Positions 1 to 64,000 of a stretch of DNA of 64,000 nt are shown here, piece after piece. The stretch comes from Patiria pectinifera (Eukaryota; Echinodermata; Asteroidea; Valvatida; Asterinidae), in the NCBI GenBank assembly GCA_029964075.1, contig CM057144.1:12299281-12363280 (forward strand), given 5' to 3'. How positions within the stretch are numbered: the first letter of the stretch is position 1; each line of letters opens with the position of its first letter. The position numbers and the translations under genes were made by a program. The notes beneath the pieces were generated by a model. It saw only the letters and a program-made list of their open reading frames with translations. It ran no database searches and was not told the origin of the DNA.

Positions 1-1970
1 GGATATGGCCCACTCGCCTATAAACCAGAACCATGGTCACTGAACACGATAAAAAGAAATATTTTTTTCTCTCCAGGTAACCTTTCAACAAAAGTGCAAA
101 ATGGCACGGCTCTAGGCATTTCCGTCAAAGCTATTTATCGGTAGAGAATGCGGTTCAAACGGCCTGACGGGCTCGCATTTGAGTTTTTGCAACTTAATTT
201 TCTATACAGCCTATGAAAATTGCTGTATCAGTAGTCTTCCTAGTAAACATCCCAAATTTCAAAAGGCGGCAATGGTAGTGCCATAATAAATTAGTCAGTA
301 TGCATATCAAGGTCTTTACTGTGGAGTGTCCATGCATTGTGTACAAATCGACCGTATCTATAGGCATCATCATTATGAACGAAACACTGAATATCACCAT
401 GGTTACGTGTATTTTCGAAGGGGAGCTTCAGGGACATTCAGTGTGCGGCTTGATGAGCATAGGGTAAAAAGAAAGCAGTGTCAGGAAATTCATTGTTCCT
501 GTGCCTTAGATTATAGACAGTGTTCCGATCACTTTACAGCATTGGCAAGCCCGCAGGAACAAACTTTTGCAAGGGGGTGCTGGAATTTCTAAAGGACGGA
601 CAAATTTAATTCGAACGCGGAGCGCAAAGCCCTTACGGCGTGGCTTAAAGGGCCCCTAAAAGTTTTGGAATATGGATGCTCTGTGGTGCAATCTGAGGCG
701 ATTCCTGGCCACTTTCATATGACTTTTTTTAGCAAAAGTTTTTCGAGCTGGTAAAGACAATTTATTTCACTTTTTTTGTTTAGAATATATTGGGGCCTGC
801 TTTAAGACCCCGAAAAATGTTGGATTCTGGATGCACTGTGATGAAATATATTGAAGTATATACTGAAACTTATAAAACCCGAAAGGATGTTTTTTTGGTT
901 CAAGTTCAAACAAATGGTTCCACTGGAAGCGGATAAATTTCTGTTCATAAAAATATTCACATAGGCCTAGTTCTAACTCACCAAACGATGTAGCTCTCGA
1001 TATAGTTGCAGTGTTATTTGTTTGTTACAGGGAATGGCAAATATAAAAGACTAACAGACCAAATGCATTTTTATGTTTATGATCGGTAGATGGCAAGTTT
1101 GGGGCTATAAGCAATGATTTATCGGTCTACTGAGTGTTTATGAGGAAAAACTTGCATGCCGGAGGGTAAAACATGAATACCTTTTTTTTTTTATTAAAAC
1201 GAAACTACACTGAAACTGGCGTAAAGCATGACTAGTTTTGCCCCGATTGAAAGATCGAATGAAAAAAATCCTGGCAAGCATAATCAACTTTGCCACCATT
1301 GTCATGGCCGAGGTTATTGCTTTCGACGGGTCAAAGCTTCCATCATGGCAGAAAATATCATAGACGTGTCATGGTGTTAGATACATTGAGAGAAATATCG
1401 ATTCTGCACTGCCTGAAGATTTAGAAAATACCACCTCTTGATATTTTACAGTGTTTGTGCTAGACGTTCGAAGCGCCGCGCTTAGCCACGGCAAAACTAG
1501 AAACAAACAAAGCGAAGGAGGTATTTGTAGAGCGCAGCGGCGCAATTTCAACGTGGTAGAGCACTGCTGGCTGGAAAAAAAATTGCCCGGGAGTAGGGGT
1601 GCTGAAGCAAATTCCAGCACCCCAATCCAAAAAGTTGGGGGTGCTGCGGCACCCACAGCATCCCCCGTTCCCGCGGGCTTGGCATTGAATTTCCTTAGAT
1701 CGGCATATATTTTTTTCCTGAGATTTCCTTAGAATATTCTTCCTTAACCCTTAGCTAATTCCCTACTGTTTTTTACTACGTGCTGGACACGGTCCACCAA
1801 AATCCATCACTCACTCTGCGTCCAATACATGACATAATGGCGTCCACCACTGAAGTACAGGTGGATATTGATGGACTTCGTACAGTGGCTTATGACAACA
1901 GCAGTACGGGATGCTAGGCAAAATCAATCAGATTCCCCTAGCACTGCTTCAGGCCTCCAGGCCCAAGTCC
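1..1970. other. gene-free stretch
   Basis: I see no supported gene here. The open frames at 194-400 and 326-592 overlap on opposite strands and match no family I recognise. Sequence around 1369-1732 is open on both strands without a signal peptide, domain or splice pattern. The stretch is moderately AT-rich and reads as intergenic DNA. Confidence 0.5.
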
Positions 1971-1978
1971 ATCATACT

Positions 1979-2243
1979 CATGGGCGTCGCGAGGGGGGGA
2001 GGCAAGGGGGGGGGGCACTCCCCCCCCCCCTGGAAAAGAAAAAAAGAAAAAAAGGGGGAAAAAGAAGGAAAAAAAAAGAGGCGCGAAGACAAAGTGGTGT
2101 AAATTTAATGAGTTGGGGGGGGGGGCAAAATGTCCCTGCCCCCCTCTAAAACTGATAAATCGAGAATGTGTTGAGAAATACAAGCATTTTTTGGCAAATT
2201 TTTTTTTTGCCCCCCTCTAGAAAAAATCCTGGCGACACCCATG
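1979..2243. mobile_element. hAT-like MITE, 265 bp, with 8-bp target duplication
   Basis: The element starts CATGGGCGTCGCGAGG and ends CCTGGCGACACCCATG, so the terminal inverted repeats pair over about 16 bases with two mismatches. The 8-mer ATCATACT lies immediately outside both ends (1971-1978 and 2244-2251). An 8-bp target duplication is the hallmark of hAT-superfamily insertion. The interior holds poly-G, poly-C and purine-rich runs and no transposase, so it is non-autonomous. The open frames crossing it come from these homopolymers. Confidence 0.75.
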
Positions 2244-2523
2244 ATCATACTCCATCAATGCTAATTAGTCAAACCAGCCCTGCAGAACCAATTCCCACAA
2301 AATCCAACAAAGGGGATGGGGTGGATTTTAAAGGAGTTTGGGAGGTTAGGGCTGAATATTTTCAAACAAAAAACACCAGTGTCTATGTAACACAGTTACT
2401 ATATCATGATTTATTTCAATTCTGAAAAATGTTTTCATCTGTTATGATTTGGGAAATTTATTCAGGCTTCTTATACTTTCTCCAGAGCTTAACTTTCGAT
2501 CGCTGAAACACCCTGCAAGAAAA

Positions 2524-5500
2524 ATGAAGCTCGCAATTCTTCTGTGTCTGGTTCCCGCCGTATTCGGAAATTCCGGCGGCCCTCCAGTTGGATCGTCAAA
2601 TCCTAACCTGTGCACCAACATGATCCCAGTCGGTCATAATAATGGGGTTAGTCTGGCCACCGACCAAGACAATCCCCCCTATACCATCACTGCGTCAGCT
2701 AGCGAGTATACCTCGGGTGGCTCCTTGACAGGTATTGTGGACTCAGGATAGAGTTTGCCTGAGAAAGCTTGGGTACCATACACCAATTAGTTTAATCACG
2801 GACTCACTTGTGTTTATTTTGTATACCTGCGCGATAGCAATATGTCAGCGTAAATTATAATTATTATTCATGCTTGCCAAATATGTACACGGTATAAGTA
2901 GTAAAATTAATGTGAATCAATGTTAGGTTTTGCCCTTCACTGGCACAAATATTGATTTACATCACCCCGACGCATATTCCATCTTATGAATAGTAAAATT
3001 AATGTGCAGAGAAAAACAAATCATAAATAAAATGTGGATGAATTTTTTAAAGATGGAGGCAATATTCCATAATATACGCCAGGACGTGTATCTTGAAGTA
3101 TTGTAGACTTCTATAGAGTCTCGCAAAATATCTAAAACATTTGGAGCGAGGGATTGGGAACTGTTTTTTTTTTGTATCCCTCGCCATCAATGTGCCTGAT
3201 GTCCCCTTGCGTTAGAAATTATACAAAACTGTAGATTTGTAAGCACTAGTTTTAATAAACAACTACATGTATTAAAAAAAGAAAGCGTGATCACAATTTA
3301 AAAAGTACTTGAGGTGCGAATTCCATCGGACTTTCTCGAGTATATGTTTTTTGTATTTAAAAGTAACTGGCATAATAGTGCAAGCTTGAATAAATATTTT
3401 ACGAGAATGTATTTTCCTTCGTTACCATAGTAACCATCACTGGAACGGGCGGCAACCAGTTCGAGGGATTTTTCATCCAAGCTCGGCGCGCCGATCCAGC
3501 TCGGGACAACGACGTTGCCATAGGAACGTTCTCCAGTCCACCCGCCACCACCCAGCTGCTCATGTGCCACACCGTTGCCAATGTAAGACATCTAAAAGAA
3601 AATTGCTTGGCTTAATCTTTTCTTTGTCAACTTCCAAACCCTTTAAACCGGCGTGCACCAAAATGGTTGCTTGTAAACCATGGCACAAAATAAGGCTCTT
3701 TTAATTATGTATAAAAAGACCTAAAAAGCAAACTCACATGAAACAGTTTTTCCTGATAACTTGGAGGCAACTCAATGCACAGCACAAGGTGCAGGACACA
3801 CACTCGAAACATGCAGTTCGTATTCAAGTCCTAGCCTGAAAGTTGAAATTCGCCCTTTGTTTTCTTAATTCTTGAAGATTGCCGGGAACAATTCCCTTGG
3901 AAGTTCCCTCGTGTGACAAAGCCATAAAAAGTACCTTTCGGCTTTCTTTAAATCATCAAGCGGCACTCCACTCGACATCCGAATCATGAGAAACTTCTAT
4001 CCCTTTCATAAGACGTCACCAACCTCGAACTACAGATCTGACAATCATACTTAATGATACCGGACTAGGACAATCAACGTCCAACGAAAGACATGATTCT
4101 TACCAAAATAACAGTTTGACATAATCTCATTTGTTCTAGTCCGCTTGGGGGCATTCAAACAATGATGCAAGACCCACCATTGCAGGAACATGGACAGCCC
4201 CGGCACAAGACGAAGGCCCTCTGCAATTCATGTAAGAATGACTAACCTGGCTTACCCTTTTCATTTCATTCCTTTATAACTTTGCATTTGGAATCTGCAA
4301 GGATCGAAATGTCAGAGCCTTTGTATACTATATTTATGAGAAAAAAAATCAAGAGGGATGACGATCACCTCATGAACTGCAAAAAGACAAATTAATCAAC
4401 AGAAAAAAACACGGCAAAAACAATTTGAATGAAGAGTACAGCGTTCGACATCGCACGTTTACAGAGTTTCGACCGCCCTCACAGGTCCACTCAACATGCT
4501 TGTAATTAATCTAAACATTGATGCGGATATACTTATTAGGGAAACCAATGTTGAAATTGCCCAAGCAAGTCGGTATCCTTCCAAAAATCGTCCTTTTTTC
4601 TTGACAGGGCCACTATTGTGAAAGGTTTCCCAGACCGCAGCTATTTTTACACTAATGTCACGTCTACCCAGTTGGCCTTTTCCGCCGATGGTCCTACACA
4701 GCAGCGTAAGTTTTTCCTTTTGTTTTAGGACGCACAAGCACGAAATGGGTAACGGTTCTTAGCAGCTCAGCAGATGTCATGAATCTATGTTTTGTTTAAG
4801 AAGCCAAGGCTGTCTGCCGTTTGAGTTTAAGATGATAAAGAATCAGCTTGCGAAAGTTTTATAATAGCGGGTAGACAATGGTTGTTTCTCCCGTTTGACC
4901 TACCTTCAGCAAACACTGACATGGCCACAACGGTTGGAAGTGGTGCTACTAACGCAGGTACCAATGCAGGTACCAATGCCTTTCTAAACTGTGATAGAAC
5001 CTATAATTATGGCTTGGATACATGAAAAAAATATCATCGACTAGGTTATGCTAATAATGTTTGTGTCCTGCGTCCGACTTCCGTTTGTTATACCCTAGAC
5101 AGATATGTATGCCTACTCAACAAACTAGCCTTTTATTTTGTGTTTTGCTTAGTGGAGTCTTAACTTTTTCAACATTATCCAAATAATGTTTGTTTGTTTG
5201 TTTTTTTCTTTCAGCTGGAAACCCAGGAACAACTCCAGGTGGTGAGTTCGTTACTTGTCTTCTTTACTTTAAAATAAGCCCTAATAATATTTCTTATCCC
5301 GTTTGACCTGCAGTAAACACTGAAATGACCACATCGGGTGGACGTGGTACTACTAAAAGTGCAGGTATTAATGCAGGTATCATTGATGGTACCAATGCAG
5401 GAACCAATGCAGGTACCAATGCCGGTACCAATGTAGATACAAATGCAGGTACAAATGGCTCTCCAAACGGTGAGAGAAAGTACCTTATGGCATGCATGGT

Positions 5501-6325
5501 TTGGTTTCAACTTGCATGAAAAAAAATCGGCATCGACATTAAGTTATGCTAATAATGTTTGTGCCCTCAGTCCAACTTCCGGTTGATCTTTGACATAGGG
5601 CCGTAACCCTAAACAGATACTCAACAAACAAGCCTGTTTTGGTTTCGGCTTTCAATGTTTTGTTTTTGGGTTTTGTTTTGTTTGTTGCGCATGAGATGTA
5701 GTGGATGTTTAGCCACTTTCCACATTATCATCTGAACAACGTTATGTTTGTCTTTCAGCTGGAAATCCAATGACAACCCCTTCGGGTGGTGAGTAAAAAT
5801 GTTTTCATTTTCTTCAAAAGAAGCCATCATGGTACCATTGCTATAAAGCTATCTGATCTTCTGCGAGATGAGCATTTTGTTGCTACGGTCGATTTTAAGT
5901 TATTAAGCTTGCTGAAGTCTGAACCCAAAGCTAAGCCGTGGCTTTAGACCATTGTCATGCTGCTGCCATCTTGATTTTTTCCCATTCAAATCAAAGCCAA
6001 AGCGAGGCTGGAAGGAAAAAATAGTCTGGTTCCTCTTGCACAAAAACATCATTAAGTAATGTTTAATGAATACAGGGAGCATGACTGAAATGGTGGCAGC
6101 GTAAAGGTCGTGCAATAGCGGCCCACAACCTTAAATTGATGACGTGAACTTGTTTGATGGACACAGCTGATCACCAAATGTCTAATTATATTTAAATAAT
6201 TTAATATTGTAGCTATAATTCATGGGTTTCTTCCCTTTGTCTTAGGACCGCGTCACACCATCGCCCTTGCTTTGGCTGGCATCGCCATTCTTCTGGCTGC
6301 AATCCTGAACGTTCGTCAGTTCTAA
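2524..6325 (+). CDS. Reeler-domain protein 1 with Thr/Asn/Gly-rich stalk (nine exons)
   Basis: Predicted exons: 2524-2731, 3431-3582, 4140-4231, 4608-4705, 4910-4990, 5215-5241, 5314-5469, 5759-5788, 6246-6325. All junctions are AG/GT and the phases join to one frame of about 307 aa ending in TAA. Residues 1-15 or so are a signal peptide (MKLAILLCLVPAVFG). The next four exons encode a Reeler domain: SGGPPVGS start, YTITAS, VTITG, GFFIQAR, GTFSS, a TWTAPA block, then QFMATIVKG. Exons 5-8 encode a stalk rich in Thr, Asn and Gly with NAGT repeats. The last exon is a hydrophobic tail (IALALAGIAILLAAIL) followed only by NVRQF, fitting a GPI signal or a single membrane anchor. Single-Reeler secreted proteins include invertebrate defence proteins, so a role in immunity is inferred. 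The donor of exon 5 (T|GTGATA) is weak; GCAG|GTACC sites within it are alternatives. Confidence 0.85.
5352..5455 (+). repeat. 12-bp coding minisatellite GCAGGTACCAAT
   Basis: Inside exon 7 of Reeler gene 1 a 12-base unit close to GCAGGTACCAAT repeats about eight times with small changes and encodes the tetrapeptide AGTN in the stalk. Two further units lie in exon 5 (4954-4980). Each unit contains G|GTACC, which resembles a phase-1 splice donor, so array length could affect splicing as well as stalk length. The antisense open frames over this block are by-products of the repeat. Confidence 0.8.
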
Positions 6326-6476
6326 GACCGAGGACAAGACACAAACTCGCATCGAAACAATCTCTGATTTGAATACGAGTTGAAGTGGTCGTTCAGTGTT
6401 TAGTTTGTCAAGTTCTTTGTAGCAAAATGCAAGTTTTACATGTATTTGAAAGATGCTTTAGAAGTGGCATTCAATT

Positions 6477-6482
6477 ATTAAA
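6477..6482 (+). terminator. candidate polyadenylation signal of Reeler gene 1
   Basis: ATTAAA lies about 150 bases after the stop codon and is followed by a GT-rich segment (GTTGTAAGTAAGAGTG). It is the first plausible poly(A) hexamer after the last exon. It is a variant hexamer, and no transcript supports it here. Confidence 0.4.
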
Positions 6483-6499
6483 GTTGTAAGTAAGAGTGC

Positions 6500-8460
6500 A
6501 TATGTAGTTGTGGACAATTTTTTTCCCCTTTTCAATGGATGACAATGGAGCTTTTTATATTCGAAAACTCGAATTCGTTTTTTGCAGTTTTAAAATATGG
6601 TATAAAAGTAGTCTTTAAGCTTTAAAACGGTAACAATGTAAACAGAAATAAGTAGGTTAAGGTTGTCAATAGATTGGAAAAAGTGATGATTTTGATAAAA
6701 ACAGAAGTTGGCCTACGGTATAGACACTGTAATTGTTCAATTTAATCTGTTATTGTTATTTTTTAGAATTTAATTAAAATGTATGATAAATGATCAGAAG
6801 AAAAGCGAACTGAGCATTGGTTTGAGAATAGAATGACCGGGCTGTCGGACAATGAAAAACCCACATAAAATGATGCGGTAATTGAATTGGATGTTTGAGT
6901 CCAGCCTGATGACTAGGGTCTGTGTCCCTGAGGAGTGCACTTTACCACAAGCAGACATGTGGATGTTTAGGTTGATATTAATTTTAAGTCAATGCTTGTT
7001 ACTAGTTTACTTTTAGATGCATAAGAATGTCGAACTGTTCAATTTAGTTTCTTATTGGTAATATTCCCTCTCTTGTTCAAAGCGAAAAATTGCATTATCT
7101 GATGATCACAACAGAATATTGAACGGTAAAATCTACCTTAAAGCACCATAGTGAGATATCGCACCTGGGGAGGTTTGTGAGAAAATGAAACAAAACACTT
7201 TTCAATTGTAGAATTAGTAAAACTAGGGCAATATTTTACTTCTTAAAATGCTTGAATATCTGGGAAAAAAACCTCGGTGTTTTGAACTTTACAATTTTGA
7301 ACAAGATCTTAAGTGTTACTTATTTACAAAGTAACTTTACACAGTACTAAAGTATTTAGCAATACGTTTATAAAATAAATCTTTGTTGCAACACCAGTAA
7401 AGGAATTTTTTCATAGATTGTGTCTGTATGTTTATCTCTCGTGTTCAAAATACATGTATATGACAGTAACTGTCGAGTTGATATATTTACTGTCACCAAC
7501 GTAGGATTGGGGTTCAGTTTCGTAATAATTATGCACTAACAAAGCTGATGTTTTCATGCTAAGCCAATATTGTATGACACTGTGCCTTGCCGTATTCAAT
7601 CATCGCCACAAAAGTAAAACGAATTCGGATACTCGTCAGTTTTGTGCATGAAAACAAACTTTCCTAGCTGGTCGCCAGTGCAGGAAATGAAGCTTACATG
7701 ATACATGTTTTTTTTCCACATTTCACATCAGCGCCATCAGTGAGTTCCCATCGGTTGAGCGATTGTAGGCAGTCGCCCCCTGTCCGACTCACCCCTGACC
7801 AACCCTCCCCTCGGCAACTCGCTCCTAGCCATCAGCTGACCCCCAAAAATTGAAAAGAAATTGAAAAATAATAAATAAGATATAATTTGATGTGTGTCTC
7901 GAACACTTTAGAGAGTTGTGAGTATTTATAAGTGGGAGCATTTACCATTTGGGTCTATGGAAGTTTATTTACTCGTCGCAACCTTGACCGATTTTATTAT
8001 TCTCGTGCCCTGATCTGTAGGCAGGTTTCCATTAGGCTTTGAAACAGAAATATCTTGTTTTTTGGGGTGTTGATTCACTTTTTTTTAATTTTCTTACGCG
8101 ATGCGAATTTCCACGCCCCAAAATATGCATTTGAAACATACTGACATTAAAGGAGATACATTAGTGAGCGCGTGAAATTACGAAAACATTCTACATTTGT
8201 GCGCGCCTTCTGTAATAAAAAAAAATATATGGCAGAGAAACGTAACCTTATTATGCCCTAGCCTCAGCAACAATAGGAAGGCATGTGACATCGCCCACGC
8301 GGATATAACACAGTAGGACTAGTATGTAATAGTGGACAACAACAAGTACGAAGTTTGTCTAAGTACATTTACATCTGTGGGCATTTCTGGAGAGTTTGTC
8401 CCAAAGAAACTTTGTTTTTATGAATCTGGAACAAAACTGTTTTCATTAAAAGAGTGTGGC
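6500..8460. other. gene-free intergenic stretch
   Basis: This AT-rich sequence has no frame longer than about 60 codons, no domain and no clear repeat boundary. A C-rich patch at about 7770-7850 is the only compositional change. I see nothing in it that I can support as a gene. Confidence 0.5.
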
Positions 8461-8464
8461 TTAA

Positions 8465-8600
8465 TCTGTGCCGGGGAGGGGAGGGGGAATTCAGACGACC
8501 AAGAACAAAAATTGCCTGGCCGTAGAAATTCGGGGGGCTGGACACCACATTACACTGGAGGCGCTGTTCATGAAAAAGATCTACAGTATTAGTTTACTTC
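8465..8600 (+). repeat. dispersed repeat, related to 42885-43036 in reverse orientation
   Basis: The segment containing GTGCCGGGGAGGGG, TTGCCTGGCCGTAGAAATTC and GGCTGGACACCACAT reappears in reverse complement at 42885-43036, with the same order of blocks and the same GGGCGC end. It is a copy of an interspersed element, probably a non-autonomous DNA transposon with G/C runs. Frames across it are not conserved between the two copies. Confidence 0.6.
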
Positions 8601-9142
8601 CGCGCCTTATCTTTCAGTGCAATTTTAGTACATTTTGGTTGTTAGGTAGTTAGAAAAATCCCTCAAAATTACTAAAACTAGGGGGATCTAATACTCCCCC
8701 TCCCCCTCCTCCGGTCCAAAAATGGAGGATATATACGTCTCGTCCCCCGGGATTGACGCCACATGACTGGTTAAATGTGTTGCATTTGAAGAAGTTCTGG
8801 GATCGCTTGCAAGGCACGGTCATTCTCTGTGTAAGAGACAGTGTGAACAATTCTCATTTTTTGGTGTACAGTTGGATAACAGTTGATGTGGTCGATATAA
8901 AGTCCATTGTAAATTAATAAGTAAATAAGATACACGCATGGAAGGATAATAATGCTGAGATTTGCGGAGTAAAACTTTGAGAAGTAAATTTTTTTCACAA
9001 TTTTACAAATTGGGACAGGAACCAGAGTATGGGTGCACTAATTTAAACTCAAATACAATAGTGTCCAAGAAGTCAAACATTTTAAAAGTGTCTTGTATAG
9101 TTTTACCACAAAGGTCACAGAAAACGGATAAACAACAGCCGT

Positions 9143-9830
9143 TTTTCCCGTTTGACCCTTCAGCATCTACTGAAATGACCACAACGGATGGGAGCTACGA
9201 ATGCAGGTACCGGTACCTCCTCACTAAACGGTGAGAAGTTTGGTTTGAACTTGCAAGCATGGTAAACAACCGTCGCTTTGCCCAGGCGCGGATCCAGAGG
9301 GGGGTTTGGGGGGTCAACCCCCCCCCCCCCCCAGCTCTTTACAAAAAAAATTTTGCATACAAATTCCAAAAAATAACTCGAAACTCCCCCCCCCCCTGCT
9401 GTGACACCCAAAAAAATTCTACTGGTATAATGTAAATACGGTGCACCATTCTGTAATCTAGTGTTAAAAATCGTCGAATTTGAACAGCGCCCCCTATTGA
9501 AATATTATGGTACCAGCCCCCAAGTTTTTGATTTTACGGAGGCCAAGTGTCCGGAGAAAAAAACTGTGTACATGTCCAGATTTGTTTGCCGATGAAATGT
9601 CTAATTATTTTGATATATTTAAATATTTTAGCTACAACAAACATTTCTTCTTCCCTTTGTCGTAGGACCGCGTCACACACAAATCATCGTTCTTGCTCCG
9701 GCATGCATGCTTTTCTTTGGGATGCAATCATTATCACTCGTCACGTCTACGACCGAGGAAGTGACACAAGACCGCGCCAAACAAATCTCATTAATTTTAA
9801 GTATAATTTTAACAAACTAAACATACGATA
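9143..9830 (+). pseudogene. decayed copy of the Reeler gene 1 stalk and tail exons
   Basis: At 9150-9236 the sequence CCGTTTGACCCTTCAG, then a line starting ACTGAAATGACCACAACGG, mirrors the stalk exons of Reeler gene 1 at 4901 and 5314, down to the AAACGGTGAGAAG donor. At 9660-9790 a block starting CGTAGGACCGCGTCACAC mirrors the last exon (6241 onward). Small indels break the reading frame: the tail no longer encodes the hydrophobic anchor, and the 3' flank is still alignable. No Reeler-domain exons are visible upstream. A repeat insertion at about 9284-9560 separates the two pieces. I read it as a dead partial duplicate. Confidence 0.7.
9284..9560 (+). mobile_element. hAT-like repeat fragment with poly-C runs
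   Basis: It begins CAGGCGCGGATCCAGAGG, a terminus typical of short hAT-type elements, followed by G and C homopolymers. It continues into a block (TTGAACAGCGCCCCC ... GGCCAAGTGTCCGGAGAAAA) that recurs at 47686-48050. The far end is not clear, so the limits are approximate. It lies inside the intron remnant of the decayed Reeler copy. Confidence 0.5.
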
Positions 9831-10716
9831 GTTTCGAAAGAGACCGTGTCAGTGTTTATTCTGTCAAGTTTAACTTCATAGTTTGAGCTCGTACTTTAAT
9901 ATGTATAGTGTTACTTATTTAAAAGTATAAACAATATTAAGCGATGCTTGTCCAATTTAATAATTTCTGCAGTTGTTGCAACAGTCAATAGCATCTTGTG
10001 AAATTGTTTACGCATGTTTCTATCCCATTATATATGAGTGTGATAACCACGAATCTATACGAATGAAATTTAAGTAAAAGACGGTGAAAACCATGAATGG
10101 TTCGACTGTAACGATTTATGCCAACTGCAGTGGATTAGGGTCTGCGGGGAAGGAAAGTCGTAAATATATAATAATGATCAATCTTCAAATTTCAACAAAG
10201 GAAGCTCAATAACTCATCAAACCAATCCCTAATCAAATGTCCCTGAGACATAATGTCGTCACACTTTGCTTTCCCATGGACATCAGTGTCCCATGTCCAT
10301 GCAGATAACTTAAAAGGTTATGAGTCCCGATATACGACTTGAATCAAGACTGTACCGGCCCGGTAGTGCTATGACAATTAAGCTGGTTGCGTAATAGCTC
10401 TTTGTCAACGAGCTGTAGGTGTATGCGTAAGAACGAAAACAAGAATACATTCTGTATTTCTGTGCAGAGGATGAGCTGGTAGAAGGGAGTCAAATTCAGC
10501 TATACATACAGGTAAGTTCATTAAATTTCTTTCACAGTGAGCAATTTAAGAGTCCTGAGGATCAATATCTGAAGTAGGTTAAACCATAGCGTGCCAGATG
10601 CAGAAGAGGTTAACGTTATACAACGTACGTACAACATACATTTTTCTTCTTCTTGAGAAACAGTATTGAGTAGTCATAGCTCATGCGGTACATTCATGAA
10701 GCATGTTTTCCACTGA

Positions 10717-10756
10717 GCATGGAGCTATAAAACATGAGTGTTTTATAGCTCCATGC
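10717..10756. repeat. perfect 17-bp inverted repeat, 6-base loop
   Basis: The arms GCATGGAGCTATAAAAC and GTTTTATAGCTCCATGC are exact complements around ATGAGT. The surrounding 9.9-12.3 kb has no supported coding sequence. The hairpin could be a MITE relic or a chance palindrome; no function is claimed. Confidence 0.7.
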
Positions 10757-11866
10757 ACAGAGTCAGTGGTTTGATTTGTAAAACCCAAACCTTAACCAAC
10801 AGCTGATGTGTGTTTTTTTCTTCAGATGCACACTGTGGTTACAAATAATAAAAAGAGAATCATCTTTTATCCTGATTGTACTCTTGATGATCCTATCTTT
10901 CACCACTGCTACTAAACCAAAAGTCCTACAGGTACCAATTTGTTGAACATCCTCAGTGATGGTTAAATGGTCTAAATTCAGGCCAACTTGTATGCAATTT
11001 GGGCCCATACCGATCGCTGGAATTTGCAATTAGGAAATATCTCGGAGGCCGCGAGCGTCTAAGCCAACAATTAAATAGGATTTATTGACAACAATGCAAA
11101 CATGGTTCAATGACGTCATCCGTATTGATTCTCGATGTAAACTGTTATGTTCCCATACAAAAGAGTGACTTAATTGCGGGGTGCACTAAAGCAATATTGC
11201 GGTATAACGGAGTAAAACAATATAGTGGCCACGACAAATTATACAAGCTATGCTGATGGATGAAAGGAAAAACAAAACTACTCCGTTAAAACTGGATGGC
11301 CTAAATCAGTCTACTAGACCTTAATGCGTTGCAGGTGCCACAGGGGATACATTCTTTGTTATTTTAATTAATATTCAAAAATACCTCAGACAGTTTAGCT
11401 ATTCCTATTGGTCGAGAGCCCGTCACGTGGCCGGTCTTAAACGGATGATAAAGACATGGCTAGCTGGTCTTAAACACTTTTCCAGTGTCACAATAAAATG
11501 TGGACTCCTAAAAATCCAGTGCCTCTTATCGTTTCATTGGTTGAACGTTCACAATCCTCACGTAGGCATGCGCAACACTACCAGGGAGTCAGAATTTTAT
11601 AGTTCTAAATTCAAAACGCAACGCGCCAGGTGCGTTCTGCGCGACATCGCGCAGAACATGATACGCGCGCGTCAATCTCCATAAAAGGGTTGTTTACATC
11701 TTACTCGCCAGCTGAACACTCCATTATTTTGCAAGAGGGATGTTTCAAAAAGCATAAAGTGAATTTGTTGAACAAAATCGGGATGTTTTGAACGAATTAT
11801 ATGATTTTTTCTTACCGAAAAGGTATTTATGAATGGGAATAAATATGTGCTCCGTCGGTATTTATA

Positions 11867-11967
11867 ACTCTGTTTAAGACCACTTAGAGTCTGGGTGCTG
11901 ATAATCACCCTCGCCTCCGGCTCGGGTAATTATCAGCACCCAGACTCTAAGTGGTCTTAAACAGAGT
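11867..11967. repeat. perfect 39-bp inverted repeat, 23-base spacer
   Basis: Arms 11867-11905 and 11929-11967 are exact complements (left arm begins ACTCTGTTTAAGACC). The spacer is GC-rich. A related TGGTCTTAAAC motif appears at 11425-11475, and a CTGCGCGACATCGCGCAG stem lies at 11637-11654, so this area may be a degraded foldback element. Perfect identity of the arms suggests recent formation or gene conversion between arms. Confidence 0.8.
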
Positions 11968-12325
11968 GATAAAAACCTCCAGAACACACATTTATTCCCT
12001 TAACAATGCATGCACAAAATGCGTCATATGCCTATCTTATAACATTCAAAACCATTGCCCTCTAAGTCCACATTATTATATACCGTACAAAGTCTATAGG
12101 TTCATCAGCAAAATACGTGTTACGGTAACTGGATCAAGTACAGGGATATATTTAATTATAATACAGGCTCTTTCAGAGCTGGAAACTATATCTAGCAATA
12201 CGATTTTATTGTTAATTTGTCCGAAACTCTTTAATTTACTTCTATTTTTTATCCCCCGCGGAGTTACATCTTCATATTTTTGCCTCTGATATATTACAGG
12301 GTAATATTGCTGCAGGCGCAGGACA

Positions 12326-14870
12326 ATGACCCCATTCGCAATTGCACTGTTGTGCCTGGTTCCCGCCGTCCTGTGCTACACCAATGGCCCACCGGTGTCG
12401 TCCAATGCCGACCTGTGCACCGATATGCTACCTGACGGTCACAATGGCGGGGTTAGTCTGGCCTCCGACCAAGCCAACCCACCATACACGATCACCACAT
12501 CAGCTACGGAGTATGCCGCAGGGGGCGCTGTTCAAGGTATTAAAACACTTGTCGAGGGAGGACCCCCCCCCCCCCCAAATCTGGTTTTAATATATTCCTT
12601 CCTTTTTGTCACTTTTCTTTTAACTTATTTCTTGTCATATTTCCTGATGTTTTTCTTTTCTAATTAGTAACCATCACCGGATCGGCGACCAATCAATTCA
12701 AGGGGTTCTTCATCCAGGCTCGACGCGCCGATCCAGCCCGGAATAACGACGTTGCCATAGGAACGTTCTCCAGGATACCTGGTAACACTCAACTACTCGT
12801 GTGCCACAATGTTGCAAATGTGAGCATTTCATGACATTAATGTGACATTTTATGCACTGAGTCAGGGATATACCGAATGTACTCAGGTCGTCACAAGACT
12901 ATCACGAGACAATTTGAAACCAAATATTGGTGACATTTTTTTCTCTCTCTCTTTTCTTTTGCAATATGTTACGTTGACAAAATAAACTTTGATTTTGGTT
13001 TGTACAGCGCGTCCCAAAATACCCGCAACTTTTGCTCTATCGTCAGTGCGGAAACAGTACCGCCATTATCGTGTATACCATTGTAAAGCTTGGAATCTTA
13101 ACTATACCCCTGGCGAGTATTGGTTTGATACTTCAAAGAGTTTTAAAATTATTTGTGTTCAAATAAAGGCATGTCGAAAACAAACTCAACCGATTTCAAA
13201 GAAAATCGATGATGATACGGTACATCAGATGCAAACTCGAGTCACACTTTGAGCGCGCTTTTTGAATACGTACATACTCCCACCGTGAACTTCAAAATTG
13301 AACTTGAAACAAAGAATAAAAAACCGATGTCCTAATGTTAGGCCCTATAGCTTCTTAGAATGTCCTTTTTCATTTATCGAAATATGTTTAGTGTTTAGTG
13401 TGGATTTTTGAAGTGGCACCTTCATGCTGCTGAGTATATTTCGCTATGGTCACTCAGCGAGGGAATTTATCAAATCTAAACGCATATAATTCATTAGTTC
13501 GTCCTGACTGTAATCTTAGAAAAGGGGAAAACAAGGAAGTCCCGATCAGCAATAACGATCCCAATGTCTTCCCAAATTCTTCCTCAATATTAGTCTGCGT
13601 GGGGACATTCCAACAGCGAAGCGAGGACATCAACTACGGCCACTTGGACCGCACCTGGCTTAGACGAAGGCCCGGTGGAATTTAGGTGAAAATTGCCTTG
13701 ATTTGCATTTTTAAAAACAGACTGGATATTTTGAGTGGATTCCGTAGTTCTTCGGAGCTGACTCATCGGGTTTTCTTGTGGAGGAGCGAGTAGATTTTCA
13801 GCCTGAAAATCTACTCGCTCCTCCACAAGAAAACCCGATTAGTTTAGTCTGTTGTTTTAGTAGTAGTTCCCGCATCATTTGCGCTTGTATATCAGTCAAA
13901 GCTCTACATGTGTGTAGGACCTATCGGCTGTCAGCATCTTCATTATAAATTTAGCTTTCGAATAAATTCAATTTTCCTGTTTTCAGTGATCCTCAAAATA
14001 GAATATCTTTCTGCAACCAGTTTTCGATGATTCAAATACTTACAAAAATTGACTGTTCTGGAGTCAAAGTTGGTTTTGAGAGTGTAACTACTGTAGCTCA
14101 AACCTTCTTATATACTTCGAAACCAAATCGTCTTAACTTTCTCGTTCTATAGTAGGTTGAAAACAAAATGGCGAATTGCATTTGTTGTTTTGTGTTTTTC
14201 AAACAGGAGATTATAATTATGCTCACAATATTATCTGTTTCGTCTTTTCTCAAGGGCCACCATTGTGAAGGGCGAACCCAACAGAAACTACTTTTACTTC
14301 AACGTCAAGTCATCCAAAATGAACTTCACCAACGAAGCACCTCGTAAGTAATCGGGCAACGTTTGGATGAATGACTCAAGGACAAACATGTCCACAATTC
14401 TTCCTTTTATGGTTTCAAGTAAAACAGAAAATAAAAAGACTTTGCCTAATTTATGATGGAATAATTTCCTTCTTTTTCGAGCAGCGGTCAGTGACGGCAC
14501 GACAAGTTCTCCTTCCAACGGTAAGATAATAAAGGACATTTTTAAATATTTTTTTAGTTTAGCTTATTGTTGGTCCACGAAAGAAATTTCAAAATGGACC
14601 TTCATAAATAAAGACATGGATAGGGGAATATGAAAATGGTCACGAAGATTTGGAAAGTTGCTTGAAAGTACTGGGCGGCCCATCTGAAGGTATTATGATG
14701 TTTGCCTACCAAAAAAAAAAACACCAGCTCCAGCCTCAATTCGTCCAATTATTTGAATTTATTATCATTTTCCATTTTATTTTGCCTCAGGTGTTGGCCA
14801 CATTGTTAACGACGCTGTGACTACGATATCTGTACTAATGGCAGTATTCGTCCTTAGCCGTTTCTACTGA
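12326..14870 (+). CDS. Reeler-domain protein 2 (six exons)
   Basis: Predicted exons: 12326-12536, 12668-12819, 13594-13685, 14255-14343, 14485-14520, 14791-14870. Phases and three exon lengths (152, 92 and 80 bp) equal those of Reeler gene 1. The product is about 219 aa: signal peptide (MTPFAIALLCLVPAVLCY), a Reeler domain with VTITGS, GFFIQARRADPA, GTFSR, a TWTAPG block and VEFRATIVKG, a very short Ser/Thr linker (GTTSSPSN) in place of the long stalk, and a hydrophobic tail ending VFVLSRFY. The tail fits GPI or membrane anchoring. The start is chosen for the signal peptide; a TGCAG acceptor lies 10 bases before the ATG, so a 5' untranslated exon may exist upstream. Poly-C in intron 1 interrupts nothing. 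Defence function is inferred from the family. Confidence 0.87.
13765..13839. repeat. near-perfect palindrome, 37-bp arms, 1-base spacer
   Basis: Arms 13765-13801 and 13803-13839 are exact complements (left arm begins ATCGGGTTTTCTTGTGG). It lies in intron 3 of Reeler gene 2. The corresponding place in the tandem copy (about 28115-28165) has only sequence resembling the right arm and no palindrome. The left arm therefore looks like a templated inverted copy of the right arm. Confidence 0.85.
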
Positions 14871-15310
14871 GCATCTACACATCAAATATTATATTTCCAC
14901 TGTGAAAGGAACATATATCATTCTAAAGTATTCATTAGATAATTTAACACTAAGTAGTTATTTGCAGATGTATTCTTTTATAGATGAGTATGTGTACCTA
15001 TGATGTAGAAGTTTATACTGAGACAGATGTGATATAACGTCGCTGGATTTTTTACGGTCCATTCGAACTGCTGTTAATGTTTTAGAAAATTTTAAAGAGA
15101 GAATATCAACTGCCGACAGCAGAGGGACTATTTTTTTCATTGAAAATTAAAAGCCTTTAATTTTAAATTAATCAACCACAGCCTACCATTAAAAAAATGT
15201 TAAACTATTATAGGAACTTCGGTGTTTAAATGATTTTTGTTAACGAAGCAGCAGTTCGATAGAAATGTCTAATTTTGTAGTGATTATGCACACAGCTGCT
15301 TTTATTTGTT

Positions 15311-15990
15311 TCTGGAAAGTTCCATTTCTCTATGAGTGTGGGAACAATATTTCCAGGGTGGGCAAAATGAAACCCCGCCCCCCTTTTTTCCTTATATGGT
15401 TGCCACGCCCCTAAAAGGGTGTGTTCGAGATGGCTCCACATCTGGAATTTTTTTTCACATGAATGTCAATGTTTGTGGAAAGTTCCATTTCTCTATGAGT
15501 GTGGGAACAATATTTCCAGGGTGGGTATAATGAAAACCCCGCCCCCCTCTTTTTCCTTATATGGTTACCACGCCCCTAAAAGAGTGTGTTCGAGATGGCT
15601 CCACATCTGGAATTTTTTTTCTCATGAATATAAACGTCTGTGGGATGTTTTATTCGTTCATGAAATATGGGCACAATGTTTTCCAAAGTGGGCATAATAA
15701 TTAAACCCCCCTTTTCTTTTAATGGCTGCCACGCCCCCAAAAAGGTACTTTTTTGGTGGCTCCGAATCTGGAAAACACTAATAATCTATATAATTATGAC
15801 TTTGTGAAGTTTCATACTTTTGTAATTAGTGGGAAAAACCATTTTCACTGCGGGCACGACAAGTCCCGCCCCCCTTTTTTTAAATGGATGCCACGCCCCT
15901 AAAAGGGTAAATTTGCGATGGCTCCACATCTAAAACATTTTCTCGCATGAATATAAACATCTGTGCCAAGTTTCACGCTTTTATGCAAAA
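15311..15990 (+). repeat. tandem repeat, about 165-bp unit, four to five copies
   Basis: Each unit runs through GGAAAGTTCCATTTCTC, ACAATATTTCCAGGGTGGG, CCCCGCCCCCC, CACGCCCCTAAAAGGGTG and GGCTCCACATCTGGAA. The first two copies (15314 and 15479) are nearly identical; later ones (about 15641, 15806, 15966) diverge step by step. The array starts exactly where similarity with the second duplication unit stops. Frames through it are repeat artefacts. Confidence 0.85.
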
Positions 15991-16179
15991 GTGCACAATT
16001 TTTTCACATATCCGCTGGACTATAACCCACCAAAAATTGAAAAGAAATAGGCAGATGAAGGACAAGAAAATAATTTAATTTTTGTTTGAGAAACCCCAGT
16101 GATGTCGGCGTGCATGTTATTTGGCCCTGAACTTTGTTGATTTTACACTGTTTTCGATGGGGCTTTAATTGGTTCAGTG

Positions 16180-16404
16180 CACCCATAGCAAGCCCAAAAT
16201 TACGCACGGGAATTCCCCTAATTACGGGAACTCGAAACCAAAAATAGCACCATTGAATATCCGCACACGGAAGGGTTGCACAACAAAGGAGGAAGGAAAA
16301 GTCTACGATTGAGAAAATGGACATTTTCTAATTGAAGAGAAGAAGTATCGCTCTACAAAACGTGTGTTGATGTCTCTACAGTAGACGAATCAAGGAAGCC
16401 GATC
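16180..16404 (+). promoter_or_regulatory. conserved upstream region / 5' leader of Death-domain/LRAT gene 1
   Basis: About 225 bases before the start codon are strongly conserved with 33380-33594 upstream of the second gene, including a long identical run across TCTACAGTAGACGAATCAAGG up to GATCATGGCTAGCCGAG. Conservation ends near 16180. I see no clear TATA box. The region probably contains the promoter and the untranslated leader; where transcription starts is not visible. Confidence 0.5.
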
Positions 16405-19400
16405 ATGGCTAGCCGAGGTAAAGTGGAAAACAACCTGTATGTAATGACACGCCCTATTATCATAAACATCGTTAGTTTGCATGGCCTTTGTACTGTAGGT
16501 TGAACTATATGAGCTGCAACATGGCTGCGATAACTGGTTGTATCGGGAGTGCTTAGGGGCCATTCAGAATTTTCAATGTTTTAAAATTTCGATCTTTTTT
16601 TTCAAATTGTGGGTGGGTGGGTCAAGCTAAATAATTGAAAATCGAAATTCACTTTCCATGGAAAAAAAAGAAAAAAAGAAAAAGAAAGATATATCTTTTG
16701 ACTTGCCTGAGCTACGCGCAAGCGTTCCGATATCGCGATGCGTGTTTCATTTCCAACTTCGTCCCCTGTATGTACTGTCAGTGGCGTAGCCAGGAATTTT
16801 TCAGTGGGGGCTGGGGGGCTGGAACATTTCATGGGGGCGTCATGTAGATCAATGATAATTTTTTCAGAAACTCAAAATCTCAGTGGGGGAGGCGACTGTC
16901 GCCCCCCACGCCCCGGTGGCTACGCCACTGCAGGTCATACAGTTAAAGTTTATGTAAACTTGTATGAAAAGTCAAAGAAAAGTAACTCCCATGATTTATT
17001 TGACACCAAGTTTGTGTTAACTTGTCGGTAACGCCCTAAAAAATTATCCAGACAAATATGTTTATTTTGTAACATTTTATGTTCGTCTGTCGGTCTTCTA
17101 TGCTGTTATGTTTACTTTTAGGTACCTTCAATGGTAATATGTGTAATTAACCTGTTCATTTGTGTAATTAAACTAATAACGCACAGATAGTTGCCAAATA
17201 TGGCACTAACAAGTTTGAGGTCGGCAATTTCGTCTTTAAAAATCTGGGTACGTCGGGTTACCGTACTCACAATTGTCCTGGAAACAACACTACCTAAGTA
17301 CAGACAGTCGTACGCAAGAGCTCCCCAGCAAGTATCGCTGACGCCATTATGACTCCAAAATTTCTCACTGTGTCACACAGTGAAATAACTAAACAGCGTC
17401 GTTGTATTGTGAACACATAAAAACATTAAAGTCGCGTTCTTGCACACTTTCTGCAAGTCGTCATAGATATCCTTGAACCACTGCCCCTGCTTTGCATAAC
17501 AAGTGCACATGAGTGAACGATTCGACTTTTATTCAAAGAAATTTCTATGTACAGTCACCAGACTCTATTCAGTAAAGTCCCCGTCAAAACGAAAGTAAAC
17601 AATCCACGTGCATCAGCACGGCTACACCATCGTACAATGTGGAAGGGACACCAACAAGTAACACAACAACTAAAAATAATATTTAAAAAAAAAGATAAAT
17701 ATTCTGATTGAATTTCGTTAAAAGATACTTGTTGGTGAACTATCACATTTTCTAGCAAATTGATAAAAATGTACAATATTACAATATGCAATTTTGAGGG
17801 AAATGGGAAAAATACTGCATAAATAATTTCACTTGATCATATTCATAATACATAAACCGACAATTTTCATTTTCAGACCCACAACGAGAAATATTGTTAA
17901 CACTGGGCTTATTGTGAGGAGTTGTGCTGGGGATCCATGAAGATGTTATTTTCAACATAATTTCTAAACAATTTAATGGGACATTCCGTGACATGAGCCT
18001 TCCAGATGAAAAGTTTGTGTGGGAAAGTATGGTACACTATGAAGCCCGGGAAGGGACAGGGTGGATTTTTTTTTTTGGAGTTTGCTAATTCGTTCGCACG
18101 AATTACTAATTCGTTCGCACGAATTACTAATTCGTGGGAACGAATTAACAAACTCCAGTAATTCGTTCGCACGAATTAACAATTCGTTCGCACGAATTAG
18201 TAATTCGTTCGCACGAATTACTAATTCGTGGGAACGAATTAGTAATTCGTTCGCACGAATTACTAGGCTTAATTCGTTCGCACGAATTACTAATTCGTGC
18301 GCACGAATTACTAATTCGTTCCCACGAATTGCTAATTCGTTCGCACGAATTAGTAATTCGAGGGAACGAAATAGTAATTCGTGCGAACGAATTAACAATT
18401 TGTGCGAACGAATTAGTAATTCGTGCGAACGAAATAGCAAACTCCAAAAAAAAATCCACCCTGTCCCTGTCCCTGTCCCTTCCCGGGATTCATAGTACAC
18501 AAGCATGACTGTGTGATTCAAAAGCAGTTGTTGATGCGATCCCTGAATTTACAGCACTCCGTTTAACGGTGCATACCAATACATAAATTCCCATAGGCAC
18601 CAAAGATAAATACCCCAATTTAAACAAATCAGGGAACATACTCTGAACCCTCACAGGTGATCAAAACATACATCAAATGAAAGCTGAATTAATCCTCTTT
18701 ACCTTTTTGGAAATCTTTTTTTTGGGGGGGGGTTGACCTATGACTTTTAGGTAATTTTTCCCTCCAACGATGATCACCCCATCGCCATTTTGAAGGAAAA
18801 AAACACAAAAAACAAACAGATTCCTTCCACTCCATATCAATATAGATTCCATTCAAATGTTTTGTTCAGAAATCCAAATTCAGGAACATGGACCCTTCAC
18901 TTCTACAAATACAGACCCTCAAGTGCAGGGGCCAAAATTCTTTATTATTACAGATAAACTAGTATACAAATCGTAATTTGGCCGGATTAGGTCGCGCCTA
19001 TTTGGGCTGCCTCTCATATGTACTACGATCGGGAAATCTCCAGCGTAATAAAGACTTGACGAAACTTTATTTGATTTATTTGATTCAATTATTTTATTTT
19101 AAATCTTAAAACATAAAATAAAAGCTAAAAGTTGGACAGGCTGCCACGGATATGTAAAAGTTAAAAAAACCCACAATTGTCATCAAACATTTAGCCAAAC
19201 CCCTGCCAATAAAACAGATTTAAAATTCCATTCATAAAAATTAAAGTACTATTGAAAAGTAAATTGTACAAATCATACGAGACGAGACATGACGAGACAT
19301 GACGAGACGAGACAAGACGGGGAGATGAGACAAGACTCAACAAAAAAATCATAGAGTGAAATATTAGACAAACCAGACAGATACAAAAATATAAAAACGA

Positions 19401-22400
19401 ACTAATAAATAAATACTCTTACAACCCAACAAACAAACAAACAAAACAAACAACCAGACTCAATGACGGGAATGAATGACAAACGGGCTAAAAAGATTAT
19501 TACAAACAAAACAAAACAAAACAAAACAAAACCGAGAAACAAAAGCAATCCCATTCCCCAGAGAGAAAAATGCAAACCATAAAAACAACCTAGTTGACAT
19601 ACATAGGTCTACACTCACATTAAATACACACACTAAAGAAACAACAAGAAAATACCCGGGAACAAAATGAAATAAGACACAATTTTACATGGAAGATAAA
19701 ATAAATATGACTGCAATAATTCCTTCCTCAGTTTTGAAAGAAAAGATTCACAACCTAACTTTTTCTAATTTTAACACGGTGACTTCGGAGAACATCAATG
19801 ACGCAATTGAACAGTTCTCTTGTAATCCACGTGTCTATCAGTTCTAAGTTTCAAGTAGTGAAACGTTAAAGGCTGTGCGACGGAGCTGCCCTGCAATTCA
19901 TTCCTGAAATTATTGTTGCATTCCCTATTAGTTCATTAACTTTATATTAGAATCATTATTATTATCTATGATATCGAATTTGGCGGGAAACAGAGCTTTC
20001 ACACAGTGACTTTACTGGTTTATTTAACTTCGTGGGGATTCCTCCAACGTCAGGCTTTTCCTTGGTTTCAACACCGGTGTCGGAGTCTCACAACACTAAC
20101 TGGGGGAACCAAGTATGCCAAAGAGTCTAGCTGAACCGAGTTCATAAAAACTGGACTATTCAACCACTTGACTCCAAGACTACCAGGACCGCAGCCTGTG
20201 ATGTGATGTCTGCCCAACCCTGATGTTTCCTTTCGCTCGTACCCCCCGCCCTGCAAACAGGGCGGGGGGGGGGGGTACGAGCGAATTTTTTTCTCAGCTA
20301 CCTCACATGACAGGCACAACCTTGTATGTCACATGTCATCCACTTCATCCAAAAAAACGACAAAACCACGGTCATCTTTGTGGCTTCCAAAACTGCAACC
20401 TGTCATTCCCAACAACAGCATATCAGCTGGCAAAACACAAGAAAACTGAAGGTCACCAGTGCAAAAGAGGAAGACCAACAACTTCACGCCGTCACTGAAC
20501 TAGACACACATGTACATGGTGTTCAAGTACATGTACATGCAAGTGCATTTACATGTTCAGTTTTTTATTAATCGAAATTAGGGGTGCGTGGGTGGGTCAA
20601 AATAATTTGGAAACAAGTCGAAATTTTAAAACTGTGAAAATTCTGAATGGCCTCTTATTCCGTCTACATTAAAATGCTTGTGGATCGAGATCTAACCCCC
20701 CCCCCCCCCGGCCCGGTTCTGGGTGGGACGTAAATTATCCTTGTGATGAATTCTCACAGATGTTAGTTGCCATGCAATAAAGATGGTCTGTACAGCAGCA
20801 TATCGTCGCCAGCTCTGGGCATTAAGGGGGGAGGGGGGCACAGTACAAACTAGATATGCTAGGGGGCACAGCATAAGAAAAACACACTTAGGTCTACATA
20901 TAATTTGTACGCTTATGGTTTTTGCCGATGGGGGGCGGGGGGCGGTGGGGGGGGCGGTGGCCCGGCCCCCGGCCTGCGCCCCTCAATTGACGACAGGCCT
21001 GCTGTAGAGACTGAAAACAATTTTGGGCCGATTTAAATATGCCTTGCTATCTCATGACAGTCAGCAGGTTTGCCGTCAGGGTTGTCATCTGATATATCGC
21101 CGCAAAAAGGGGGAGGGGGAAGGAAGGCGTGGCTGTGATGACAGCGAATAGGAGTTCTGTCGAGAAAATTACACGGAAGGTATATGGAAAGCGACAGTTC
21201 TTTGTTTGTGATGATAATTAGATCGAATTAGAATTCCAAAGGTCTGCGAAACCCGGAAATAAAATCACAATAATATGTTCGTGATGCATGCAAGGGTTTA
21301 AGGTGATTTGATCATATATTTTTTGTGAATTTTGAATGTATTTCTGGTCCGGCGGTAATTCCATTCTCGCGGGGTACACTGGTTTCCGCCCCTGTCGGAA
21401 TCAGTCATCTACTCACAATTTACTCACAAGCAGGATTTGTTTGTGAGCCAGATCCACATCCAAGATCAAGCCTGTTTTTCAAAGGGTTACAGCCGACAAG
21501 AATAAAAATGGATGCATAGTTTTTGTAAACATAAAATAATTAGGCCTATACAGGTGGAAAATACTCCGAGAAAAAAAAAATCGGTTCTGTTGAGGAACAC
21601 GGACGGTACATGTTCAAACTGTCGTTCGCAGGTGGGAGGGTTATCTCAGATGAGTCCCTAGCAAAAACAGCCTCGGCACTTGGAGACACCTGGCCGAGTC
21701 TTGCTGAGCATCTTGGCTTCGATCAGGAGGAATGTCTGTCCATCCAAGTGGCATATTTGGGGGATGTTAAGGAACAAGCCCGGCACATGTTGACGGCATG
21801 GACGGAGAGATACACCGGCGTGGACAAGCAAGGATTCCTCATCGGGGCTCTGAGGAGGATTGGACGGTACGACCTGCTGGGAGATCACGGTAAGCGTTTT
21901 GGGAAAAATGTAGAAAGCCTATATTGATGTCACTTTAGTTAGTGTGTAAATAGTCTTTAGCAGCCCTAAAGGATCTAAAGTATTTTATTTAATAGAAATG
22001 TTCATCGACAGGCCCAAAATGTTAGCAATCTAATCATAATAAAGTAGACTTGATAACACCCAACACAAGTAAGGAAGGTAACATTTTCTGCAAGAAAAAG
22101 TAGAAAGTTGTTTTCAGCTCTCCCATATTGAAATCGTTCGTTCTAACCCATTATATTAAAAATTATCCCAATTCATGTGATACAATCACTTGATGTGTCT
22201 TACGAATGCGTTTCAAATTAATGAACCACGCCTGGTTGCCGCTGGAATGATCAACGTTCAACCTGCGTCTATAAATTAACAGGTGCGGAGGTTTTTGATG
22301 ACTCTTTGCTGGTGCCTTTGGCTGATGCGCTTGGAGAAGCCTGGCAGACACTGGCTTTTTATCTACACCTGGACGACAATCAGATTGTAAGCATCGCAGA

Positions 22401-25400
22401 GTTAGTTGACCAAGTTCAAGGGCAGGCTCGACGCATGCTGACGGTGTGGAGAGAAGACTACACAGGCATTGACATGATTGGTCAGTTGACCAAGGCACTG
22501 AAGCGAATGGGGAAGTATGACCTGCTGAAAATAATAGGTAAGAATCTCGTCATTTATTGTCATCCATTTTCACTGTCATATTATTTCGAACTGGTAATGA
22601 CGAGAGCCTTAAATCATCAGAGAATTACGATGTGCTAAACAAATAACAGCTTTTCATTTATTTGCGAAAAGATAATGTCTACACAGGATGTAGAGATACA
22701 AGTAATCTTAAATAATGGGCTGTAAACAATCGAGGTTGCATCAGTAAGATATTGTTTATGGGCTTTCAAGTTCCACTTATATTTCGCTTGAAACTGTTGG
22801 AAGTGGAGACTGGGATTTTAAAATCGGAGGGTCATTATTCTTTGCAAAAATAATTGCTTTTGAGTTTTTTTTTGTCACTTCTGAAAAAACCACCCACTGT
22901 TGTTTAAAGTAAACAACGGACTCTGCCCACTTTATTTTCCTGACAGGGATGGAAATTGTGGACGAGCAGTCTCTCCAGAAACTGGCGGAGGAACTTGAAG
23001 GAGAATGGAAAGAGGTAGCAGAACATCTTGGGTTTGACGACGTCGATTGTGGCAGCATCCGCGTCACTTACCCAGAAGGCGGCAAGGAACAGGCCTGGCA
23101 GATGCTTAAAGCTCTCCGGGAGCGGCACCATGGTCTTGTCAAGATGGACGAATTGAAAGGCGCCCTCAAGAAAATCAATCGGTATGATCTGCTGAAGTTG
23201 CTGGGTAAGCATCTTTATATTTTTAATGGTCATTTTGGAGAATCGGTTTGGATAAGAGAAGCGCCACGCCCTTTCAGTTCGCAAACAAATGGATTAAAAA
23301 TATCCGTCTAGCTAGCTAGGGAACTGAGAATGTGAAGCTTTTGTATTTCAAGATCTTTTGTATACAGTCCCTGGTCAAATAATATTGGACTCGGAATCCG
23401 GGGTCTATTCGGCCTATAAAGCTCGTCATTGTCAGACATGAAATTGAAACGTAAAAGGTTTCCTGGTCAAAATGACCCAGACATTATCTAGGGAAGGAAA
23501 GGTGTCATTTCTGAACACGAAAAGTACTTATTACAACAAGGATTTCGGTCATTCTGACTTAAAGGAACTTTTTAGAGTGTACAGGGGACAAAACCCTCAT
23601 ATCAGAATTAAATGTTGAGCAGTGCACTTGTCCATCAATAGCGCCGAATTGGTCTGGAGATCTCCCAAAATGAATGAAGTCCGTGAAAATGATTCTTGAG
23701 ATTATTTCAAAATGGCTCTCATACTGACTGCGCTCCTCTGGCGTTCGTGATGACGAGCTGGTCCAACGCAAGTGGAAGTAAAGAACCTAATTCTCCTACC
23801 GATACTATCTGTCTTCTGATCAATATAGGTGAGGAGATTCTGGAGACAACCACCATCCGCAAGATTGCTAGGGGCTTAGATAAATCCTGGCCGGAGTTGG
23901 CTCTCTATCTCCTGATGGACGAGGTCCAGTGTGAAGAAATCACGAAGTACAATTCAGAGCCCTGGCAGCAGGCCGAGGAGATGTTGGTTCTCTGGCGAGT
24001 AGACTTCGAAGGTGCTAACCCTGTGGAGCACGTGGGCAGAGCTCTGATGATGATGAACCGCGAAGATCTAGCTCAAGAACTTGGTAAGCCAAGGATGGTC
24101 CAAGTAGACACAGGAAAGCCAATCTCTATTTTTCTTTTATGATAAGTTTTTGTGCAGGTGCAAAAAAATTCACAAAACACTAATTGTTAATGAAAACAAC
24201 ATGAAGAATTGCGGCCCTCTAGCTCTCTGTGTGGACAAAAAAAAATACACCGTAATATTACGATTGAAACGAGTGAAGCATATTCCTCGTTTTTCTTAGC
24301 ATGCTATGATTACTTGCTGAGAATCCACATAATTTAGGAGTAAATAATAGAATGTTTAACCTTTGCACCAAATCGCGATCTCGTTCCAATTGCAGTACCG
24401 TCGCAACAGCTTCAACCGTGTGGGAGATGCGACAATGCAAATCCCTTCAAGATGCGAAGATACTACAGCAAAGACTACGAAGGTTGTACCCGTGTGATTG
24501 GTCTTTGCTGCGCCTCATGCGGCCAGGAGTGGCTCTCAGAGCGCTTCTTGTTCCATCCAGACGTGGACAACACGCGCCCGTGGGTGAAACTCGGCGGGGT
24601 CGTGCTGAAGGAACAACTAGAGGTACCCGTGGAGAAAAACCCGGTCTTTCAGGTGAAGGACTGTCGCACCAAGATTGAACACTTCGACGACATTAGTCAT
24701 TACTTAAAGGTAGGGGATCATATCACGTGGCACCGCCCTTATGTCATATGGCACCATGCAGTCGTGTCTGGCCTTAGTGATGAGGTTGGAAAAGTCAAAG
24801 TTATACATTGGCATAAACCAAACTGCAGCGTTCCGGCGCAGATTGTTGAAGAAGAGCTTGACTTGCGCCAGCAGTGGGGTGACACGTTTCGTATCGATTA
24901 TCCTGATGAGATTACCGAGGCCAACACGACGGAGTTGGTAATTGCCCGGGCTGAATCGAGAAAGGGGGACATTGATTACAATCTGTTCGGAGATAACTGC
25001 GAAGCGTTCGCGTCTTACTGTAAGACCGGGATTGCGGAGAGTTGCCAGCTTGACTGGCTGCGACAAAAATGCAAGGAAATTGTGGACCAAGCGCTCACTG
25101 GTCTCGCGGACGGCGTTAATAGTCTCGTTAATAGGGAGATAACTATTGATGAGCTGTTGGGGAGAGAAAAAGAAGCAAAGGGATCGGTGGCTAAATCTGA
25201 GATCTGGGAGAGGATCGGGCAGGGTACTAACTTGACTGGGGCGGGCCTTGTGTTCTGTTTCGAAGGTAAAGCGTGCTACTGGGACCTCACACAGGTGTAT
25301 GAGAAAAGAAAGTCAGGCGACATTTCTTTGAAAGATTTCATTAAAACTGCTTCACGGCGTGTGAGCGAAGCATTTGTTGTTGCCGGACTTGCTTCATGGT

Positions 25401-25924
25401 CACGCGTGAAGGGGCGGGCTGCAGGGGGTGTTTTGGGCAATTTCATTCTGCCTGGAATAGGAGCGCCAATTGGTGCGTTTCTCGGAAGCGTCTTCGGAGG
25501 CAATTTGGGTTATGTTTTCGGGAAACCCCTGGGCTCCATTGTCGGAGCCCAAATCGGCCGTGCCATAGCTTCTGCAATGGGGACCGACGACAGGGCAGTG
25601 AAGAGAATTGAGGACCTGAACCCGGGAGACCAAGTCGTGTTTTACGGCAACCTGCTGCATCCGAGACACCACGCCATAGTGGTTGACAAGTTCCCAGGTT
25701 CGAAGAAAGTCCAGGTGGTACACAACACCTACGAGCAGGGTGTGGTAGAGGAGAAAGTTGATTTCAACCAGCCTGTCCCTAGGCTGGTGTACGACGAGCG
25801 GAAGTGTTATCCGCCTGACGAGGTGATCCAGAGGGCCCGATCTAAGATCGGGGACGAGACCTACCGATACTCCTTAGTCTGGAACAACTGTAAGCATTTT
25901 GCTCAATGGTGCAAACTGAAGTAG
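16405..25924 (+). CDS. Death-domain x4 / LRAT-like x2 protein, gene 1
   Basis: Predicted exons: 16405-16417 (MASR), 21632-21889, 22283-22537, 22947-23204, 23829-24083, 24396-25924. Every junction is phase 1 with AG/GT borders; the product is 855 aa. Exons 2-5 each encode one Death domain of about 85 residues (pattern LA..LG..W..LA..L, then A..ML..W, then AL...R.DLL). Exon 6 starts with a Cys motif (CGRC ... CCASCGQEW), then LRAT-like domain 1 (KVGDH, WHHAVV at H466/H467, VIHW H484, DNCEAF C548), a linker, a Gly-rich hydrophobic stretch (about 681-742) and LRAT-like domain 2 (PGDQV, HHAIV H771/H772, VVHNTY H789, NNCKHF C845). LRAT/NlpC-P60 enzymes act on acyl-lipid or peptide bonds through such His/Cys pairs, and Death domains mediate assembly in apoptosis and immunity. 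The combined role is inferred. The short first exon rests on its conservation in gene 2 and matching phase. Confidence 0.88.
16779..16930. mobile_element. short MITE with CAGTGGCGTAGCC termini
   Basis: It starts CAGTGGCGTAGCCAGG and ends GGTGGCTACGCCACTG, giving 14-bp inverted repeats around a 152-bp G/C-run interior. This type of terminus is common on short DNA transposons in marine invertebrates. I see no clear target duplication. It is nested in the larger insertion. Confidence 0.65.
18032..18500. mobile_element. foldback element built of ATTCGTTCGCACGAAT palindromes
   Basis: The outer inverted repeats run about 50-70 bases each: GAAGCCCGGGAAGGGACAGG and a T-run then GGAGTTTGCTA on the left, mirrored by TAGCAAACTCC and the A-run through CCCGGGATTC on the right. 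The interior is about 16 units of a 21-base sequence that is itself palindromic (AATTCGTTCGCACGAATT). GGGACA is repeated three times in the right arm and once in the left. The units lack stop codons in several frames, which explains the long open frames on both strands; I do not call any of them a gene. Confidence 0.8.
19278..19337. repeat. GACGA-type simple repeat
   Basis: Imperfect repeats of ACGAGAC/ATGACGAGAC occupy about 60 bases inside intron 1, followed at about 19430-19530 by (ACAAA)-type repeats. Low-complexity sequence only. Confidence 0.7.
20232..20285. repeat. hairpin with 22-base arms and poly-G/C core
   Basis: TTCGCTCGTACCCCCCGCCCTG is followed after a 4-base loop by its complement, with extra Gs in the right arm. 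It lies inside the 4.1 kb insertion. The G run has probably slipped since the arms formed. Confidence 0.75.
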
Positions 25925-27640
25925 CTCACTCACAATACGGTCTGGTTTGAAACTGCAGTTTCTATAATGAAATTGATTGGTATATGCTGGATTGGTTGTT
26001 TGTGTCTTGATCGGTTGGTGGAGTGCAGTTGACCGCACGCACGATACGTTGCTTTTTGGAGATACCTGAGTTGTTCACGTTGGTGGATCAGTAGGTATAG
26101 GATGGTGTGAATGTACAATATAGCCTGGCTCTCTAAATTGCCAATATCTTTCAACATTATTTAGTTCTGTTCTTAAGCGCACACTGTACCCTTTTTTTCG
26201 TGGCTGCTTCGCGTTAGCTTACAACGTTAGAGTGTTTTATAGATGAGTGCCATGCTGTTGCCCGTGATATGGTCCCCTTGATGTAGTACCCCCTCAACGG
26301 TAAGAAAAAATGCGAAATAGGTTGTCAGTGACAGACACGCATTGATTTTTATGTAAATAGATGAACTTACTGCATTTAGAAATTTAGTTTTTTTTTTTGT
26401 TGCGCATAATATAAATATTTTTGATATTTTTTTTTTTAAAGTTGGGTGTCACTGAAAACCCCCGAGATCTCACATGTAGTCAGGTGCCCATTTACAGTAA
26501 TGACCGGATTTAGTATAGATTTCACTGCACGTCGGTATTTGTGTGCTTGGGTGAAAGAGTGATTTCAAAAATGGTGCGAGCATTTTCTTACAGCAATAAC
26601 ATAAACGAATTAGAATATGCAGATTTCTCTATAATGTTGCCAGTGTTAATCGTGCCTGCATGTACATTGCATCTTTTTCAGTCTTTGACACTGATGTACC
26701 TTTGAACGTGTTCGTTTTTATCCCAGCTTTATGTAAAATTTAATGTTTAGACAATAGGGACAATGAAAAGTAAGGACAAAATTGGACAAGAACCTGATGT
26801 TAAGTTTCGTTAATGTGCCGTTAAAACCACAGACATAACCCCATTAGACATTCCATTTTGGTCACAGGGGTGATCGAACTAATCCCAATGTTTATAGTGC
26901 ATTTGTACACAAGCCTATGTAAATGTGCACAAGCACACAGGGTTTTCCCGCCAATTCCAACCCCTCCAGTAGGATCACAAGACTGACACCCCCTCTGAAG
27001 GACGTACTATGGTCCATACTAGGATCTGGTGATAGATGGCCCCGGGTGTGTTTACCACGTGGCCAGGACAATATAAAACATAAAAATGTGAAGATTCCAT
27101 AGTCCCTTCTGAATCCCGGTAAGGTTTTAATGTAAAGGTTTTTTGTTCATTCAAGTGTGAATGAAATAAAGCTGTTTTTGGATCACTGTGTGACCATTTT
27201 TTTTTACTAACAGAGCGCAATTGAAAAGATATCAAACGTATTCTCATAAAATTCAGTTGAGAATTGAGCCATGTGAAAAAAGTATTTTCACGTCGGGGAG
27301 GGATCGATACGCAAAACTCGTTTACCACTTTCAATCCCTTGCAAATGGAAAAGATGTTGTCTTTGGTAAAGTAAGTACAGAAAGTATTCACTATTTCAAA
27401 ACATCTGGGGGTGTTACGAACACAAATGTGACAGGTATTGTAATGACTCATGCTCGATTTGTCACTAAATAAAATTGTTCTTTAAATCAGAATTTCTCAC
27501 TTATTTTGTTGAATCCATTATTTTAACTATTATTATGACTTGACTTCCCACCCTCACCCCTCGGCCGACCACAAAAACCGCCCCCCCCCCCAAAAAAGGT
27601 CCAGCCTATAGCTGGCTAATGACACTCTTGCTTGTGATAT
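25925..27640 (+). other. 3' flank of Death-domain/LRAT gene 1 with conserved poly(A) signal
   Basis: This flank aligns with 39218-40660 after gene 2. AATAAA at 27468-27473 is preserved in the second copy (40474-40479) with the same following TTGTTCTTT, so it is the best candidate for transcript end, giving a 3' UTR of about 1.5 kb. An extra segment of about 300 bp at roughly 26840-27190 is absent from the second unit. The frames at 26975-27451 and 27221-27472 are not kept open in the second copy, so I do not call them genes. Confidence 0.5.
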
Positions 27641-27642
27641 TA

Positions 27643-27908
27643 TGAGCTCCGTGCGCTTCCAAAAGAGGGCCCCCTTTTACCTAGCAACGACGTCCCATGG
27701 GCGGGACATTTCGTTGGTTGATGCGCACCGTTCCTTGTGTGTGACGCACCGTTCCTTCTGTGTGACCAGGGGATTTGTTCTAATTCTATTTACACGCAGT
27801 GGCCGCGCTTCGCGGCAAATGAATTGCAGTCAGGCAAGATGGCGTCGGTCGGTCACCCCCAACTGTATTTCCTTTGCCGGTGAGGGGGTACTTGTGAACG
27901 GAGCGGAT
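27643..27908. mobile_element. 265-bp insertion present only in duplication unit 1
   Basis: The second unit reads GTGATATTATAGGCCGAATATT without a break at about 40640-40660; the first unit carries about 265 extra bases between those halves. The insert starts near GAGCTCCGT and ends near ACGGAGCGGAT, a short inverted repeat, so a small MITE is likely. Precise ends and target duplication are not settled by eye. Confidence 0.45.
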
Positions 27909-28754
27909 AGGCCGAATATTATTGAACGGGCGGATCTGGGGGCAGGGGTCACATCCTTTTTTAGGGGTGGGTGGCGGAATATTTCAATCAGAAGAGGTCT
28001 GGGTCTGCCAGCTCCCCCCCCCCCCCAGACAAATACTAGATCCGGTGAAAATTGCATTGATTTACATTTTTAAAAACAGACTGGACATTTTGATTGGATT
28101 CTGTAGTTCTTTGGAGCGGACGGAACATCTACTCCCCCCCCCCCCCCAAAAAAGAACCCACCCCGATTAGTTTAGTTTTGTTTCGTTTAGTTTAGTAGCC
28201 CCGCGTCATTTGACGTTTGAGGCTCTTCAACGAGACCTGTCGGCTGTCAGCATCTTCACTATTAGTTTAGCTTTCGACTAAATTCAACTTATTTTCAGTT
28301 ATCCTGACTGTAGAAATATGTTTCTGCACCAAGTTTACGATAATTAAAATGCGTACGATATTGGACTGTTCTGGAGTCAAAGTTGGAACAGGTTTAAGAA
28401 TGTAACTAGTAGCTCAAACGTTCTTATATACTTCGAAACCAAATCGAATTAATTTTCTCGTCCTATAGTACGTTGAAAACAAAATGGCGAATTGCATCTG
28501 TTGTTTTGTGTTTTTCAAACAGGCGATTATAATTATGCTCACAATATTATCTGTTTCATCTCTTCTCAAGGGCCACCATTGTGAAGGGCGAACCCAACAG
28601 AAACTGCTTTTACCTCAACGTCAAGTCATCCAAGTTGAACTTCACCAACGAAGCACCTCGTAAGTAATCGGGCAACGTTTGGATGAATGACTAAAGGACA
28701 AACATGTCCACAATTCTTCATTTTATGGTTTGAAGTAAAGAAGAAAATATAAAG

Positions 28755-31700
28755 CTTACTTACTGCTTACTGCTTACTGGTCCCGTAACCCGCCGGGGTC
28801 GTAGGGGCGCTGCATGGATGAGTGTTGGATCAACTGGTTCCACCTCTGACGGTCGTGAGCAAGGGCCTGTGTTGTGGTAAAGCTTTCCCTGGTCCATTCG
28901 GCGATGTTGTCTGTCCACTTTTTCCTCTGTCTGCCCCGTCTCCTCCTTCCCTGCACTGTACCTTGGAGGATTGTCTTTGACAGTCCGCTTGCTCTCGTAA
29001 CATGTCCGTACCACCTCAGTTTCCTTTTCTTCACCGTGGTCAGTAGATCTTCGTACCGGCTGACATGTTGTCTGATGGTTCTTCGGACCTCCTCGTTTGT
29101 AATGTGGTCTGTGTAAGAGATACCAAGGACTCTTCTAAAGCATCTCATTTCCACTGCTTGGATCTTATTTTGCAGTGCTGCTGTTAGTGTCCATGACTCA
29201 CATGCATACAGGAAGATTGAGAGGACCAATGCGTGCAGGAGCTTCAGCTTGGATTTGAGAGCAATGTTCTTGTCTCTCCAGATTGGCCTGAGTTTTGCTG
29301 TTACTGCTGTTGTTTGTGCAGCTCTTGCGAGGATTTCGGTCTTTGATCCCTCCTCACTGATGATGGCGCCGAGGTATTTGAACTGTTTCACTGTCTCTAG
29401 CTCTTGGCCTCTGACTGTGATTGGCTCCGTGCTGTTTGTCATCAGTTTGGTCTTTTCTGCACTAATCTCCATGCCGTATCTGGAGCATGTTTCATCCAGA
29501 CAGTTCACCAGGTTGGCGAGTTCTTCTTCCTTCCCTGCCAATCCGTCAATATCATCGGCAAAGCGAAGATTTGTGATGATCCACCCTCCAATGCCTACTG
29601 AGCCGGCATGGTCCTCCAGGGCATCTGTCATTATACGTTCCAGGAAAATGTTGAACAGTGTGGGCGACAGGAGGCAGCCCTGACGGACTCCAACAGATGT
29701 TTTGAACCATTCACCCACTGAGCCTTGAACAAGTACCGCACTGCTAGCCTTGGCGTACAGTTGCCTGATGATTTGGATCAGCTTCTGTCCCATGTTGTAT
29801 TTCTTCATTGTGGCCCAGAGTGCGTCATGCCACACCCTGTCGAATGCCTTCTTAAAATCAATGAAGACATGGTAGATATCTTGCTGATGTTGACTGTATT
29901 TTTCGCACAGAACCCGCACATTGAATATTTGTTCTGTGGTACTTCTTCCACTGCGAAACCCGGCTTGTTCTTCGGCGATAATTTCTTCAGCCTGAGGTTT
30001 CAGCCTGTTCAAGATGATCTTCAGCATCGCCTTGCTTGCGTGGATGATTAGGCTGATAGTTCTGTAATTTTTACATTGCTGTAGGTTGCCTTTTTTGGGG
30101 AGCATAATGATGAGTGACTGTGACCAAGGTGTTGGCCACTCTCCAGTTTGCCATATCTTGTTGCAAATTTTGGTGAGGATGTCTGTCACTGTATCTCCTC
30201 CGTGTTTTATTAATTCAGCAGGGATGTTGTCTACTCCTGCAGCTTTCCCACTCTTCAAGGATTTGATAGCTGCTTCAACCTCCTCACGTAGAATTGGGTA
30301 GTCGTCGTTGTTCGACGATTCCTGGTCTGTGAGCACATTAGGATCTCCATGTAGCTGGTAGTTGTAAAGGTCTGAACAATACTCCGTCCATCGATCTATG
30401 ATGTCCTTTTCTTCCGTGAGACAGTTACCATCTTTGTCTTGGATCGTGCTGCCTCTTGACTGTCTCTGTTTTGTGAGATCCTTCACAACTCGGAATGCTC
30501 GCCTACTGTTGTTCTTGTTGAGGCTGTCTTCGACGTCCATGCACTGTTTAGCAACCCAGTCATCTTAAGCCCTGTACATGGCTTTCCTGATCTTTTTGTT
30601 GATTACTTTGTATGTTTCTGCTCCTGTTGCTGTGTTCTTACTTTTCTTCAGATCTCTCATTTTGTCACACAATTCTAGGATCTCATCTGTCACCCAGGGT
30701 TGGTTTTTCCAGGGGTGTTTGCCTAAGATCTCATCCGCTGTTTCTGTCATCACTGCATTAAACTTGGTAGTCATTGCTTCAGTATCTTCGTCAAGCGTTA
30801 GCAGTGGTGCAAATTTTCCGCCAATTATTGCTTGAAAGGATTCCACAATAGTGGGGTCCTTCAATTTGTCTAAGTTGAACTTCAGTCCGATGTTCTTTGG
30901 CTTGTTGATCTTCTTCAGCCGTACTCTAAAGTTCATGATCACCAGGTTGTGATCACTACCTACATCTGCACCTGGGAATGACCGCGTTTTGGCTCTCTTG
31001 ATTCCTGATCGAAACCGGTTTTGCACCAGGATGTAATCGATCTGACTATGGTGTCTTCCGTTAGGAGCATGCCAGGTCCAGCGTCGTGATGCTTGATTGA
31101 CTCCAAGGGTGTTGGCCAGTACCATGTCGTTGTAACTGGCAAATTCTAACAGGCGTAATCCTCGTTCGTTGGTTTTAGCATTGCAGGAGGGGCCACATAA
31201 TTTCTTCCAGTCTTTAAGCGCATCGGCTCCAACCTTGGCGTTCCAGTCACCCTGGATGATTAGTATGTCTTTATTGTCAGCCCTATTGATGATGCCCTGG
31301 AGTTGGGTGTAGAATTCCTCCACTTGGTCATCATCGTAGGCTGTTGTTGGTGCATATGCCTGTACAATTGTGATGTTAAATGGTGTTGCTCGAAGGCGGA
31401 TGGAGATAAGTCTACTGGATATTGGGCGGCACCCGAGCACTGAGTTTCTGATGTTCTTGTTAACAAGGAACCCAACGCCATTGGTGTGTTTATCAGGTTC
31501 TCCGCTGTAGTACAGTGTATGACCTTCCTCTGTAAGGTGTTCTCCAAGATTCTTCCATCTGACTTCACAGAGACCCACAATGTGCCAGGTGTATCTCACC
31601 AGCTCATGCGTGAGTTCTTGCAGTTTCCCTGCCTGTGAAAGCGTTCTCACATTCCATGTAGCGAATGTAATGTTATCCCTCCCACGGATGTTCCGTGGTG

Positions 31701-32203
31701 AGGTTGCACCAGTAGCATATTTGTCACCTCCGCCCTGGTGTACGACGAAAGGCGCGGACCTTGTTAACCCGGGCGACGACCGATCCGGTGTAGTAGTTGA
31801 TATTTTGCTCATCATCATGTAGTGTATCTTGGGCAGAGTAAACCTGGCGGCGCCCATCCCTCTCCAGGTTTGACCACAGCCGACTTCCTCCAACTAGGTG
31901 GGTCGCCCTGATCACGAACACGTAGCCGTTAAGTTCATCTAGGAACTCTTCCGCCCTGGCCGGTGAATTCATCGAGGAAGACTTTCGCCCAGTGGGGTGC
32001 CATGTTAACACCACCCCCTCACGTGGTTTGGCCCGCCAGCTGAAGCGGTTACCGGGGTGTGGCGCTTGGAGCCATCACGTGAGAGATTAGTGGATGGATG
32101 AGGACCAGCGATGTCGGTCCACCCTGCCATGTAGGGTGCAGCTGCCAAACATCAAAAGGTGCTACCTCTATCCAAACCACCACCTCTATCCAAACCACCA
32201 ATA
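28755..32203 (-). mobile_element. RTE-like non-LTR retrotransposon, nearly full length
   Basis: Comparison with the uninterrupted intron at 14419-14450 brackets the insert to about 3.45 kb. On its own strand it runs from a leader with the repeat GTGGTTTGGATAGAG (twice), through an endonuclease and reverse transcriptase frame, to a short-repeat tail of AGTAAGC/AGTAAG units rather than poly(A). Such tails, one frame carrying apurinic-type endonuclease plus reverse transcriptase, and a length of 3-3.5 kb fit the RTE group; CR1/L2-type is the alternative. The target duplication is unclear. Confidence 0.85.
28774..31893 (-). pseudogene. LINE endonuclease / reverse transcriptase polyprotein with one nonsense codon
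   Basis: One frame of about 1,040 codons is broken only by TAA at 30565-30567; the parts on both sides are in the same frame. The N-terminal part is an exonuclease/endonuclease/phosphatase domain (FATWNVRTLSQAG, GLCEVRW, IQGDWNAKVG, SQIDYILV, GSDHNLV). The C-terminal part is a reverse transcriptase (FRSGRSTTEQIF, VFIDFKKAFDRVWH, GVRQGCLLSPTLFNIF, LRFADDIDGLAG) followed by a conserved tail (KLRWYGHVTRA, GRRRRGRQRKKW). Host annotations often mislabel the first part as craniofacial development protein 2. The enzyme would nick target DNA and copy its own RNA into the site. With only one stop it is a young copy, but inactive as written. Confidence 0.9.
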
Positions 32204-33379
32204 TTGCCTAATTTATGATGGAATAATTTCCTTCTTTTTCGAGCAGCGGTCAGTGACGGCACGACAAGTTCTCCTTCCAACGGTAAGATAATAAAGGACA
32301 TTTTAAATATTGTTTTAGTTTAGCTAATTGTTGGTCCACGAAAGAAATTTCAGAATGGACCTTAGTAAATAAAGACATGGATAGGGGAATATGAAAATGG
32401 TCACGAAGATTTGGAAAGTGGCTTGAAAGTACCGGGCGGCCCATCTGAAGGTATTATGATGTTTGCCTACCAAAAAAAAAAACACCAGCTCCAGCCTCAA
32501 TTCTTCCAATTATTTGAATTTATTATCATTTTCCATTTTATTTTGCCTCAGGTGTTGGCCACATTGTTAACGACGCTGTGACTACGATATCTGTAGTAAT
32601 GGCAGTATTCGTCCTTAGCCGTTTCTACTGAGCATCTACACATCAAATATTATATTTCCACGGTGAAAGGAACATATACATGTTGTATCATTATAAAGTA
32701 TTCATTAGATAATTTAACACTATAGTTATTTGCAGATGTATTCTTTTATAGATGAGTATTTGTACCTATGATGTAGAAGTTTATTCTGAGGCAGATGTGA
32801 TATAACGTCGCTGGATTTTTTACGGTCCATAAACTGCTGTTAATGTTTTAGAAAAGTTTTAAAGAGAGAATATCAACTGCCGACAGCAGATGGATTATTT
32901 TTTCTTTGAAAATTGAAAGCCTTGAATTTTAAATTAATCAACCACAGCCTACCATTAAAAAAAATGTTAAACTATTATAGGAACTTCGGTGTTTAAATGA
33001 TTTTTGTTAACGAAGCAGCAGTTCGATAGAAATGTCTAATTTTGTATTGATTATGCACACAGCTGCTTTTGTTTAAACAGTTTGTGAGAGTTGTAATGTC
33101 AATGTTTGAAACTGGTTTGTTTATTAATAAAGTGTCGTGGCTGTGTGCCCACAATTACTGTGCTTGCCATTTAATGTTTTTAATTGAATGCGCATTGCCT
33201 TCACAGCACAAATACGAATGATGATAAGTTTTTCTCAAGCCTTCCACATTTTGCTCTCACTGTTGTTCAAAACCTGAACAAGTAAGTAACACCTCCACCA
33301 GCGCTGCTGAACCAACATTCATCTTTTTGTACATGGAGCGCCGATGAGGGTGCTGTCAGTCTCAGGCAGTTGAACATAG

Positions 33380-33594
33380 CAAGCCCAACATTACGCACGG
33401 GAATTCCCCTAATTATGGGAGCTCGAAACCAAAAATAGCGCCTTGGAATTTCCAAACACGGAAGGGTTGCACAACGAGGAGGAAGGAAAAGTCTACGATC
33501 GAGAAAATGGACATTTTCTAATTGAAGAGAAGAAGTATCGCTCTACAAAACGTGTGTTGATGTCTCTACAGTAGACGAATCAAGGAAGCCGATC
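33380..33594 (+). promoter_or_regulatory. conserved upstream region / 5' leader of Death-domain/LRAT gene 2
   Basis: It matches 16180-16404 upstream of gene 1 almost base for base from ACGCACGGGAATTCCCCTAA to the start codon. Upstream of about 33380 the two units differ completely, so regulatory input from farther away may differ between the genes. Confidence 0.5.
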
Positions 33595-36500
33595 ATGGCT
33601 AGCCGAGGTAAAGTAGAAAACAACCTGTATTTAATGACATGCACTCGTTATCGTACCATAAACACTATTAGTTTGCATGGCCTTTGTACTATAGTTTGAA
33701 CTGTATGAGCTGCGATAACTGGTGGTACCGGGAGTGCTTATTCCGTCTACATTAAAATGCTTGTGAATCGAGATCTATACCCCCCCCCCGCCCGGTTCTG
33801 GGTGGGATCGACGTACGTAAATTATCCTTCTGCGGGATTCTCACAGATGTTAGTTGCCATGCAATAAAGATGGTCTGTACAGTAGCATATCGTCGCCAGC
33901 TCTGGGCATTAAAGGGGGGGGGGGGCACAGTACAAACTAGGTATGCTAGGGGGCACAGCATAAGAAAAACACACTTAGGCCTATGTATGAATTGTACGCT
34001 TATGGTTTTTGCCGGGGGGGGGGTGGGGGCGGTGGCCCGGCCCCCTGCGCCCCTCAATTGACGACAGGCCTGCTGTAGATAGACTGAAAACAATTTGGGG
34101 CCGATTTAAATATGCCTTGCTATCTCATGACAGTCAGCAGGTTTGCCGTCAGGGTTGTCATCTGATATATCGCCACAAAAAGGGGGAGGGGGAAGGAAGG
34201 CGTGGCTGTGGTGACAGCGAATAGGAGTTCTGTCTAGAAAATTACACGGAAGGTATATGGAAAGCGACAGTTCTTTGTTTGTGATGATAATTAGATCGAA
34301 TTAGAATTCCAAAGGTCTGCGAAACCTGGAAATAAAATCACAATAATATATTCGTGATGCATGCAAGGGTTTAAGGTGATTTGATCATATATTTTTTGTG
34401 AATTTTGAATGTATTTCTGGTCCGGCGGTAATTCCATTCTCGCGGGGTACACTGGTTTCCGCCCCTGTCGGAATCAGTCATCTACTCACAATTTACTCAC
34501 AAGCAGGATTTGTTTGTGAGCCAGATCCACATCCAAGATCAAGCCTGTTTTTCAAAGGGTTACAGCCGACAAGAATAAAAATGGATGCATAGTTTTTGTA
34601 AACATAAAATAATTAGGCCTATACAGGTGGAAAATACTCCGAGAAAAAAAAAATCGGTTCTGTTGAGGAACACGGACGGTACATGTTCAAACTGTCGTTC
34701 GCAGGTGGGAGGGTTATTTCAGATGAGTCCCTAGCAAAAACAGCCTCGGCACTTGGAGACACCTGGCCGAGTCTTGCTGAGCATCTTGGCTTTGATCAGG
34801 AGGAATGTCTGTCCATCCAAGTGGCATATTTGGGGGATGTTAAGGAACAAGCCCGGCACATGTTGACGGCATGGACGGAGAGATACACCGGCGTGGACAA
34901 GCAAGGATTCCTCATCGGGGCTCTGAGGAGGATTGGACGGTACGACCTGCTGGGAGATCACGGTAAGCGTTTTGGGAAAAATGTAGAAGGCCTATATTGA
35001 TGTCACTTTAGTTAGTGTGTAAATAGTCTTTAGCAGCCCTAAAGTATTTTATTTAATAGAAATGTTCATCGACAGGCCCAAAATGTTAGCAATCTAAATA
35101 ATCATAATAAAGTAGACTTGATAACAGCCAACAAAAGTAAGGAAGGTAACATTTTCTGCAAGAAAACGTAGGAAGTTGTTTTCAGCTCTCCCATATTGAA
35201 ATCGTTCGTTCTAACCCATTATATTAAAAATTATCCCAATTCATGTGATACAATCACTTGATGTGTCTTACGAATGCGTTTCAAATTAATGAACCACGCC
35301 TGGTTGCCGCTGGAATGATCAACGTTCAACCTGCGTCTATTAATTAACAGGTGCGGATGTTTTTGATGACTCTTTGCTGGTGCCTTTGGCTGATGCGCTT
35401 GGAGAAGCCTGGCCGACATTGGCTTCAAATCTACACATAGACGACCATCAGAGTGCAAGCATCGTAGGGTCATTTGACCAAGTTCATGAGCAGGCCCGAC
35501 GCATGCTGACGGTGTGGAGAGAAGACTACCCAGGCAGTGACATGATTGGTCAATTGACCAAGGCACTGAAGCAAATGGGGAAGTTTGACCTGCTGAAATT
35601 AATAGGTAAGAATCCCGTCATTTATTGTCACCCATTTTCACTGTCACATTATGTCCAACTGTTCACGACGAGAGCGTTAAAGGGAATATACATCATTTGC
35701 TTTTGCCATAATTTTTAGAAATGGATGGAATTGGGGGGTTGGAAATGTATACAAAATATAGTTACACTGACTTTTTTTGAGGTTTTGGGTTCGAAAATGC
35801 TATAAAAACCAAGAAAAACAATCATTTTCCTGTAGTCTGGTTCCCTGACTCCATATAAGAAGAAAAAGAGCAGTTTACATACATTGGGGAATTGTAAGGT
35901 CAGGGTACCAGTCTAGCTGGCTTGTACCCGTTCATAGGTGTGTAATCGATCGCAAAAAAGTGTGATGGTCAATTGGGGCCAGTATTTGAAAAAAGCCAGT
36001 TTTTTCCAACGCTGGTAGGTCGACCAGCGTTGGAAATTGATACAAAAATACCACTTTTCTTGAAAATGACAGTATACCAGGTGCCATGATTTTACAGGAT
36101 GCTTTACACTGTCATTCACTAACAGTCCAGCAAGGTATTTCAAAATGATTTGGTAGTTTTATTTTTTGATGTTTGCAAATGTTGTATTTTCCCTTTAAGT
36201 CATCAGAAAATAATAATAATAATAATAATAATAATAACTGGATTTATAGAGCGCCAAATTGCCAAAGGATACAAGGCGCTGGATAGGTTAAACAAGTAAC
36301 AGCTTCAAATAGGATAGGTTAAACAAGTAACAGCTTCAAATACCTAAATTAATGATTATTGCAATGTGTTTATTTATTTGCGAAAAGATAATATCTATAC
36401 AGGGTGAAGAAATAAAGGTAATCTTAAATAATAGGCTGGTAAGTGAACAATTGAGGTTGCATCAGTAGATAATGTTTATGGGCTTTCCACTGATATTTCA

Positions 36501-39217
36501 ATTGGAACTGTTGGGTGTGAATGACTGAGATTTACTGGTTTAAAATCGGAGGGTCATCATTTTTTTGCCAAAATAATTACTAATGAGTTTTTTGTCACTT
36601 CTGACAAGGCAAAAAAAAAATAGCAAAAAAAAACCCCTAGTTGTTTATAGTAAACTACGGACTCTTCCCGATTTATTTTCCTGACAGGGATGGAAATTGT
36701 GGACGAGCAGTCTCTCCAGAGCCTGGCGGCGGAACTTGAAGGAGAATGGACGGAGGTAGCGGAGCATCTTGGGTTTGACGATACCGATTGTGGCAGCATC
36801 AGTGCCGCTTACCCCGAATGCGGCAAGGAACAGGCTTGGCAGATGCTTGAAGCCCTGTTGGAGCGACATGATGGTCTTGTCAAGATGGGCGAATTGAAAG
36901 GCGCCCTCAAGAAAATCAATCGGTACGATCTGCTGAAGTTGCTGGGTAAGCATCTTGATATTTTCGAATGGTTATTTTCGGGAATCGGATGTCCAACCCA
37001 AGTGGAATTAAAGAACCTGACTCTTTTACCGAAACTATCTCCTGTCTTTTGATCAACAGGTGAGGAGATTCTGGAGACAACCACCATCCGCAAGATTGCT
37101 AGGGGCCTGGGTGAATCCTGGCCGGATTTGGCCCTCTATCTCCTGGATGAGATCCAATGTGAAGCGATCACGGAGTACAATTCAGAGCCCTGGCAGCAGG
37201 CCGAGGAGATGCTGGTTATTTGGAGACAAAACTTCATGGGCGATTATCCCGTGGAGCACTTGGGCAGAGCCCTGATAATAATTGACCGCCAAGATCTAGC
37301 TCAAGAACTCGGTAAGCCACATTAATCAACAATTAGAATGTTCCAAGTGGACACAGAACAGCCTTTTTCTTGAGTTTTCTTGAGAGTTTTCTTTTTTTTG
37401 AACTTGTTAATCATATAAGTATGTGCACAATCATTCATTAAACATTACAATCCCATCTTTACGTGTATATCAAAAACAAACATGGAGGATTAAACCCACA
37501 TCCGTGTGAAAAAAAACCACTCGAGAAATATTAGGAGTAAAACGAGTAAAACATATTCCTTATTTGTGAACATACTGAGAATCCACCCCACCCCAACCAA
37601 ATAAAACAAGAAGAAAATAAATATAAGTTTGTAATATGTTATATCTGTGCACCACATCACGGTCTCATTACAATTGCAGTACCGTCGCAACAGCTTCAAC
37701 CGTGTGGACGATGCGGCAATGCAAATCCCTTCAAGATGCGGCGATACATCAGCAAAGACTACGAAGGTTGTACCCGTGTGATTGGTCTTTGCTGCGCCTC
37801 ATGCGGCCAGGAGTGGCTCTCGGAGCGCTTCTTGTTCCATCCAGACGTGGACAACACTCGCCCTCGGGTGAAACTCGGTGGGGTCGTGCTTAAGGAACAA
37901 CTAGAGGTACCCGTGGAGAAAAACCCGGTCTTTCAGGTGAAGGACTGTCGCACTAAGATTGAATACTTCGACGACATTAGTCATTACTTAAAGGTAGGGG
38001 ATCATATCACGTGGCACCGCCCTTGGGGCATATGGCACCATGCAGTCGTGTCTGGCCTCAGTGATGAGGTTGGAAAGGTCAAAGTTATTCATTGGAATAA
38101 ACCAAACTGCAGCGTTTCGACGCAGATCGTTGAAGAAGAGCTTGACTTGCGCCAGCAGTGGGGAGACACTTTTCGTATCGATTATCCTGACGAGATTACC
38201 GCTGCCAACACGCCGGAGTTGGTTATTGCCCGGGCTGAATCGAGAAAGGGGGACATTGGTTACAATCTGTTCGGAGATAACTGCGAAGCGTTCGCGTCTT
38301 ACTGTAAGACCGGGATTGCGGAGAGTTGCCAGCTTGTCTGGCTGTATCACAAATACACGGAAATTGTGGAAAAAACGTTGACTGATCTTGCGAACGGCGT
38401 GTGGGGGGTTGGGTTTAGTCTCGTCAGGAAGATCGCTAATGATGCGTTGGCGGGGGGAGGAAAAGAAGCAATGGGTGCGGTGGCTGAAGCTGAGATCTGG
38501 GAGAGGATCGGGCAGGGTACTAACTTGATTGGAGCGGGCCTTGTGTTCGCTTTTGAAGGTAAAGCGTGCTACTGGGACCTCACACAGGTGTATGAGAAAA
38601 GAAAGTCAGGCGACATTTCTTTGAAAGATTTCATTAAAACTGCTTCACGGCGTGTGAGCGAAGCATTTGTTGGTGCCGGACTTGCTTCATGGTTAGGCGT
38701 GCAGGGGCAGGCTGCAGGGGGTGTTTTGGGCAATTTCATTCTGCCTGGAATAGGAGCGCCAATTGGTGCGTTTCTCGGAAGCGTCTTCGCAGGCACTTTG
38801 GGTTATGTTATCGGGAAACCCCTGGGCTCCATTGTCGGACCCCAAATCGGCCGTGCCATAACTTCGGCAATGGGGACCGACGACAGGGCAGTGGAGAGAA
38901 TCGAAGACCTGAACCCGGGAGACCAAGTCGTGTTTTACGGCAACCTGCTGCATCCAAGACACCACGCCATAGTGGTTGACCAGTTCCCAGGTGCGAAGAA
39001 AGTCCAGGTGGTACACAACACCTACGAGCAGGGTGTGGTAGAGGAGAAAGTTGATTTCAACCAGCCTGTCTATAGGCTGGTGTACGACGAGCGGAAGTGT
39101 TATCCGCCTGACGAGGTGATCCAGAGGGCCCGATCTAAGATCGGGGACGAGACCTACCGATACTCCTTAGTCTGGAATAACTGTAAACATTTTGCTCAAT
39201 GGTGCAAACTGAAGTAG
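33595..39217 (+). CDS. Death-domain x4 / LRAT-like x2 protein, gene 2
   Basis: Predicted exons: 33595-33607, 34705-34962, 35351-35605, 36688-36945, 37060-37311, 37680-39217, all phase 1 with AG/GT borders; 857 aa. Domain order equals gene 1: four Death domains, Cys motif (CGRC ... CCASCGQEW), LRAT-like domain 1 with WHHAVV, VIHW and DNCEAF, linker, Gly-rich hydrophobic stretch, LRAT-like domain 2 with HHAIV, VVHNTY and NNCKHF. Death domain 1 differs from gene 1 at almost no residue; Death domain 2 and the linker after LRAT domain 1 differ much more, and the linker is three residues longer. Death domain 4 is one residue shorter (LLDE against LLMDE). All putative catalytic residues are kept. 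Intron 1 is only 1.1 kb, lacking the transposon of gene 1. Function is inferred as for gene 1. Confidence 0.88.
35681..36194. mobile_element. piggyBac-like MITE, 514 bp, TTAA target
   Basis: In gene 1 the intron reads GAGCCTTAAATCATCAG (TTAA at 22609-22612). Here TTAA stands on both sides of a 514-bp insert (35677-35680 and 36195-36198). The ends are inverted repeats, AGGGAATATACATCATTTGC against AGGGAAAATACAACATTTGC, three mismatches in 20. A duplicated TTAA is the mark of piggyBac-type insertion. No transposase is present. Confidence 0.85.
36205..36345 (+). repeat. SINE-tail fragment with (AAT)n and a 31-bp tandem duplication
   Basis: An (AAT)n run is followed by ACTGGATTTATAGAGCGCC and CCAAAGGATACAAGGCGCT, which resembles the tail of the SINE at 44.4 kb. 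Then AGGATAGGTTAAACAAGTAAC-type sequence occurs twice in direct tandem. The paralogous intron lacks this block, so it inserted after the duplication. Confidence 0.55.
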
Positions 39218-40710
39218 CTCACTCACAATACGGTCTGGTTTGAAACTGCAGTTTCTATAATGAAATTGATTTGTATGCTGGATTGGTTGTTTGTGTCTTG
39301 ATCGGTTGGTGGAGTGCAGTTGACCGCACGTACGATACGTTGCTTTTTTGAGATACCTGATTTGTTCACGTTGGTGGATCAGTAGGTATAGGATGGTGTG
39401 AATGTACAATATAGCCTGGCTCTCTAAATTGCCAATATCTCTCAACATTATTTAGTTCTGTTCTTAAGCGCACACCTCACCCCTTTTTTCGTGGCTGCTT
39501 CGCGTTAGCTCACAACGTTAGAGTGTTTTATAGATGAGTGCCATGCTGTTGCCCTTGATATGGTCCCCTTGATATAGTACCCCCTCAACGGTAAGAAAGA
39601 AAATGCAAAATAGTTTGTCAGTGACAGACAAGCATTGATTTTTATGTAAATAGATGAACTTACTTCATTTCGAAATTTATTTATTTATTTTTTTGTTGCA
39701 CATTTTTGTTATTTAAAAAAAAGTTAAAGTTACAGGTGACATTATTTTGACTCTTTAATGTAAGTATATAGACAATATCTGTCACAGAAAAAAACCCGAC
39801 AACTCACATGTAGTCATGTGCCCATTTACAGTAAGGACTGGATTTTACAGAGTATAGATTTCATTGCACATCGGTATTTGTGTGCTTGGGTGAAAGAGTG
39901 ATTTCAAAAATGGTGCGAGCATTTTCTACAGCAATGAGATAAAAAAGCTGAATATGTAGATTTTTTTAACGTAAGTTGCCAGTAAGTGCTTATACATGTT
40001 CATTACATCTTTTTCAGTCTTTGAAACTGATACGTCTTTTCTAACTTATTTCCATTTCTATTATATCCCAGCTTTATGTGAATTTTAATATTGTAGAGAC
40101 AAGGAAAAGTAAATACAACATTGAACTAGAATCTTATGTTTAGTTTCGTTAATGTAAAGGTAAATGGAATATAACCGTTTTGCATCACTGTTGTAACCAT
40201 TTTTGTTTTGTTTACAGAGCGCAATTAAAGAGACAAACAAATTCTCAAATATTCAGTTGTGATAAATAGAGACATGTGAAAACGATCTAAAGTATTCTCA
40301 TGTCGGGGAGAGATCGATATGCAAAAATTGTTTACCACTTTTAATCTCTTGCAAACGGAAAAGTTGGTGTCTTTAGCAAAGTACAGACAGTATTCACTAT
40401 TTATAAAACATCCGGGGTGTTACGAACAAAAATGTGACAGGTATTGCAAGGATTCATGCTCGATTTGTCACTAAATAAAATTGTTCTTTAAATCAATTTT
40501 TTCCACTAATTTTGTTGATTCCATTATCTTAACTATTATTATGACATGGCTTACCACCCCACCCCTCGGCCGGCCAACCTCCCCCCCCCCTAAAAATAAA
40601 GGCCCAGCCTATAGCTGGCTAATGACACTCTTGCTCGTGATATTATAGGCCGAATATTATTGGACGGGTAGATCTGGGGGCAGGGGTCACAGCCTTTTTT
40701 TGGGGGGGGG

Positions 40711-41454
40711 TGATATTTCAACCAGAAGAGGTCTGGGTCTGCCAGCCGCCCCTCCCAAGAAAATAACTAGATCCGCAATACACTTCCCTCCCCCAATACA
40801 AATAAATAAATAGAAATACATGTACATACATTATGTTTGCAGCTTTACTACTGTTTACATTAGCCTAGCAATGCAAACGATGCAAATCTTTTGAGTGTTC
40901 GAAACACGATTGTGAACTTTCATTATCAAGCGTGTTCCAAAGTTGACCTTAAATTGGCCCACGAAATCCCCCCCAAATTCTTTACAATGCATTTCTCACA
41001 CCGGGTTTTTCCCTACCAACGCAATGGCGCAGTGTTGACAACCTCGTCCCCTGTAGTCACGCCATTTCGACATCGGTTTCATTGTTTGTGATATTTCAAC
41101 CAGAAGAGGTCTGGGTCTACCAGCCGCCCCTCCCAAGAAGATAACTAGATCCGCAATACACTGCCCTCCCCAGATTAAAAATAAATAAATAGAAATACAT
41201 ACATAAGTTTGCAGCTTCACTACTGTTTACATTAGCCTAGCAATACGAACAATGCAAATCTTTTGAGTGTTCGAAACACGATTGTGAACTTTCATTATCA
41301 AGCGTGTTCCAAAGTTGACCTTAAATTGACCCACGAAATCCCCCTCAAAATTCTTCACAATGCATTTCTCACACCGGGTTTTTCCCTACCAACGCAGTGG
41401 CGCAGTGTCGACAACCTCGTCCCCTGTAGTCACGTCATTTTGACATCGGTTTCA
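40711..41454 (+). repeat. 378-bp tandem duplication
   Basis: Sequence from TGATATTTCAACCAGAAGAG to CATCGGTTTCATTG at 40711-41088 is repeated at 41089-41454 with few differences. Duplicate short frames starting MSVRNTIVNFHYQ appear in both copies but soon end and match nothing I know. The first copy overlaps the right edge of duplication unit 2. Confidence 0.85.
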
Positions 41455-42160
41455 TGGGGCCAGGAGCTCGTTTTGTGGAGAGGAGGTTGCAGCGTGGGCG
41501 ACATTATTATATGCTGTATAGCGTTGGTGAGAGCAGTATAAGAAAGTGGGCAACCGTTGCCTCTTGTCTTGCCGAGTCCACCAGTTTTAAAACACTTTCC
41601 GTCGGTTTCCAAAGACTGTGCGGTGTCATTCCGATCCTCCACAAGTGCTAGAGCAATTTCGACGGTTAACCATTTCGACGTATCGTACACTGCCGCTGGA
41701 ACTGAGGTAATAATACATTAAATAAAAAAAGAAGAGTAGCTCAATTGTATTTCAAAATTGTTTTGAAAACCGAAGATGAAGGAGATTTTGCGTATTTCGG
41801 ATTGTTTCTGGATTTTGTTGTATTTATTCATCTTAATTGACCTGCGAGCTAAGACTTCTCAAAAGGAGAAGAAAACAGAAATAATGCCCTGTACATGCGA
41901 TCATGTGGACCATGTTATCAGGATCTATCACCATAGCTAGCATCGAGTGACGTGCTTATGTGGGTTTCACATACTGTTTCCTCGAAATGCAGTGTCCTGT
42001 GCACTGAACTGAAACATAACTAGTGTAGTTTATTAAAAAGAATAAAGAAAATTACAACGGAAATACAGATGATTCAATAATAATTGATATTAATAATTAA
42101 TATATAAAATTAACAAGTTGGAACATTCACATTGAGAAAGAGCAACTTCCAAAATGCAAT
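41455..42160. other. unique stretch, possible untranslated exon
   Basis: A GC-balanced segment ending CTGCCGCTGGAACTGAG, followed by GTAATA at 41709, has the look of a first exon with splice donor. It could feed the small coding exon at 44.2 kb. This is only a possibility; nothing in the sequence proves transcription. Confidence 0.2.
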
Positions 42161-42171
42161 ATTAAGCAACG

Positions 42172-42250
42172 TACAACGTCCATATTGAAAAGATACAACG
42201 TTCATATTGAGAAGATACAAGGTTCATATTGAAAAAGGTCAACATTAAAA
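42172..42250 (+). repeat. short tandem repeat, about 24-bp unit
   Basis: ACAACGTCCATATTGAAAAG, then ACAACGTTCATATTGAGAAG, then ACAAGGTTCATATTGAAAAA follow one another; a weaker unit lies just upstream at 42120. No coding value seen. Confidence 0.6.
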
Positions 42251-42884
42251 TGTCGTTCCAGGGCCTCCCTAGGGAACAGTATATAGTATATGTAAGGCCG
42301 TCTTTTAAACTTTGCGTAGTCAGTTGCAAATTTATTTTTTGGTGCAAAGCTAGCTATACAGAGCGCTAACTTAGTTTAAACAGATGTTATTCAAGTCCCG
42401 TATGAGCCCATAATGTTGATGCAAAGTTCAAAACCTATGTTGCCACCGCCGGCACAAGGTAATAAGGTTCAATCTTGGCGCTCAACTTCATGAGCTGGGA
42501 AAAAGGGCACAGCAGGGTTTTAATTCGGTTAAAAATGGGAGGGTTAATAAATTCCACCAATAAACTTTATGACTTTTTAAACGTTATTTTGCAAACGATT
42601 TATAGTGGGGAGGGGGACAACAAAAAGCCAGATATCCGGCCAGGGGCGTATACCCGGGGGATGGGGGTATATACCCACCCCCATACACTTTTAGACCGGG
42701 GGATGGGCTATTGAATCATCCCCCCACTTTTTCGAGATGATAAAAACAAAATGCTGATTTTGAGGTATTTTTCGAACATCCCAACAACCCAAATGTATTC
42801 AATAGCACTGATAAGTGGAGAAACAAAGTATAAAATCTTTTAAAATGCGTTGTTTATGTAAGCGCGAATATATATACATGATGA

Positions 42885-43036
42885 TAAACACTGATATCCC
42901 GAAGAGCGCCCCTAGTGAAATGTGGTGTCCAGCCCCCCCCCCTTTCGAATTTCTACGGCCGGGCAATTTTAAGATCTTGATCATACCCCGTACCCCATCC
43001 CCCAACCCCCCACTCGCCGGCACAGATTTACACCAC
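42885..43036 (-). repeat. second copy of the dispersed repeat at 8465-8600
   Basis: Reverse complement of the earlier copy, running through GAGCGCCCCTAGTGAAATG, GGTGTCCAGCC, ATTTCTACGGCCGGGCAA and CGCCGGCACAGATT. The block just before it (42641-42720) begins CCAGGGGCGTATACCC and holds inverted CCCC/GGGG motifs, probably another short DNA transposon end. Confidence 0.6.
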
Positions 43037-44187
43037 TGTAATCCGGCGTTGGTGTCGGGGGAAAACGGATTGTAATTGGCTGAAACCGAAACCTGTACAT
43101 CAACATTGATTATTTGCAGATCAGAAATAACTGTGGAAGTCAGTTAATCCTGAAGTTACCCGCTGATTCTTCACCATAGAACAGGACACTTAAGAGAAAG
43201 TAAGGTCAGGTTTTGGTCCTTTGAAGATTTGCCTAATGAATGTTTTCATTCAGAATAGTACAGGACCCTTTCGTTTCATAAGAATGAGGAAATTAAAGAT
43301 TAATATTTGTGTTGTAATGTATAGTTAAAGGCGGCCTTTATGAGATGATTTTTTCTTATGAACACAGTTTATGCAACTTTCTACTCCTTTATTATGAGAA
43401 CTATCTGTCATCCCTTTTTGGTTAATTTGATTGAAAAGTGCCTTTTTTAAAACATTTAAAATTGCACGTGGTTTTCCTGACAAATGAGGGCGCTTTTGCT
43501 GTGATGTCATTTCAGGAAGAAGCTGTGCAGTTTAGGGGTTTTCTGTTCAAATTGTGAACGGAGCCCAACATTTGCTCATTGAAAACTTTGTGATTGAAAA
43601 CTTTGTGAGAAAAGTTTGTTCACTGGCATACTGTCATGGACTGATACAACACCAAAGTTACCAAAGAACAGAACATTTGGTCCCCCATAAAAAAATTGTC
43701 ATTCTTTCCCAAATCGCCCCCCTCCCCCAACTTCACGAGCGGCCTTTGCTGCACGAGTGCCCATCTTAACATCGCGCGAAGGTCTAAAATAACCGCCACG
43801 AAAGGCGCGAGTTATTGTCCATAGACGGTCCGCCTTGAAGGGCGCCCCCATAGAAAGAGTTGAACCCCTGTCTATCTTTCAGCACGGATGTTACAGAAAT
43901 TTGGCGCCCCTCCACTGAACTTCCAGATCCCGCCCGCCCCCTCCCCTCCCCCTCCCCCTCCCCCATTGTGAATATTGTCGTAGTCATCTACGTGTAACTT
44001 GACTGTTAATTCTGACCATTTTTAAAGAGTTTTTTTTGTAAGATCACCTTGTGTTCAATTAGATAGTCCTTGTCGAGTTTAAGGCTCGTTTAAAGAGAAG
44101 ACCTATCGGTAAAAAAGTTTTTCGCTGAGTAATTCATCCCTCGATGTGTTTCTCAACCAATGCTTACTCTTATTATTCTTTCAGATC

Positions 44188-44385
44188 ATGAGTGATGAGA
44201 GTTGTGAATGTTTAGGCAACACACTCCTCCAAGCAATCATGTCTGGGCTTATTGGCATGGGCGGAGCCGCAGCCTGCGGATGCACAACACATGGCATCCT
44301 TTGTTGTGGAGGGATCTGCGGAGTGATCTGCATCGTGTTGAAGATATGCAAATGTGTAATGGAAGCTACGCCTAGAAAATACTAG
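44188..44385 (+). CDS. small Cys/Gly-rich hydrophobic protein (last exon)
   Basis: A 65-codon frame starts three bases after a strong acceptor (TTATTATTCTTTCAG|ATCATG), so it is probably the coding exon of a spliced transcript with an untranslated first exon upstream. The product begins MSDESCECLG, has a glycine- and cysteine-rich hydrophobic core (GLIGMGGAAACGCTTHG, CCGGICGVICIVL) and ends KICKCVMEATPRKY. Eleven cysteines in 65 residues without a signal peptide suggest either a membrane-inserting or a lipidated protein; I do not recognise the family. A SINE starts about eight bases after the stop codon. It may instead be the last part of a longer protein. Confidence 0.5.
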   Translation: MSDESCECLGNTLLQAIMSGLIGMGGAAACGCTTHGILCCGGICGVICIVLKICKCVMEATPRKY

Positions 44386-44392
44386 TCTATGT

Positions 44393-44683
44393 AATGATAT
44401 TAATATAGTGCTTATATAGCGCTTTATACCAAAGGTCTCAAAGCGCTTCACAATTATTACCCCTGTTCGTCAGGCCACGAGACCAGTTTCTGAAGCAGCT
44501 TGAGATCAGCGCAATCTGGTCTCCACCTTCACAGGTACCCATTTATACTCCTGGGTGGAGAGAGGCAATTGTAGTAAAGTGTCTTGACCAAGAACACAAG
44601 CACAATGTTTCCCGTCCGGGTTCGAACCCACGTACCGCGGCAAGTGAGCCGAACACCGTAACCATTGGACCACAGCGCTCTGT
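44393..44683 (-). mobile_element. tRNA-derived SINE
   Basis: On the minus strand the head is tRNA-like: box A-like TGGTCCAATGG (44663-44673) and a perfect box B GGTTCGAACCC (44619-44629), in a context resembling the D and T arms. The body follows, and the 3' part reads AAAGCGCTTTGAGACCTTTG then GCGCTATATAAGCACTAT. It would be transcribed by RNA polymerase III and moved by a LINE. It is not a functional tRNA gene: the acceptor stem cannot be formed. Confidence 0.8.
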
Positions 44684-44824
44684 AATAGAGAATGCCGTGG
44701 TCTATGATAATGTGAACAGATTCGCTGATTAATTAGGCAAGACAACTCTAGATTTTGACCAATTAGCGGGCGCTTTCTATATCATTGGCCCCTGTATATC
44801 GGGTGTTCAGTCATTTTCCCAGAC

Positions 44825-45305
44825 CAACAAAAGTGCCCCTCTCGCGGTCATAAATGTGCCCCCTCGAGATGAAAACAAAACTGCCCCTCAAACGCACGCA
44901 TGAAAGCATTATGATTGCGCTTTAAAATATCTCTGCAAAAGTGCTCCTCAAAAAGACAAATACCCCTCGCGCATTAACAATTACAAGACTGTGAACCTTC
45001 TCGAGATGGAAAACCATCCCTTGAAAGCACAAATACCCCTCTCGCAACAATAAAATTGTGCCCCACTTGAGATGGGAAATTGGCCATCAAAATCAATAGC
45101 GCTCCTCTTCCGATAACTTATCGAGATGGAAAACTGCCCTTCGATAGCACAATTAGTGCCCCGCTTGTAACATTAAAGCTGTGCCCCTCTCAAGGTGGAA
45201 AACTGGCCTTTAAGAAAATAATAGTGCTCGTCACGCGATTAAAATGGTCACAAAACCGGCTATCAAAAGCAACAGTGCCCCTCTCACGATAAAAAATGGT
45301 CCCTT
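44825..45305 (+). repeat. degenerate tandem repeat, about 65-bp unit, roughly seven copies
   Basis: Units follow the pattern AGTGCCCCTCTCGC, a short A/T stretch, GTGCCCCTCTCGAGATGG, AAAACTGCCCCTCAAA and AGCAC. Divergence between units is high. Frames inside are not conserved from unit to unit. Confidence 0.6.
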
Positions 45306-46402
45306 TGCATAGGCCTTACTAGTCAAATTCAAGGGCGGACCCAGAGAGGTTACTGCCGGGGGTGTGCCAGAGGCCGAAGGGCTCTCTCAAGTGAAAATTT
45401 ACCTTATTTGAGAACAATTCGGCTTTATTGAGACTGTTTCAGGAATAGGCCCTACATTGTAATTTTTTGAGTAAGGGTTACCTCTCTAAAAGAGTGAATG
45501 AACTTTTAAAAAAAAATTTAACGCAAACATTTTTAAAAGTGTATAATCAATGTTGTTAGTAAATTTGTTCCGGGTAACATGTATTCCTTGCAATGTGGAT
45601 GAAAACAGTTTCAAAATTTCTCCTCTTTCACACCGACGGAAGGTGCCTTTTTGTCTGAGCAAGTGCCCCTTTTTGGTGATGCACCGTAGTTTGAAAAGCG
45701 TTCCACCGCCACTAAATGGTGTCGCGGAATAGGATACCCCAGTTTCTCAAGACATCGAATTGTTAAAAATATTAAAAATTACAAAGATGCAATGTGATGA
45801 ACACTCCCATCCATTTTTCACTGTTCCACTAAAAATAACACGAGAAGGGAGAATTGTTTATAAAGAGGGATGAGTTACATTTGTAATTAACACAAGGCAT
45901 TTGTTTTATTAAATTTTGCCTTCTGGGCCGCCGAAGTATTTTAATACACAATGTAAATCAACAATTCATTGCGGCAACTCAAATATAATGCTTTCGTTTT
46001 ACTATATTTTTAGTTTACACTAAGCTGTCTGTTAGTACTTCCCAATCCTTAAGAAAGGTTTTCAGAATTAAGTGTCTATTTAATATATGCTTCTGTTTTT
46101 GTTTTCCTTGTTGCCTAAGCTTTTGTGAGTTTCCCGTATTTAGGCGAACATTAACTTTTCCTGACATGGCAGGTCTCTGTTATTCCATTTTCATTTGTTT
46201 TGCGATCAAATTATGTCCTGGTTGCAACTTTTGCCAGTTTCATTATAAGATTCATAAAAGCCAAATAAATGCTTGCTACTCTCCAAATGTAAAAGAGTAA
46301 AAAAAAAACACTCTATTAAAGAGCCATTATGGGGGACAACTATTTTCGAGTGGTATTTCACTCTTTTAGAGTGCAGTTTGCATTTTTTGGAGTGGTTTTT
46401 CA

Positions 46403-46713
46403 CAGGCGCGGTTCTAGAACAAATATTTTTGGGGGCTAGCACGGTGGACCCAGAATTTTTTCAGGGAGGCGTGCTGAAATGTGGACCGGTTATTTTTTCC
46501 TGACACTTAGGCCTCCGAAAATCAATAGGGGGGGGGGGCTAATGCACCCTTGTCACGGCTATTTCTTCTTTAGGGGGAGACTGTTCGCATGTACATCACA
46601 ATCCTTCTTTTTGCTAATGCAATTTATTTTTTTTACGGGATTTATTTTGGGGGGGCTAGACAAAAAAAAATGGGGGGGGGCCTACAGCCCCCTAGCCCGT
46701 AGAACCGCGCCTG
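46403..46713. mobile_element. hAT-like MITE, 311 bp, with 8-bp target duplication
   Basis: Ends are CAGGCGCGGTTCTA and TAGAACCGCGCCTG, a perfect 14-bp inverted repeat, and GTTTTTCA stands immediately outside both ends (46395-46402 and 46714-46721). The interior is G-run rich. The 46479-46973 open frame crosses the element border and is not a gene. Confidence 0.88.
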
Positions 46714-46899
46714 GTTTTTCAGTGTCATGGATCATATTGAAAAACCTTTCTAAAAGAGTTAATGTAACTTCCACTACTTTTAAAAAGCCACTTATTTGGG
46801 GGACGACTTTGAGTGGTTTTTTTTTCACTCTTTACATTTCAGAGCAGAGAGTATGTGCTGTTAACACATTATCTGTCTCAGAGTTGAAACGAGTCACTG

Positions 46900-46965
46900 A
46901 TTTCGAGTCGAGTCATTACGTTAAGAAGGTCGAGTTGAGTCGAGTCGAGTCAATTCGAGTCACGA
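46900..46965 (+). repeat. GAGTC simple repeat
   Basis: Imperfect CGAGTCGAGT/GAGTTGAGTC units. Similar ACTCGGTCCC-type repeats occur at 53.4 kb and 56.7 kb. Confidence 0.6.
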
Positions 46966-47390
46966 ATATTTGAACACTATAATAACAAATAAAGACGAGA
47001 GAAATTAATTTGTGTCACTAACAGTTAACAAGAAGTGAAACTTCGGTCTCACAGGCTATCTGGTTTGGCTTTGGCTCTTTCTTGTTTTTCTTTGATTAAA
47101 AGGTCATGACCCACAAATCCTGAAATCCAGAATTTGTTAAATTTATTTTTGAGGTTTTAGGAGCCAGCAGCAGACAAAAAATACAACAACAAAACTAAGC
47201 TGGAATAATTCAATAGGTCCCAAGAAGCATGTTTGCACCAAGTCATCAAAATAAAAACAAACATTAAATATGTGTCTTGGATTTGCCAAATTGTGTGTAA
47301 AACTATATACCAGTTAGGCCTAGACCCCCTATAGTTATTGATGGATTTCGAATCACGGGCTTGTTTTTAATCAGTTACCCATAGTCTTCT

Positions 47391-48127
47391 CAGAGGCGTA
47401 GCCAGAGAGAGAGAGAGGGGGGGGGGGTTTCAAGGGGGTATTTACCCCCCCCCCATATTTTGTAAAGACTGCCCTTTTCCATTCAAATACCCTTTTTCAC
47501 CAGCGCTTACCCCCAATATTTGTAATGAGTGCCCTTCTTTTGTTAACAAGTGCCCTTTGACTGAACAAGTGCCCTTTTAAAAAAGAGGCGTGCCATCGGC
47601 CGTTACCGGTGCTTTTTTATTTTGCGCATGAACCCCCTGAAAAGCACCATACATTGTCCGTGTATAGTGTGCATAATTGTGGGTTTTTGAACAGCGCCCC
47701 CATCGATATAAAATTATGGTACCCTCCCCCTCCACCCCTCCCTCGATATATGGTACCCTCCCTCCTCCATCGATATATGGTACCCTCCCCACTCCATCGA
47801 TATATGGTACCCTCCCCCCTCCATCGATATAATGGTACCCTCCCCCTCTCCACTCCATTGATATATGGTACCCTCCCTCTCCCCCTCCATCGATATATGG
47901 TACCCTCCCCACTCCATCGATATATGGTACCCTCCCCCCTTCATCGATATATGGTACCCTCTCCCTCCCCTCCATCGATACATGGTACCCTCCCCCTCCC
48001 TCTCCTATTTGAGTTTAAGGGGGCCAAGTGTCCGGAGAAAAAAAAGTGTCTATATTCCAGCACGGATGTGCAAGTGCCCTTTTCAAGAAATCCCCCCCCC
48101 AATAAAAACGACCTTGCTACGCCCCTG
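47391..48127. mobile_element. MITE with CAGAGGCGTAGC termini carrying an expanded minisatellite
   Basis: The left end CAGAGGCGTAGC pairs with GCTACGCCCCTG at the right end with one mismatch in 12. No clear target duplication is seen. The internal block GAACAGCGCCCCC to GGCCAAGTGTCCGGAG is shared with 9488-9560, where it is only about 75 bases long; here it is stretched by a minisatellite. All long frames in this interval are read through the minisatellite. Confidence 0.65.
47700..47995 (+). repeat. minisatellite ATCGATATATGGTACCCTCC, about eleven copies
   Basis: Units of about 26 bases, CCATCGATATATGGTACCCT plus a short C/T run, repeat head to tail with length changes in the C/T run. The unit contains the palindromes ATCGAT and GGTACC. 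Confidence 0.9.
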
Positions 48128-48129
48128 CT

Positions 48130-50070
48130 TCTATTGTCCTGTCACCAAGAGTGTTTACTAACAAAACATCACATTTATTATCTCAAACGAGTGTATGATC
48201 AGATTTTAAGAAAAAAATACTGTACAATGTGGAATGCATTCCTATAGCCTGGCAACTATTTGATGTTAAAACCAACTTAACAGCTGAAGGAAAACCTGAT
48301 GGATCTCTGTCGCGGGGAAGGAGGAAAACATCAAACAAATTTACTGCTTTAATCACAACTCTGAGAAACCTGTTCGTTTAAACGACCATTTATTCGTTGC
48401 TACAATATCCTTCATAAACTCTTGCAGCGAATATAAACGATCATGATGCAACGGTTAAGTAGAAATCACATTTACAATCACTTGAAACAAGACTTGAGTA
48501 TATGGAAAATGATGATAGAAATAAGATGCAGGTATAGCTGATCGATCGTTACAATCTTGAAAATGGTAAAGACGAAATGAGCAAAAGACAATCAAATAAA
48601 GAGGATGTTTACATAGCACCCTACATCATAAATCGAAATTGGGTCATTCGCAAATGAACAAAAACTGTGTTTAACAGATTAACCTTAATGCGTCGAAATA
48701 AAGAAATTTAAGTTTCTTTAAACTGCAAAATAAATCAAACAAAATGAAAACGAAGCAAAAGCATGCAATGCAAAGCAAGGCACAAAAAAAATGAGAGCAA
48801 CCATATCCGAAATAGCTGGTCACATTATTAATTGGTTGATTTGACTACCACCAGACGAGAGGTATACTACGTGCATGCAATATATCAAACCAAAATAAAA
48901 GTAAAATTCACTGTCTGACATTCTAGTAATTTTACAACATGATCAAACAGTTACAACAATCCTCAGCCATCCTTTGCGTGGCTACATCATTTTCTGAAAA
49001 AGATATCTCACAAATGCCTTCTATATAAACTTTATATTTATACTATTCAATGGTATTATCAGCCGTACAAGCTTGGAGAAACAAATGTGACTTATTTACT
49101 ACTTTCAAAGTTTGCCACCAATCAAAATGGCATTTGCGAAGGTAATCAATAACAAAACCAGTTTATTCTACTATAATTAAATCTTCACAGATTACCGACA
49201 CATTTTGCATAGTTTTTAGTTAGTATATACACTTCTGCCAAAAATAATATGGACCAATATATTTAATGCACTTTAATACATTTTTAATCCGTATTGGCAT
49301 TTATGTCTAGAAAATTTGTAATGTTACCAATAATTAGGGTATTTTACATCTTCTATACGCTCGACTGAACATTAATTTTCAATAATGTATTATTACTGCA
49401 TCAACTCCGAAGCATGTTATAAGACCCAGACTTATCCCAAGACCCCCAACACTGTTTCTAGAACACTTCGCTCTATCAGATTGATATTTTTAGTTTGTCT
49501 TGTGTCTTGAAATATTTTGTCGAATGGATAAAACTACATATGTTTCACAAAATTCACTGTGCCGGTATGTTACTGCTATTTTTTTTACAACCACCAATGC
49601 AAACATATAATTATCTTTTAATATGAACAACGGTTCTATTTCTGAGTAATTAAGTTTGCCCGACAAATCCAAAACACTTATTCGTTTAGAAAAATTGCGC
49701 TTGGGGGGGGGGGGGAACAATACACTCTAAAGTCTGTCTTTAGCAATTGAACACAATTATTGTTATCACTTTGTCGACATTTTTACAAGCTAAACATTAC
49801 GTGTCCAAATCCTAAACACTAATGTTCAATTGCAAAACACTATCTATCAAACATAATGTTTTTACAAACTGATTGCAAGAAAATGTTTAGAAAATTGTTC
49901 CATCGTAATCACCTCTTTTTTGGCAGTGTATTACAACAAAGTATTCCCGAACCAAACAATTAGAATATAGACCGATCAGCACATGGATTCAGAGTAGGCC
50001 TTACCCACTTTCTAACCAAAGTCATTCAAAGGGGAAGCGTGCCGTAGCCAAGACAATTAACAATCAACTG
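48130..50070. other. gene-free AT-rich stretch
   Basis: About 1.9 kb of AT-rich DNA without a supported frame, domain or repeat boundary, lying downstream of the minus-strand gene at 50-51.7 kb. It may include that gene's 3' UTR. Confidence 0.45.
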
Positions 50071-50072
50071 GT

Positions 50073-51668
50073 TCAGGGCAATTTCTTCACTTTACACCAC
50101 CTTGCAAAGGTCTTGCAGTTATTGAAAGCCAGTGAGTACTTGTAAGTTTTATCACCGATCTTTGATCTGGCTCTCTCAATGACCTCTTCAGGCAGATAGC
50201 AATCCATTTCATACAGGAGCCTGTACACGGGGGATATGAAATCAAGCTCCTCCTCCACCACACCTTTCTGGTAGGTGTGATGCACCACTCTGACCTTACC
50301 CGTATCTGGGTCACAACTCACGACTATGGCGTGGTGTCTGGGATGCAACAAGAAGCAATAGAAGACAATCTGATCACCTGGTTGCAGGTCATTAATGCTC
50401 TTCACAGCCCTGTCATCGGTCCAGATGATGATTGAGGCAAGTGTACGCCCTATCCAAGGTCCAACCACATACCCTCCTCCCTTAGCCCCAAGTATACATA
50501 CGATGACTCCTATTATACCCCCTAATATTAAACTTCCTTTTCCCAAACTAGAAGTGGCCACTGCCACCTTTGCTCCTAGGTATCCCCCTACTGTGCAAGA
50601 CCCGGCGCTAGCCAGCACATCAACAACACGATGAGTGGAAGTTTGAAGGAAATCCACACGGGACATGTCACCGTTGGCTCTTTTTTTGTAAATCTGGCTA
50701 AGGTCATAGACACACCAAACTCCATCTATGGAAACTATGATACCAACACCTATGCCAAGGATTTTCTTGCATTCATTCTCACACTCTCTGCGTATCTCCT
50801 TTCCAACACGGATCGATGTTGTTGCCAGTTGTGTGACTGTCCCGTTCGGTTTGGTCTGACACATCTCGAGTAACTCATTTCCTTCAACGACCATTGGTAT
50901 GGCGATATTTTTTATTATAGTTTGGTAAACGCCTTGACCAACGGATGTGTCGTAGCTGACCGTCAAAAGTGGTTGCAAAGTTTTCAACGACCAATTCAGC
51001 CAGACACGCTGGCAGCTCTCTGTATAAACCCCATTCTTGCAATACGAAGCGTACGCTTCGCAGTTATCCCCCAACAAATTGTATTTACCAGGGTCATCAA
51101 ACATGGCTCTAGCCCGGGCAATAACCAGCTCAGGCGGGTTGATATTAGTAACCTCGCCAGAGTAGTCAATGCGGAACAATTGCCCCTTTTCTGTGCTCAA
51201 GTCAATTGAACTCTCTTTCCTCTCCTTTACTAAAGTCGCTGTCTTTTTCCAATGTATGACTTTTACCTTTCCTGCCTCATCGCCGATTTCTGATACGATG
51301 GCATGATGCCACAACCCCTTAGGCCGATGCCAAGAGAGGTGATCCCCCACCTTCAGGTCATCGCCCTCGAACTTGAAATTCCTGCTCATGGTGCGTCTAC
51401 AGCTTACCTGGAAGGCTGGGTTTCTCTCAATGGGTATCTTGAGTTGTTTCTTGAGGACGACATCATTGACGTTCACCGAGGGGCGGGGGTTGTTTTCATC
51501 TGGACGAAACAAGAACTGCTCTTTCAGCCACTCTTGACTACAATCAGTACCGGTACAGCACATGCCGAGTAACTGTTGATCGTCATAATAGAATCGGTAT
51601 TTGATGGGCTTGTCATTAGCACAGCGACACTCAGGTAGCTGAACATGTTCTGTACGGGGTATAAGCAT
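50073..51668 (-). CDS. double LRAT-like protein, gene 3 (no Death domains visible)
   Basis: A single open exon of 531 codons is homologous to exon 6 of the two Death-domain/LRAT genes over its full length. Order: Cys motif (PECRC ... CCTGTDCSQEW), LRAT-like domain 1 (KVGDH, WHHAIV H121/H122, VIHW H139, DNCEAY C203), a long divergent linker, a Gly-rich hydrophobic stretch (about 355-415, ILGGIIGVIVCILG), LRAT-like domain 2 (HHAIV H445/H446, VVHHTY H463, NNCKTF C518). The proposed catalytic residues are all present. A good acceptor (TTAATGTGCAG) ends 14 bases before this ATG, at 51683, in the same phase 1 as in the paralogs, so the ATG may be internal and upstream exons may exist; none is visible in the window, where a repeat nest begins 40 bases farther. 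Function as for its relatives, inferred. Confidence 0.85.
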   Translation of the reverse strand: MLIPRTEHVQLPECRCANDKPIKYRFYYDDQQLLGMCCTGTDCSQEWLKEQFLFRPDENNPRPSVNVNDVVLKKQLKIPIERNPAFQVSCRRTMSRNFKFEGDDLKVGDHLSWHRPKGLWHHAIVSEIGDEAGKVKVIHWKKTATLVKERKESSIDLSTEKGQLFRIDYSGEVTNINPPELVIARARAMFDDPGKYNLLGDNCEAYASYCKNGVYTESCQRVWLNWSLKTLQPLLTVSYDTSVGQGVYQTIIKNIAIPMVVEGNELLEMCQTKPNGTVTQLATTSIRVGKEIRRECENECKKILGIGVGIIVSIDGVWCVYDLSQIYKKRANGDMSRVDFLQTSTHRVVDVLASAGSCTVGGYLGAKVAVATSSLGKGSLILGGIIGVIVCILGAKGGGYVVGPWIGRTLASIIIWTDDRAVKSINDLQPGDQIVFYCFLLHPRHHAIVVSCDPDTGKVRVVHHTYQKGVVEEELDFISPVYRLLYEMDCYLPEEVIERARSKIGDKTYKYSLAFNNCKTFARWCKVKKLP

Positions 51669-51949
51669 AACAAATTGCTTTGCTGCACATTAACAGGAGC
51701 GATAGGCTGAAACGCTTTTAAGTATGAGGCGCCATGTGTAAATAAATTATTTAACCAATTTATTTATATATAATTCATTATTTATTATATAATTCAGTTT
51801 CCCGGACAATTATATGTAAATAATTGTTTGGCAGTTTGCATTATATGTAAATAAATTTATTTGCCACTGCATTATTTATATATAATTTTTTTTGCAACCC
51901 AATTATTTGCATCTAATTTTGGGCAAACTAGAATTATTTATATATAATT

Positions 51950-52715
51950 TATTTGCAACCTTATTATATATATATATATAATTTTTGCACACTTTTTTTA
52001 TTTATATATAATTTATTTGTAACCTTTTTACTTATATATAATTTTTGCCCACTTTATTTATATATATATAATTTATTTGCAAACTTATTATTTATATATA
52101 ATTTTTGCCCACTTTATTTATATATATATAATTTATTTGGTACCTCATTATTTATATATAATTTTTTGCCCACTTTATTTATTTATATATAATTTATTTG
52201 GTACCTCATTATTTATAAATAATTTGTTGCCCACTTTATTTATTTATATATAATTTATTTGGTACCTCATTATTTATATATAATTTTTGGCACGCTTTAA
52301 TTATTTATTATATAATTTATTTGGTAACTTATTATTTATATATAATTTTTGCACACTTTAATTATTTATTATATAATGCATTATTTATTATATAATGCAT
52401 TATTTATTATATAATGCATTATTTATTAAATAATGCATTATTTATTATATAATGCATTATTTATTATATAATGCATTATTTATTATATAATGCATTATTT
52501 ATTATATAATACATTATTTATTATATCATGCATTATTTATTATAAATGCATTATTTATTATATAATGCATTATTTATTATATAATTCATTATTTATTATA
52601 TAATGCATTATTTATTATATAATTCATTATTTATTATATAATTCATTATTTATTATATAATTCATTATTTATTATATAATTCATTATTTATTATATAATT
52701 CATTATTTGTTATAT
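51950..52715. repeat. AT-rich minisatellites, left
   Basis: Two arrays: about 60-base units with TTTGGTACCTCATTATTTATA and TTTTTGCCCACTTTATTTA to about 52380, then an 18-19-base unit TTATTTATTATATAATGCA repeated about 18 times. Frames across them are artefacts rich in Tyr, Ile and Phe. Confidence 0.9.
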
Positions 52716-53525
52716 ACTTGTGCGCCCGAAGCGAACGAGGCTATGATTTATAAATAATGGTTTTCAGCAAACCAGGGAACCAGACTACAGCAAAGCCATT
52801 ATATATTATATAATGGTTTTCTGAGCTAAATAATGAAACTCGCATGCAAATTAACTTCACTAGGACACGCCTATGTTTTAAATATTCATATCACATAGAG
52901 CACCAAAACACCGCACTTGTTATAAAAAAAACACGCAGTATTGTGTATTTCGGGTATTGTGGGTCTGAATTTTTGTAATTTGCGCCCCGAAAGTATTGAA
53001 AATGACTCTCAAGTGCTGTAAGCTAGCATATTTCAGGTCAACGATTCTTAAAAATTACGGAGAAATTAGCTATGCACAACGCTCGCGCTAGCTAGCTACG
53101 ATGGCCATCATGATCTATCCCGCGGCAGTGCTGTCATATTAACGCTGATATAAGCGCGCCTGAGCTGACACTGCGTGCACCGTGCCGAGGTGTAGCGGGT
53201 ATCGGTAACGAACTGGATGCGCGCGGCAGAAAGTTTCGGGAAAACAAGCTGCTGCAAGTACAATCAGTACGCCCCGAAAATAAACAATAAATACAAATGA
53301 ATACATCAACACGGAAAAGGAAAACCACGGAAAATACATAATTACACATAATTGTGTAACCGAGACCGAGTTGACTAGGACCGAGTCTTTCGAGTCAACT
53401 CGACGGTCCCAGGTCAACTCGGTCCCAACTCGGTCCCAGGTCAACTCGGTTTTATGTCAACTTGATTGGGAGAAATTGATCTAGCAAGGAACCTTGGACA
53501 AAATTCAAATTGTGCCATAATAGGG
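52715..53525 (-). repeat. inverted module, left copy
   Basis: Reverse complement of 56649-57480 over about 830 bases, including TGCGCCCGAAGCGAACGAGG, ACCAGGGAACCAGACTACAG, TAGCTAGCTACGATGG, ACTCGGTCCCAGGTCAACTC and GCCATAATAGGG. The outer part (about 390 bases) occurs a third time at 54214-54600. The right edge meets the hairpin element at 53531. Confidence 0.85.
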
Positions 53526-53530
53526 CCAAA

Positions 53531-54155
53531 ATTGCCTGCAGCACAAAACACTAATTAAGTACAAAAACGTCCATTCCAAATAAGCCATTTCCCACAGAAC
53601 TGCTGCACAGTTTGCCCCTTAACTCCGTACAATACCTCATGACATACTCACGTTATGTGCACCCAACAAACATCGGTGGATTCTGTCTGTTTTTAGGCCA
53701 AAATGATGAAAAATATACCCTTTCCGCACTGAGCCAACCTAACACTTGAAACGAGCACGCGCGCTGATATCGCAGTCATTTTCGGGTTCGATCGCTCGGA
53801 GCGCGCCGCGGGGGGTACGTACTTGCACTTGTACGCATGCGCATACTATCAATCCGCTCCTACACCATACCCCCCGCGGCGCGCTCCGAGCGATCGAACC
53901 GAAAATGACTGCGATCATTCTGCGCGCGTGCTCGTTTCAAGTGTTAGGTTGGCTCAGTGCGGAAAGGGCATATTTTTCATCATTTTTGCCGAAAACAGAC
54001 AGAATCCACCGATGTTTGTTGGGTGCACATAACGTGAGTATGTCATGAGGTATTGTACGGAGTTTAGGGGCAAACTGTGCAGCGGTTCTGTGGGAAATGG
54101 CTTATTTGGAATGGACGTTTTTGTACTTAATTAGTGTTTTGTGTTGACAGCAATT
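53531..54155. mobile_element. long hairpin (foldback) element, about 287-base arms
   Basis: Left arm 53531-53817 and right arm 53868-54155 are nearly complementary, from CAGCACAAAACACTAATTAAG at the outside to GCGCGCCGCGGGGGGTA at the inside, with a 50-base loop. The open frames at 53746-54048 lie across the arms and are not called genes. No target duplication is evident. Confidence 0.85.
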
Positions 54156-54171
54156 TTGCGGGCTTCTGACT

Positions 54172-54203
54172 CTATGAGGCTCCGCTCACGCGGAGCCTCA
54201 TAG
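54172..54203. repeat. perfect hairpin, 14-bp arms, 4-base loop
   Basis: CTATGAGGCTCCGC, TCAC, GCGGAGCCTCATAG. The outer CTATGAGGC resembles the TATGAGGCGCC terminus of the large element, so it may be two such ends fused. Confidence 0.75.
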
Positions 54204-54213
54204 TTCTAGGAGT

Positions 54214-54600
54214 AGGCCATCGTAGCTAGCTAGCGCGAGCGTTGTGCATAGCTAATTTCTCCGTAATTTTTAAGAATCGTTGACCTGAAATACGCTAGTT
54301 TACAGCATTTGAGAGTCATTTCCAATACTTTCAGGGCGCAAATTAGAAACATTCAGACCCACAATACCCAAAATACACAATACTGCGTGTTTTTTATAGC
54401 AAGTGCAGTGTTTTGGTGCGCTATGTGATATGAATATTTAAAACATAGGCGTGTCCTAGTGAAGTTAATTTGCATGCGAGTTTCATTATTTAGCTCAGAA
54501 AACCATTATATAATATATAATGGTTTTGCTGTAGTCTGGTTCCCTGGTTTGCTGAAAACCTTTATTTATAAATCATAGCCTCGTTCGCTTCGGGCGCACA
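54214..54600 (+). repeat. module copy, middle, partial
   Basis: From CCATCGTAGCTAGCTAGCG to CGCTTCGGGCGCACAA it matches 57087-57475 in the same orientation and 52715-53102 in the opposite one. It lacks the ACTCGGTCCC half of the full module. Confidence 0.85.
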
Positions 54601-55165
54601 ATTATATAATTAATAATGAATTATATAATAAATAATGCATTATATAATAAATAATGCATTATATAATAAATAATGCATTATATAAAAAATAATGAAGTAT
54701 ATTATAAATAATTAAAGTGTGCAAAAATTATATATAAATAATAAGGTACCAAATAAATTATATAATATATAATTAAAGCGTGCAAAAAATTATATATAAA
54801 TAATAAGGTACCAAATAAATTATATAATATATAATTAAAGCGTGCACAAAATCATATATAAATAATAAGGTACCAAATAAATTATATAATATATAATTAA
54901 AGCGTGCACAAAATTATATATAAATAATGAGGTACCAAATAAATTATATGTAAATAAATAAAGTGTGCAAAAAATTATATATAAATAATAAGGTACCAAA
55001 TAAATTATATATAAATAAATAAAGTGTGCAAAAATTATATATAAATAAAAAGATTCCCAATTAATTATATATAAATAAAAAAAGTGTGCAAAAATTATAT
55101 ATAAATAATCAGTTTGCAAATAAATTATATATAAATAAAAAAAGGGTGCATAAAATTATATATAA
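54600..55165. repeat. AT-rich minisatellites, middle
   Basis: Units of TTATATAATAAATAATGCA, then about 60-base units with AAGGTACCAAATAAATTATA and AAAGTGTGCAAAAATTATAT. They are complementary in type to the left arrays, as expected for the inverted arrangement. Confidence 0.85.
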
Positions 55166-55539
55166 TCGATTTGAGGCCATAACTTTGGCTTCAAATAATT
55201 TATCCCAGCTGGACACTGAGGCTGGTCAGGTAGGGGTCAAAAGGTGGCCCTCCAGGTTTGACCGCTAGACAAAATGTTTTATTACCTTGGCTTGTCAAAC
55301 TGAAGGGCGGTTTGACTTTATATACCCTGGTTTTACGAGCAAAGTTCATGATTGCTTGAGCAGCCAAAGGGTGAAGTTATACCCATTTTATTTCGTTAGC
55401 ATAGAAGCAAACTTATGAAGGGGGTCAATTACAATTTGTACAAGGAATGCGACTTGATTAATATTGCTAATTGCATTAAACGAGAACAGTCTTGTTTAAC
55501 AATAATATGATATGTACTTGCACTGAAGTTTTGTCAATG

Positions 55540-56040
55540 AATTGAGCTGTTTCGCGAGCCAGCTTCGGCCGGAAACAAAATATGCTGCAAATATTATGCT
55601 GAAAAGTTTCGCGAGTTAGCATCGACCGGAAACAAATTATTGCAAATGGTATGCTGAAAAAGTTTCGCGAGTTAGCATCGACCGGAAACAACATATTGCA
55701 ATTTTATGCCGTGATGTTTCTAGTTTTGGACGGAAACAAAATCTGCTGCAAATATTGTGCTGAAAGTTTCGCGAGTTAGCATCGACCGGAAACAAAGTAT
55801 TGCAAATGGTATGCTGAAAAGTTTCGCGAGTTAGCATCGACCGGAAACTACATATTGCAATTATATGCCGTGATGTTTCAAGCTTTGGACGGAAACAAAA
55901 TATTGCAAATATTGTGCTGAAAAGTTTCGCGAGTTAGCTTCGACCGGAAACAAGTCATTGCACATAGAAATATGTTTAAGTTCATATATGTTTACCGTAT
56001 GATAATTGCAGTTTCGCGAGTTAGCATCGACCGGAAACTT
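55540..56040 (+). repeat. tandem repeat GTTTCGCGAGTTAGCATCGACCGGAAAC, about seven copies
   Basis: A 28-base block of this type recurs with 25-40-base intervals (TTGCAAATGGTATGCTGAAAA and relatives). The intervals resemble one another, and some blocks are altered (TTTCTAGTTTTGGACGG), so it is one longer minisatellite of about 55-85 bases. No coding potential is supported. Confidence 0.85.
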
Positions 56041-56648
56041 TAGACTTTGCCGAATTTAATTGTGAGAATAAAAGGCTGCTCAAGCCACGATGAACATAGA
56101 ATGGTGAGTTTACTGCCTCTGTTTTGTGTCCAACTTTTTGATCATGCGGGGATAAATAATGAGGTTGCAAATAAATTATATATAAATAATTTTAGTTTGC
56201 CCAAAATTATATGTAAATATTTAGGTTGCCAAAAAAATTATATGTAAATAATGCAGTGAGAAATAAATTTATTTACATATAATGCAAACTGCCAAACAAT
56301 TATTTACATACAATTGTCCGGAAAAAAGAATTATATAATAAATAATGAATTATATATAAATAATTTTGTTAAATAATTTATTTACACATGGCGCCTCATA
56401 GGCGCATCAATCCATCACTGAAAATGATAAAAAAAATCACGGCATTTGTAACAATCTGCTATCATTTTGTGGGCACCATACTACTGATGGCTTTTTAAAA
56501 AATCTTTTCAACAGATCTTTTCAAAAAGTAACACGCTACGTAAGGCCAGGTAGGTGTGGAACGCGTGACCTCGGTAAGGCATGACCTCAGCGGTGTATGA
56601 CGTAACCACTTTAACGGTGTATTAATGATGTACCTAACAAGGCACAGC

Positions 56649-57480
56649 CCCTATTATGGCACAATTTGAGTTTTGTCCAAGGTTCCTTGCTAGATCAATT
56701 TCTCCCAATCAAGTTGACATAGGACCGAGTTGACCTGGGACCGAGTTGGGACCGAGTTGACTTGGGACCGAGTTGGCTTGGGACCGAGTTGAGTCGAAAG
56801 ACTCGGTCCTAGTCAACTCGGTCTCGGTTACACAATTATGTGTAATTATGTATTTTCCGTGGTTTACCTTTTCCGTTTTGATGTATTCATTTGTATTTAT
56901 TGTTTATTTTCGGGGCGTACTGATTGTACCGCTTGTACTAGCAGCAGCTTGTTTTCCCGAAACTTCCTGCCGCGCGCATCCAGTTCGTTACCGATACCCA
57001 CCGCTACACCTCCACGGTGCACGCAGTGTCAGCTCAGGCGCGCTTATGTCAGCGTTAACATGACAGCAGTGCGGGATAGATCATGATGGCCATCGTAGCT
57101 AGCTAGCGCGAGCGTTGTGCATAGCTAATTTCTCCGTAATTTTTAAGAATCGTTGACCTGAAATACGCTAGTTTACAGCATTTGAGAGTCATTTCCAATA
57201 CTTTCAGGGCGCAAATTAGAAAAATTCAGACCCACAATACCCAAAATACACAATACTACGTGTTTTTTTTATAGCAAGTGCGGTGTTTTGGTGCGCTATG
57301 TGATATGAATATTTAAAACATAGGCGTGTCCTAGCGAAGTTAATTTGCATGCGAGTTTCATTATTTAGCTCAGAAAACCATTATATAATATATAATGGTT
57401 TTGCTGTAGTCTGGTTCCCTGGTTTGCTGAAAACCATTATTTATAAATCATAGCCTCGTTCGCTTCGGGCGCACAATATA
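56649..57480 (+). repeat. inverted module, right copy
   Basis: Full copy of the module, from CCTATTATGGCACAATTTGA to TCGCTTCGGGCGCACAA. It lies just outside the 33-bp terminal repeat at 56400. The 56773-57063 frame and its counterpart at 53139-53444 on the minus strand begin alike but shift out of register near their ends, so they are probably not genes. Confidence 0.85.
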
Positions 57481-57605
57481 TAATAAATAATGAATTATAT
57501 AATAAATAATGAATTATATAATAAATAATGAATTATATAATAAATAATGCATTATATAATAAATAATGAATTATATAATAAATAATGCATTATATAATAA
57601 ATAAT
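57475..57605. repeat. AT-rich minisatellite, right
   Basis: TTATATAATAAATAATGAA units, about seven copies, ending where the dispersed 315-bp repeat begins. Confidence 0.85.
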
Positions 57606-57917
57606 TCATTTTATCACTGACAGATAAAATACATTATTCTCCACGAACACACAGCTGGCTGAGTTTCAAACTCTCTGTTAATCAGCGGATGGTTGCTATG
57701 GTATGGAATTAGTAAACATATTGATTGCCCAAATTGCAGCTGGCCATCCATTGCTGGCATCAAGCCAAAAGTGCTGTTCATAGGCAGAAGTTGATGTAAC
57801 TTCCAAGGGAGATATAAATATTGATACAAATGTGATAAGTCCACGCGCGCGCACAGACACGCTGTGGATGAAAGGCCAGTTCGGCGTAGCTTTTTGAGAC
57901 CGCAACAACAAAAATAA
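57603..57917. repeat. 315-bp dispersed duplicate, copy 1
   Basis: From ATTCATTTTATCACTGACAG to GCAACAACAAAAATAAA it matches 63131-63452 almost exactly. A minus-strand frame containing GLMPAMDGQLQFGQ is open in both copies. It may be part of a transposon or a duplicated exon; no family recognised. Confidence 0.8.
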
Positions 57918-57919
57918 AT

Positions 57920-60900
57920 TTCTCCTGGAATAAGCGTTTGTTCACTTACATTCCATGAATTTTTCGTTCACATTTGAACTTCGGTTAGTGAACTTATGAT
58001 TTGCAAATGTTATGCAGCTGACTTCAGTGATCTTTTGGGGTTTTGGAGACGGCATTTACGTATATCCTACGTCAAGTACGACCATACAGCTTTTACAAGA
58101 TGCCTCGTCAGAACGTCAGCCCAAGCGATCCGCTCGCTTGTCGACATTTCATGCGATTTGTCACAGCCGGCCAAGGTTTCCAGAACATGAATTCTATCAA
58201 GTATCAGCGTTTTAGGCCTAGGCCTACTCGTACTTTTTCGAATGCTGAATCACCACTGGATTATGTCAGCCGTCCATGATTGAAGCTTGTGTAGTCCTAC
58301 TTGAATCATGGCCCGTCATAAGTTTACGGACACCGAAGTCCAGGCGCCAAATCAACGGTCATGACGGTGCGTTCCAGCCGAGTCCGGGCAGTGCATCCCC
58401 GCCCAGCTTTCAATCCGCCCCGGTGCTGGTGGCTGGTGTTCTTGGCACGCTTGACCGCGGCAACGTGTCGGCCTGCAGTGTGAACGCTGGATCTTTGTTC
58501 TTCACGACCCTCTCTCGAGATTTCCCGCTTGGTGCACTGGCTCAAACATGCCATGCATGATGAAATTCAAGGTGAGAATTTTCCAATCACACAGCATTTG
58601 TTTTGGGCCCGTTTGTTTGTTGTACTGTGCAATATCGTGTGAAGTTTTTGTTCACCGTTTCTATGAGTTTAGTTTTAACGCTAGGCCTCAATTATACGCA
58701 GCCAGCGGTAGGGCCCTATAGAAAGTGCGGAGATAGATCGACATTTGATTGAATCCTACAATTTCCTTTCATACCTCCAAGGTTTGACCTAATTTGGATA
58801 GTTGAATTAATGATTTTGATATTTAAACTGAACAAATTGTCCAATATGTCTGATGAGTTTTACGGCACATTGAATGTAATATCACCATGATCACTCAGAC
58901 GGGGCATCGGTGTTGACGTCGGCATAGGCCTAGGCCGATTTGATACAAATTCGATCATTCGGGGACCGTTAAGCGCGATAATTAAAATGCCTATCCACTG
59001 CAAGCTGAAGGCGAATCATGGCAATTAGGCATCACTTGATCACCAAGGCCTTAACTTTGGTAGCCTACTGAGTCAAATTTATACCTGGGCAGCTTAATTG
59101 TTTGCAATAATTAATAAGCCTAGGCCTACATCCTGGTTTCCTGAAGCTATGACTATGAGCATGAGCTATTTTAAGTGTTCAGTTGATTTGTTCATTCACT
59201 TTTGCAATTACTTCCCTCAACGGAGATACCTGGTCCCTACTTCATTTTATTTGAAAAAAAATATTAATTGAATTTTATCAATACTTTTGTTTTTGCAGCC
59301 AGCCATTTATGTTTAATAATATAATTAATAGGCCTTTGTTGGCCCTATATTACGACATGTTGAGGCATGCAGTGGGGCTTGTTTTGTTTTCCTAACATAT
59401 AGGACTAAAAACTCATGAAAGAATTAGCAGGGGCTAGGCTCTAGCGCCTATTCAGTTATTTCATTTGTTTCATTTGTATTTGTCTCAAATCGTGGCCTGA
59501 GTGCAAATGTAACCGTAAAACATAATAAAGAAGTAAATGAATAATAAATAAATAAACTAACAAACACACAAATAAAAAAAAAACAAATAAAAAAAACAAA
59601 TCCAATAAGATACTAGAGCTACAACAGCCCTGGGCAATTAATTAATTTTACAGACCATTTCTAGTCTGACAAATGTTATTGTTCTGCAGCTAATTTGAGC
59701 CGATCTTTCGGCATTGGTTCCTAATACAATAAGTAGGGGCCTGGGGCCAATAATAACACCGCGGTGCAACCTGAGCAGTTTTTAGCCAGTGCATGTAATG
59801 CCAATTACATAGTTATAAACATAATCATGATGATATTAATGGTAGGGTCTACACAATTAAATGTAAAGACAGCACTTTAATGCAAATTTAAAAAAAAAAA
59901 AAAAAAGAAGAAGAAGAAGAGTGACAGTGTCCCCACTGGCATGATTAATCTTGACAGTTCCTAAGATACGATAGTACTTCCACATAAATTTGCGATTTTG
60001 GCCAAACATGACATGATCGCTGTTTGTCAGAGCAGCTGCTTTCGGAGCAGGTTGGCAGATCTGATATCACTGGATGGGCACTGTTTTAACCTATTTTGAA
60101 AAGGCATGTTAAAGGAACCTGGCCAAAGAGTCCAAAAACGCAGTAGGCTCCGTTTGACAATGTGTAAACCCAACCTTGTATGATTGCAGCAAAATGCTAG
60201 ATTCTTTTTCACACAATTAAGGGGGACCTATTCATTTGAGGTATAGTTTTTCTCCTGTTTAGCTTGGCATCCTTTTCTGTCACCTGGGCCAACTTGTGAA
60301 GCCATAGGAATTTATACTAACATTTTAAATTATAATGAAATACTATACTGCAAACTGTAATAATTAAATAGTAATAATTTCTACTAATGCTATAACAGCG
60401 AGACTTTACCATAGACTTGTGCACAAACCTAAACTATCACCTAATCCAAGTTTACCTCTTATCTTTTCTTCACGAAATTTGGTGATTTTCTCGAGCTAGA
60501 TAATTTGCAACACAAACATTCCTTGTCCTAAGGGTCGTTCTAACAATTAATAGGGTGACTCCAATTTGTCACCCCCACATGGCATGTTGCCAAAATCCAG
60601 ATGTGACTTGCCAAATTAATTTAAAAAAAAAGAAGAATCTGCCGCCCATTTGTGGGATGCTGTAGATTATATAATAATGATAACAAACACCCTGACAAAA
60701 CAAATAAAACAAACACCCCAACACCACAACAAACAAACAACCTAACGAACACATAAACAAAAAATAAATGAATACATTTAAAAGATAGATATGTTTGCAA
60801 AGGATAGCTGCTGCTTTGAGTATTTTCTGTTGCAGGATGCCAGGGGATAGCACACGCTACAAATTGGTTTGGGACCGGGACTCATACCATCGAATGCTCT

Positions 60901-62480
60901 TCAGATTTGCAACATAGAGGTCTTCCAAGGTTGGTACTGATCGTCCAGCAATTTGGCCAGTTTGGCGTCCAGATTATAAACTGTTGCCTAAAGGCGAATA
61001 TCAGGAAAATAACTGTCAACAGGAAAAAAGCTGTCAACAGAAAAAGCGGCACACTTTTTTGACCATGACCTATTAAATTCTATGGACATCCATTTCAATT
61101 AAGTTGACGCGATTTAAAAGCATGATGGCATTGAGGAGGATAATACAACATAAAGTGTACGCTCAGTTATATGATCTGTAGACACATACATTTAACCACA
61201 CGTTGCGCGTTTACGTGCTTGACCCAGATCTTTAGCAGCCTAATTGTACTATTCATATGTAGGCCTACCTGTAAGTGTAATAATATTTCCCATTGTCATG
61301 TTAACGTTGATGCACCGTACTTAAGCCTCCTGCTGGTTATGATTTTTCAAAACAAAAAAAATTGGGCTTCAAAAACAAGGAACAGATAAAGCTGGTTAGA
61401 AACATTTCTTGACATGAAATGAATATTGCTAAGTAAATTACAACTTGGAATTTTCTAAATTGCATTCATGCTTTTGATGTCATTGTATTGGGTTGTAGGT
61501 TGTACATAGTCCTGGCTATTTTGTACTGTATTTTATTTTACATTGAACACGGAATACTCATCTTCAGGTAACAGTTTAAATTACTAACTATAGCTATACA
61601 TTGACTGTTTACATTTAATAACGGCTACTTCAACAAGTTCATTGTTTTAAGGGGATTTAAGTAATAATTGTACTTTTGGAAGATAACATAAACAATTAAA
61701 AAGTTAAAAAAAATAAAAAAAAATCTTTATGCCTCCAGATAATTTTGCTCCTAAAACTACAAAGAAAACTTGGTCGCCTAGTTTGGGGCCGGAAGGGAAT
61801 TTTTTTCGATCTTTTCCACCATGATGGGTTTCGCACTGGCTTTTCGCCTTTTTCAGGAGCAATAATAGCTAATTTGTTTAGTTCACGTTAGTGATACTCA
61901 CAATAGGAGGTTGATATGTTGGGGATATTTCCCCTTACTGATTTAGATTAGATCTACCCACGGGAAAATAGTACATTTCGTCCTCTTTTTTCCACGAATA
62001 GTTTTGCCACTTTGTGGGCCAGCTTAGAAGGTAGCCACTAACATTTCCCCCTTTGTATCAATTGAATCTATATCGATCAGGATTGGTTTGAGAAATATAT
62101 AAAAGTATTTAATCAACATTTGTAATTACTTTTACCTCTTTTGACAACGTTATCCAATGATCAAGTTGTGGCGTATGATTATAATACCTAACTTTGTAAT
62201 GTGTATTATTATTATGCATGTTTAATTTTCAAAAATTTCAAAGAGACAGCTTGTGTGGTTTAGGAAGAGTGCCAAAGATTTGTGGCAAGCATGCCGATGA
62301 GGTAACAGCATTAATGATGTTTGCAACATTAACTCTTTAAAAAAAAAAAAGAAATGGGAGCAGTTCGCACTCTATCCTCAGTTGGTAATAGTTATACACA
62401 ACTCCAGTATTCCCATGGCGCTAGTATTTGTTTCGTTCAGTCTTTCTCTTTTGGGGTTCTACTCTTCGGGGTAAGGGTGT
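57920..62480. other. stretch without a confident gene
   Basis: Short GC-richer frames at 57996-58560 (for example one starting MPRQNVSPSDPLACRHF, and an ATG in good context at 58309) could mark a first exon and promoter of a plus-strand gene, but they overlap in three frames and none shows a domain. The rest to 62.48 kb is AT-rich with A-runs at 59890 and 61700 and nothing I can assign. Confidence 0.35.
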
Positions 62481-62486
62481 GAGGGT

Positions 62487-62552
62487 ACTGCCTGTCGTCC
62501 CATGGGGCGCGCGTTGCGCGTTTGGCGAAGTTGGCTGGGAGCGACGGGCAGT
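62487..62552. repeat. stem-loop ACTGCCTGTCG / CGACGGGCAGT
   Basis: ACTGCCTGTCGTCCC at 62487 pairs with GGGAGCGACGGGCAGT at 62537 with one wobble and one bulged base, enclosing a GC-rich loop (GGCGCGCGTTGCGCG). The right arm starts the direct repeat that follows. Confidence 0.55.
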
Positions 62553-63024
62553 GCCTCAATTCAAACTAAATAAACAAGTTGGGTGAATAGTTCTTAAGTA
62601 AAACCTTTGAATTTGGACGTTAAACATTTAACAAGTTGTGTTTAATCTTTGTAAAAAAGTACGCCAAGCACCCATTTGTACTGATGGGGCATGCCAACCG
62701 TATCTACGAGCGGTGGACCAAATCGGTGTGCTTTAACTACAAATAACTTCTTGAGTAATATTGGCATATAAATACTAAAGTCACGTGACAAATACTTAAG
62801 TCATGTGACAAAACACTTTGGCTAGCACCCACTTGTTCTGGTGGGGCTAGTGAATGGTTGGCAAGCGTGCCAAGGTTTCGGGCCCAGTGATGCCAAGCAT
62901 GGTAAGTATTTGGGGCAAGCGTGCCCCGTTTTTAGCTTGTATAAAATGTTTCTAAGGCAATTATCTTGTAGCAAATAGGTAATTATTCATTGGTATGTTA
63001 TAGCTTGTTAACGTATTTACGGAC
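62525..63024 (+). repeat. 500-bp direct repeat, copy 1
   Basis: From GGCGAAGTTGGCTGGGAGCG to TTAACGTATTTACGGAC it is repeated at 63499-64000 with only a handful of changes. The offset is about 975 bases. Confidence 0.9.
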
Positions 63025-63130
63025 ATTTAATACAGTTAAACATTGACCGAGGAGAAATAAATTAGCGGCTCAAAAAATCTATGCCAGAAAAGTCAAATCA
63101 ACTCTCACTGTGTGGTTTTGTGTGTTGTCT

Positions 63131-63452
63131 GAGAATAATTCATTTTATCACTGAAAGATAAAATACATTATTCTCCACGAACACACAGCTGGCTGAGTTT
63201 CAAACTCTCTGTTAATCAGCGGATGGTTGCTATGAAATGGAATTAGTAAACATATTGATTGCCCAAATTGCAGCTGGCCATCCATTGCTGGCATCAAGCC
63301 AAAAGTGCTGTTCATAGGCAGAAGTTGATGTAACTTCCAAGGGAGATATAAATATTGATACAAATGTGATAAGTCCACGCGCGCGCACCGACACGCCGTG
63401 GATGAAAGGCCAGTTCGGCGTAGCTTTTTGAGACCGCAACAACAAAAATAAA
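63131..63452. repeat. 315-bp dispersed duplicate, copy 2
   Basis: Second copy of 57603-57917, lying between the two 500-bp direct repeats. Both ends stop at the same bases as in the first copy (AATTCATTTTATCACTG and CAACAAAAATAAA). Confidence 0.8.
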
Positions 63453-63498
63453 CCCACCTCCTCCCCTTCAACCACCATACTTTTATACTTCTATAAAT

Positions 63499-64000
63499 GG
63501 GCGAAGTTGGCTGGGAGCGACGGGCAGTGCCTCAATTCAAACTAAATAAACAAGTTGGGTGAATAGTTCTTAAGTAAAACCTTTGAATTTGGACGTTAAA
63601 CATTTAACAAGTTGTGTTTAATCTTTGTAAAAAAGTACGCCAAGCACCCATTTGTACTGATGGGGCATGCCAACCGTATCTACGAGCGGTGGACCAAATC
63701 GGTGTTCTTTAACTACAAATAACTTCTTGAGTAATATAGGCATATAAATACTAAAGTCACGTGACAAATACTTAAGTCATGTGACAAAACACTTTGGCTA
63801 GCACCCACTTGTTCTGGTGGGGCTAGTGAATGGTTGGCAAGCGTGCCAAGGTTTCGGGCCCAGTGATGCCAAGCATGGCAAGTATTTGGGGCAAGCGTGC
63901 CCCGTTTTTAGCTTGTTTAAAATGTTTCTAAGGCAAATATCTTGTAGCAAATAGGTAATTATTCATTGGTATGTTATAGCTTGTTAACGTATTTACGGAC
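63499..64000 (+). repeat. 500-bp direct repeat, copy 2, cut by the window end
   Basis: Matches 62525-63024. The window stops inside or at the end of the match, so whether this is a tandem array or two long terminal-like repeats cannot be decided. Confidence 0.85.

Follow-up and report, generated by a model that had tools for sequence, protein, structure and literature searches.

Death-domain assemblies drive proteases and kinases, and the partners of the Death domain in PIDD, RIPK1 and FADD are LRR, kinase and DED, respectively. The PLAAT (HRASLS) enzymes, assigned to PF04970, carry the nucleophile motif NCEHF. In the excerpts of PMC9338259, they are described as one LRAT domain followed by a transmembrane (TM) segment; PLAAT3 recruited to mitochondria deforms them only with its catalytic cysteine, and PLAAT4 without the TM segment fails. 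PLAAT4 is presented, in part of PMC10102619, as an effector that acts against microbes downstream of interferon and has a Cys-His-His triad; the same text states that a hydrophobic domain is needed for the translocation of Plaat1 and PLAAT3. In the amphioxus study PMC5752451 (excerpts), poly(I:C) raises the expression of one LRAT-annotated gene by log2 11.4, and LRAT and the Death domain belong to separate genes. The available passages of PMC2575513 contain no LRAT-like domain, and no description of Death and LRAT domains in one protein was found in the open-access literature searched, as represented by its excerpts.

In a stretch of 64,000 nucleotides from Patiria pectinifera (the window), a gene, here called gene A, has both. 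It resembles the PLAAT enzymes in its LRAT domain with Cys-His-His, in a hydrophobic membrane-type segment, and in that the best PDB relatives of its exon 6 and of its first LRAT unit (LRAT1) come from this group. However, instead of a single LRAT domain with a C-terminal hydrophobic TM segment, gene A has two LRAT domains flanking a glycine zipper, the protein ends with the second one (LRAT2), and both are preceded by four Death domains and a Cys-rich segment; the nucleophile motifs read NCEAF and NCKHF, unlike that of the PLAATs. With PIDD, RIPK1 and FADD it shares Death domains of the same profile, but here four of them stand in tandem, one per exon, and are linked to a domain of putative papain fold that resembles lipid enzymes. 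The TRADD-N/Death-superfamily conflict proteins of marine invertebrates (PMC8195603) are similar in their lineage-specific expansions and in combining Death-superfamily domains with varied partners; the words LRAT and NlpC are absent from that paper, and the Pfam scan of gene A gave no match to TRADD-N.

Exon structure of gene A and its relatives

Gene A holds as a six-exon gene model with four Death and two LRAT domains. The original prediction had read one frame across six phase-1 exons, four Death exons and then a large exon, and this was confirmed: the six exons give 855 codons plus a stop, open throughout, and all five introns are GT-AG and in phase 1. Since exon 1 is a mere 13-nt coding start exon, the Death domains correspond to exons 2 to 5.

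16405..16417, plus strand: gene A exon 1, with the start codon, the residues MASR-G and a phase-1 donor; ATG and donor kept in genes B and E
21632..21889, plus strand: gene A exon 2, Death domain 1 (PF00531 E 3e-12); AG/GT kept in genes B, D and E
22283..22537, plus strand: gene A exon 3, Death domain 2 (PF00531 E 4e-11)
22947..23204, plus strand: gene A exon 4, Death domain 3 (PF00531 E 2.9e-10)
23829..24083, plus strand: gene A exon 5, Death domain 4 (PF00531 E 2.2e-7)
24396..25924, plus strand: gene A exon 6, running from the Cys-rich segment through LRAT1 and a middle part with the glycine zipper to LRAT2 and the stop; matched by PF04970 in two stretches (E 1.7e-22 over the whole exon)

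Around exon 1, gene A matches gene B over 169 nt (97%) and gene E over 144 nt (86%), with the start codon and donor preserved in both. An alternative in-frame ATG lies directly 5' of exon 2 in A, B and E. Because this codon reads ATC in gene D, the alternative was disfavoured, and exon 1 is preferred as the start in the genes that have it; an exon 1 of gene D was not found in the DNA searched.

Several relatives are present in the same genome. Gene B (857 aa), in the same window, and gene E (854 aa), on another contig, have six exons each, gene D keeps exons 2 to 6, and in gene F a Death exon is joined to the same last exon; given these four cases, the Death-LRAT join is not a chance one. The window also holds gene C, for which a Death exon was not found upstream within the window.

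33595..33607, plus strand: gene B exon 1
34705..34962, plus strand: gene B exon 2, Death 1; protein 100% identical to that of gene A exon 2
35351..35605, plus strand: gene B exon 3, Death 2
36688..36945, plus strand: gene B exon 4, Death 3
37060..37311, plus strand: gene B exon 5, Death 4
37680..39217, plus strand: gene B exon 6, with both LRAT domains; identity to gene A 89%
50085..51641, minus strand: gene C, a double-LRAT exon that belongs to this family; identity to gene A 46-50%

The six-exon genes A, B and E and exons 2 to 6 of D, on two contigs, share the same order, phase and splice sites and have open frames, and in none of these four genes does an in-frame ATG precede the Cys-rich segment within exon 6. 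The exon joins of the original prediction are thus strengthened by intact paralogues, and a wrong join of two adjacent genes, or a set of decaying duplicates, is highly improbable, although two Death-bearing relatives (L017 and L022) carry stops in exon 6. The dN/dS values (NG86, all exons) of four pairs are 0.47, 0.58, 0.47 and 0.57, in line with constraint, and are near or above 1 in some short parts. For 8 of the 15 family loci examined, a Death exon was not found in the upstream DNA searched; as other N-terminal parts of such relatives, only short, unassigned open frames common to several loci were seen. An origin of the double-LRAT exon in prokaryotes or viruses was also considered, and tblastn confirmed none of 42 pattern-matched stretches in genome contigs and none of 372 in viral contigs, in a pattern search that needs short conserved peptides and that distant relatives may escape.

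Death domains and the double-LRAT exon

A Pfam profile search, proposed with the original prediction, placed the four Death exons and both LRAT units each above the cut-off. Singly, all four Death exons passed the curated PF00531 threshold (22.6 bits), with matches starting at profile positions 2-7 and ending at 78-82 of 86, and the whole protein also passed that of bDLD3 (35.3 versus 27.1). The nearest PDB matches of the Death profile are PIDD, THOC1, RIPK1, ankyrin and FADD. Neither NACHT nor LRR is among the nine Pfam families listed for the 855-aa protein, so gene A lacks the combination of NACHT and LRR with a Death domain that defines NLR receptors. The NCBIfam scan gave no match, and the PADLOC scan only a single weak and meaningless one (DpdH, E 0.0097).

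Four segments were distinguished within exon 6.

24398..24577, plus strand: Cys-rich segment (CxxC ... CCxxC), possible zinc ribbon; CC and last C invariant in 8/8 aligned copies
24704..25033, plus strand: LRAT1 (His466, His484, Cys548); PF04970 49.5 bits alone
25370..25588, plus strand: glycine-zipper hydrophobic stretch between the LRAT domains
25553..25921, plus strand: LRAT2 (His771, His789, Cys845); PF04970 44.9 bits alone

The Cys-rich segment has no Pfam match, and our view of it as a possible zinc ribbon that might bind zinc is a guess. Exon 6 had been placed in the LRAT/NlpC-P60 clan, as borne out by the separate PF04970 matches of LRAT1 (E 6.5e-13) and LRAT2 (E 1.7e-11), each over the cut-off of 24.3; the best stretch in LRAT2 covers only profile positions 77-115. 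The two units are homologous to each other (hhalign 98.9%). Likewise, the His-His, His and Asn-Cys residues ascribed to both are found at His466-His467, His484 and Asn547-Cys548 in LRAT1 and at His771-His772, His789 and Asn844-Cys845 in LRAT2, so that, by sequence, each has the His, His/polar and Cys of the catalytic set. The PDB relatives of exon 6 are mostly PLAAT enzymes, at a weak best E of 8e-4. LRAT1 best matches HRASLS2/PLAAT2 (4dpz, profile E 1e-4); for LRAT2 by itself, no PDB match reaches significance (best E 0.071). In the same genome, the eight top-scoring ordinary LRAT copies have the motif NCEHFV; when hhalign compares the two units with these, the alignment is confined to the Cys-end half, with 53 columns for LRAT1 (97.3%) and 37 for LRAT2 (93.2%), and leaves out the His half in both.

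In the alignment of eight exon 6 copies, which leaves out gene D, the His-His and Asp-Asn-Cys of LRAT1 are invariant (8/8), and gene D also has them. The glycine-zipper stretch is likewise present in 8/8 copies, with small-x3-G pairs enriched at P < 0.05 in six and non-significantly in two; gene A has 13 such pairs versus 7.2 in shuffles (P 0.0005). Its hydrophobicity is moderate (best 19-residue mean 1.6-2.2), and the matches of the Pfam glycine-zipper models lie below their cut-offs.

Possible functions of the Death-LRAT proteins

From its domains and residues, we propose, with a probability of about 0.5, that gene A encodes a Death-assembled, membrane-directed PLAAT/LRAT-like acyl hydrolase or transferase, acting as an immune or cell-death effector via membrane damage or remodelling. 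Through its Death domains, such an adaptor-plus-effector protein would be recruited to, or co-assembled with, a Death-domain platform further upstream, be it a receptor, an NLR or an adaptor, and clustering would place its hydrophobic stretch on a membrane. LRAT1, alone or together with LRAT2, would then hydrolyse or transfer phospholipid acyl chains, and this chemistry would damage or remodel the membrane as the immune or cell-death output. The glycine-zipper stretch, the intact catalytic residues of LRAT1, a genome rich in Death domains and the published PLAAT work all fit, and suggest, an effector of this kind. The intact, similarly spliced copies, the constraint seen in dN/dS, the invariant LRAT1 residues, the PDB matches of the Death profile and the induction of the amphioxus LRAT gene also count for it. 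Against it count the divergent nucleophile motifs, the unaligned His halves, the missing significant PDB match of LRAT2, the moderate hydrophobicity of the zipper stretch and its non-significant enrichment in two copies, the eight loci in whose searched upstream DNA a Death exon was not found, and the short parts with dN/dS near or above 1.

A non-immune role deserves the most weight among the alternatives, though we consider it rather unlikely: an ordinary lipid enzyme for lipid mediator synthesis or organelle remodelling, with Death domains serving only for localisation. The matches of the Death profile to ankyrins and THOC1 and the metabolic roles of PLAAT enzymes (PMC11989323, in part) speak for it; on the other hand, tandem and dispersed copies, stop-bearing copies and a moderate dN/dS give the impression of immune rather than housekeeping genes. 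The putative papain-fold units could also target proteins or other amides (as a peptidase, deubiquitinase or amidase) instead of lipids. DUF1287 and Peptidase_C97/PPPDE, which are papain-like families too, match gene A below their cut-offs; DUF1287, of the same Cys-His-His type according to excerpts of PMC10318531, just exceeds its own in gene C (25.6 versus 25). Yet LRAT is the sole enzyme family over cut-off in gene A, in both units, and the PDB relatives, weak as they are, are mostly PLAAT enzymes, making an amide target improbable.

Some members of the family have lost catalytic residues. The Asn-Cys of LRAT2 is lost in two of the eight aligned copies (L019 and L020) and, as judged by eye, its cysteine in L031 and L032, and L011 and L021 have Gln as the third residue of the LRAT1 triad. 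Because several relatives lost this cysteine, LRAT2 may be partly structural. The substitutions also speak for an enzymatically weak regulator or decoy that competes with other Death-domain or LRAT proteins, but both units retain their expected residues in A, B, D and E, and we give this reading little credence.

Extending the proposed effector role, we tentatively consider a class of innate-immune executioners not described before, possible but doubtful, in which tandem Death domains would assemble and deliver a twin-LRAT, glycine-zipper module whose acyl chemistry destroys or remodels organelle or pathogen-vacuole membranes, as a lipid-enzyme counterpart of caspases and gasdermins acting downstream of Death-domain platforms. 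If the effector reading is true, phospholipid chemistry can be an immediate output of Death-domain assembly, via direct fusion to an LRAT/PLAAT-type enzyme. Since engineered PLAAT recruitment disables mitochondria and peroxisomes (PMC9338259, excerpts), the Death-LRAT genes resemble a switch of that sort occurring in nature.

Gene model and domain content

The search covered the source genome (613.5 Mb, 1020 contigs), in which the window corresponds to C16:12299281-12363280, and the following features of the window are considered here.

16405..25924, forward strand: gene A, the gene under study, with four Death exons (2-5) and a twin-LRAT exon 6
28774-31893, reverse strand: two frames resembling a non-LTR retroelement, situated between genes A and B
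33595..39217, forward strand: gene B, a six-exon paralogue
50085-51641, reverse strand: gene C, a double-LRAT exon from a diverged member of the gene A family, lacking a Death exon in the 12 kb upstream

For gene A, the proposed single frame across six exons with phase-1 introns was borne out, with GT-AG borders and 855 codons plus a stop. In agreement with the original prediction, each of exons 2-5 exceeded the curated Pfam cut-off for the Death family (E 3e-12, 4e-11, 2.9e-10 and 2.2e-7), and the profile search that it had called for placed exon 6 in the LRAT family (Pfam E 1.7e-22). The whole protein gave four Death and two LRAT stretches in Pfam; scanned separately, the first LRAT unit (LRAT1) reached 49.5 bits and the second (LRAT2) 44.9 bits (cut-off 24.3), the best Pfam stretch of LRAT2 being its Cys end only. 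These domain scores are far beyond chance. When the two units were compared with hhalign (98.9% probability, 33% identity), their His-His-Ala, second His and Asn-Cys columns fell in register, and both keep the His-His, second His and Asn-Cys residues, as had been claimed.

The best PDB relatives of the Death profile were PIDD, THOC1, RIPK1, ankyrin and FADD, and that of LRAT1 was HRASLS2/PLAAT2 (4dpz, E 1e-4); no significant PDB match was found for LRAT2 alone. Against the eight top-scoring ordinary LRAT copies of the genome, hhalign aligned 53 columns of LRAT1 (97.3%) and 37 of LRAT2 (93.2%), confined in each unit to its Cys-end half. By these sequence tests, the gene A protein is a member of both known families. 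No paper naming the LRAT domain together with a death domain was found in the open-access literature, nor, in those parts of it that were available, any description of the combination, which may already have an entry among unnamed architectures. We rate gene A as one kind of Death-domain effector fusion and not as categorically new.

Death-bearing and Death-less relatives

With exon 6 as the query, the whole genome returned 38 matches (all 67 candidates were scored), which were grouped by hand into about 24 loci and four short fragments. The check for Death exons covered 15 of these loci, with about 7-17 kb of upstream DNA per Death-less locus, and seven carried them:

C16: genes A, B and D
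C14: gene E and its stop-bearing neighbour L017
C20: gene F (L021)
C215: L022, stop-bearing and apparently a close copy of F

No Death exon was present in that upstream DNA at the other eight (gene C, L011, L018, L019, L020, L023, L031 and L032). Open six-exon frames were obtained for A (855 aa), its tandem copy B about 13 kb downstream (857 aa) and E (854 aa); gene D is open over exons 2-6 (852 aa), its exon 1 not being found in the DNA examined. In gene F two or more Death exons are present, and predicted splice sites put the nearer one in frame with exon 6. Genes A, B and E share a conserved start codon and donor in exon 1. In A, B, D and E, no in-frame ATG precedes the Cys-rich segment of exon 6, so this exon needs another one upstream. 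Judged from these frames, the Death-to-LRAT join in this gene family is real.

Among the partial relatives, L011 (C16:12383827) resembles gene C and groups with it in the tree (support 100/100). L032 and L031 (C14, near 15.74 and 15.77 Mb) consist solely of the middle piece, the glycine zipper and LRAT2, the latter without its cysteine as read by eye; because they carry that part alone, the middle piece and LRAT2 can probably stand as an independent module, and the main enzyme is probably LRAT1. In L031 (969-2837, reverse strand), about 20 copies of a 14-aa Ser/Glu-rich repeat, read by eye, precede the zipper and Cys-less LRAT2. Four short stand-alone matches to the Cys-rich start of exon 6 (query residues 28-62; 70-73% identical, in 44-aa frames) lie at C323:4421, C20:31614281, C20:31661280 and C20:31825175, and are perhaps separate exons.

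Of the two retroelement-like frames between genes A and B, the one of 596 aa has a match to RVT_1 (E 5e-44) and the one of 442 aa looks by eye like an endonuclease. Intron 1 of gene A contains dense direct and inverted repeats, recognised by eye (window ~18066-18440), of an 18-base unit resembling a palindrome (ATTCGTTCGCACGAATTA and variants); the tract is open in several frames. Upstream of gene C are 19-nt minisatellite blocks (window 52242-52790, 54577-54803 and 57413-57658), with long inverted repeats between them (up to 406 nt, 97%).

Anatomy and history of the fused gene

Eight copies of exon 6 were aligned (A, B, C, E, F, L011, L019 and L020, the last two beginning past the first Cys pair). 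A Cys-rich segment, which in gene A reads CxxC ... CCxxC, opens the exon, and all eight copies retain its CC and final C; the segment had zero Pfam matches, and zinc binding would be a guess. Between the LRAT units, a conserved piece is followed by a Gly-rich hydrophobic stretch of 61-77 residues (hydropathy 1.6-2.2 in the best 19-residue window). In gene A this stretch has 13 small-x3-Gly pairs versus 7.2 in shuffles (P 0.0005), and the enrichment reaches P < 0.05 in six of the eight copies (0.078 and 0.052 in the other two); matches to Pfam glycine-zipper models were below the cut-offs. LRAT1 keeps His-His-Ala and Asp-Asn-Cys throughout, its third residue being His in six copies and Gln in two (L011 and L021), and the Asn-Cys of LRAT2 is kept in six, being lost from L019 and L020.

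A tree built from 21 Death exons placed the four Death positions of the A/B/D/E-type genes in four separate clades (ultrafast bootstrap 98-100), which argues that the four-domain array predates their duplication. The nearer Death domain of F falls in the clade of the fourth position (100/99), and the placement of its other Death domain, on a long branch, is uncertain. The exon-6 tree (nine rows, midpoint-rooted only) joins F to the four-Death genes with modest support (80/83). Silent sites of exon 6 are saturated between A and F (NG86 dS not computable), and the Death-LRAT link therefore seems to be old.

Within this one genome, NG86 dN/dS over all exons was 0.47 (A-B), 0.58 (A-D), 0.47 (A-E) and 0.57 (D-E). 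Values above 1 in short parts, namely Death domain 2 (A-B, 1.49), 4 (B-D, 1.55) and 1 (D-E, 1.27), the middle piece (D-E, 1.5) and the glycine zipper (A-B 3.5, with dS just 0.019; A-D 2.0; B-D 1.3), speak against simple constraint and may reflect noise, relaxed constraint or positive selection. Directly upstream of exon 2, window 21301-21640 and 34374-34713 are identical between A and B (340/340), and the protein of Death domain 1 is 100% identical, the remaining exons being at 78-89%, a pattern suggestive of recent gene conversion or of a patchy exchange.

Genomic setting and proposed action

LRAT is strongly expanded in this genome, with at least 160 matches (187 candidates, 150 scored), the majority of those listed being on C20. 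Some frames are multi-unit, such as the open 949-aa frame of L027 (2400-5246; C20:5.39 Mb) with four LRAT stretches. Death gave 595 candidates, and all 150 scored were matches (at least 150). At L029-L030 (C20:28.576-28.596 Mb), a Death exon precedes frames in which NACHT and LRR were recognised by eye (an NLR), and about 5 kb beyond these lies an LRAT-matching frame of 492 aa that resembles the two-LRAT frame of L028. Large innate-immune repertoires are known in marine invertebrates, according to PMC8195603; the abundance of both domains and the NLR-like locus fit a repertoire of this kind, without proving it.

PMC9338259 reports that dimeriser recruitment of PLAAT3 to mitochondria caused fragmentation and swelling within 30 minutes, that Cys113Ser gave no detectable mitochondrial change, and that PLAAT4 without its TM fails despite retained activity. 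According to PMC10102619, the antimicrobial effector PLAAT4 acts downstream of IRF1 and interferons, and the translocation of Plaat1 and PLAAT3 to damaged membranes depends on their hydrophobic domain. Gene A unites comparable elements in one chain: four Death domains for recruitment or assembly, a stretch of membrane type, and LRAT domains with Cys-His-His. By architecture, with two LRATs, an internal hydrophobic stretch and NCEAF/NCKHF, it is not a PLAAT. The sequence data show the anatomy of the protein, its residues and the conservation of both; from the comparable elements we infer its assembly, membrane binding, substrate and biological role: the four Death domains would bring a lipid-acyl enzyme to a membrane or cluster it there, and the enzyme would give an immune or cell-death output, a reading to which we assign a probability of about one half.
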